Source of the DNA: Curvivirga aplysinae
Lineage (GTDB): Bacteria > Pseudomonadota > Alphaproteobacteria > UBA8366 > Aestuariispiraceae
DNA length: 39,092 nt
NCBI RefSeq assembly: GCF_009711445.1
Contig: NZ_SMMC01000197.1
Span: forward strand, 1 to 39,092
Direction: 5' to 3'
This document shows positions 1-39,092 of the stretch, in pieces (positions within the stretch are counted from its first letter, which is position 1; each line of letters begins with the position of its first letter). Position numbers and translations under genes: made by a program. The notes beneath the pieces are model-generated. The model made no database searches. It was not told where the DNA came from and saw only the letters and a program-made list of their open reading frames with translations.

Positions 1-366
1 CTTATCTTTACCGGATGGCCAAGTATCAACATATCTCTCCCCATCTCTATACACAGCCCAGCAATATTCGTTATCTGTACCTTCGGAATAAAAACGTGTG
101 CATAGCAGATCATCTGCGATACGCCACATCCCAAATAATTTGCTCTTGCCATTTTGATAAACGACACGTTTATCCGCTGAAAAATATTCAATAATAGGCA
201 CAGTTAAATTTCCAGCACTATCAGACAAATTCCCATATACAGTCTTTCCTGTGAAAACAGTGCGTAACTCATCATCATCAAGTTTAATTGCTTGTTCAGG
301 AATTGTATTTGTCACACAGCCAACCAAAAACAGGCCCGTAATTAAAAGCACTATTTTCTTAATCAT
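1..366 (-). CDS. Lipoprotein, copy 1 of tandem pair (3' end cut by window)
   Basis: Partial gene: the frame is open from an ATG at 366 to the window edge (122 codons seen). The N-terminus is a lipoprotein signal peptide with lipobox LVGC (Cys at residue 17), so the product is probably an envelope lipoprotein. From the lipobox to the PSGKD motif, 52 of 106 ungapped positions are identical to the lipoprotein at 871-1302, counted by hand, including the DDLLCTR and EYCW cysteines. The start overlaps the stop of the upstream secreted protein by 8 bases and has only a weak ribosome binding site, so translational coupling is likely. The pattern of a G.W.. core followed by DDLLC recalls DUF995-type alphaproteobacterial lipoproteins, but that link is a guess. 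Function unknown. Confidence 0.8.
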   Translation of the reverse strand, partial: MIKKIVLLITGLFLVGCVTNTIPEQAIKLDDDELRTVFTGKTVYGNLSDSAGNLTVPIIEYFSADKRVVYQNGKSKLFGMWRIADDLLCTRFYSEGTDNEYCWAVYRDGERYVDTWPSGKDK

Positions 367-787
367 TTCTATATATCCCCAATTTATTAAAATTCACAAT
401 TTCTGCACGTATCTTGCACATATGATCGCCAATCCTACCTTTAAGATTAGCTTCTTCCCCAAATACTTTACCAATCAAGCTTACTTTTTGACGATGAGGG
501 AACTTGAAATACCCCTCAATCTTTAAGACGTCTTGAGACATTCTCCGCACATTTAAGTCATAAAAATCTTCAACGACCTGTCCATCTTCAATAGCTTTAT
601 CAAAGATTCCAAAATCAGCACTTAAACAAGCCTCAGACTCAATCGTCAAAATTGCATGTTCGGCCTCTGCTATTTGCTTTTTAGCCCAATTTTGAATTTC
701 TTCTTGTGTTAATGTCTGTGCAGACAATGTCACTGGTATAATAACAAACAAGAAAAAAAATATGCTTCGACAAACAATAAGTTTCAT
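359..787 (-). CDS. Small secreted protein, copy 1 of tandem pair
   Basis: Not assigned to a known family. The 142-residue product starts with a Sec signal peptide (basic start, hydrophobic core, probable cut after LSA near residue 23), so it should be periplasmic or secreted. The mature part begins with an LTQEEIQNWA segment and has two cysteines (in EACL and HMCK) that are also present in the paralogue at 1336-1788, perhaps as a disulfide. The ribosome binding site GAGGAG lies just before ATG 787. The gene ends inside the start of the copy-1 lipoprotein, so the two are almost certainly cotranscribed. No catalytic motif is visible. Confidence 0.75.
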   Translation of the reverse strand: MKLIVCRSIFFFLFVIIPVTLSAQTLTQEEIQNWAKKQIAEAEHAILTIESEACLSADFGIFDKAIEDGQVVEDFYDLNVRRMSQDVLKIEGYFKFPHRQKVSLIGKVFGEEANLKGRIGDHMCKIRAEIVNFNKLGIYRND

Positions 788-870
788 ATCTCTCCTCGTT
801 TCAAACTGAACTGACTTTTTTAACTTTTAGTAGAAATACAATCTAGACATTAACTACACTTACCCCAGGT

Positions 871-1302
871 CTAGTTGATAAGTTTTTCAACATCGCCATC
901 TTTAAATATGTCAAATTCTGCTTGGACTTTCCCGCTATCCTTACCTGACGGGTGAACAACTAAGCTTTTGTTTTCAAGGGAATAAATTTCCCAACAATAT
1001 TCCTTATCCGAGTTTGCTGTAAAATATCGCGTACAAAGTAAATCGTCTTTCACGCGCCATGTACCATATAAATTGAGTTTATTTTCTTTGTAAGCAACGC
1101 GTGTATCAGCCGCATAGTATTCCACAATGGGAACAGATAAATTCCAGTTTTTATCCGCCAACTTACCATATGCAGATTTTCCAGAATATGCATTTTGAAT
1201 TTCATCCCCATTTAACTTCACAGCCTGCTTCGGAACTTGCCCTGTTACACATCCTGCAAGAACTAAACCACCGATAACCGTTATAGCCAATCTCTTGAAC
1301 AT
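871..1302 (-). CDS. Lipoprotein, copy 2 of tandem pair
   Basis: A 143-residue protein with a lipoprotein signal (lipobox LAGC, Cys at residue 18), so probably lipid-anchored. The mature domain carries VPIVEYYAAD, a GTWRV strand and conserved cysteines in DDLLCTR and EYCW. It is the complete paralogue of the truncated gene at 1-366. A good ribosome binding site (AAGGAGAG) precedes ATG 1302. It follows its secreted-protein partner by about 30 bases, repeating the gene order of copy 1. It may be related to DUF995-like lipoproteins, which I cannot verify. Function unknown. Confidence 0.8.
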   Translation of the reverse strand: MFKRLAITVIGGLVLAGCVTGQVPKQAVKLNGDEIQNAYSGKSAYGKLADKNWNLSVPIVEYYAADTRVAYKENKLNLYGTWRVKDDLLCTRYFTANSDKEYCWEIYSLENKSLVVHPSGKDSGKVQAEFDIFKDGDVEKLIN

Positions 1303-1335
1303 TAAAACACTCTCCTTATTCGTGAAAATTATTTT

Positions 1336-1788
1336 CTATTGTTGAATTTTTATGGCATCCAGATTGTCTATACTGCCAGTTCCTTTGCATTTATGACTAT
1401 TGCCAAACCATCGACCTTCAAAAGTTAAGTTATTTCCATCGATTTCGGCGATAAGCCATGCCTTTAACCTTTGCGTTCGAAGATGGTCCACATATCCCCG
1501 CATTATTAATTGATCTTGTAGATTTCTAGTAACATCAAACTCAAAGAAAGTTCCTGTTAGGACATTTTCAACAATAGGCAACGCAGTAAATTCAATGAAG
1601 ACCTTATCTTTAATACAATCCACACGAGCCGACATAAGAGCGTAATCATTCTTTTTAATATAACTCTGGCTTTGCTGCATCGCCCATTGCTTCAGTTCTT
1701 CTGGTGTCATGGTAGACTGCGCCTCACTTGGTACAGCAAACAAAGTTACAGATAAAATCAATGAAAACAAAGAAATGATATTTTTCAT
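1336..1788 (-). CDS. Small secreted protein, copy 2 of tandem pair
   Basis: A 150-residue protein with a Sec signal peptide (MKNIISLFSLILSV..., probable cut after SEA near residue 23). I chose ATG 1788 instead of the upstream in-frame ATG at 1809 because an AGGGGGG ribosome binding site sits just before it and the signal peptide starts there. It shares with the protein at 359-787 a TPEELKQWA-type start, two cysteines (DCIKDK, HKCKG), an FFEFDVTRNLQDQL segment and a GY...R block. The two are clearly paralogues. First gene of the copy-2 cassette. No enzymatic motif seen. Confidence 0.75.
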   Translation of the reverse strand: MKNIISLFSLILSVTLFAVPSEAQSTMTPEELKQWAMQQSQSYIKKNDYALMSARVDCIKDKVFIEFTALPIVENVLTGTFFEFDVTRNLQDQLIMRGYVDHLRTQRLKAWLIAEIDGNNLTFEGRWFGNSHKCKGTGSIDNLDAIKIQQ

Positions 1789-1861
1789 ATTCCCCCCTGA
1801 ACATTCCAAAATAGAAGATAAACATCTTCACATTTCCTCGCAAGAATAGAATTTAATAATT

Positions 1862-1890
1862 AAAAAGCCGCCTCGGATCGAAGCGGCTTT
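1862..1890 (-). terminator. Rho-independent terminator of aspS
   Basis: AAAGCCGC at 1864-1871 pairs with GCGGCTTT at 1883-1890. Read on the minus strand, the stem is followed at once by a run of T. It lies just downstream of the aspS stop codon and separates aspS from the envelope cassettes. Confidence 0.85.
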
Positions 1891-1917
1891 CTTAATTTTT
1901 ATCCTGTTTAGTGAGGC

Positions 1918-3705
1918 TTAGTTATCTAAAGCTTCTACAGGCATTTGGATTTTGATGTGAACATCTTCCAATTGATGATCGTCAACAGCAGCAGGTGCGC
2001 CCATCATCAAATCTTGCGCCATTTGGTTCATTGGGAAGGCTGTTACTTCACGGATGTTTTCTGTACCTGCCAACAACATCACGATACGGTCGATACCCGG
2101 TGCAGAACCACCATGCGGAGGTGCACCCAATTTCAACGCGTTGATCATGCCGCCAAAGCGTTCGTCAACAACTTCTGGGCCGTAACCTGCGATTTCAAAC
2201 GCTTTATACATAACTTCCGGTAAATGGTTTCGGATCGCACCAGAAGAAAGCTCAATACCGTTACACACGATGTCATACTGATATGCATTGATTGTAAGAG
2301 GGTCTTGGTTTTCCAACGCATCCATACCGCCTTGTGGCATAGAGAATGGGTTGTGAGAGAAGTCAACTTTACCCAATTTTTCGTCATATTCGAACATTGG
2401 GAAATCAACGATCCAGCAGAAATCAAATTTGTTTTCGTCGATCAATTCAAGATCGTTACCAAGCTTGGTACGAACGATACCAGCGAAATCAGCCGCATCT
2501 TTTTCTTTACCCGCAACGAAGAAGACAGCGTCGCCATCTTTTACGCCTGTGATTTCTTTGATTTTCTCTAGACGTGCTTCATCCAAGTTCTTGGCGATTG
2601 GACCAGCAGGACCTTCTTCCTTGAAGTTGATATAGCCCAAACCAGCTTGGCCTTCGGATTGTGCCCAACTGTTTAACTTATCAAAGAAACTACGTGGACG
2701 ATCAGACACTTTAGGTGCCGGGATCGCTTTGACCACCATGCCTTTTTCAACAAGACCCGCGAAGACTTTAAAGTCAGAACCCGCAAATACGTCAGACACA
2801 TTTGTAATGATCAATGGGTTACGTAAGTCAGGCTTGTCGTTACCATATTTCTCCATAGATTCTTTGTAAGGAATGCGTTTGAACGGCATTGGGCTTACTT
2901 CACGGCCATCTGCGAATTCAACAAATAGGTCATGTAAGACAGGCTCAATTGCATCAAATACGTCTTCTTGTGTGACAAAGCTCATTTCAAAGTCGAGCTG
3001 ATAGAACTCACCCGGTGAACGATCTGCACGCGCATCTTCATCACGGAAACAAGGGGCGATTTGGAAGTAACGGTCAAAGCCAGCCATCATCAACAATTGT
3101 TTGAACTGTTGAGGGGCCTGTGGCAACGCATAAAACTTACCTGGATGCAAACGGGAAGGTACCAAGAAGTCACGCGCACCTTCCGGAGAAGACGCTGTCA
3201 AAATCGGTGTTTGATATTCACGGAAACCTTGGTCGATCATTCGACGACGTACGGAAGAAATAACTTCTGAACGCAAAATGATATTCTTTTGCATATCTTC
3301 ACGACGTAAATCCAAAAAACGGTTTTTCAAACGGATATCTTCTGGATAACCCGCATCTTTGTTTACAGGCATTGGAAGTTGATCTGAACGGGAAAGAACT
3401 TCCACTTTTTCTGCAACAACCTCGATTTCACCCGTTTCCATATTCGGATTGATGGTTTCATCAGACCGTTTCAAAACCTTACCAGTTACACAAACGGTAG
3501 ATTCGTTGCTCAAACCTTCCAAGATCGGGAATACTTCATGGGAAGTATCCACCACGATTTGTGTCAAACCATAATGGTCGCGCAAGTCTACGAAAAGCAG
3601 ATTACCGTGGTCACGCTTACGGTGGACCCAACCGGAAAGACGAACTTCTGCGTCTACGTCACTTTGACGCAACGCGCCGCAAGTATGCGTGCGATACTGA
3701 TGCAT
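1918..3705 (-). CDS. aspS: Aspartate--tRNA ligase (AspRS)
   Basis: Class II aminoacyl-tRNA synthetase that charges tRNA-Asp (and possibly tRNA-Asn, if this organism uses the indirect Asn pathway). The order is an N-terminal OB-fold anticodon-binding domain ([21 protein letters not shown]), the catalytic core with motif 2 ([19 protein letters not shown], the alphaproteobacterial form), the bacterial insertion domain, and motif 3 near the C-terminus ([14 protein letters not shown]). The product is 595 residues, normal for bacterial AspRS. I start at ATG 3705 ([13 protein letters not shown]), the usual AspRS beginning, with GGAG just upstream; the frame runs 23 codons further but that extension resembles nothing known. 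It is divergent from rnd and followed by its own terminator. Confidence 0.97.
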
Positions 3706-3881
3706 GGAAATCTCCAACAATGCGATGCTTAAAATCTTATCAACGTTACCGAAGTGGCAACTTATTTTCTGCAACGGGAAAGACTATGTTTTACGCCATT
3801 TGTCAACCAAAATGACATAAATCTATCCCCTATTCGCCTTTATCTTGGACTCTTAATACAGACTCGTCTATTCACAAAGAC

Positions 3882-5051
3882 ATGACAATTACACCAATTA
3901 CAGAATCCGGCCCTTTACTGACCTTGTGTAACAAGCTTGCGGAGGCCGACTATATCACCGTAGATACTGAATTCCTGCGCGAAAAGACCTATTGGCCAAA
4001 GCTATGCCTGATACAGGTTGCCAGTACAGAAGTTGAAGCCGTTATTGACCCGCTTGCTGATGGGTTGGATATGGCGCCTTTTTATGACCTGATGCAAAAA
4101 GAGAGTATCTTGAAGGTTTTTCATGCGGCCCGTCAGGATATGGAAATTTTCTTCCAGAAAATGAATGCCGTCCCAAAGCCGATTTTTGATACACAAATTG
4201 CGGCAATGGTTTTAGGTCATGGTGACCAAGCAGGTTATGAGACTTTGGTGAATAAAGTTCTTAACCGTCAGGTAGATAAATCTGCACGTTTTACAGATTG
4301 GTCCATGCGTCCATTGAACCAAAAGCAACTTTCTTATGCGCAAAGTGATGTCACCCATCTACGCGATATTTATGAGAAATTCGCGCGACAACTTGCTGAG
4401 ATGAACAGAACCAGCTGGGTGGATGATGAAACTGCATATTTAATGGATCCGGCTACCTATACGGTTATTCCCGAAGAATGCTGGCGTCGTATTAAATCTC
4501 GTGGCACAGAACCTCGCTTTTTAGGTGTTTTACGCGAAGTTGCAGCATGGCGGGAACGCGAAGCACAAGCCCGTGACATCCCAAAAAATCGTATTTTACG
4601 TGATGAAGCCTTATTAGATATTGCCGGCACAAAGCCCCAAGATGTGAAAGCCTTAAAGAAAATCCGCGGGGTTTCCGACGGTTTTGCTGATGGCAAGATG
4701 GGGCATGGTATATTAAAGGCCATTGCAACAGCATTAGATTTGCCAGACGAAGATTTACCGCGCCTGCCACGTCGTCCCCGCCTGCCCGATGGTATTGGGC
4801 CTCTAACTGATTTGTTGAAAGTGCTATTGAAACGTCAAAGCGAGCGTCATTTAATCGCGGCACGTGTCGTGGCAACATCTGATGAATTGGAAAAACTAGC
4901 CTCCCAAGACGATCCCGATATTCCAGCCATGTCTGGATGGCGTTGGGAAGTTTTTGGCAAACGTGCTATGGAATTAAAAAGTGGTAAGCTTGCGATAACT
5001 GCCAAAGGGAAAGATATCGAAATCATCGAAATTGAGGATGATGAAGAATAA
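3882..5051 (+). CDS. rnd: Ribonuclease D
   Basis: 3'-5' exoribonuclease that trims tRNA precursors and other structured RNAs in the cytoplasm. The DEDDy nuclease residues are present: Asp28 and Glu30 in VDTEFLRE, Asp86 in HAARQD, and Tyr152 with Asp156 in YAQSD. An HRDC-type helical domain follows at about residues 210-290. The 389-residue length fits the family. The C-terminus is acidic. The start ATG 3882 is about 176 bases from the aspS start on the other strand. A TTGGAC hexamer at 3845 could be a -35 element, but the ribosome binding site is weak. Confidence 0.95.
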   Translation: MTITPITESGPLLTLCNKLAEADYITVDTEFLREKTYWPKLCLIQVASTEVEAVIDPLADGLDMAPFYDLMQKESILKVFHAARQDMEIFFQKMNAVPKPIFDTQIAAMVLGHGDQAGYETLVNKVLNRQVDKSARFTDWSMRPLNQKQLSYAQSDVTHLRDIYEKFARQLAEMNRTSWVDDETAYLMDPATYTVIPEECWRRIKSRGTEPRFLGVLREVAAWREREAQARDIPKNRILRDEALLDIAGTKPQDVKALKKIRGVSDGFADGKMGHGILKAIATALDLPDEDLPRLPRRPRLPDGIGPLTDLLKVLLKRQSERHLIAARVVATSDELEKLASQDDPDIPAMSGWRWEVFGKRAMELKSGKLAITAKGKDIEIIEIEDDEE

Positions 5052-5067
5052 TTCGGATTAAGATAGT

Positions 5068-6090
5068 ATGAAAAAGCTTTCATTCAAGCTATTGAAGTTA
5101 ATGTCAATTTCTTCCATTGCTTTGACAATGGGGGCTTTTTTTAATTCTGCTTCCGCTCAAACAGGTTTTCTACAAATTCCTGTGGATTGCGAGTTTAATA
5201 AAACCTGCTATATCCAGAAATATGCAGATGCTGTTAAGGGGCCGGATTATAAAGATTATAATTGTGGCACTTTGACCAATGATGATCACAAAGGCACCGA
5301 CTTTCGACTAAATGATTATGTTCAACTAGAACAAGGAGTTGACGTTCTCGCTGCCGTAGATGGCAAAGTCATTGAAACACGTGATTATATGCCTGATGTA
5401 AATGCCAAACTTGTTGGCAAAGAATCTGTATTTAATCGCGGTTACGGCAATATGATCGTGTTACAGCATAAGAATAATTATCGTACTGTTTACGCACATT
5501 TGAAACGTAACAGCATCAAGGTAAAAATTGGTGATATTGTCAAAGCAGGCACACCAATGGGACAAATAGGCTTAAGTGGCCTGACAGAATATCCACATCT
5601 ACATTTTGAAATCCTGAAGGGTAACCAGCGACTTGATCCCTTTACAGGTGACTCAGTAAAAACATCCTGTGGTCAAAGTGAAGATAAATCTCTTTGGGCT
5701 GTAGATTTACCATATAAGCCTGTACATCTGGTCGGTATTGGTATGTTTTCCAATCGCTTATCTATTCATGCGATGGAACATAAACTATATGAAAATGCAC
5801 GTTTACGCCCTTCTGCCAAAGGAATGATCCTAAACGCCTATATTGCTGGTGTGCGTAAAGGTGATAAAGTGCATGTTAAAATCTATCACAATGATGCTGC
5901 CGAACCATTTTATGATCAAGAAGCCATTCGCGAGAAAGATTTAGCCTTTGAACTTATTTCCGCCGGACGTAAAAACAAAGGTAAGAATTGGCCCAAAGGT
6001 ATATATCGTGGTGAAATAACCTATAGTCGCATAATAGATGGAAAACCCACGATACTGATTGAAGAAAGCGCGGAAACAGAAATCAAATAA
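5068..6090 (+). CDS. Secreted M23 (LytM-type) metallopeptidase
   Basis: Probable periplasmic zinc peptidase or peptidoglycan endopeptidase. A signal peptide with a likely cut after ASA (residue 30) is followed by the M23 domain. Its zinc and catalytic residues are all visible: His74 and Asp78 in HKGTD, His144 in YAHL, and His177/His179 in HLHFE. The peptidase is therefore predicted active, unlike degenerate LytM activators such as EnvC. Residues about 200-340 form a second domain, probably beta-rich, that I do not recognise. The gene begins 16 bases after rnd, so it may be cotranscribed, and ends 11 bases from the convergent ppx gene. Confidence 0.88.
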   Translation: MKKLSFKLLKLMSISSIALTMGAFFNSASAQTGFLQIPVDCEFNKTCYIQKYADAVKGPDYKDYNCGTLTNDDHKGTDFRLNDYVQLEQGVDVLAAVDGKVIETRDYMPDVNAKLVGKESVFNRGYGNMIVLQHKNNYRTVYAHLKRNSIKVKIGDIVKAGTPMGQIGLSGLTEYPHLHFEILKGNQRLDPFTGDSVKTSCGQSEDKSLWAVDLPYKPVHLVGIGMFSNRLSIHAMEHKLYENARLRPSAKGMILNAYIAGVRKGDKVHVKIYHNDAAEPFYDQEAIREKDLAFELISAGRKNKGKNWPKGIYRGEITYSRIIDGKPTILIEESAETEIK

Positions 6091-6101
6091 TTTCGACCTT
6101 A

Positions 6102-7646
6102 TTATCTGCTTAAAATTTCTTGCTGAATGTCAACTGCCGACATACGTATTTCATGATAAAGGCCAAGACTTTTTGCGAGATTAGCCATACGTTTTTCTAC
6201 AACTTCCCCTGCCATATAAGATTTGTCCGCTGGTCCAGTTAATAAAAGCTCTCTTCCTCGAACACGTAAATCATACTCTTTCAAGTGTTTGGAAACACCG
6301 CCTGTTAATGCGTAACCCAATCTCATTGCACATCCGATGGCATTTGCGCGTTCGATCTCTCTCTCACTTAAAAGATGTTCAATTGTTTTTAAACCACGCG
6401 CGGCACCAATAACGGTTCCATAACGGGTTGCAACAGCTAATGCTAAATAAACGCGCTCCTTATGCGTGACACCAACAATTGGAAAACGCATTACCCTATT
6501 TAGGGCATGATCCACCCTATAATCAGGATGCTCAAGGCGCCCTATTTCTGAAAGCAAACAGGCTGCCTCGCGAATACGTTTTTCCCATGGCTGATCATCA
6601 ACTTTAAAAATAGGATCAATCCATTTAAATAACTTTTCACCATCAACACGATCGAAACTTTGAGACCACGGCATCCGATGACATGCAGCCAACAGAGGGT
6701 CTTCCGCCTGAACCTGCTTGCCCAGCTTATCGAACAAACATCCTTCACGTACACCATTTGCAGAAAAAACAAGCTTGTTTGGCTTGGCAGATCGTATAAC
6801 ACGCTGCATTAATAAAGCCGCATAACGTAGGGTTTCGACACGTCTCGTACTGTCTTGATATTTTTCGAGAAGTTCTTCATCCCCCATCGCAAAAATATGG
6901 TCACAATATTCCTTTACATATTCTGCTTCCATCTCATAGCCGTGCAATACATGCAAAGGATAATCAACTTCTTCCATATGGATTTTAGCTATCGCACGCC
7001 AAGCTCCGCCCACGACATAAAATTCCTTACCTTCCAGTTTTGATAACCATTTTACTTTTTCAAGCATCGGATCAATGATACTGATCAGCTTATTTTTTGA
7101 ACTTGATAGATTACCAGACATTCGAATAGGGCCAAGAGGCAATGTTTCAAATCGGCCTGTATGAGATTTGTTCAACTCAACTAACTCAACGCTTCCACCA
7201 CCCAGGTCTCCCATAAAACCATTAGCGTTAGGAATTCCAGATATAACCCCTAATCCAGACAATCGTGCTTCTTCATGACCTGAGATGGTTTGGATTTCTA
7301 GACCACTTAACTCTTTTACACGACGGGTAAATTCAGGACCATTTTCTGCTTCTCTAACTGCTGCGGTCGCTAAAACAGTGATCTTGGAAACCTTCATACT
7401 ACGCGCTATATTTGCAAAACGAGGTAAAGCACGCAATGCACGCTCTACACCTTCATCATGCAAACGTCCTGTTGCATTCAAATCCCGCCCTAATCCGCAC
7501 AAAATCTTTTCGTTAAAAACCGGTATAGGCGCACGAACCCGACCTTCATAAATTACCAGACGGATTGAGTTAGATCCAATATCAACAACCGCTATTGGAG
7601 AAGAATTATTTTCCTGGGTTTCTGCCCATAAGGGATGCTTGGTCAT
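6102..7646 (-). CDS. ppx: Exopolyphosphatase, Ppx/GppA family
   Basis: Hydrolyses terminal phosphate from polyphosphate and/or converts pppGpp to ppGpp. The sugar-kinase/actin-like fold is marked by the phosphate-1 motif VVDIGSNSIRLVIY near residues 19-32 and the glycine-rich GDLGGGSVEL motif near residue 145. The C-terminal half (about 310 onward) matches the HD-like helical domain of long Ppx proteins. The 514-residue length matches Ppx. It lies 44 bases downstream of ppk on the same strand, the classical ppk-ppx arrangement, which favours polyphosphate as the substrate. The sequence alone does not exclude GppA activity. Confidence 0.93.
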   Translation of the reverse strand: MTKHPLWAETQENNSSPIAVVDIGSNSIRLVIYEGRVRAPIPVFNEKILCGLGRDLNATGRLHDEGVERALRALPRFANIARSMKVSKITVLATAAVREAENGPEFTRRVKELSGLEIQTISGHEEARLSGLGVISGIPNANGFMGDLGGGSVELVELNKSHTGRFETLPLGPIRMSGNLSSSKNKLISIIDPMLEKVKWLSKLEGKEFYVVGGAWRAIAKIHMEEVDYPLHVLHGYEMEAEYVKEYCDHIFAMGDEELLEKYQDSTRRVETLRYAALLMQRVIRSAKPNKLVFSANGVREGCLFDKLGKQVQAEDPLLAACHRMPWSQSFDRVDGEKLFKWIDPIFKVDDQPWEKRIREAACLLSEIGRLEHPDYRVDHALNRVMRFPIVGVTHKERVYLALAVATRYGTVIGAARGLKTIEHLLSEREIERANAIGCAMRLGYALTGGVSKHLKEYDLRVRGRELLLTGPADKSYMAGEVVEKRMANLAKSLGLYHEIRMSAVDIQQEILSR

Positions 7647-7690
7647 CCTGTTTCTTATTCCTTGTGATGCTCTTCAGAAACCGCCTCTTT

Positions 7691-9898
7691 CTATGAAGAT
7701 TTTGGTCCCCGCCGAGATTTCTTCTTATCTTTCTTCAACGCCTTACCACGCCCAGACAGACTTGGATTCGTCATAAAGAAACGATGTGCATTGAAGGCGC
7801 CTTTATTTGTCTCAGGACGGGTGTAGGAACCATCCGGTGCAAGGAACCAACTTTGCTCTTCATCTGCCAGATTAGCATACATTACCTGATTTAAAATCTG
7901 TCTTTTCACTGTAGAGTTTAAAATCGGCACCATTGTTTCAACACGACGATTTAAATTACGTGGCATCAAATCAGCGGAAGAAATATATACTTTCGCATCT
8001 AAAGAAGGCATTTCCTCGCCATTTGCGAAACAGAATATCCGGCTATGTTCCAAGAAACGACCAACGATACTGCGCACGTTAATATTTTCCGATAGACCCG
8101 GTACACCTGGACGCAAACAACAAATACCACGGGCAATAATCTCAATATTCACCCCCGCTTGGCTAGCGCGGTATAGATCATCGATAATCTGATCATCAAC
8201 CAAACTATTCGCTTTCAACCAGATACCCGAAGGCTTACCTGCCTTTGCATTCTTAATTTCAGCTTCAATATTATCATGAATTTGATCACGCAATGTATGC
8301 GGCGCGTAACGCAAAGCCTGCATGTCTTTAGGCTTGGCATATCCTGTAATAAAATTAAATAACGCTGCTGCATCATTCGCAAATACAGGATCGCAAGAAA
8401 ACATGGATAAATCTGTATAAATCAATGCAGTGATTGGATGGTAATTACCCGTTCCAAAATGCACATAAGTACGGGTAGATTTACCTTCACGACGTGTGAC
8501 CATCGCGACTTTCGCATGGGTTTTCAGGTCTACGAAACCATACACAACATGAACGCCTGCACGCTCTAAATCACGGGCCCACTTAATATTCGCAGCCTCA
8601 TCAAAGCGGGCTTTCAACTCAACCAAGGCCGTAACTTGCTTACCTGCATCTGCAGCTTCGATGAGCGCCCGAACGATCGGGGAATCATTGGAGGTACGAT
8701 AAAGTGTCTGTTTAATTGATAATACATTTGGATCCGCTGCGGCCTGACGAATGAAACGCAGAACCACATCGAAACTCTCATATGGATGATGCACAATGAA
8801 ATCTTTTGCACGAATGGCTGCAAAACAATCCCCGCCAAAATCAGCGATACGCTCAGGATGGCGTGGTTTATAAGGTTCAAATAATAATTCATTGCGTTCT
8901 TTAACGATCATCTGACTAAAATCAGAAAGACCGAGCACCCCGCCAAGTAAGAACACATCTTCATCCAAAACACCAAGTTCAGAAACGACAAATTCCTTCA
9001 ATTCATCTGGCATATCTGCTTCTAAGTTCAAACGGATTACATGCCCTCTACGACGTTGTCTAAGCATCGATTCAAAGGTTAAAACCAGATCTTCCGCTTC
9101 CTCATCAATTTCCACATCTGAATCTCGAAGAATACGGAACATTCCATTACCAACGACTTCAAAATCAGGGAATAGACGATCAAGAAATAATCCAATCAAT
9201 TGTTCCAAACGAATGAAACGTGGATTACGTCCTGGAAGTTTAATAAACCGTTTCTGGTTATGTGGCATCGGGATCAAGCTTTTTAATTCCCAACCATCAC
9301 TTGGACGACGAAGCTGAATAGCCATCACCAGGCCTTTATTCGGCACAAAAGGAAATGGATGGGCAGGATCCACAGCGATAGGTGTTAACGTCGGATACAC
9401 ATGTTCTGAGAACCACTTATCAAGGAATTTCATATCCTCATCAGTGACTTCGTCATCTGTTAGTAAACTGATATTCTCTTCACGTAAAAGACCAAGTATA
9501 TCATGCAGAACAACTTGTTGTTCCTGCATCAATCGTCCCGCTTTTTCAGATATCGCATTTAACTGTTCCAGCGGCGTGCGACCATCGGAACTTAATGTCG
9601 TGACTCCAGCAGCAACCTGACCTTTCAGACCTGCGACACGGACCATAAAAAACTCATCAAGGTTACTGGCCGAAATCGAAATATAACGAAGACGTTCAAA
9701 TAAAGGATGACGAAAATTGGATGCTTCTTCCAACACACGAAAATTAAAGGCAAGCCATGACAGCTCTCGGTTAATAAAGCGCGTCTTACTTGTTGTGGTT
9801 ACTTCTGCTAGATCAAGTACCTCATCCAAATGAATGTTATCATTACTTTCTTCATCTTGAATAGAAGTTGATCCAGTATGATTAGAAACTGTCGCCAT
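7691..9898 (-). CDS. ppk: Polyphosphate kinase 1
   Basis: Reversibly transfers the gamma phosphate of ATP to inorganic polyphosphate. The Ppk1 order is clear: N-terminal helical domain ([19 protein letters not shown] at 41-59), head domain, then two phospholipase-D-like catalytic domains. The autophosphorylated histidine is His461 in [16 protein letters not shown]. The second catalytic block is [21 protein letters not shown]. At 735 residues it is somewhat longer than E. coli Ppk, with a roughly 35-residue acidic N-terminal leader and a Lys/Arg-rich tail (about 717-735), which could help bind the polyanion. The start is supported by an AAGGAAAG ribosome binding site. The gene upstream encodes a CYTH triphosphatase 120 bases away. 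Confidence 0.97.
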
Positions 9899-10018
9899 CT
9901 GACTTTCCTTAATCCCAATAAGTTTTCCTGCTATTCAGGAAACATGCGTTAATCGCTCTCTTGAATTTTATAGAGTTGCGACCATCAGAACACAAATTAC
10001 AATATTATGACGTAAAGT

Positions 10019-10624
10019 CTAGGCAGCTAGCTTATATCCACGCTCAGCCTTTGATTCACCCCCAATTTTAAAATCAAATAATTGCTGCCAACATAGAGCA
10101 AGTTCCATGAGGTCATCTGCCTCGCCGCAAATTAATTCCAACTCAACTTCACTTACTTCTAGTTTTTTATCCTGAGCAAAAATATGACCTGCATCAATGG
10201 CCAATTCAATTTCTGAGTTCTTGTATTTTATTTTTCGAACTGTTCGCCAAATACGCGTATAAAAAATCTCTACTATTTTTTTATTTTCAAACCCTTTAGA
10301 GGCCTGTCTAGCATTCTCATCTTTGACGAGCAGTCCAAAATCAAGCTTCGGTTCTTTTAACGTCCAATTCAATTCAATGCGTCTACGTATTTCTGACGAC
10401 GGAAGTGCCAATTTATAAGTCTGAATCCAGTCGCCAAATTCACGACGTATCCGCAGAGAAGATTTTTGATTAACCAAATCCCAATCATCTGTATCGTAAT
10501 AGCACGCCCGTAAACAAGATCGTCTAGGCCTACCATTTGTTATATTTTTTAACACGCTCCATTTCCGAAATCTTCTTAATTCTTGTGGAGTAAATTCAAG
10601 CTTAACTTCAATCTCAACGCCCAT
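10019..10624 (-). CDS. CYTH domain protein, probable inorganic triphosphatase
   Basis: A 201-residue stand-alone CYTH (triphosphate tunnel) protein. The N-terminal ExExK signature is intact (Glu4, Glu6, Lys8). It is followed by the CYTH order: a YYDTDDWDL block, SLRIRREFGDWIQTYKL, RIELNW, an IELAIDAGHIFA strand and EVSEVELELICG. Members hydrolyse tripolyphosphate or act on other triphosphates or thiamine triphosphate; the class IV adenylate cyclase CyaB also has this fold. There is no CHAD domain. The gene overlaps the end of hdaA by 11 bases and sits upstream of ppk, so a role in short-chain polyphosphate turnover is a reasonable inference. Confidence 0.85.
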   Translation of the reverse strand: MGVEIEVKLEFTPQELRRFRKWSVLKNITNGRPRRSCLRACYYDTDDWDLVNQKSSLRIRREFGDWIQTYKLALPSSEIRRRIELNWTLKEPKLDFGLLVKDENARQASKGFENKKIVEIFYTRIWRTVRKIKYKNSEIELAIDAGHIFAQDKKLEVSEVELELICGEADDLMELALCWQQLFDFKIGGESKAERGYKLAA

Positions 10625-11300
10625 CTTTATTTTTTTCCATTTGATCCATTATCCTTGATGCAAATGGTACAGTTAATTTACGTCTTTCTGCAAGAGATTC
10701 TAAATCCATAAGTGTAACAAACTGTCGAACTGCTTCAAAACTGCGCTCTAATCGAGGAAGTACATATGCCAAGATTTCTGGAGACAACCTCAAGTTGCGG
10801 TCTTGAAATTGCTTCATCATCAATGCGGCCAACATATCTTCGTCTGGATAACGTAACCCGACAGAAGGACATGCACGTAAACGCGAAGCTAAATCTTTCA
10901 ATCCGATATTCCAATGCGCAGGTGCTTGTTTGGATGCTAACAATAATTTTTGGTTTGTTTCTTTTGCTAAATTATAAAGATGAAATAAACTGTCTTCTGG
11001 GCAGTTTTCAGCATTATCCACAGCTAGTCCATGGCCGCTTTCCAATAAAACAGGCACGATATCGGTAGTTAAATCACGACCATCAATATTATCTGCTTTA
11101 GAAGTTTCACACCAAATATGAAGTAAGTGTGTTTTTCCACTCCCTCCTGGCCCATAAAGACATAAAGCAGGCATTGGCCAATCCGGCCATTTATCTAACC
11201 ATGCAATTGATTCTTCATTACATTCAGCCACCATAAAATCATCTACTCCCAATGCTGTACGCACGGGAAATTCTATGGGGATTTGACGAGATGCAGTCAT
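10614..11300 (-). CDS. hdaA: HdaA, DnaA-related regulator of replication initiation
   Basis: A 228-residue AAA+ protein homologous to the ATPase part of DnaA but without the DNA-binding domain. With the beta clamp, this family promotes ATP hydrolysis by DnaA and so blocks re-initiation. The Walker A loop GPGGSGKT is complete (residues 50-57), a Walker B-like LAVDNAEN follows, and the arginine/sensor region SRLRACPSVGLRYPD is present. The N-terminal QIPIEF (residues 6-11) could be the clamp-binding motif. The location between the AI-2E permease gene (12 bases upstream) and ppk is typical for alphaproteobacteria. DnaA itself is ruled out by the short length. Confidence 0.88.
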   Translation of the reverse strand: MTASRQIPIEFPVRTALGVDDFMVAECNEESIAWLDKWPDWPMPALCLYGPGGSGKTHLLHIWCETSKADNIDGRDLTTDIVPVLLESGHGLAVDNAENCPEDSLFHLYNLAKETNQKLLLASKQAPAHWNIGLKDLASRLRACPSVGLRYPDEDMLAALMMKQFQDRNLRLSPEILAYVLPRLERSFEAVRQFVTLMDLESLAERRKLTVPFASRIMDQMEKNKDGR

Positions 11301-11312
11301 ATAAAAAGCAGC

Positions 11313-12425
11313 CTATTTTTCTTGTTCTTCTTCGTTAACAGATATTTCATCTGGATGAACAATATGTGCATCCATATCTTGATAGAGAGGACTAGCCATA
11401 TATTGCTGAAGAGCAAATCTTGCAAGTACCCCAATCACTGCTGTTACAGGAACAGCAATCAAAATCCCAAGGAACCCAAATAATGCGCCACCTGCCATCA
11501 ACGCAAAAATAATCCACACTGGATGTAATCCCACACGATTGCCGATAAGACGTGGGGTGAGAATATATCCTTCAATCACCTGCCCTATTGCAAATACTAT
11601 GGCAACAAAACCAACCATCGCCATGGTATCAAACTGCGCTAATGCGATTCCCATACCCAACGCGAATCCGATCAACATGCCAAAATAAGGAATAAAGGAT
11701 ACTAGACCAGTGAAAAAACCCACTAATAATCCGAAATCCAAACCAAGTAATGCCAGACCAACAGCATAGAAAATGCCAAGCGAAATGCAGACCATGCTTT
11801 GTCCGCGAACGAAACCACCAATAATAGTGTCCATATCGCTGAACTGTTTTCGAATAATGGTCTTTTGTTTACGTGGCAACCAACTATCAATTTTCGCCAC
11901 CATACGGTCCCAATCACGCAAGAAATAAAAGGCAACGATCGGCGTTAACACTAAAAATGAAATAATATCTGTAACAACATTAATGCCCCCAATGAAGCGG
12001 GATATAATGCCGCCAACAGTTCTCATAAGGTCGCCGGACGCCCCTAAAGTTTTGCGAGACAGATCTTCAATAGTTGCAATACCTAACGTGTCGCGTCCAT
12101 AAGCAATCAAAGGTAAAGCTTTTTCCCAGATTGTATCAACATATCCCGGTAATCTTTGAAGGAAAGTTTGTAATTCGCTTACCAATAAAGGGGTACCAAT
12201 TGCAAAAAAGATAGCCAAGATAACAGTGAAGAAAATAGTGACGATAGTTGTCGATATGGTTCTTGAAAAACCATGTGCCTCTAACCAATCACAAACAGGA
12301 TCTAAAAAGTACGCAATTGCCATGCCGGCGACAAATGGAACTAAAACCGACCCAAGTATCATGAGTAAGAAAACAAATACGGCAAGACTGCCCACCCAAA
12401 AAAAGGATTTTTGCGTTGTAGTCAT
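11313..12425 (-). CDS. AI-2E family transporter (PerM-like permease)
   Basis: A 370-residue inner-membrane protein of the AI-2E/PerM family. It has two N-terminal hydrophobic helices with the AIAYFLDP motif, a central hydrophilic region, and a C-terminal set of membrane helices including GFFTGLVSFIPYFGMLIG and the conserved EGYILTPRLIGNRVGLHPVWIIFALMAGG block. The substrate cannot be read from sequence; members are linked to autoinducer-2 export, Na+/H+ antiport or unknown cargo. An AGGAAA ribosome binding site precedes ATG 12425. It lies between the DUF2066 gene and hdaA with short gaps, so cotranscription is likely. Confidence 0.9.
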   Translation of the reverse strand: MTTTQKSFFWVGSLAVFVFLLMILGSVLVPFVAGMAIAYFLDPVCDWLEAHGFSRTISTTIVTIFFTVILAIFFAIGTPLLVSELQTFLQRLPGYVDTIWEKALPLIAYGRDTLGIATIEDLSRKTLGASGDLMRTVGGIISRFIGGINVVTDIISFLVLTPIVAFYFLRDWDRMVAKIDSWLPRKQKTIIRKQFSDMDTIIGGFVRGQSMVCISLGIFYAVGLALLGLDFGLLVGFFTGLVSFIPYFGMLIGFALGMGIALAQFDTMAMVGFVAIVFAIGQVIEGYILTPRLIGNRVGLHPVWIIFALMAGGALFGFLGILIAVPVTAVIGVLARFALQQYMASPLYQDMDAHIVHPDEISVNEEEQEK

Positions 12426-12451
12426 CTGGTGATTTCCTATCCTAGCAAAAC

Positions 12452-13660
12452 TTAACGTTTCATAAGGCTCCAGCCTTGAACGTCATCGTTAAAGGCTAAA
12501 TTATAATTCAATTGTTTTAACGCAGACTGTAAAGAAACCGTCCGACCACTATATTCAATCAAAACATTTGCCTCATCGACATTGATATTTAAGATCTTAT
12601 ATCGTTGAACCATGGTCATACCATCCAGCATTGAACGAATTTTCAACCATTCATTCAAATTCGCTAAAGGAATATTCATCAACAGACTATTTCCCTGAAC
12701 ATTTGGATCAATCAGATTTGTTTCTTTCCATCGTTCTTGCAGGGAAGAATAAACAACATCAATTGCTTCAGTATAAAGCTTCTCATAAAGATTACTAATT
12801 CCTGAAGGCACATTAGTTACTGTTTCAGTTTCTTTGATCGGCTGTGTTTCACTTGTAAAATCATAGATCGTAATATCATCAGACCAACCTTCTGCAATTA
12901 TGACATTACTTACAGACATGACAGGTGGTTGCCCATTTTCAACACTTGCAATATCAGCAATAGTCAAAACGACACCGGAAGCGCCATATTTTGCCGCAAT
13001 GGACATCAGTTTTTCTTGATCCAGAGCTAACGCATCATCTGACGTAATCTCACTGATATCAGAAATGTCGCCTAAGGGTTGTTCGAGAGGAACTAAACCA
13101 GGGGTCAAATCACTATTAGCCCAAGCCAAACGCCATTCATTACTATCTTCCCAAAGTTGGTAATTAGTACCTTGTGTCATAACAGGAAGGACCAAAAGCG
13201 GACGGCTTCGTGTCTCAGAGAAAGCAATACCTCTTTGTTTGAAAAAATTTCTCATCAAATCTGGACGAAAACCAATTTGAATATCTGCCACATAAAGACC
13301 GGCACCTTGCGACATACGCTCGCTTGGAATGTCGGTTGTGTAAACCAGATTTTCCAATTCCTTATCACTAAGAGCTGGCATTTTCCCTTGTTGACGCACA
13401 GGTACCAATATCTGGACAAGCTCTTGATAAGCCTGACGTTTCGCTTTTAGAAGAGCAGATTTTTTAGCTGCGACTTCACTATCCCCTTGCTCTTGGATAG
13501 TCAGGGTTGGCACGAGGAATAACGCATCATCGCCAAGAACTTGATGTTGACTAGAATAGCCAAGAAAAGCGGATACCAACATACTCCCGGATAGGGCTGC
13601 ATATTTTAATTTCCTTTTCAATTGCTGCTTAGACAAATGTAGCATTGAAATTTGCGGCAT
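12452..13660 (-). CDS. DUF2066 domain-containing envelope protein
   Basis: A 402-residue protein with a basic N-terminus and one hydrophobic stretch (about residues 22-40) that is a signal peptide or membrane anchor, so it probably acts in the envelope. The segment from about 50 to 330, with AKRQAYQELVQILVPV and an FSETRSRPLLVLPVM motif, matches DUF2066 proteins, whose function is unknown. The position upstream of AI-2E permease and hdaA and divergent from purM is conserved in related bacteria. Start ATG 13660 has GGGAAAA about ten bases upstream; the internal ATG at 13645 has no ribosome binding site. Confidence 0.82.
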   Translation of the reverse strand: MPQISMLHLSKQQLKRKLKYAALSGSMLVSAFLGYSSQHQVLGDDALFLVPTLTIQEQGDSEVAAKKSALLKAKRQAYQELVQILVPVRQQGKMPALSDKELENLVYTTDIPSERMSQGAGLYVADIQIGFRPDLMRNFFKQRGIAFSETRSRPLLVLPVMTQGTNYQLWEDSNEWRLAWANSDLTPGLVPLEQPLGDISDISEITSDDALALDQEKLMSIAAKYGASGVVLTIADIASVENGQPPVMSVSNVIIAEGWSDDITIYDFTSETQPIKETETVTNVPSGISNLYEKLYTEAIDVVYSSLQERWKETNLIDPNVQGNSLLMNIPLANLNEWLKIRSMLDGMTMVQRYKILNINVDEANVLIEYSGRTVSLQSALKQLNYNLAFNDDVQGWSLMKR

Positions 13661-13827
13661 TTTCTGTATTTTCCCGGCTAAGAATTGTTTCGCTTAATTA
13701 CCATTAAGGTATTAATGCAGGTTCTGACTGATTCGTCAAAAGGCTATAAGAGATATATGGCATTTTCTTGATGTTTTTCAAAATAGAACCTTTGCATTCT
13801 ATCGAATTGAAAATAAAGGATACGCCC

Positions 13828-14901
13828 GTGAGTAACGCTGACAACGCTGAAGGAAAAAATGGCCTCACCTACAAAGACGCAGGTGTCGACATTGATGCTG
13901 GTAACTCTCTTGTAGATCGCATCAAGCCTTACGCAAAATCCACACGTCGTAGCGGCGCTGATTCTTCCCTTGGTGGTTTTGGTGGTTTCTTCGATCCGAA
14001 AGCTGCTGGTTATAAAGACCCTTTAATGGTCGCAGCAACAGACGGTGTTGGTACAAAGTTAAAAATTGCTCTGGAAACAGGTAAACATGACACTGTAGGT
14101 ATCGACCTTGTCGCCATGTGTGTCAACGATCTCGTTGTGCAAGGCGCAGAACCTCTTACATTCTTGGATTACTTCGCATGTGGTGCCTTGGATGTAGATG
14201 TAGCGGCAGATGTTGTAAAAGGTATTGCTGATGGTTGTTTACAAGCAGGTGCGGCCTTAATTGGTGGTGAAACGGCCGAAATGCCGGGTATGTATAAGTC
14301 TGGTGATTATGATCTCGCTGGTTTTTCTGTAGGCGCTGTTGAACGTGACGAAGTAATCGATGGCAGTAAACTTTCTGCTGGTGATGTTTTAATCGGCCTT
14401 CCTTCTTCAGGTGTGCATTCCAATGGTTTCTCTTTGGTACGCAAAATCTTGGAAGTGAATGGTTTAGATTTTAAAGATCCTTGCCCGTTTGATGCAGATA
14501 AATCCATTGGTGAGGCTTTATTAGAACCAACTCGTATTTATGTGAAAGCGTGCTTGGCCGCTATTAAAGCGGGTGGTGTAAATGCACTTTGCCATGTCAC
14601 CGGTGGTGGTTTCTATGAAAATCTACCTCGTGTTTATGGTAATGAATTGGCTGCACGCGTGGATCGCACCGCTTGGGAAGCACCAAAAGTGTTTGATTGG
14701 TTGGCTGAAGCTGGCAATATTACGGCAGAGGAAATGCATTTAACTTTTAACTGTGGTATTGGCATGATCTTGTTTGTCGCCGCAGACAAAGTAGATGCTG
14801 TGGAAGCCGCGCTGAAATCTGAAGGTGAAACGCCGATCCGCATGGGAGAAGTTATCCAACGCGGCGAAGGTCCAGCTGTGATCATCGATGGGTTAAACTG
14901 A
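13828..14901 (+). CDS. purM: Phosphoribosylformylglycinamidine cyclo-ligase (AIR synthetase)
   Basis: Catalyses the ATP-dependent ring closure of FGAM to aminoimidazole ribonucleotide in purine synthesis. Diagnostic blocks are [64 protein letters not shown] and [19 protein letters not shown] start at GTG 13828 (357 residues, about the usual size) because AAAGGA lies seven bases upstream; the frame continues 20 codons further 5' but that stretch is not PurM-like. The stop overlaps the purN start. It is divergent from the DUF2066 gene, with about 167 bases between the starts holding both promoters. Confidence 0.96.
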
Positions 14902-15554
14902 TGACCAAGTTGAAAGTCGCCGTCGCAATTTCTGGTGGCGGCTCCAATCTTCAGGCGATTATTGATGCCTGTTCCAATCCCGATTATCCCGTTGAAATCA
15001 CAACTGTAATTTCAAACAAAGCTGATGCTTATGGACTGGAACGTGCAAGACAGGCAAATATTGCAACGAAAGTTATTTCACATAAGGATTATCCTGATCG
15101 TGAAAGCTTTGATGCGGATTTGCATCAGGCAATACTAGATTCTGGTGCTGAATTTGTCATACTTGCAGGCTTTATGCGAATTTTAACAGATGGGTTCATC
15201 AATAAATGGCATGATAAGATGATTAATATTCATCCATCCATGTTACCAAAATTTCGTGGTCTGGACACACATGCACGTGCAATCGAAGCAGGTGAAAGTC
15301 ATCATGGTGCCACGGTTCACTATGTACGCGCAGAATTAGATACTGGGCCACTTATCCTTCAATGTTCAGAAGAAATCCTTGAAAACGATACAGCTTCTGA
15401 ATTGGCAGCACGTGTTTTAGTGAAGGAACATCAAATTTATCCTCTCGCGTTACGCTGGGTTGCAGAAGGCAAAGTTAGCATCAAAGACAATGATGCTTAT
15501 GTAAATGAGTTTAAAGGTCCAATTTTGCTGGACGAAGCACATAAAATCTCATAG
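14901..15554 (+). CDS. purN: Phosphoribosylglycinamide formyltransferase, folate-dependent
   Basis: Transfers a formyl group from 10-formyltetrahydrofolate to GAR in purine synthesis. The phosphate-binding GGGSNLQ loop is near residues 12-18. The catalytic residues are Asn109 and His111 in NIHPSMLP and Asp147 in ELDTGP. The 217-residue length is typical. The ATG shares its first base with the purM stop (TGATG), so the two are translationally coupled. Confidence 0.96.
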   Translation: MTKLKVAVAISGGGSNLQAIIDACSNPDYPVEITTVISNKADAYGLERARQANIATKVISHKDYPDRESFDADLHQAILDSGAEFVILAGFMRILTDGFINKWHDKMINIHPSMLPKFRGLDTHARAIEAGESHHGATVHYVRAELDTGPLILQCSEEILENDTASELAARVLVKEHQIYPLALRWVAEGKVSIKDNDAYVNEFKGPILLDEAHKIS

Positions 15555-15601
15555 AAAATGTGTAGTTATAAATATTCTAAACTCTGCTAGGGATGAAGAT
15601 T

Positions 15602-15733
15602 ATGGATCAAATGGAACATCTAGAAGCATCACGTGATCATGTTGAAACATGGAATAACCTTACAAAACTATTTGTTTGGGGATCTGTTGGTATTGCACTT
15701 GTTTTGGCTGTAATGGGTCTGACTTTGGTTTAA
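15602..15733 (+). CDS. aa3-type cytochrome c oxidase subunit IV (43 aa)
   Basis: A very short gene encoding a 43-residue protein: a charged N-terminus (SRDHVETWNNLTKLF) followed by one membrane helix (WGSVGIALVLAVMGLTLV). This is the layout of the small bacterial aa3 oxidase subunit IV family (COX4_pro_2 type), in which a His..TW..(F/L)TKL stretch runs into a single helix. The product would be an accessory inner-membrane subunit of the aa3 oxidase. A weak GGATGAAG element precedes the ATG, and a strong terminator follows 27 bases after the stop, both supporting a real gene. No other oxidase gene is nearby. The assignment is by pattern, since the protein is too short for certainty. Confidence 0.72.
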   Translation: MDQMEHLEASRDHVETWNNLTKLFVWGSVGIALVLAVMGLTLV

Positions 15734-15760
15734 GATATACCCCAAAATAATACAGTTTTA

Positions 15761-15790
15761 AACGGCATCTAATTTTAGATGCCGTTTTTA
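15761..15790. terminator. Bidirectional terminator between cox4-like gene and MFS gene
   Basis: AACGGCATCT at 15761-15770 pairs with AGATGCCGTT at 15777-15786, followed on the plus strand by TTTA. The minus-strand side has a weaker T-rich tail. It lies between convergent genes and probably serves both. Confidence 0.85.
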
Positions 15791-15791
15791 T

Positions 15792-16985
15792 TTATGAGTT
15801 CTTAACCTGTTGCTTTCTAAGCCAAAGAAAACTCAAAAATCCAACGAGTGCCATTGCACCTGTAAAGGTAAGCATCACGTTATAACTACTAATATGCCAA
15901 ATCCAGGCGCCAATAAATGGAGAAAAGGCAACCGTGGTCAGATATGGCATTGCGGCGAGACCTGATATCGCGCCGAAGTTTTTACGACCCAATATATCTC
16001 CAATCACCATTGGCCGTACGATGCTCATGACACCGTAGCACCCGCCTTGCAAGACTACAAAGAAAACCAACATGGATGGCACGCTTTCAGCGCCTAACAG
16101 AATGAAGGAAGCCATAAAAATACCGAAAAACGCAAATATGGTTATCTGTAATGCAGAGAGTTTCTTATCCGCAGCCATCATTGCAATACGACCTGCCACC
16201 TGCAACGGGCCAAGCATCGAAATAGTTAAAACAGCTGTATCATGATTAATATTACGTTCATCCAAAATGGGTAATAGATGATTCACAATCATACCATGAT
16301 TTAATGCAACAATCGCAAAAGTAAGGGCAATCACCCAAAAAAGCGGATTCGCCAAGATCTGCTTCACTTTTGGTGGATCAGATATATCTTCACCATGATG
16401 AGCATGAATCTTATAATCCTTCATAATAGACGAAGTTGCGAACCATAAGCATGGTACTGATATCAATAAGATAAGCGTCGCAAAACAGTAACAGGCAAAC
16501 TGCCATCCACCAATGCTCACCAATGCGGAAATCGTAGAAAACGCAATTGTCCCTGCAAGGCCAGATATCAAGGTGATAACCGTAATCGTCTTTTTCGATT
16601 CGGCCCCTAAAAACGCATTTAAAAATGCAAAGCAAGCTTCATAAAGACAGCCTGCCATTGTGATTCCGATCAAAAACCAAACCAAATAAAACTGATAGAT
16701 ATCCTGAATAAAGCTTAGCCCAGCCACAAGGCATCCCATTGTTATGGCAGAACTAATCAGAAGTTTTCGGCCATGGCCTTTGTCAATGATCTTACCCGCA
16801 ATTGGTGCAAGCAAAGCAGAGGCAACTAACGCCAATGTCAAACCGGCCACAACATCAGTACGGGCCCATTCAAATTTTCTTTCCCATTCCAACAATAAGG
16901 CGGGGAACAAATAAATCGACCCTGCCCATAGAAAAGTTTGCGCAATTGCAAAAAGATAAGCAGGACGAGAAAGAAAGTTCAGCAT
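15792..16985 (-). CDS. MFS transporter
   Basis: A 397-residue protein with about twelve hydrophobic segments and major facilitator features, including the cytoplasmic loop GKIIDKGHGRKLL after helix 2. It would sit in the inner membrane and move a small solute; the substrate is unknown. It follows a PhyH-type dioxygenase gene by only seven bases, so the two are one transcriptional unit and the transporter may import (or export) the oxygenase substrate or product. The gene ends in the shared terminator at 15761-15790. Confidence 0.85.
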   Translation of the reverse strand: MLNFLSRPAYLFAIAQTFLWAGSIYLFPALLLEWERKFEWARTDVVAGLTLALVASALLAPIAGKIIDKGHGRKLLISSAITMGCLVAGLSFIQDIYQFYLVWFLIGITMAGCLYEACFAFLNAFLGAESKKTITVITLISGLAGTIAFSTISALVSIGGWQFACYCFATLILLISVPCLWFATSSIMKDYKIHAHHGEDISDPPKVKQILANPLFWVIALTFAIVALNHGMIVNHLLPILDERNINHDTAVLTISMLGPLQVAGRIAMMAADKKLSALQITIFAFFGIFMASFILLGAESVPSMLVFFVVLQGGCYGVMSIVRPMVIGDILGRKNFGAISGLAAMPYLTTVAFSPFIGAWIWHISSYNVMLTFTGAMALVGFLSFLWLRKQQVKNS

Positions 16986-16992
16986 AGTCTTA

Positions 16993-17814
16993 TCAGGCCG
17001 CCTTATCTTCCCAAATCACGGGGAATGTGGATGCCGGCAAAGCATCACCAGATTTTAGTTTGCCTTCTAATTCTGGATAAGGTGGGGATGTCTCCCCCTG
17101 ACGATCCATATAATAAGCCCCAGCACCAAGCCAGCGAAACGCAATCGCACGGCGGCGCCCTTTTAACATAGCAGCAGTTGTGCCATGTAAAGTTCTGAAA
17201 TCAAACAAAACCGCATCACCTGGTTCACACGCCCATTCACGGATTTCATATTGATCCCTGTTTCCATCTATATCTGGGATATGCTCTAGTTCTGATGCAT
17301 CTTGAACATAGGCAGCGCCATCCAAGAATTTACGAGGATAAAATAATTTGCCCCAACTATGCGACCCCGCCACGAACTGCACCGTCGCTTCTAATGGCAC
17401 AGGGTCTAGTGCAATCCATACACTAACGGTTTGCGGACCATCAACACAGTAATAAGGCATATCATGATGCCATGGAGTCGCTTTCGCAGTCCCTGCTTCT
17501 TTAATCACTGCATGTTCATGAAAAAGCTGTGCTGTTTTAGACTTCATTGCTTTTGCGGCAATTTCCGCACAATCAGAATTTTTGATAAAATCTTGATACG
17601 GCTGGATACGTTCCCAGTTACAATAATCATCAAAGAATCGGCCACCCTCACCCTCACGGATGCTATCCGTTGCAAATCTCCCAGGTGCATCAAGATTTTG
17701 AGCCACGCCTTCACGTAAAACGTCTACCCAATTCTTGAACGCGCCTTTTAGGCCCAGAACACCTTCTTTTTGAAAGGTTTCGATTTGTTCTTGTGATAAT
17801 TTAAAGTCGCTCAT
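16993..17814 (-). CDS. PhyH (phytanoyl-CoA dioxygenase) family protein
   Basis: A 273-residue Fe(II)/2-oxoglutarate-dependent oxygenase of the PhyH superfamily. The iron ligands can be placed at His116 and Asp118 (PWHHDMPYY) and His210 (FRTLHGT). The 2-oxoglutarate-binding arginine is in GRRRAIAFRW (221-222). The middle block VSVWIALDPVPLEATVQFVAGSH is typical. The substrate is unknown; family members hydroxylate fatty acyl-CoA, ectoine, antibiotics and many small molecules. The ribosome binding site GGGAAG precedes ATG 17814. The downstream MFS gene forms an operon with it. Confidence 0.86.
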   Translation of the reverse strand: MSDFKLSQEQIETFQKEGVLGLKGAFKNWVDVLREGVAQNLDAPGRFATDSIREGEGGRFFDDYCNWERIQPYQDFIKNSDCAEIAAKAMKSKTAQLFHEHAVIKEAGTAKATPWHHDMPYYCVDGPQTVSVWIALDPVPLEATVQFVAGSHSWGKLFYPRKFLDGAAYVQDASELEHIPDIDGNRDQYEIREWACEPGDAVLFDFRTLHGTTAAMLKGRRRAIAFRWLGAGAYYMDRQGETSPPYPELEGKLKSGDALPASTFPVIWEDKAA

Positions 17815-17881
17815 TCAAACTTCCCGCCAATTATGTATTTTCTTATGCGGAAGTTGTATCAGCAAATTCAATTCGTGAAAA

Positions 17882-17921
17882 AGGAAAAAGGCATATCCAT
17901 TTCTGGATATGCCTTTTTCCT
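17882..17921 (-). terminator. Strong terminator downstream of ndk
   Basis: A perfect 18-base-pair stem (17882-17899 with 17904-17921) and a four-base loop. The arms begin AGGAAAAAGG and end CCTTTTTCCT, so read on the minus strand the hairpin runs into T-rich sequence. It lies 54 bases past the ndk stop and isolates ndk from the PhyH-MFS unit. Confidence 0.92.
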
Positions 17922-17975
17922 AAAATTCTAGAATAGAGTTTTCCCTATTCTTCCGGATTCAAAATCAAGCAGGAA

Positions 17976-18398
17976 TTAACCTACGATTTCAGAACCGGAG
18001 AAGAAGAATGCGATTTCTTCAGCAGCTGTTTCTGGTGCATCAGAACCGTGAACAGAGTTTGCTTCGATAGATTCAGCATACATCTTACGGATTGTGCCTT
18101 CGTCAGCATTTGCTGGATTTGTTGCGCCCATTACTTCGCGGTTTTTCGCGATAGCATCTTCACCTTCAAGAACTTGAACAACAACTGGACCAGATGTCAT
18201 GAATGCAACCAAGTCGCCGAAGAATGCGCGCTCTTTGTGAACACCATAGAATGTTTCAGCCATTGCTTGTGTCATGTGGATGCGTTTGGAAGCAACAACA
18301 CGAAGACCAGCTTCTTCCAATTTCGCTGTGATCGCGCCTGTCAAGTTACGACGTGTTGCATCTGGTTTAATGATAGAAAATGTACGTTGCAAAGCCAT
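17976..18398 (-). CDS. ndk: Nucleoside diphosphate kinase
   Basis: Balances cytoplasmic NTP and dNTP pools by phosphate transfer through a phosphohistidine. The active-site His117 is in NSVHGSD, the nucleotide-binding N-terminus is [13 protein letters not shown], and the Kpn-loop-like region is [14 protein letters not shown]. The 140-residue length is exactly typical. Transcribed alone: a perfect-stem terminator follows it and the gene upstream is divergent. The leader upstream of the start contains two GC-rich inverted repeats (listed separately). Confidence 0.98.
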
Positions 18399-18433
18399 TT
18401 TATAAAGCCTCTGTTTCTTTAATAAATCCGAGA

Positions 18434-18449
18434 CGCGTCACCTGACGCG
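18434..18449. promoter_or_regulatory. Inverted repeat in ndk upstream region
   Basis: CGCGTCA CC TGACGCG, a perfect 7-base-pair repeat with a two-base centre, 36-51 bases upstream of the ndk start. GC-rich against AT-rich surroundings. It could be an operator or a 5'-leader hairpin. Confidence 0.45.
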
Positions 18450-18466
18450 CGGTCCAAAAATTCGAA

Positions 18467-18494
18467 ACGCGCTTGCAATATGCTGTAAGCGCGT
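18467..18494. promoter_or_regulatory. Second inverted repeat between ndk and ABC-F gene
   Basis: ACGCGCTT at 18467-18474 pairs with AAGCGCGT at 18487-18494 across a 12-base spacer. It shares the ACGCG-type core with the repeat at 18434-18449. It lies in the divergent promoter region of ndk and the ABC-F gene. Confidence 0.4.
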
Positions 18495-18555
18495 CGGACG
18501 GCCTTATACATAGGATATGTGTTTCACGCAAGTCCTTTCGCGTCGCAACAAGAAA

Positions 18556-18583
18556 TTGTGATCAAACTGTCACATTCTATACC
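18556..18583 (+). promoter_or_regulatory. Possible promoter of the ABC-F gene
   Basis: TTGTGA (18556-18561) and TATACC (18578-18583) with a 16-base spacer, about 75 bases before ATG 18658. Sequence match only. Confidence 0.3.
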
Positions 18584-18657
18584 TTCTATTCCTCTAAATT
18601 ATTGAAAGCTCACCGATCCCTCTTTGCATTCCTGAAACCACATGCTAAAGCCCCGAC

Positions 18658-20556
18658 ATGCTTACTATTTCTGATCTTACTTATCGTATCGGCGGACGTA
18701 TTTTGATTGAAGATGCGTCAGTCCAAATCCCTGATGGTCACCGTGTCGCACTTGTTGGACGTAACGGAACAGGAAAATCTACTCTATTAAAACTGATTTC
18801 AGGCCAAATACAGTTGGATTCGGGTGATATTTCCGTTGGCAATCAGCAAACGATTGGATTACTTGCCCAAGAAGAGCCCGAAGGTGATGATACACTTGTT
18901 GAGATTGTTTTGTCGGCAGATAAGGAACGAACAGCCCTTTTGACAGAATCAGAAACAGCAACAGATCCACAGCGTATTGCAGAAATTCATGAACGCCTAG
19001 CAGATATCGATGCACATACCGCCCCTGCCCGCGCAGCATCAATCCTAGCTGGCCTTGGTTTTTCAGAAGAAGATCAACAACGTAGCCTTGATACTTTCTC
19101 CGGTGGATGGCGAATGCGTGTGGCGTTGGCTGCGATTCTCTTTTCCTCACCAGATATTCTATTGCTTGATGAGCCGACCAACCATTTGGATTTGGAAGCT
19201 GCACTCTGGCTTGAAAACTATCTTATGGGTTATCCAAAAACCTTACTTATTGTTTCGCATGACCGGGATTTTCTAAATAAAGTCCCACAACATATTCTGC
19301 ATTTGGACAACACACGTATGACCCTTTACACAGGGAATTATGATCAATTTGAAAATGCACGTCGTGAAGCGATGGAATTGCAAAAAGCAGCTGCGGCAAA
19401 ACAAGCAGAACAACGTGCCCATATGCAGGCTTTCGTTGATCGTTTCCGCTATAAAGCGTCTAAAGCACGTCAGGCTCAAAGTCGTTTGAAAATGCTGGAA
19501 AAAATGGAACCTATTGCACAGATCAATGAAGATCGTGCCGTAACCTTTACATTGCCACAACCAGAAGAACTTCCACCGCCTGTTCTTGCTTTGGAAAATG
19601 TAGAGATTGGGTATGGCGAAAAGGTTATCCTACGCGATCTGAACATGCGTCTTGATATGGATGATCGTGTGGCACTTTTAGGTGCCAATGGTAATGGTAA
19701 AACAACCTTGCTTCGATTCCTTGGCAATCGCCTTGAAACATTGGGTGGTGAGTATCGTAAGTCGAACAAACTGGAAGTTGGCTATTTCGCTCAAAACCAG
19801 TTGGATGAAATGGATGGCAGTATAACGCCAATAACACTCATCCAAAACAATCGCCCACAATGGAATGATCAACAGATTCGTACACATTTAGGTGGTTTTG
19901 GATTTGGCGAAGATAAAGTAAAAACACGCATTGCAGATCTATCCGGCGGAGAAAAAGCAAGACTTGCACTTTCCGTCATTTGTTTATCACAACCACATAT
20001 TTTACTGCTTGATGAACCGACCAACCATTTGGACATGGATAGCCGTGCGGCCCTTATTCAAGCAATTGCAGCCTATAAAGGCGCTGTCATTCTTGTTAGC
20101 CATGATAGTTATCTGGTCAACGCCTGTGCAGATCGCTTGTGGTTGGTCGCTGATGGCACCTGTAAACGTTTTGAGGGCGATCTAGCAGAATATGAACAAC
20201 TTCTTCTGGAACAACGACGTGAAGAACGTCGTGCACAAAAAGCTACTAAACGTGCTGAAGCTGCGGAAGACAAACCACTTGCTAATAAAAAAGATGATCG
20301 CAAAGCACGCGCAGAGGCACGCGCGGCAACTGCTGAATTACGCAAGAAGATTAAACAAATCGACACACGTCTTGATCATTTGCGAAAAGACCTTGCAGAA
20401 ATTCATGAAAAATTGGCCGATCCAAATGCCTATGATGGATCAACAGCTGATATGCTGGCTCTTTCACAAAAATCTGCAGCCCTTCAGTCAGAAATTGAGA
20501 CTAAAGAAATGGAATGGTTGGAGTTATCTGAAGAATTAGAAGAAGCAATGTCCTAA
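18658..20556 (+). CDS. ABC-F family ATPase (Uup/YheS-like)
   Basis: A 632-residue cytoplasmic protein with two ABC ATPase domains and no membrane segments. Domain 1 has Walker A GRNGTGKST (34-42), signature SGGWRMRVALA and Walker B LLLDEPTNHLDLE. Domain 2 has GANGNGKTT near residue 340, LSGGEKARLALS and LLLDEPTNHLDMD. The linker between them is charged (KAAAAKQAEQRAHMQAFVDRFRYKASKARQAQSRL). A C-terminal Lys/Glu-rich coiled coil covers about 520-632. ABC-F proteins act on the ribosome as translation factors or resistance proteins. The C-terminal coiled coil resembles Uup and YheS more than EttA, but I cannot choose between them. No clear ribosome binding site precedes the ATG. Confidence 0.92.
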   Translation: MLTISDLTYRIGGRILIEDASVQIPDGHRVALVGRNGTGKSTLLKLISGQIQLDSGDISVGNQQTIGLLAQEEPEGDDTLVEIVLSADKERTALLTESETATDPQRIAEIHERLADIDAHTAPARAASILAGLGFSEEDQQRSLDTFSGGWRMRVALAAILFSSPDILLLDEPTNHLDLEAALWLENYLMGYPKTLLIVSHDRDFLNKVPQHILHLDNTRMTLYTGNYDQFENARREAMELQKAAAAKQAEQRAHMQAFVDRFRYKASKARQAQSRLKMLEKMEPIAQINEDRAVTFTLPQPEELPPPVLALENVEIGYGEKVILRDLNMRLDMDDRVALLGANGNGKTTLLRFLGNRLETLGGEYRKSNKLEVGYFAQNQLDEMDGSITPITLIQNNRPQWNDQQIRTHLGGFGFGEDKVKTRIADLSGGEKARLALSVICLSQPHILLLDEPTNHLDMDSRAALIQAIAAYKGAVILVSHDSYLVNACADRLWLVADGTCKRFEGDLAEYEQLLLEQRREERRAQKATKRAEAAEDKPLANKKDDRKARAEARAATAELRKKIKQIDTRLDHLRKDLAEIHEKLADPNAYDGSTADMLALSQKSAALQSEIETKEMEWLELSEELEEAMS

Positions 20557-21149
20557 ATATAGGCTGAAATGGCTTTTAAACTACGTTCAACAGTTTCTTC
20601 TTTTTCTCCTACTGGTGCGACATAGTGAATGGCTTCTCGTGCAGCTTTTTCACTAGCTTTTTTACATAGTGCCCAAGTCGCCAAATATTGCGACGCCATA
20701 CAACCACCAGAAGTCGCAACATTACCTTTTGCATAAAAGGGTTGGTTTAAAACTTCAACACCAGCTTCAATCACCCATGGTTTGGTGGTTAAATCTGTGC
20801 AGGCAGGAACATTCCTCAGCAATCCAAGTTTTGCCAACATATATGTGCCAGAACATTGCGACCCAATCAGTTGAGTTTCGGGATTCAAAGAAAGTCTGTT
20901 CATCACATCTGAATTTTGGGTAATATCGCGTGTATAGATACCACTACCAAACAAAACGATATTGGCTTCGTTTGCATATTCTAATTGTTGTTGAGCTTCT
21001 ATGGTCACACCATTCATAGAAGTAATCTGAGTGCTAGGTGCAGTTATATTTACCTGCCATCCCTCCCCCCTCATACGGTTGAGGATACCCAATGCTATAA
21101 ACGAATCTAATTCGTTAAATCCATCAAATGTTAAAATGGAAACCTTCAT
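20553..21149 (-). CDS. DJ-1/PfpI family protein
   Basis: A 198-residue protein with the DJ-1/PfpI (class I glutamine amidotransferase-like) fold. The nucleophile elbow is IGSQCSGTYMLA with Cys99, and an acidic residue at Glu13 (FNELD) is placed like the conserved Glu of DJ-1 proteins. Members include glyoxalase III/chaperone-like proteins, isonitrile hydratases and the sensor domains of GlxA regulators; here there is no AraC-type DNA-binding domain. The role is unassigned. The ribosome binding site AGGGAG precedes ATG 21149. Its stop codon overlaps the stop of the convergent ABC-F gene by three bases. Confidence 0.83.
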   Translation of the reverse strand: MKVSILTFDGFNELDSFIALGILNRMRGEGWQVNITAPSTQITSMNGVTIEAQQQLEYANEANIVLFGSGIYTRDITQNSDVMNRLSLNPETQLIGSQCSGTYMLAKLGLLRNVPACTDLTTKPWVIEAGVEVLNQPFYAKGNVATSGGCMASQYLATWALCKKASEKAAREAIHYVAPVGEKEETVERSLKAISAYI

Positions 21150-21165
21150 AGACTCACTCCCTTAG

Positions 21166-21179
21166 AATAGATATCTATT
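21166..21179. promoter_or_regulatory. 14-bp perfect palindrome upstream of PfpI gene
   Basis: AATAGATATCTATT, 17-30 bases upstream of the PfpI start codon. The position suggests an operator or a promoter-overlapping site. No regulator is encoded beside it. Confidence 0.4.
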
Positions 21180-21244
21180 ATAAAAGAGGAATTACGAAGA
21201 TTTTAGGTCCAGTTTAAGGTAATTTCAGGGCCAGATCTTACGGC

Positions 21245-22411
21245 CTAAACACCTAACTCTCTTGCCTTTTTTCCTGTGAAGACAAGTACAACGCCAGCCG
21301 TTAGGGAGATCCCCATCATGATCCAGAAAACATGCCCTGCAACCGCAGTATCATACAGCCAGCTCGAAACCGTCATAAACAGCCCGATAAGAATGCCCAT
21401 GGCCAAACCATCATAAAAGGTTTGCGCTGAAGCCGTTAATTCATCTGGTACATGACGAGAAATATAGCTTGTGATTGATAGATGGGTTGCCGCAAAAGTG
21501 AAGGCATGCAGCACTTGCACAATTATTAAAACCACAGTGTCAGTTGTCGCCCCTAACGTAAACCAACGAATAGTGCCACCAATAACCGCTAGCCACAACA
21601 AACCACGCAAACCAACTTTCTTTAATAGAATGGCACCAAAAGCAAAGAGAATCACTTCTGCGGTCACCCCTTCCGCCCAAAGAAAACCAATCATATCACT
21701 TGATAAGCCCGCATTAGCCCAATGCTGGGTCGCAATTGCATAAAGCGCACCATGGCTTGATTGCAAAAGGGCCGCAGCCATCACAAAACCCATCAAGCCC
21801 GGGATTTTAACCACATCAAATAAAGCTATACGACGTCCCGCTTTTTGACGAGGGCGTAAATCCGGCAAAGGCAAAACTGCAATAACGACAATCCCACCAA
21901 AGATCATCAGTAAGGTCGGGATATGATCAATGGATTTACCTGCTAAATAAACGCCAGCAATACTGGATACGACGATAAAGGCAATCGATCCAAATAATCT
22001 AGCAGGCCCATAATTTAAGAAGCCACGTCTCGCGGCAGTAATAGCCAATCCATCTATCATGGGAATCATGCTGGTTTGCAAAGGTCCAACAACGAACCAC
22101 ACAATCAACATTGGCCAAAAACTATCTGTCTGGGCAAAAACCCAAAACCCAATGAGGTTTGTAATTGCTAGAAATAAAATCCAATATTTTCTATGACCCG
22201 TTGCATCCGCCAGTGTCCCGACGGCGATCCCAAACACAACTTTACTGATGAAAGCAGAACTTAAAATCAGACCAACGTCACCATCGCTAATGCCATGACT
22301 TTTCATCCATAAGGGTAAGAAAGGTAAGACAATGCCAAAGCAAGCAAAATGGGCAATAAAAAACCCTGAAAAAACAAATTGTCCACGGGCTTTTGAAACT
22401 TCAACGGTCAT
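21245..22411 (-). CDS. MFS transporter, HcaT/LacY-like subgroup
   Basis: An inner-membrane permease of about 388 residues with twelve predicted helices. Helix 1 and the loop PLWMKSHGISDGDVGLILS, the VGTLADATGHRKYW loop after helix 2, and the GPARLFGSIAFIV block resemble the MFS_1_like group that includes the 3-phenylpropionate transporter HcaT. The substrate is unknown. I use ATG 22411; the frame also offers a TTG at 22426, and neither has a convincing ribosome binding site. The PfpI gene lies 95 bases downstream on the same strand, with the palindrome between, so they may be separately controlled. Confidence 0.85.
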   Translation of the reverse strand: MTVEVSKARGQFVFSGFFIAHFACFGIVLPFLPLWMKSHGISDGDVGLILSSAFISKVVFGIAVGTLADATGHRKYWILFLAITNLIGFWVFAQTDSFWPMLIVWFVVGPLQTSMIPMIDGLAITAARRGFLNYGPARLFGSIAFIVVSSIAGVYLAGKSIDHIPTLLMIFGGIVVIAVLPLPDLRPRQKAGRRIALFDVVKIPGLMGFVMAAALLQSSHGALYAIATQHWANAGLSSDMIGFLWAEGVTAEVILFAFGAILLKKVGLRGLLWLAVIGGTIRWFTLGATTDTVVLIIVQVLHAFTFAATHLSITSYISRHVPDELTASAQTFYDGLAMGILIGLFMTVSSWLYDTAVAGHVFWIMMGISLTAGVVLVFTGKKARELGV

Positions 22412-22519
22412 GAAAATTGACGCCAATCTATCTACATTATAATTAAAACCACCCCACTCGCACCTTCTATACGCTAGAACAGATTCTTTTGAAAAGGAAA
22501 AACTTTATACGGAATTTGT

Positions 22520-22547
22520 TTGGCTGTTTCATTATTCATGCTATAGA
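22520..22547 (+). promoter_or_regulatory. Possible promoter of the nucleoside-binding protein gene
   Basis: TTGGCT (22520-22525), a 16-base spacer and TATAGA (22542-22547), which would give a leader of about 100 bases. The leader contains GAGCTG (22563-22568) and CAGCTC (22594-22599), which could pair. Sequence match only. Confidence 0.35.
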
Positions 22548-22652
22548 AGTTTTTTTGGAAAAGAGCTGGAAACATAAAAACCTATGCTATATACAGCTCG
22601 GCCAGATTAAAAAATTAAAGTTAACAATAATATTTCTGATAAGGGGAATGTA

Positions 22653-23651
22653 ATGAAAACCTTCTTCCGTGCTGTAAGTGTCGCAGCTTTGGTATTCGGT
22701 ATTCAAGCAGCTAACGCCGATGAATTTAATCCAGCTGTTGTCTTTGACATGGGCGGTAAATTTGATAAATCCTTCAATGAAGGTGTATATAACGGCGTAG
22801 AGCGCTTCAAATCTGAAACAGGCGAAAAATATCGTGAGTTTGAAGTAACAAACGAAACTCAACGTGAGCAAGCAATCCGTAAAATGGCGCAACGAGGATC
22901 AAACCCAGTTCTAGGTATTGGTTTCGCGCAAGCAGATGCGATTTCCAAAGTTGCAGCTGAATATCCAGATACAGATTTCGCCATCATCGACATGGTTGTT
23001 GATCAACCAAATGTTCAATCCGTTATCTTCAAAGAACATGAAGGTTCTTTCCTTGTTGGGCTTCTTGCAGCGATGAAATCAGAAACAGGTAAAGTTGGTT
23101 TCATTGGTGGGATGGATATCCCATTGATTCGTAAATTCGCATGTGGTTTTGAACAAGGTGCAAAGTTTGCGAACCCAGACGTTGAAGTCATTCAAAACAT
23201 GACAGGCACAACACCTGCTGCTTGGAACGATCCGGGCAAAGGTTCGGAATTAACACGCGCGCAATTTGACCAAGGTGTTGATGTGGTTTTCGCAGCAGCT
23301 GGTGGTACAGGTGTTGGTGTACTTCAAACTGCCGCTGATGAAGGTAAATATTCCATCGGTGTTGATTCCAATCAAAACCATCTACACCCAGGTTCTGTTT
23401 TGACATCTATGTTAAAACGCGTTGATGTAGCAGCTTACCAAGTGTTTAAATCCGCCAATGAAGGTACTTTTGAGCCCGGTTTTAATGAATATGGCTTGGC
23501 TGAAGGTGGTGTAGGTTGGTCTTTAGATGAACATAACAAAGACTTGATCACTGCAGAAATGAAAGAAGCAGCTGATTTGGCAGAAGCAGACATCATTGCC
23601 GGTGCGATCCGTGTTCATAACTATATGGATGACAGCACTTGTACCTACTAA
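22653..23651 (+). CDS. BMP-type nucleoside-binding ABC transporter protein
   Basis: A 332-residue periplasmic substrate-binding protein of the BMP/PnrA/Med family, which captures purine and pyrimidine nucleosides. A signal peptide with a cut after ANA (residue 22) is followed by the family blocks FDMGGKFDKSFNEGVYNGVERF, EGSFLVGLLAAMKSETGKVGFIGGMDIPLIRKFACGFEQG, VVFAAAGGTGVGVLQTA and SIGVDSNQ. A GGGG-containing ribosome binding site precedes ATG 22653. It is the first gene of the nucleoside locus. A terminator hairpin directly after it should keep its mRNA level above that of the membrane components, as is common for binding proteins. Confidence 0.93.
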   Translation: MKTFFRAVSVAALVFGIQAANADEFNPAVVFDMGGKFDKSFNEGVYNGVERFKSETGEKYREFEVTNETQREQAIRKMAQRGSNPVLGIGFAQADAISKVAAEYPDTDFAIIDMVVDQPNVQSVIFKEHEGSFLVGLLAAMKSETGKVGFIGGMDIPLIRKFACGFEQGAKFANPDVEVIQNMTGTTPAAWNDPGKGSELTRAQFDQGVDVVFAAAGGTGVGVLQTAADEGKYSIGVDSNQNHLHPGSVLTSMLKRVDVAAYQVFKSANEGTFEPGFNEYGLAEGGVGWSLDEHNKDLITAEMKEAADLAEADIIAGAIRVHNYMDDSTCTY

Positions 23652-23688
23652 GTCTTTTATTCTAGCCACTTAGGTGGTTAGTGTTTGT

Positions 23689-23716
23689 AACGGGGGCCTT
23701 CGCCCCCGTTATTTTA
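23689..23716 (+). terminator. Terminator/attenuator after the binding-protein gene
   Basis: AACGGGGGC (23689-23697) and GCCCCCGTT (23702-23710) form a 9-base-pair GC-rich stem with a CTTC loop, followed by ATTTTATT. It lies 37 bases after the binding-protein stop and before the ABC ATPase gene, so it probably gives partial termination. Confidence 0.88.
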
Positions 23717-23796
23717 TTAAAGTTTCGAGTAAAATTATTGGGAAAAGGTAATTTACTACCTCCCTATTTTTTTCTAACCTAACTTCAATTGAACAT

Positions 23797-23820
23797 TTGA
23801 CAATCCTGACCAGTTGGTCA
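23797..23820. promoter_or_regulatory. TTGACA element and palindrome upstream of nucleoside ABC ATPase
   Basis: A consensus -35 hexamer TTGACA (23797-23802) is followed by the inverted repeat TGACCA GT TGGTCA (23807-23820). No good -10 hexamer lies at the ideal distance. The layout suggests an operator controlling an internal promoter for the transport and salvage genes. The regulator type cannot be told from sequence. Confidence 0.45.
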
Positions 23821-23855
23821 AGATTTAATGTTTACGTCAAATTCTATATCAATAT

Positions 23856-23866
23856 TGATCGGATCA
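23856..23866. promoter_or_regulatory. Short palindrome next to the ABC ATPase start
   Basis: TGATC G GATCA, centred 14 bases before ATG 23875. A second symmetrical element in the same leader. It may be a binding site or chance in AT-rich DNA. Confidence 0.25.
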
Positions 23867-23874
23867 TATTACTT

Positions 23875-25446
23875 ATGACAAATCAATCTTCCCCCTCTTC
23901 AGCGGGTACAGCTATCGAATTAAGCGGCATAAGCAAGGCCTTTGGCCCTGTGCAAGCAAATAGCGATGTTAACCTGTCTGTTCCCAAAGGTACCATTCAC
24001 GGGATTATCGGTGAAAATGGTGCGGGTAAATCTACATTGATGAGTATCCTTTATGGTTTTTATGAAGCTGATAGTGGTGAAGTCTTTGTGAATGAAAAGA
24101 AAGTCAGCATCCGTAATTCAAATGATGCAATTGCAACTGGCATTGGCATGGTTCATCAGCATTTCATGTTGGTTGATACCTTTTCCGTCCTTGAAAATGT
24201 GATGTTAGGTGCAGAATCTGGGGAAGTCTTAAAAGACAGTATTAAGAAAGCTGAAACGGAACTCACACGTCTTGAAAAAGAATATGGCCTTCATGTGCCA
24301 ATACATAGCTTGATTGAAGACCTTCCGGTTGGTCAGCAACAACGTGTGGAGATTCTGAAAGCACTTTATCGTGGTGCGGAAATCCTGATTTTGGATGAAC
24401 CAACAGGTGTTTTAACGCCTCAGGAAACAGATCAGTTATTTAAAATTCTTGAAGCTCTTCGTGATCAAGGCGTCACCGTTATTTTAATCACGCATAAACT
24501 TCGCGAAATCATGGCTATCACCGATAATGTTTCCGTCATGCGTCACGGCACAATGGTTGCTCATCGTAAGACGTCTGAAACAGATCGTGAAGAATTGGCT
24601 GAACTTATGGTGGGACGTAAAGTTCGTACAAAAGCCGATAAACAAAAAGCGCAACCAAAAGAAACAAAATTAAAGGTCGAAAACCTATCTGTCTTTGATC
24701 AGTTTAATGTTGCACGTGTTGATAACGTTTCTCTTGATCTTCGCGCAGGTGAAATTGTGGGTATTGCCGGCGTGTCTGGCAACGGACAAAGCGAACTATT
24801 AGAAGCTTTATCCGGTATAGAGGCCGTTTCAAAAGGATCCTTTACGCTCGGCGATATCACCATTGATGCGGATAATCCAAAAAATGCAAAGGAGATGCGC
24901 GACCTTGGGCTTGCACATGTACCGGAAGATCGTTTGCATTTAGGTTTGGTTCCTTCTTTTTCTGCTCATGAGTCTTCTATCCTTGGTTATCATCGCGATA
25001 AAGAATTTAACGGCCCAATCCTTTCCAAGGTTGGTAACATCGTAAATTATTGTGCACGCATTATGAACGATTTCGACGTGCGTCCACAGGACCCAAGTTT
25101 GAAATCTGCCAATTTCTCTGGTGGTAATCAGCAGAAACTCATCTTGGCACGCGAAATGGATCGCGACCCTCCTATCCTGCTAGTTGGACAACCAACCCGT
25201 GGAGTGGATATTGGTGCGATTGAATTCATTCATCAGCAAATCATTGCTATGCGCGATGCAGGATGTGCTGTTTTGCTCGTATCTGTTGAACTTGAAGAGA
25301 TCATGTCCTTGGCAGATCGTATCTTAGTGATGTTTGAAGGTCGCGTTGTTGGTGAAATCGAAGCTGACAAAGCAGATGAGAAAATTTTAGGCCTAATGAT
25401 GGCAAATGCCCATAAGACATCTCCAGATGGGGAGATCACAGCATGA
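23875..25446 (+). CDS. Nucleoside ABC transporter, ATP-binding protein
   Basis: A 523-residue protein with two fused ABC ATPase domains, the form used by sugar and nucleoside importers (RbsA, YufO/NupO type). Domain 1 has Walker [10 protein letters not shown], a Q-loop in MVHQHFMLV and Walker [13 protein letters not shown]. Domain 2 has the usual altered P-loop GVSGNGQSE, the signature [15 protein letters not shown] and PTRGVDIGA. It powers uptake with the two permeases encoded next and the binding protein before it. I start at ATG 23875; the in-frame TTG at 23797 lies in the regulatory palindrome region and would add a non-homologous extension. The stop overlaps the permease start (ATGA). 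Confidence 0.93.
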
Positions 25447-26606
25447 GTGATACAACCATGACAGAAGAAAAACCAAAAAAGAAAATCGGCATGGCGAAAC
25501 CTCCTCTTCCAGCTTGGATGGATTATGGTGTCTTGCCTTTAGTGAATATTTTATTCGCCTTATTCATCTCAGGCATCATTATCTGGTTGATCGGTATTAA
25601 TCCGTTTGAAGCCTTGGAATGGTTAATTATTGGCTCTCTTGGTGGGTCTTATGAATTAGGCTATACCCTCTACTATACTACAAACTTTATCTTTACTGGC
25701 CTTGCTGTTGCCATCGCCTTCCATGCAAATTTGTTCAATATTGGTGGTGAAGGACAAGCATATGTGGGCGGTTTAGGCGTTGGCCTATTAATCCTTGCCG
25801 TTGATCAATATTTGCCATTTTGGATGATTTTGCCATTAGCAATCATGGCTAGTGCTGCTTTTGGGGCGGCTTGGGCATCCGTGCCTGCTTATTTACAAGC
25901 CTATCGTGGAAGTCATATTGTGATTACCACAATTATGTTTAACTTTATTGCCTCTGCATTGATGACATATCTTTTGGTAGATGTAATGCGTGGCAAAGGT
26001 CAAATGTCACCAGAATCACGTGAATTCGCAGAAGCAGGTCATCTACCATTCATGCATGAATTCATGGCGAATTTTGGTTTTGATCTGGCCTCTACCCCTT
26101 TAAACGTAACTTTCTTCTGGGCCTTAATCTGTTGTGTGTTCCTATGGTTATTTATATGGCGTACACGCTGGGGCTATGAAATACGTAGTGTTGGTGCAAA
26201 TGAACCAGCTGCTGTTTATGCTGGTGTGAATCCGCGGCGTATTGTCATGATGGCCATGTTAATTTCTGGCGGCTTGGCTGGTTTTGTTGGTATGAACGAA
26301 ATCATGGGCGTTCATCATAAAATTTTGTTGAACTTTGTCTCTGGTTACGGCTTCACTGGTATTGCCGTATCTCATATGGGGCGTAACCATCCGGTCGGTA
26401 TTATCCTCGCCAGCTTGTTATTTGGTGTTCTTTATCAGGGTGGTGCAGAACTTGCTTTTGAATATTCCGAATTTACACGTGAAATGGTAGTAACCATCCA
26501 AGGCCTTATCATCCTCTTCTGTGGTGCTTTAGCTTATATGACCAAACCATTTGTTGCGAATATTTATTACGCGATCACGCTGCCAAGAAACGGTAAGGAG
26601 GCATAA
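25443..26606 (+). CDS. Nucleoside ABC transporter permease 1
   Basis: A 387-residue integral membrane protein of the BPD_transp_2 family (YufP/NupP-like). Hydrophobic helices cover most of the chain. Typical blocks are FHANLFNIGGEGQAYVGG, GSHIVITTIMFNFIASALMTYLLV and IRSVGANEPAAVYAGVNPRR, the last being the ATPase-contact EAA-like loop. It pairs with the next permease to form the channel. The start overlaps the ATPase stop by four bases, and the next gene follows after two bases. Confidence 0.92.
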   Translation: MSDTTMTEEKPKKKIGMAKPPLPAWMDYGVLPLVNILFALFISGIIIWLIGINPFEALEWLIIGSLGGSYELGYTLYYTTNFIFTGLAVAIAFHANLFNIGGEGQAYVGGLGVGLLILAVDQYLPFWMILPLAIMASAAFGAAWASVPAYLQAYRGSHIVITTIMFNFIASALMTYLLVDVMRGKGQMSPESREFAEAGHLPFMHEFMANFGFDLASTPLNVTFFWALICCVFLWLFIWRTRWGYEIRSVGANEPAAVYAGVNPRRIVMMAMLISGGLAGFVGMNEIMGVHHKILLNFVSGYGFTGIAVSHMGRNHPVGIILASLLFGVLYQGGAELAFEYSEFTREMVVTIQGLIILFCGALAYMTKPFVANIYYAITLPRNGKEA

Positions 26607-26608
26607 TT

Positions 26609-27586
26609 ATGGAACAGTCTATCGTTATTCTTCTTTCAGTTTTAGATGGCACATTACGTGTCTCTACCCCACTTGTCCTATGTGCCATGGCGGGACTATT
26701 TTCTGAACGATCAGGTACAGTAGATATTTCCCTTGAAGGAAAACTTCTATTTTCCGCTTTTGCAGCGGCTGCTGTAACATATGTGACCGGCAGTCCTTGG
26801 GTTGGCATGGTTGCCGCCATCGCGATTTCTTTTAGTCTGTCCATGTTACACGGTTTTGCTTGCGTGACACATAACGGTAACCAAGTGGTGAGTGGTGTGG
26901 CGATTAATATCCTGGCGTCTGGTTTGACAGTGGTTCTTGGCATTGCCTTCTTCCGTCAAGGTGGCCAAACACCGACTTTACCGAAAGATGCACGCTTCAC
27001 CCCGATTGAGCTTCCTTTTGCAGAAGCTTTAGATTCTATTCCATTCATTGGGCAGTTATATGCCCAAGTGATCAGCGGCCATAATATACTGGTTTATCTG
27101 GCATTCCTACTTGTTCCAATTACAAGCTGGATTGTATTTAAAACACGTTTTGGTTTGCGTCTTCGTGCTGTTGGTGAAAACCCGAAAGCCGTTGATACCG
27201 CTGGTATTGGTGTGCGTGCAATGCGTTATAAAGCTTTGGCTGTTAATGGTGTTTTATGTGGTATCGCAGGTGCTTACCTATCTACGGCCCAGAATGCTGC
27301 ATTCGTGCGGGAGATGTCCGCAGGTCAAGGTTATATCGCTTTAGCTGCACTCATCTTCGGTAAATGGCGGCCTAAAACTGCCATGCTTGCTTGTTTAATG
27401 TTTGGTCTGTTGGATGCGATTGCAATCCGTCTACAAGGAGTCATGATTCCTGGTACGGAAACTGAAGTTCCTGTGACTCTGATCCAAGCATTACCTTATA
27501 TCCTAACCGTTATTCTTTTGGCTGGCTTTATCGGCAAAGCCATTCCACCAAAAGCAATCGGTATCCCTTATGTAAAGGAACGCTAA
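26609..27586 (+). CDS. Nucleoside ABC transporter permease 2
   Basis: A 325-residue membrane protein of the same family (YufQ/NupQ-like). Features include LCAMAGLFSERSGTVDISLEGKLL near the N-terminus, the THNGNQVVSGVAINILASGLT helix, the cytoplasmic loop RLRAVGENPKAVDTAGIGV, and FVREMSAGQGYIALAALIFGKW. A strong ribosome binding site (TAAGGAGG, 26594-26601) overlaps the end of permease 1. The gene ends one base before cdd. Confidence 0.92.
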   Translation: MEQSIVILLSVLDGTLRVSTPLVLCAMAGLFSERSGTVDISLEGKLLFSAFAAAAVTYVTGSPWVGMVAAIAISFSLSMLHGFACVTHNGNQVVSGVAINILASGLTVVLGIAFFRQGGQTPTLPKDARFTPIELPFAEALDSIPFIGQLYAQVISGHNILVYLAFLLVPITSWIVFKTRFGLRLRAVGENPKAVDTAGIGVRAMRYKALAVNGVLCGIAGAYLSTAQNAAFVREMSAGQGYIALAALIFGKWRPKTAMLACLMFGLLDAIAIRLQGVMIPGTETEVPVTLIQALPYILTVILLAGFIGKAIPPKAIGIPYVKER

Positions 27587-27587
27587 G

Positions 27588-27983
27588 ATGTCTAAAGACG
27601 ATCTTCAAAAAGCTGCAGCAGAAGCAATGGAAAAAGCTTATGCCCCCTATTCCAATTTTCAGGTGGGGTCCGCAATTTTAGCTGAGAATGGTAAAATTTA
27701 TTCTGGTTGTAACGTAGAAAACGCAGCTTACCCACAAGGAAATTGTGCAGAAGCCAGTGCCATTGCTGCAATGGTGATGGATGGGCAAACCGCAATTCGT
27801 GAAATTGCAGTAATCGGCAAAGGCGATGCTTTGGTCACGCCATGTGGGGGATGCCGTCAACGTATTCGCGAATTTGGAAAACCTGACACTCCAGTGCATG
27901 TTTATGGAGAAGAAGGTTTACGTAAAAGCTATACCTTAGACGAATTATTGCCGGACTCTTTTGGTCCTGAAAATTTAAAATAA
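27588..27983 (+). CDS. cdd: Cytidine deaminase
   Basis: Converts cytidine and deoxycytidine to uridine and deoxyuridine for salvage. The 131-residue homotetramer type is indicated by the zinc ligands Cys53 (in CAEASA, with catalytic Glu55), Cys86 and Cys89 (PCGGCRQ), and by the N-terminal YAPYSNFQVGSA motif. AAAGGA inside the end of permease 2 serves as the ribosome binding site, so the genes are coupled. Confidence 0.97.
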   Translation: MSKDDLQKAAAEAMEKAYAPYSNFQVGSAILAENGKIYSGCNVENAAYPQGNCAEASAIAAMVMDGQTAIREIAVIGKGDALVTPCGGCRQRIREFGKPDTPVHVYGEEGLRKSYTLDELLPDSFGPENLK

Positions 27984-28007
27984 TATTTAAAATAAAGAGT
28001 TTATTGC

Positions 28008-28808
28008 ATGAGCAAAGCTTCAAAACATATTCGAGAATTACTACCTGACTTTTCACCAGAAGTTGCGATCATCCTTGGCTCCGGCCTTGGGGGTTTTGCG
28101 GAACTAGTGGAAAATGCGACCAAAATCTCCTACCGAGACCTAAAGGGTTTCCCCCAAGCAGGTGTCGCAGGTCATGCCGGCCAGCTTATTTGTGGAACCA
28201 TTGGAAAAACCAAGATCATTGTTGCACAGGGTCGCGCACATTTTTATGAGCATGGCGATGCCACTGTTATGGATCCCGTCATAAAATGTTTTAAGCAACT
28301 AGGTTGTCATACTTTAATTGTTACAAATGCGGCGGGTGGATTGAATACTGACTATAATCCAGGCAGCGTAATGATCATTAACGATCATATCAATTTCTCG
28401 GCTACATCACCACTGATTGGGAAAGAAGGCAATGAGAGATTTGTGGGAATGGCTGACGCTTATGACCCGACAATTCGTGAACGCCTAATGACAATTGCAG
28501 AATACGAAAACTTGGATGCCTATGAAGGTGTGTATATGTGGTTCACTGGTCCGCATTTTGAAACTCCGGCAGAAATACGCATGGCAAAAATGCTTGGAGC
28601 TGAAGCAGTCGGTATGTCGACTGTTCCAGAAGTCATTCTCGCACGTTTTTATGGTATGAAAGTGGCTGGTCTATCAAACATTACCAATCTAGGTGCAGGT
28701 CTTTCAGATGAAAGCCTAAGTCATGAACACACAATGGCAATGGCTGGAAAAGGAGCAAAGAAAATTGCTACAATTCTGAAAGCTTACCTAACTGAGGGAG
28801 CATTATAA
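28008..28808 (+). CDS. punA: Purine-nucleoside phosphorylase (trimeric type)
   Basis: Phosphorolyses guanosine, inosine and their deoxy forms to the base plus (deoxy)ribose 1-phosphate. Family features are the phosphate loop AIILGSGLGGF (20-30), VAGHAGQL, the RAHFYEHGD block, TNAAGGLN, the WFTGPHFETPAEIRM block with the base-binding Glu, and VGMSTVPEVILARF. The 266-residue length fits the trimeric PNP class, not the hexameric DeoD class. The deoC gene starts directly after the stop codon. Confidence 0.95.
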   Translation: MSKASKHIRELLPDFSPEVAIILGSGLGGFAELVENATKISYRDLKGFPQAGVAGHAGQLICGTIGKTKIIVAQGRAHFYEHGDATVMDPVIKCFKQLGCHTLIVTNAAGGLNTDYNPGSVMIINDHINFSATSPLIGKEGNERFVGMADAYDPTIRERLMTIAEYENLDAYEGVYMWFTGPHFETPAEIRMAKMLGAEAVGMSTVPEVILARFYGMKVAGLSNITNLGAGLSDESLSHEHTMAMAGKGAKKIATILKAYLTEGAL

Positions 28809-29567
28809 ATGAACCTGACAGAAGCTGCAAAAAAATCAATTGCTTGTCTTGATTTAACCTCCCTCAATGATGATGATACAGAAGACGACGTCAAAGCACT
28901 TTGCGCGAAAGCACAAACAATGCATGGTAACACAGCCGCTGTGTGCGTCTGGCCACGTTTTGCAGCCTTGGCGGTGGGTCTATTAAAAGATACCGATATT
29001 AAAGTCGCGGCTGTTGCTAACTTCCCAGATGGTGGGTCCGATGTGGATCAAGCAGTCAGTACAACCAAACAAATTCTTGAATCTGGTGCACATGAAGTAG
29101 ACGTTGTATTCCCATACCGTGCCTATTTACGTGGTGACAGTGACATTGCGACACAATTGGTTTCAGCAACCAAAGCAGCTTGTGGTGATCAAGTGAAGCT
29201 AAAAGTCATTATTGAGTCGGGTGAACTAAAAACAGAAGAGGCTATTCGCGGTGCTTCTGAAATTTCGCTAAATGCAGGCGCAGACTTTATCAAAACTTCT
29301 ACTGGTAAGTCCCCGGTATCAGCAACACCTGAAGCAGCAAAAACTATGCTTGAAGCTATCAAAGCGCATGGTTCTGGCGCCTTCAAAGCATCCGGTGGCA
29401 TTCGTGATACGGACGCAGCCGCTCAATATATTCAAATCGCTGCTGATGTGATGGGCGAAGATTGGATCAATGCGGATCATTTCCGCTTTGGCGCCAGTGG
29501 CGTTCTAACCAACTTACTTGCTGTTCTAGACGGCACATCAGAAACAGAAAATAACGCAGCCTATTAA
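28809..29567 (+). CDS. deoC: Deoxyribose-phosphate aldolase
   Basis: Splits 2-deoxyribose 5-phosphate into acetaldehyde and glyceraldehyde 3-phosphate, the end of deoxynucleoside catabolism. The Schiff-base lysine is Lys162 in DFIKTSTGK, with Asp98 in EVDVVFPYRA and Lys193 in FKASGGIR completing the active site. The 252-residue length is like E. coli DeoC. A GAGGGAG ribosome binding site lies within the end of punA; ATG follows the punA stop with no gap. Confidence 0.96.
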   Translation: MNLTEAAKKSIACLDLTSLNDDDTEDDVKALCAKAQTMHGNTAAVCVWPRFAALAVGLLKDTDIKVAAVANFPDGGSDVDQAVSTTKQILESGAHEVDVVFPYRAYLRGDSDIATQLVSATKAACGDQVKLKVIIESGELKTEEAIRGASEISLNAGADFIKTSTGKSPVSATPEAAKTMLEAIKAHGSGAFKASGGIRDTDAAAQYIQIAADVMGEDWINADHFRFGASGVLTNLLAVLDGTSETENNAAY

Positions 29568-29627
29568 TAATTTCCCATTCTTGAGATAAGGCGCGATTGA
29601 AATTTAGATAAATAGGAGAAGTATCAA

Positions 29628-30950
29628 ATGCTTCCACAGGAAATTATTCGCAAAAAACGCGACGGAAACAAACTATCTGCAGAAGAAATCCAGTTCGTTG
29701 TTGATGGTATTACAAGAAACACTTTATCTGAAGCACAGGTAGGTGCGTTTGCCATGGCTGTTTTCTTTCAAGGCATGGATATGGATGAACGCGTTGCCCT
29801 CACCCGTGGTATGATGAATTCTGGTGATGTTTTAAGCTGGGATAATTTAGGCCTTGATGGCCCTGTTGTTGATAAACATTCTTCTGGTGGTGTTGGCGAT
29901 AAAATTAGCTTGATGCTTGCACCTATTGTCGCAGCTTGTGGCGCCTATGTTCCAATGATTGCTGGTCGTGGGCTTGGTCATACAGGTGGAACCGTTGATA
30001 AGCTAGAAGCTATTCCGGGATACAACACCGCGCCATCTGACGAACAATTCCGTGCTATCGTTAAGAAATTAGGTTTTGCTATTATTGGTCAAACAGGTGA
30101 ATTGGCGCCTGCGGATAAACGCCTTTATGGTATCCGCGATGTGACAGCGACAGTTGAATCTGTACCATTGATCACAGCCTCTATTCTCTCCAAAAAATTG
30201 GCTGCAGGCCTTGATGCTTTGGTCATGGATATCAAATGCGGTAACGGTGCCTTCTGTGATACCTTTGAAATGGCTAAGGAGTTATCTGAAAGTATTGTTG
30301 CTGTTGCCAATGGCGCTGATACGGCAACCAATGCGTTGATCACTGATATGAACCAAGTGCTGGGCAATACGGCTGGTAATTCCGTTGAAACCATCGAAGT
30401 CATTGATTATTTGACCATCAAAGAAGCACGTGAACCACGTCAACATGAAATCACTATGGCTCTTGCGGCCGAGATGGTTTTGCTAGGTAAGCTTGCAGAT
30501 ACCATAGAAGAAGCCCGTGAAAAAGCTGAGGATGCATTGGAAAGCGGACGCGCCGCAGAAAAGTTTGCGCAAATGGTTGTTGAACTTGGTGGTCCTGCTG
30601 ATTTGATTGAGAAAAAAGAAAGCCATATGCCATTGGCCGAAGTGACACGTGATGTCTATTTAAATGATGCGGGCGTGATAACCGAACTGAACACACGTGA
30701 AATTGGTCTTTCTGTGGTAACATTGGGGGGTGGTCGTAAATCACCGACCGATGATATTGATCATGCTGTTGGTTTAAGCTGTATTCGTGGTCTTGGTGAT
30801 GATGTAGATAGCAATACGCCATTCTGTCGCATTCATGCACGTAATGAAGACCAAGCTGATGCAGCAGAAGTAGCAATTAAGTCTGCTGTAACAGTTGGTG
30901 AAACATCACCTGTTATTAATAATATCGTGATGGAACGTATCACAAGCTAG
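29628..30950 (+). CDS. deoA: Thymidine phosphorylase
   Basis: Converts thymidine or deoxyuridine plus phosphate to the base and 2-deoxyribose 1-phosphate. The phosphate-binding motif [10 protein letters not shown] (83-92) and [21 protein letters not shown] are exact family signatures, and [11 protein letters not shown] is also present. At 440 residues it has the full thymidine phosphorylase length. ATAGGAGAAG is a good ribosome binding site before ATG 29628. It is separated from deoC by 60 bases with no terminator. Confidence 0.96.
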
Positions 30951-31001
30951 GGCCATATTATTTGGTGTAAGCTTCAGGATTTAAGAAAAGAAAGAAAAAC
31001 C

Positions 31002-32219
31002 GTGGCACGTACATTTATATTGATCATGGATTCATTCGGGATTGGTTCCGCCGAAGATGCGGACAGTTTTGGCGATACGGGTGCGGATACATTAGGCCAT
31101 ATCGCCGAAGCCTGTGAACAAGGCAAAGCGGATGAACAAGGTCGTTCCGGCGCACTTGATATACCTAATCTCTTATCACTTGGTTTAGGCAAAGCATGGT
31201 CCGAGGGAACAGGAAAATCATTAAATTCCCTCACCACCGAAACCACGATCAAAGGAGCCTATGGCTTTGCGCAAGAAGTTTCTAAAGGCAAAGATACACC
31301 ATCTGGGCATTGGGAGATTGCGGGCCTGCCAGTTGATTTTGATTGGGGCTTCTTCCCAACAACTATCCCAAGTTTCCCAAAATCTCTGACTGATCGTCTG
31401 ATTGAGCGGGCAGGTATAAAAGGCATTCTTGGTGATAAACATGCATCTGGTACGGTAATTATCGAAGAACTAGGTGAAGAACATGTCAAAACCGGCATGC
31501 CTATCTGCTATACATCCGCTGATAGTGTATTTCAAATTGCGGCGCATGAAGAACATTTTGGCCTAGATAAGCTTTATGAATTATGTGAAATCGCCAAAGA
31601 ATTATGTGACGAATATAATGTAGGCCGTGTAATTGCACGCCCCTTTATCGGGGAAGATGCAAAAAGCTTTAAGCGTACAGGCAATCGTCGCGATTACACG
31701 ACGGAACCACATGAAGACACCTTGTTAGATAAGCTCGTTAAAGCAAATAAGACTGTCGTATCTGTCGGCAAAATTTCCGATATCTTTGCCCATCGTGGTA
31801 TTTCAGAAAAAGTAAAAGCCACAGGTAATATGGCTCTTTTCGATGAAACTTTGCGCCTCGCTGACGAAAAAGGTGAAGGCAGTTTGATTTTCACTAATTT
31901 CGTGGATTTTGATGCAGAATATGGTCATCGTCGTAATATAGCTGGTTATGCCAAAGCACTGGAAGATTTCGACAAACGCCTTCCAGAACTTTTCGAAAAA
32001 CTTGAAGATGATGATCTGGTATTGATTTCTGCAGATCACGGATGTGACCCAACTTGGGAAGGCACCGATCACACACGTGAATATGTACCTGTGATTTTCT
32101 ATAAAAAAGGCATAGAAGAAAATAATCTGGGGCGTCGCGCGACCTTTGCCGATATGGGTCAAACCATTGCCAAACATTTTGGTATCGATCCCCTCACCCA
32201 CGGGACTGCCTGTTTCTAG
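31002..32219 (+). CDS. deoB: Phosphopentomutase
   Basis: Interconverts (deoxy)ribose 1-phosphate and 5-phosphate, linking the phosphorylases to DeoC. A member of the alkaline phosphatase superfamily. Metal-binding Asp10 is in MDSFGIG, the phospho-acceptor threonine is Thr99 in KDTPSGHWE, and later metal ligands lie in [11 protein letters not shown] and TDHTREYVP. The 405-residue length matches DeoB. The start is GTG 31002 ([15 protein letters not shown]), with only a purine-rich stretch as ribosome binding site. Confidence 0.96.
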
Positions 32220-32230
32220 GATAAAATAAT

Positions 32231-33118
32231 ATGACCAAAGAAGCTTTACGTTTTCAATCGACTGAAGATGGACATTTAACTGACGAAATGAAGGTAGCCT
32301 ATGAACGGGATGGCTATATCATTTTAGAAAACTTTGTTGATCCAGCTATCTGTGATTCCGTTCGAGATCATGCTGATAAATTGGTTGAAGAATTTGATCC
32401 ATCTGGTGTCTCTACTATCTTTTCTACCAATGAACGCTCCCATGCAAAAGATGATTATTTTAAATCATCCGGCGATAAAGTGCGTTTCTTTTTTGAAGCA
32501 GAAGCTTTTGATGAAAATGGTGAGTTAAAACAGGAAAAGTCTAAATCAATCAACAAGATGGGCCATGCCATGCATGACCTTGATCCAGTTTTCAAAGAAT
32601 TTGCCTATACTGATAAACTGAAAAAACTTGCAGGAAGTTTGGATTGGAAACAACCACAACTTTTACAAAGTATGTATATCTTCAAGCAACCAAAAATTGG
32701 CGGTGAAGTTAACATGCATCAAGATAGCACCTTCCTTTATACAGATCCCGAATCCGTCGTAGGCTTTTGGTTTGCTCTGGAAGATGCCACTCTTGAAAAT
32801 GGATGCCTCTGGGGCATCCCAAATCGTCATAAAGAACCATTGAAAGATAAGTTTGAATATGATGCGGACGGTAATTTGATTTTAAACACAGTCAATCCAT
32901 GTGAATGGAAAATGGAAGATGCTGTTCCTTTAGAAGTAAAAAAGGGAACTGTGATCCTACTTCATGGGCATTTGCCGCATTATTCCGCGCCAAATCGTTC
33001 AACAAAATCCCGTCATGCTTTCACTTTGCATGCCATTGATGCGACTTGCGACTATCCAGATCACAACTGGTTGAAACGGGGTAAAAATCTACCACTAGTC
33101 AACTGGTTGGACGCGTAA
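32231..33118 (+). CDS. PhyH family dioxygenase, PHYHD1-like, in nucleoside operon
   Basis: A 295-residue Fe(II)/2-oxoglutarate oxygenase. Iron ligands can be placed at His163 and Asp165 (NMHQDSTFLYT) and His250 (HGHLPHYS), with the 2-oxoglutarate arginine at Arg261 (SRHAFTLH). The block WFALEDATLENGCLWGIPNRH resembles the PHYHD1 subgroup more than phytanoyl-CoA hydroxylase itself. The enzyme should be active, but its substrate is unknown. It lies 11 bases after deoB and two bases before the deaminase gene, with no sign of its own promoter, so it is expressed with nucleoside catabolism. A nucleoside, a base or a modified form is the natural guess. Confidence 0.88.
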   Translation: MTKEALRFQSTEDGHLTDEMKVAYERDGYIILENFVDPAICDSVRDHADKLVEEFDPSGVSTIFSTNERSHAKDDYFKSSGDKVRFFFEAEAFDENGELKQEKSKSINKMGHAMHDLDPVFKEFAYTDKLKKLAGSLDWKQPQLLQSMYIFKQPKIGGEVNMHQDSTFLYTDPESVVGFWFALEDATLENGCLWGIPNRHKEPLKDKFEYDADGNLILNTVNPCEWKMEDAVPLEVKKGTVILLHGHLPHYSAPNRSTKSRHAFTLHAIDATCDYPDHNWLKRGKNLPLVNWLDA

Positions 33119-33120
33119 AT

Positions 33121-34101
33121 ATGCAAACCCAAAATATTCCAAAAGTCGAACTACACGTTCATATTGAAGGAACTATTACGCCGTCTCTTGCAAAAAAACT
33201 TGCGACTAGAAATGGTGTAAAACTTGATCCATCGGTTTTACAATATGAGGATCATTACACCTTCACAGATTTTTTAGATTTTCTAAATCAATATGACATG
33301 GTTGCGGATTGCATTCGCACACCCCAAGATTACGAAGATCTCGTCTATGATTATCTAGAACGTTGCGCTGCAGAAAATGTGATCTATGTAGAATTTTTTG
33401 GATCAAAAGATCATGGGGAAGCTTGCGGTATCAGTTATCCTGATATGGTAGCTGGTATGGCAAAAGGTATTGAACGCGCGGAAGCTGACTTTGGCATTAT
33501 CTGTCGTTGTATTATGACTTGTGTCCGCCATTATGGACATGAACGTGCCCTACCTGCAGCCCAAGCGATGATCGATCATCCACATCCGATCGTTGTTGGT
33601 TTGGGCATGGCCGGTGATGAAAATGCACATCACCCAAAGGATTTCGCGGCGGCTTTTAATCTTGTTCATAAAGCTGGATATCCAACCACAGCCCATGCGG
33701 GCGAAGCTGCAGGTCCACAAAGTGTGAAAGACTGTCTAAAATATCTACCTATCAAGCGTATCGGGCATGGTGTTCGTAGTATTGAAGACCCTGCTCTTGT
33801 TAAAGAAATAGTTCAAAAAGGTATTGCTCTGGAACTTTGTCCCGGAAGTAATTTATCCCTTGGTTTCTATGATCAACCGGAAGATCATCCGATCCTCAAA
33901 TTAAAAGAGGCAGGATGTCGGATGAGTTTAAACTCTGACGATCCACCCTATTTTATGACAACGATAGGAATGGAATATGAAAATGGCATGCAACTTTGGG
34001 GTTTGACAGAAGACGAACTTCGCGGCATTACCAAAATGGCAATTGAAGATGCCTTCTGTGATGATGAAACCAAAGCCAAGCTTCTGGCAAAATTAGGTTA
34101 A
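33121..34101 (+). CDS. add: Adenosine/adenine deaminase family protein
   Basis: A 326-residue amidohydrolase of the adenosine deaminase family. Zinc ligands His12 and His14 (ELHVHIEG), His192 with catalytic Glu195 (HAGE), His216 (IGHGVRS) and Asp273 (NSDDP) are all present. It should deaminate adenosine or deoxyadenosine to inosine forms, feeding the phosphorylase PunA. The NSDDPPYF motif is close to the NSDDPAYF of the adenine-deaminase (Aah1-like) branch, so adenine or another 6-aminopurine is possible and the symbol is tentative. It starts two bases after the dioxygenase stop. Confidence 0.85.
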   Translation: MQTQNIPKVELHVHIEGTITPSLAKKLATRNGVKLDPSVLQYEDHYTFTDFLDFLNQYDMVADCIRTPQDYEDLVYDYLERCAAENVIYVEFFGSKDHGEACGISYPDMVAGMAKGIERAEADFGIICRCIMTCVRHYGHERALPAAQAMIDHPHPIVVGLGMAGDENAHHPKDFAAAFNLVHKAGYPTTAHAGEAAGPQSVKDCLKYLPIKRIGHGVRSIEDPALVKEIVQKGIALELCPGSNLSLGFYDQPEDHPILKLKEAGCRMSLNSDDPPYFMTTIGMEYENGMQLWGLTEDELRGITKMAIEDAFCDDETKAKLLAKLG

Positions 34102-34107
34102 TAAAAT

Positions 34108-34818
34108 ATGATTGAAGTTGTTGCTTTTGATGCGGATGATACCCTTTGGCATACCGAAGATATTTTTGTTAGCACTCAAAACAAACTGGAAGAAATTCTT
34201 ACAAACTATTGTGAGACCGCCCATTTGCATGAACGCATGGCAGCAACCGAAAAAGAAAATGTCAAACTTTTCGGCTATGGGATTAAAGGTTTTACCTTGT
34301 CCATGGTTGAAACAGCTATTGAGCTATCAGAAGGTAAGATTTCAGCTGAACATATCCATGAAATTATCCAGCTTGGTAAAGCGATGCTGGAACATCCGCT
34401 TCGTATCATGCCTAATGTGGAAGATGTGTTAAAAGAACTTCATGGGAAATATAAGCTGGCGATCGTAACCAAAGGCGATCTACTTGATCAAAATAACAAG
34501 ATCGATCAATCCGGTCTTGCCCCTTATTTTGATTTTCTGGAAGTGGTGAGTGAGAAAGATACCACGACCTATGAAAATTTATTCACGAAATGGGGCGATT
34601 ATCCTGCTGAACGTGTCATGATGATTGGAAATTCATTACCATCTGATGTGTTACCCGTATTGGATATTGGTGGCTATGGTGTTCATATTCCCTACGTAAC
34701 AACAGCTGCATTTGAACGTACCGACCGCATTGCCTCCGGTCATCGTTTTGCACATAAAGATAATATTAAAGAGATTCCAGCATATCTTGAACAAATTGCC
34801 CTTAAATATCTGATCTGA
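34108..34818 (+). CDS. HAD family hydrolase
   Basis: A 236-residue haloacid-dehalogenase-type phosphatase. Nucleophile motif FDADDTLWH has Asp8 and Asp10; motif 2 is AIVTKGD, motif 3 a lysine in VVSEKD, and motif 4 GNSLPSD. A helical cap lies between motifs 1 and 2 (about 18-90). The substrate is not defined. As the last gene of the nucleoside locus, six bases after the deaminase gene, a nucleotidase or sugar-phosphate phosphatase role is plausible but inferred only from context. Confidence 0.87.
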   Translation: MIEVVAFDADDTLWHTEDIFVSTQNKLEEILTNYCETAHLHERMAATEKENVKLFGYGIKGFTLSMVETAIELSEGKISAEHIHEIIQLGKAMLEHPLRIMPNVEDVLKELHGKYKLAIVTKGDLLDQNNKIDQSGLAPYFDFLEVVSEKDTTTYENLFTKWGDYPAERVMMIGNSLPSDVLPVLDIGGYGVHIPYVTTAAFERTDRIASGHRFAHKDNIKEIPAYLEQIALKYLI

Positions 34819-34942
34819 CAATTTTATCAGGCAATTTTAAACAATCTGGAATAACTGCTCTTCCGTTCCTTTTGCATATGGAAACTTATCATCAATGGGT
34901 TTATAAATTTCCCAAATGATAATCCAAACGGGGTATTCCAAT

Positions 34943-36642
34943 ATGTATTCTTCTTCCAATGCACGCCAATCCAACGAACGTTTGGGCGGGCATATTCTTG
35001 CTGATCAATTAGCTATTCAAGGTGTAGATACAGTTTTCTGTGTTCCGGGCGAAAGTTACCTGGCACTTCTTGATGGTTTGGTAAATCATGAAGACAATAT
35101 TCGCGTAATCAACACGCGTCACGAAGGCGGTGCCTCTAACATGGCGGAAGCTTATGGCAAAGTCACAGGACGCCCCGGCATTGTATGGTGACACGTGGCC
35201 CAGGTGCAACCAATGCTTCATGCGGCCTTCATACTGCTTATCAAGATTCCACTCCCATGATCCTTTTCATTGGTCAAGTTGGTCGTGATATGAAGGACCG
35301 TGAAGCTTTTCAGGAAATTGATTATAGTCACATGTTTGGTCAAATGGCGAAATGGGTTGCCCAAATTGATAGCGCTGATCGAATTCCAGAATATATCAAC
35401 CGCGCTTTTCATGTAGCCATGTCAGGTCGCCCGGGCCCTGTTGTTCTTGCATTACCGGAAGATATGTTAACCGATTATACTGCAGCAGCCGATCTAAAGG
35501 CCCCTGCCCGCGTTGCCCAATCTGTGCCTGCTATTGAAGATTTGAATGAATTGGAAAGTCTTTTACAAAAGGCAAAAAAACCATTCATGCTTGTTGGTGG
35601 CCCGACCTGGACGCAAGACGCAGTAGACAATATCGTGGCATTTGCAGAAAAACATAACATTCCAACGGGGGCCTCTTTACGTTCCCAAGATTGCTTCGAC
35701 AATACACATCGCTGCTATGTGGGGGATGTGGCAATTGCTGTAAATCCGAAATTATCCAAACGTGTAAAAGAAAGCGATTTGCTTATTGTAGTGGGGCCAC
35801 GTTTAGGTGAAATGACCACGCAAGGATATGACCTGGTCACCATCCCGGAAACCGCACAAACATTAGTTCATGTGCAAACAGGTGCGGAAGAATTAGGACG
35901 TGTTTATCGCCCTGATCTTGGCTTTAACTGTGATATGCCCTCTTTTGCAAAAGCAATACAGTCAATTTCTGCAACAGGTGATGAATCCCGTGCTGCATGG
36001 TGTGCTTCTGCTCATCAAGATTATCTTGACCGCATTCAACCGACTGAGGTTGCGGGTGACCTCAACATGTCAAAAGTGGTACGTCATCTCAGCGAAACTT
36101 TACCTGCAGATGCTATTGTCACAGCAGGTGCCGGTAACTATGCGGTTTGGGTGCATCGTTTCTTCCAACATAAAAAATTCCGCACACAAGTTGCCCCAAC
36201 AAATGGCGCCATGGGATATTCCGTTCCCGGTGCATTAGGCGCAAAAGCGGTTGATCCAACCAAAACTGTTGTCAGCTTTAGTGGTGATGGCTGCTTTATG
36301 ATGCTGGGCCAAGAACTGGCAACAGCCATCCAATTTGATCTACCCGTCATTTTCATCGTGGTAAATAATGGTTTCCTGGGCACTATTCGTATGCATCAGG
36401 AACGCACCTATCCAGAACGTGTGATGGCAACTGATCTGCACAACCCGAATTTTGTGCAATTGGGTCAAGCGTATGGTTGTCATAGTGAATTGGTTACGAA
36501 AACCGAAGATTTTGCGGCTGCCTTTGAACGTGCAGAACAATCAGGAAAAGCGGCACTTCTTGAACTTCGCGTTGATCCAGAAGCCCTTACCCCCGTTCAA
36601 AGTTTGAGCGAAGTGCGTGAGCAAGGCAAAGCATCTGTCTAA
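34943..36642 (+). pseudogene. Acetolactate synthase-like TPP enzyme, frameshifted
   Basis: Two overlapping reading frames together encode one thiamine-diphosphate enzyme. The N-terminal part (ATG 34943, or 34916) has the catalytic-Glu motif VPGESYLALLDGL and ends at TGA 35189-35191. The rest (frame from 35185 to 36642, 485 residues) continues VTRGPGATNAS, has the central domain, and then the TPP/Mg motif GDGCFMMLGQEL...VNNGFLG. Joined, they give about 566 residues, normal for this family. The split is where related proteins read GRPGI..VTRGPG, so one base is missing. The rest of the gene shows no decay, so the frameshift is recent or a sequencing error. A 124-base gap separates it from the HAD gene. 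True substrate unknown; it need not be the biosynthetic IlvB. Confidence 0.87.
35182..35186 (+). other. Frameshift point in the TPP enzyme gene
   Basis: The frame changes at ATT GTA TGG TGA: one extra base after GT would give ATT GTN ATG GTG ACA and restore I-V-M-V-T-R-G-P-G. There is no homopolymer and no X-XXY-YYZ slippery heptamer, so programmed frameshifting is unlikely. Confidence 0.85.
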
Positions 36643-36643
36643 A

Positions 36644-37207
36644 TCAATCGTGATAATCCAGCTCTTCTTTAAGAGTTTTGATAACAGGTTTCGGGGCGTT
36701 CAGTGAAAACAGGACGCCCCCTTCTGTATAGGCACGTTCAACTGTGATCTCTGGATGTAAGGACAAAAAACGCTCTATCTTTTCTGAACGAGAAAAAGAC
36801 ATCTGAATTTCGAAATCTTCATGTTCTAAATAAGGCTCTATTTCAGCCACTGCTACAGCCGCATTTACGGCAGCTGCATACGCCCGGGCCAATCCGCCAG
36901 TTCCAAGCTTTGTACCACCAAAGTAACGTGTGATGATCGCCCCAACATTGATTAAATCAGCACCTTGTAAAACACGTAAAGATGGCATTCCAGATGTACC
37001 AGATGGTTCACCATCATCACGACCGCGTTCTATAATCTGCCCTTCATCAAGATAACGGATCGCAGTAACATGATGGTTTGCTTTAGGGTGTAAAATTCGC
37101 AACTCTTCCAAACGTCCTTCAAACTGATCGTAAGGGACAATTTCACATAAAAACCGGGATGCCTTTTCCTCTGTTTCTGCGATAGCTGGTTTTGTAATAA
37201 TATTCAT
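36644..37207 (-). CDS. yigZ: YigZ/IMPACT family protein
   Basis: A 187-residue protein of the UPF0029/IMPACT N-terminal family. The key block is ERGRDDGEPSGTSGMPSLRVLQGADLINVGAIITRYFGGTKLGTGGLARAY (about 60-110), followed by the C-terminal DUF1949-like ferredoxin-fold domain (FEIQMSFSRSEKIERFL). Eukaryotic IMPACT regulates GCN2; the bacterial role is not established. Last gene of a minus-strand operon, 17 bases after the TfoX_N gene. Its stop lies one base from the stop of the convergent TPP gene. No ribosome binding site is clear before ATG 37207. Confidence 0.9.
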   Translation of the reverse strand: MNIITKPAIAETEEKASRFLCEIVPYDQFEGRLEELRILHPKANHHVTAIRYLDEGQIIERGRDDGEPSGTSGMPSLRVLQGADLINVGAIITRYFGGTKLGTGGLARAYAAAVNAAVAVAEIEPYLEHEDFEIQMSFSRSEKIERFLSLHPEITVERAYTEGGVLFSLNAPKPVIKTLKEELDYHD

Positions 37208-37224
37208 TGGAGATGGTATTCAAT

Positions 37225-37557
37225 TTACTTGCGGGGTGCGACACGAAAGGCTTGTTCCGCATATGGCAATAATTCATCCGGATTTTCAAGTAACTCATCT
37301 GGTACACTATACCAACGCTCTACGCTAACCACTTTTCCCTTTTTGGGATAACTAAAGGGATGACTTCCAATTTCAATAAGCTTCTCACGTAAATCATCAT
37401 CTACCACGAAATAAAGCTCATTTAATAAATAAACTGCGAATTGAACACTCATATGTCGAAAGTCCCAACCACCAAAAAACCGCTTAGACTCTATAGGTCC
37501 GAGATTTTCAAAAACCTCTCTATAATATTGAACAATTTCAGGTGGTTTCGCAGCCAT
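37225..37557 (-). CDS. TfoX/Sxy N-terminal domain protein
   Basis: A 110-residue protein consisting only of the TfoX/Sxy N-terminal domain, with the marks ESKRFFGGWDFRHMSVQFAVYLLNELYFVVDD and FSYPKKGKVVSVERWYSVPDELL. Full-length TfoX/Sxy proteins promote competence gene expression with CRP, but single-domain forms are widespread and of unknown role, so no competence function should be assumed. It sits 12 bases after rluA and 17 before yigZ. Confidence 0.85.
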   Translation of the reverse strand: MAAKPPEIVQYYREVFENLGPIESKRFFGGWDFRHMSVQFAVYLLNELYFVVDDDLREKLIEIGSHPFSYPKKGKVVSVERWYSVPDELLENPDELLPYAEQAFRVAPRK

Positions 37558-37569
37558 TTTTCACCAAAC

Positions 37570-38226
37570 TTAAAAAGGAACGTTAGATTTTATTTTTATT
37601 CTATCGTCACTTTTATGATGGGTGAAGTTTAATTCAGTTGCATGCAATAATAAACGGGAAGACGCTTCAAATGCATCGCCTTTGGCATAAAACGGATCTC
37701 CCAATATAGGATGCCCAAGTGCTTGCATATGAACGCGCAATTGATGACTTCGCCCAGTAACCGGAAATAAGGCTATGCGCGATGTATTATTCACCTCATC
37801 ATGAGCTAGACATTTCCAATGGGTTAAGGCAAATTTTCCTTGCTCATGATCTACGATCTGCTTTGGACGGTTTGGCCAGTCGCAACGCATAGGAAGGTCA
37901 ACACTGCCTTCTTTACCTTCAATTAATCCCCAAACAATCGCTGTGTATGATTTATCTGTTTCTTTATGTTCAAATTGACGGGAAATATCGCGATGTGCCT
38001 CTTTGCTTAAAGCCATCACCATAATCCCAGATGTGTCCATATCAAGACGATGTACAATTGTGGCGTTGGGATATTCAGTTTGTACGCGTGTCGCCAAGCT
38101 ATCCTTATTTTCTTCTGCACGTCCCGGCACAGAGAGTAACCCACTTGGTTTATCTAAGACCAAATAGCTCTCATCTTTATAAAGAATAGTTAGCCCTTCA
38201 TGGGCTGGAGGCGAATAAGCACGCAT
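37570..38226 (-). CDS. rluA: RluA-type RNA pseudouridine synthase
   Basis: A 218-residue pseudouridine synthase. The catalytic aspartate is Asp62 in VHRLDMDTSGIMVMA. The CDWPNRPKQ and GRSHQLRVHMQALGHPILGDPFYA blocks are those of RluA itself, which modifies 23S rRNA position 746 and tRNA position 32 in E. coli. The length equals E. coli RluA and there is no S4 domain, which argues against RluC/RluD. The exact targets here are inferred from the family. Second gene of the PAS - rluA - TfoX_N - yigZ operon. Confidence 0.9.
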   Translation of the reverse strand: MRAYSPPAHEGLTILYKDESYLVLDKPSGLLSVPGRAEENKDSLATRVQTEYPNATIVHRLDMDTSGIMVMALSKEAHRDISRQFEHKETDKSYTAIVWGLIEGKEGSVDLPMRCDWPNRPKQIVDHEQGKFALTHWKCLAHDEVNNTSRIALFPVTGRSHQLRVHMQALGHPILGDPFYAKGDAFEASSRLLLHATELNFTHHKSDDRIKIKSNVPF

Positions 38227-38259
38227 AAGAGGAATCCATCATAAACAAGTTGAGATGTT

Positions 38260-38760
38260 TTATTTGAAATCCTGTACGATGGAAAGAATCTTATTCACAT
38301 GACCGTTTTCATCTTTAAACGGCAAATCAACACTTTCAATCTGAACATGCCCCTTATCAATTGTTGGTAAGGTGCCTTTAAAGACATGTGGCATAAACTC
38401 TTTACAGATCATATCATAATAATGAAATAAATCGCGTTCATAAACCTCTTCATGGTCCCCGCGAACATCCATATGCTTTAGGCGGTCTCGCCCAAGAACG
38501 TCTAAAACATGTTCCCCTTGAAGTTTGTATTTAAAACTTCCATCTTGTTGGCGTTCCGAAACGGACATACGGTTAGAATAAGTGGCGAATTCAATAACAT
38601 CGAAACTTTTCCAATAAGGTACCGGGCAATCACTTTGTGCATCCCGGTTTTGTAACCACCATTGAAAAATATCGATTGTTGCTGCCTGTGATAGTTGTGA
38701 TACAACTTTGAGCGGCTCTACTATGGCATCTCTACCCATTTCTTCCAAACCTGTCGCCAT
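38260..38760 (-). CDS. PAS domain protein (PAS_5 type)
   Basis: A 166-residue soluble protein with the layout of alphaproteobacterial PAS_5 proteins: an IFQWWLQNRDAQSDCPVPYWKSFDVIEF start, FKYKLQGEHVLDVLGRDRLKHMDV, and a C-terminal strand set DLPFKDENGHVNKILSIVQDF. There is no kinase, cyclase or DNA-binding domain, so it is a stand-alone sensor or scaffold of unknown ligand. A strong GGGGAG ribosome binding site precedes ATG 38760. First gene of the operon; rluA starts 33 bases downstream. A perfect inverted repeat lies 32-53 bases upstream of the start. Confidence 0.83.
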   Translation of the reverse strand: MATGLEEMGRDAIVEPLKVVSQLSQAATIDIFQWWLQNRDAQSDCPVPYWKSFDVIEFATYSNRMSVSERQQDGSFKYKLQGEHVLDVLGRDRLKHMDVRGDHEEVYERDLFHYYDMICKEFMPHVFKGTLPTIDKGHVQIESVDLPFKDENGHVNKILSIVQDFK

Positions 38761-38791
38761 TTATCTCCCCGAGAAACTATAGAGTGGCTAT

Positions 38792-38813
38792 ATTACTGTT
38801 TTATAACAGTAAT
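38792..38813. promoter_or_regulatory. Perfect inverted repeat upstream of the PAS gene
   Basis: Arms ATTACTGTT (38792-38800) and AACAGTAAT (38805-38813) around TTAT. Its place just upstream of the operon start suggests an operator or leader hairpin. It lacks a T-run on the minus strand, so it is not a good terminator for an upstream gene. Confidence 0.45.
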
Positions 38814-38851
38814 TTATTTATTATTACTTCACTTATAGTCAGGAAAGAAAC

Positions 38852-38868
38852 TAACGGAATAACCGTTA
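38852..38868. promoter_or_regulatory. Second inverted repeat upstream of the PAS gene
   Basis: TAACGG and CCGTTA arms with a five-base AATAA spacer, about 90-110 bases upstream of ATG 38760. A candidate protein-binding site; unrelated in sequence to the repeat at 38792-38813. Confidence 0.3.
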
Positions 38869-39092
38869 TTGAAATGATCGGTACTGTTCCCAACACAGAA
38901 CAAAACTAGTCACATAGTTAAAGCATCACATAAAATATATTTACGTTGCTTCATTTGCTGACAACACCCCTTCCCTTATGTCGACGAGCAAAAAGAAACA
39001 CCAATAAAGTAATGATATATGCCTCAAAATTCCTAACCAAAACTCACCAATCCATATCAAAGATGTTAGTCGATAAGGCTTTGAACTGTAAA

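Follow-up and report, generated by a model that had tools for sequence, protein, structure and literature searches.

The window analysed here is a whole stretch of 39,092 nucleotides from Curvivirga aplysinae (contig NZ_SMMC01000197.1). A run of same-strand genes at positions 22653-34818 encodes an importer, enzymes of nucleoside breakdown and a dioxygenase of 295 amino acids with an ATG start. The genes, with the evidence for each, are as follows.

22653..23651, plus strand: bmp, BMP/PnrA-like substrate-binding protein of a nucleoside-type ABC importer (Pfam PF02608, 8.4e-68)
23872..25446, plus strand: ABC ATPase (NCBIfam ABC_ATP_B6, 3.1e-125, below its cut-off; order as in relatives)
25443..26606, plus strand: ABC permease 1 (ORF; tblastn synteny with relatives)
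26609..27586, plus strand: ABC permease 2 (ORF; tblastn synteny with relatives)
27588..27983, plus strand: cdd, cytidine deaminase (TIGR01354, 1.9e-45, over cut-off)
28008..28808, plus strand: punA, purine-nucleoside phosphorylase (TIGR01698, 4.9e-92, over cut-off)
28809..29567, plus strand: deoC, deoxyribose-phosphate aldolase (TIGR00126, 2.1e-59, over cut-off)
29628..30950, plus strand: deoA, thymidine phosphorylase (TIGR02643, 4.1e-191, over cut-off)
31002..32219, plus strand: deoB, phosphopentomutase (TIGR01696, 2.4e-158, over cut-off)
32231..33118, plus strand: PHYHD1-type Fe(II)/2-oxoglutarate dioxygenase, proposed 2'-O-methylnucleoside demethylase (family, structure and residues; function after PMC12709175)
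33121..34101, plus strand: add-family deaminase, substrate adenosine or adenine (PF00962, 3.6e-83; TIGR01430 over cut-off; below the stricter NF006848)
34108..34818, plus strand: HAD-family hydrolase (TIGR02253, 6.5e-16, and YjjG, 4.1e-13, both below cut-off; synteny)

The ORF of the ABC ATPase opens at 23797 with TTG, but by our reading translation more likely begins with the ATG at 23872. The deoB stop codon ends at 32219 and is separated from the dioxygenase gene by 11 bases; the ATG of add, at 33121, follows the dioxygenase gene after a gap of 2 bases. The earlier note, made from the sequence alone, had placed the dioxygenase gene in exactly this position, within an operon for nucleoside uptake and catabolism. 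The coordinates match exactly, and the families of bmp, cdd, punA, deoC, deoA, deoB and add were recovered by Pfam and NCBIfam. No terminator-like hairpins were found on the operon strand in the two short gaps flanking the dioxygenase gene. A strong hairpin of this kind (23687-23712, plus strand) separates bmp from the ABC ATPase gene, as would be expected if the binding protein were made in excess.

Upstream of the operon and divergent from it lies an MFS transporter gene (21245-22426, minus strand). Its product matches Nucleoside-H+-symporter weakly (7.1e-10) and may be a further carrier of nucleosides. The window contains a second PhyH gene (16993-17814, minus strand; Pfam 3.2e-24), which only 7 bases separate from the gene of an MFS transporter at 15792-16985 (minus strand). 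A gene for a thiamine-diphosphate enzyme occupies approximately 34900-36642 (plus strand); its N-terminal part is in another reading frame, and this frameshift is either real or assembly-derived. One nucleoside hydrolase gene is present elsewhere in the genome.

The dioxygenase belongs to the PhyH family (Pfam PF05721; 1.2e-48, 166.7 bits against a cut-off of 22). NCBIfam yielded no equivalog for it, the best model being methylphosphonate hydroxylase with 43.5 bits against a cut-off of 500. Its best solved relative by sequence is human PHYHD1 (2opw/3obz, 6.6e-64), with 42% identity over 267 aligned columns. An AlphaFold2 model built from 20 sequences has a mean pLDDT of 90.8. Foldseek ranks the PHYHD1 structures 3obz and 2opw as the top two matches of this model, which superimposes on 3obz with Z 37.5 (rmsd 1.9, 273 residues), as against 24.4 for the next family and 22.7 for human PHYH (2a1x). 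In a quick tree with the root on six other PhyH proteins (root branch 97 SH-aLRT; L183 and 14 of the 20 control proteins omitted), human PHYHD1 falls inside the bacterial set, as the sole eukaryote on a long, flagged branch whose exact place is unsure. Because of the best sequence match, the model match and the tree position, the window dioxygenase is a bacterial PHYHD1-type protein, as the earlier note had proposed. Its identification as phytanoyl-CoA hydroxylase, that is, PHYH proper, was rejected, as 2a1x is matched at 2.6e-13 only.

The iron ligands H163, D165 and H250 and the 2-oxoglutarate arginine R261, which had also been read as intact, are invariant in the 20-sequence alignment. The corresponding human columns H156, D158, H246 and R257, the last being by our reading of the spacing the probable 2-oxoglutarate arginine, are invariant in all 139 proteins compared (80 and 39 relatives and 20 other PhyH proteins). 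In the region of the extra helix at the pocket mouth of the human protein (Q56-L71), the model has short helices at 69-73 and 75-78; this block has pLDDT 58-73 and is 4 residues shorter.

The demethylation of free 2'-O-methylnucleosides was described, from a metagenomic screen and animal work, in Nucleic Acids Res. of December 2025 (PMC12709175). In that paper the reaction is established for human PHYHD1, for the metagenomic enzyme FJS and for the other enzymes reported there. In vitro, many 2'-O-methylnucleosides are substrates of human PHYHD1, and free 2'-O-methylnucleosides accumulate in the zebrafish phyhd1 knock-out; formaldehyde release was demonstrated with FJS. The paper gives 2'-O-methyl mono- and triphosphates and 3'-O-methyluridine as non-substrates, and on the RNAs tested there removal of 2'-O-methyl groups was not seen.

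Docking in human PHYHD1, as given in the same source, places K102, H105, Q139 and W277 at the ribose and stacks the base on F161, while S154 makes contact with purines. The window equivalents are K109, H112, Q146, W280, F168 and N161, respectively. Among the genome-contig relatives (the best 80 of 194), K102/H105/Q139/W277 are kept in 80/80/80/80, and among the 39 class and family relatives in 39/38/39/38. The corresponding numbers for the 20 other PhyH proteins, entered as full ORFs and poorly aligned in these regions, are 0/0/4/0, with gaps in 3/9/0/9. Since the catalytic ligands are invariant in all 139 proteins, what sets the PHYHD1 group apart is its predicted ribose contacts, although these come from docking, itself a prediction. 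The exceptions are L158 (H105 replaced by A) and L179 (W277 replaced by G); both are without core nucleoside neighbours, and their substrate may have changed. At the F161 column, 38 proteins of the best 80 of 194 relatives have F and 42 have Y; tyrosine is reported for this position in bacterial demethylases (PMC12709175). The S154 column is variable throughout.

Two sets of relatives were used for a survey of gene neighbourhoods: the best 80 of 194 confirmed genome-contig relatives, and 39 class and family orthologues, that is, the 41 places found less the own genome and G004, whose contig is as long as that of L009 and overlaps it in coordinates. The sets overlap slightly, as the L146 protein is identical to that of L010 and L167 is near-identical to the L077 group. 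A locus was called linked if tblastn placed a core gene (cdd, punA, deoC, deoA, deoB, add, nucleoside hydrolase, CNT transporter or putative psuG) within 5 kb. By this count 52/80 genome-contig loci are linked, a figure that leans towards close kin since only the best 80 of 194 were taken, and so are 22/39 class and family loci. Linked loci occur in 11 of the 23 families represented, so that the linkage is not unique to this genome; uniqueness would have counted against the reading of the earlier note. No core gene was found within 5 kb at any of 20 other PhyH genes of a control set drawn from the window's own order. A second control comprised 20 genomes, taken from a set of 23 and all with a linked orthologue, with one high-scoring non-orthologue PhyH match each and distances taken from the match start position (4.3 to 15 kb of the stretch); here a core gene was within 5 kb at 1/20. 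In this single case (L204) ORFs of the opposite strand intervene between the PhyH gene and a nucleoside hydrolase gene about 1.7 kb from it, and in L217 a nucleoside hydrolase gene lies just past 5 kb. Fisher tests of 22/39 against the two controls, which ignore kinship, gave 7.5e-6 and 1.4e-4. Placement by chance was therefore rejected.

Within the linked 52 loci, those without a core gene under 300 bases are L020 (deoB at 4.9 kb) and L082 (CNT transporter at 1.2 kb). The linked label changes at least 10 times on the tree, and well-supported branches force 4 of these changes. Since the orthologue is present in only 38/385 genomes of the class draw (E 1e-50) and 6/14 genomes of the family search, own genome included in both, the dioxygenase is an accessory gene. 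Unlinked by this count are 28/80 and 17/39 loci, and 9 of these 28 have a flank of less than 5 kb on at least one side. Some of them are suggestive, namely L173, with bmp, ATPase and permease genes divergent beside the dioxygenase gene; L065 and L073, with a divergent NCS1-type permease gene; and L023, L027, L030, L035 and L043, with purine catabolism. Ten selected genes near the dioxygenase gene in unlinked class loci (DUF4269, TPR, pirin, two class II aldolases, porin, two aldehyde dehydrogenases, a Crp-type regulator and DAP epimerase) have no nucleoside theme, and none was seen among selected neighbours scanned in the loci of Paraglaciecola, Vibrio, Marinicaulis and Acidobacteria. Some of the unlinked relatives may serve in other settings or may be simply unclustered.

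The following arrangements were observed.

deoB-dioxygenase-add: the window, L009 (Aestuariispira insulae, in which the operon is complete), L010, L011, L145, L146, L160, L161
deoB-dioxygenase, then no core gene: L151, L152, L155, L157, L053, L175
dioxygenase before bmp: L148, L159, L166, L172
deoA-dioxygenase-add: L170, L171, L174
dioxygenase-deoA-CNT transporter-nucleoside hydrolase-ribokinase, complete or partial: Woeseiaceae and kin
ABC genes-dioxygenase-add: L076, an Acidimicrobiales MAG
dioxygenase directly followed by the HAD-family hydrolase gene, with no add found there: L180, L181, L182

ARRANGEMENTS differ among loci, which argues against one inherited block. Among the best 80 of 194 relatives, deoA is located on the same strand within 300 bases of the dioxygenase gene at 37/80 loci.

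At 8/80 loci and at L167 the dioxygenase gene abuts or overlaps a RihA-like nucleoside hydrolase gene and is accompanied by convergent putative psuG and psuK genes. These loci (L077, L079-L081, L083, L086-L088 and L167) are alphaproteobacterial and carry Indigoidine_A (psuG-type) and PfkB-kinase genes. The names psuG and psuK are presumptive, being taken from Pfam PF04227 and PfkB, and NCBIfam at E 1e-20 gave no match for either protein. The alphaproteobacterial records with AG- isolate names, several of them titled MAG, are presumably marine single-cell genomes. This arrangement suggests that 2'-O-methylated and pseudouridylated nucleosides are used jointly. In the SAR324-type loci, purine-breakdown genes and the dioxygenase gene converge, and the other flank of the dioxygenase gene holds oxaloacetate-decarboxylase-type genes. 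L030 has a YgeW carbamoyltransferase (over cut-off) and a YgeY-like hydrolase and carbamate kinase (both below), in clusters common to L023 and L043; in L035 a gene of the allantoate-amidohydrolase type accompanies one for a selenium-dependent xanthine dehydrogenase (each over its cut-off), in clusters common to L027. The nucleoside-hydrolase/pseudouridine-type and purine-breakdown settings together suggest a wider module for scavenging of modified RNA.

Several further neighbours were observed. A divergent TRZ/ATZ-type amidohydrolase gene, deaminase-like by NCBIfam at scores below cut-offs, is found within 5 kb at 33/80 loci (e.g. L055:8345-9817, minus strand, in Woeseiaceae), and 17 loci of the Woeseiaceae setting have a TonB-dependent-receptor cluster. 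In the Bacteroidetes MAGs L065 and L073 less than 100 bases separate the PHYHD1-type gene from the divergent NCS1-type cytosine/purine permease gene; their proteins are the nearest tree rows to human PHYHD1, itself on a long branch. In family f60 an aldehyde dehydrogenase gene (L162:6178-7272, L163:2593-4029) precedes the PHYHD1-type gene, and it is conceivable that this dehydrogenase is linked with the formaldehyde product.

From the sequence data, it is highly probable that the window gene encodes a cytoplasmic PHYHD1-type 2'-O-methylnucleoside demethylase feeding the phosphorylases. Homology, the predicted pocket and the gene context all point to 2'-O-methylnucleosides as the most likely substrates. 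The BMP-type ABC transporter would import the nucleosides of degraded RNA, presumably including the ribose-methylated ones. The dioxygenase, using Fe(II), O2 and 2-oxoglutarate, would then hydroxylate the 2'-O-methyl carbon; collapse of the resulting hemiacetal would give formaldehyde and a plain nucleoside, and succinate and CO2 would be formed as by-products. This nucleoside could enter deamination by cdd and add, phosphorolysis by punA and deoA, and the deoB and deoC steps. A possible sink for the formaldehyde is the product of a formaldehyde-dehydrogenase-type gene in the genome (TIGR02818, 641 bits, over cut-off). The E. coli strain of PMC12709175 is reported there to be unable to metabolise 2'-O-methylcytidine, and this is the gap that such a demethylase would fill. 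On the other hand, the pocket of the assayed bacterial demethylases seems to differ from the animal type, the base-contacting S154 of the human protein corresponds to the variable N161 position in the window protein, and deoA, deoB and deoC alone are no indication of 2'-O-methyl substrates.

A rival reading is an enzyme that hydroxylates an unmethylated nucleoside or deoxynucleoside, or its sugar, in the manner of a fungal nucleoside 2'-hydroxylase, and so opens another catabolic route. The deoxynucleoside genes adjoin the dioxygenase gene; PDN2'H of Neurospora crassa, as cited in PMC12709175, is a precedent for a 2-oxoglutarate enzyme acting on free nucleosides; and the substrates in Table 1 of that paper include no unmethylated nucleoside. 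Nevertheless we consider this quite unlikely, given the activity of human PHYHD1 and the zebrafish phenotype described above; moreover, many linked relatives are beside nucleoside hydrolase and CNT transporter genes, and deoC is within 5 kb in only 1/80 of the best 80 of 194 relatives. Removal of a methyl group from the base, that is, from an N-methylated nucleoside or base prior to deamination or phosphorolysis, might be suggested by the add-family deaminase gene that follows in the window, L009-L011, L076, L145, L146, L160, L161, L170, L171, L174 and L176. However, at the 37 loci with deoA directly after the dioxygenase gene an add-like match occurs in 3 only, weak and upstream. Furthermore, in Table 1 of PMC12709175, N6,2'-O-dimethyladenosine yields N6-methyladenosine and N4,2'-O-dimethylcytidine yields N4-methylcytidine, the N6- and N4-methyl groups being left untouched by both FJS and human PHYHD1. 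Base N-demethylation, for which we see very little chance, was rejected on these grounds. The proposal of the earlier note that a modified nucleoside is hydroxylated or demethylated is thus supported for O-methyl groups and disfavoured for N-methyl groups.

The least probable reading, to which we attach almost no weight, is an acyl-CoA or lipid hydroxylase placed in the operon by chance. It is prompted by the name of the PF05721 family, phytanoyl-CoA dioxygenase, but the sequence and the fold are far nearer to PHYHD1 than to PHYH, and the linkage recurs across families. In PMC12709175, phytanoyl-CoA was hydroxylated by FJS to a negligible extent only, and human PHYH is reported there to be without demethylase activity. 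The lipid role was therefore rejected; action on acyl-CoA or lipids only, which would have counted against the reading of the earlier note, is not borne out. A different question is the benefit of the same chemistry. The dioxygenase may protect the cell, clearing 2'-O-methylnucleosides before they inhibit salvage enzymes or become polymerase-blocking triphosphates, and harm of this kind is discussed in PMC12709175. This possibility does not exclude the feeding role and its chances overlap with those of the latter, yet the import and catabolic neighbours fit food use better, and we regard protection as improbable, if less so than the other alternatives.

Demethylation of imported 2'-O-methylnucleosides for use as food is thus our preferred reading. 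The enzyme kind and its reaction are already known, and it is the operon context that is recurrent and apparently undescribed. Searches of PMC listings and abstracts turned up no publication that describes the operon linkage in bacteria; the searched text of PMC12709175 does not mention the gene neighbourhood of these bacterial dioxygenases, using "operon" only for pyr genes and "gene cluster" only for RK9NH. The recurrent operons offer independent genomic support for the PHYHD1 substrate class, would correct the misleading name "phytanoyl-CoA dioxygenase" and point to how environmental bacteria may consume ribose-methylated RNA, seemingly unusable by ordinary salvage. More tentatively, and with a chance that we put a little short of even, bacteria, many of them marine, may possess a module that is devoted to feeding on modified RNA and has been put together repeatedly. 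It would consist of an importer, a PHYHD1-type demethylase and phosphorylases or a nucleoside hydrolase, joined in some alphaproteobacteria by putative genes for pseudouridine kinase and pseudouridine-phosphate glycosidase, or by genes of purine-ring breakdown in SAR324-type genomes, and would turn ribose-methylated and pseudouridylated RNA into carbon and nitrogen. If so, the PHYHD1 of animals would represent a branch of that bacterial nucleoside-catabolism enzyme which has survived.

A deo-type operon with a BMP-type ABC importer is a classic kind of bacterial nucleoside catabolic operon. The window operon shares with it cdd, punA, deoC, deoA, deoB, add and the importer genes and differs in the added dioxygenase; to our knowledge, no standard salvage step requires such an enzyme. 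With human PHYHD1 isoform A (2OPW, 3OBZ) the window protein has in common the fold, the HxD...H triad, the 2-oxoglutarate arginine, the four docked ribose contacts and the stacking phenylalanine, whereas it has N161 in place of S154 and a shorter PHYHD1-helix stretch, and its gene is bacterial and lies in an operon. FJS, the metagenomic bacterial 2'-O-methylnucleoside demethylase, is likewise a bacterial PhyH-family enzyme and its reaction is expected to be the same; by its description in PMC12709175, it differs in that its nearest proteins are from Labrys and Acidisoma and that C-terminal helices stand at the pocket mouth. The hydrolases LbNH, AgNH and RK9NH (PMC6278475, PMC12709175) also serve the breakdown of 2'-O-methylnucleosides; a gene cluster of hydrolase and aldolase for 2'-O-methyluridine is described in PMC6278475, and the RK9NH gene is beside a deoC-like aldolase gene. 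These proteins belong to another family and hydrolyse the glycosidic bond, whereas oxidative demethylation is proposed for the window protein.
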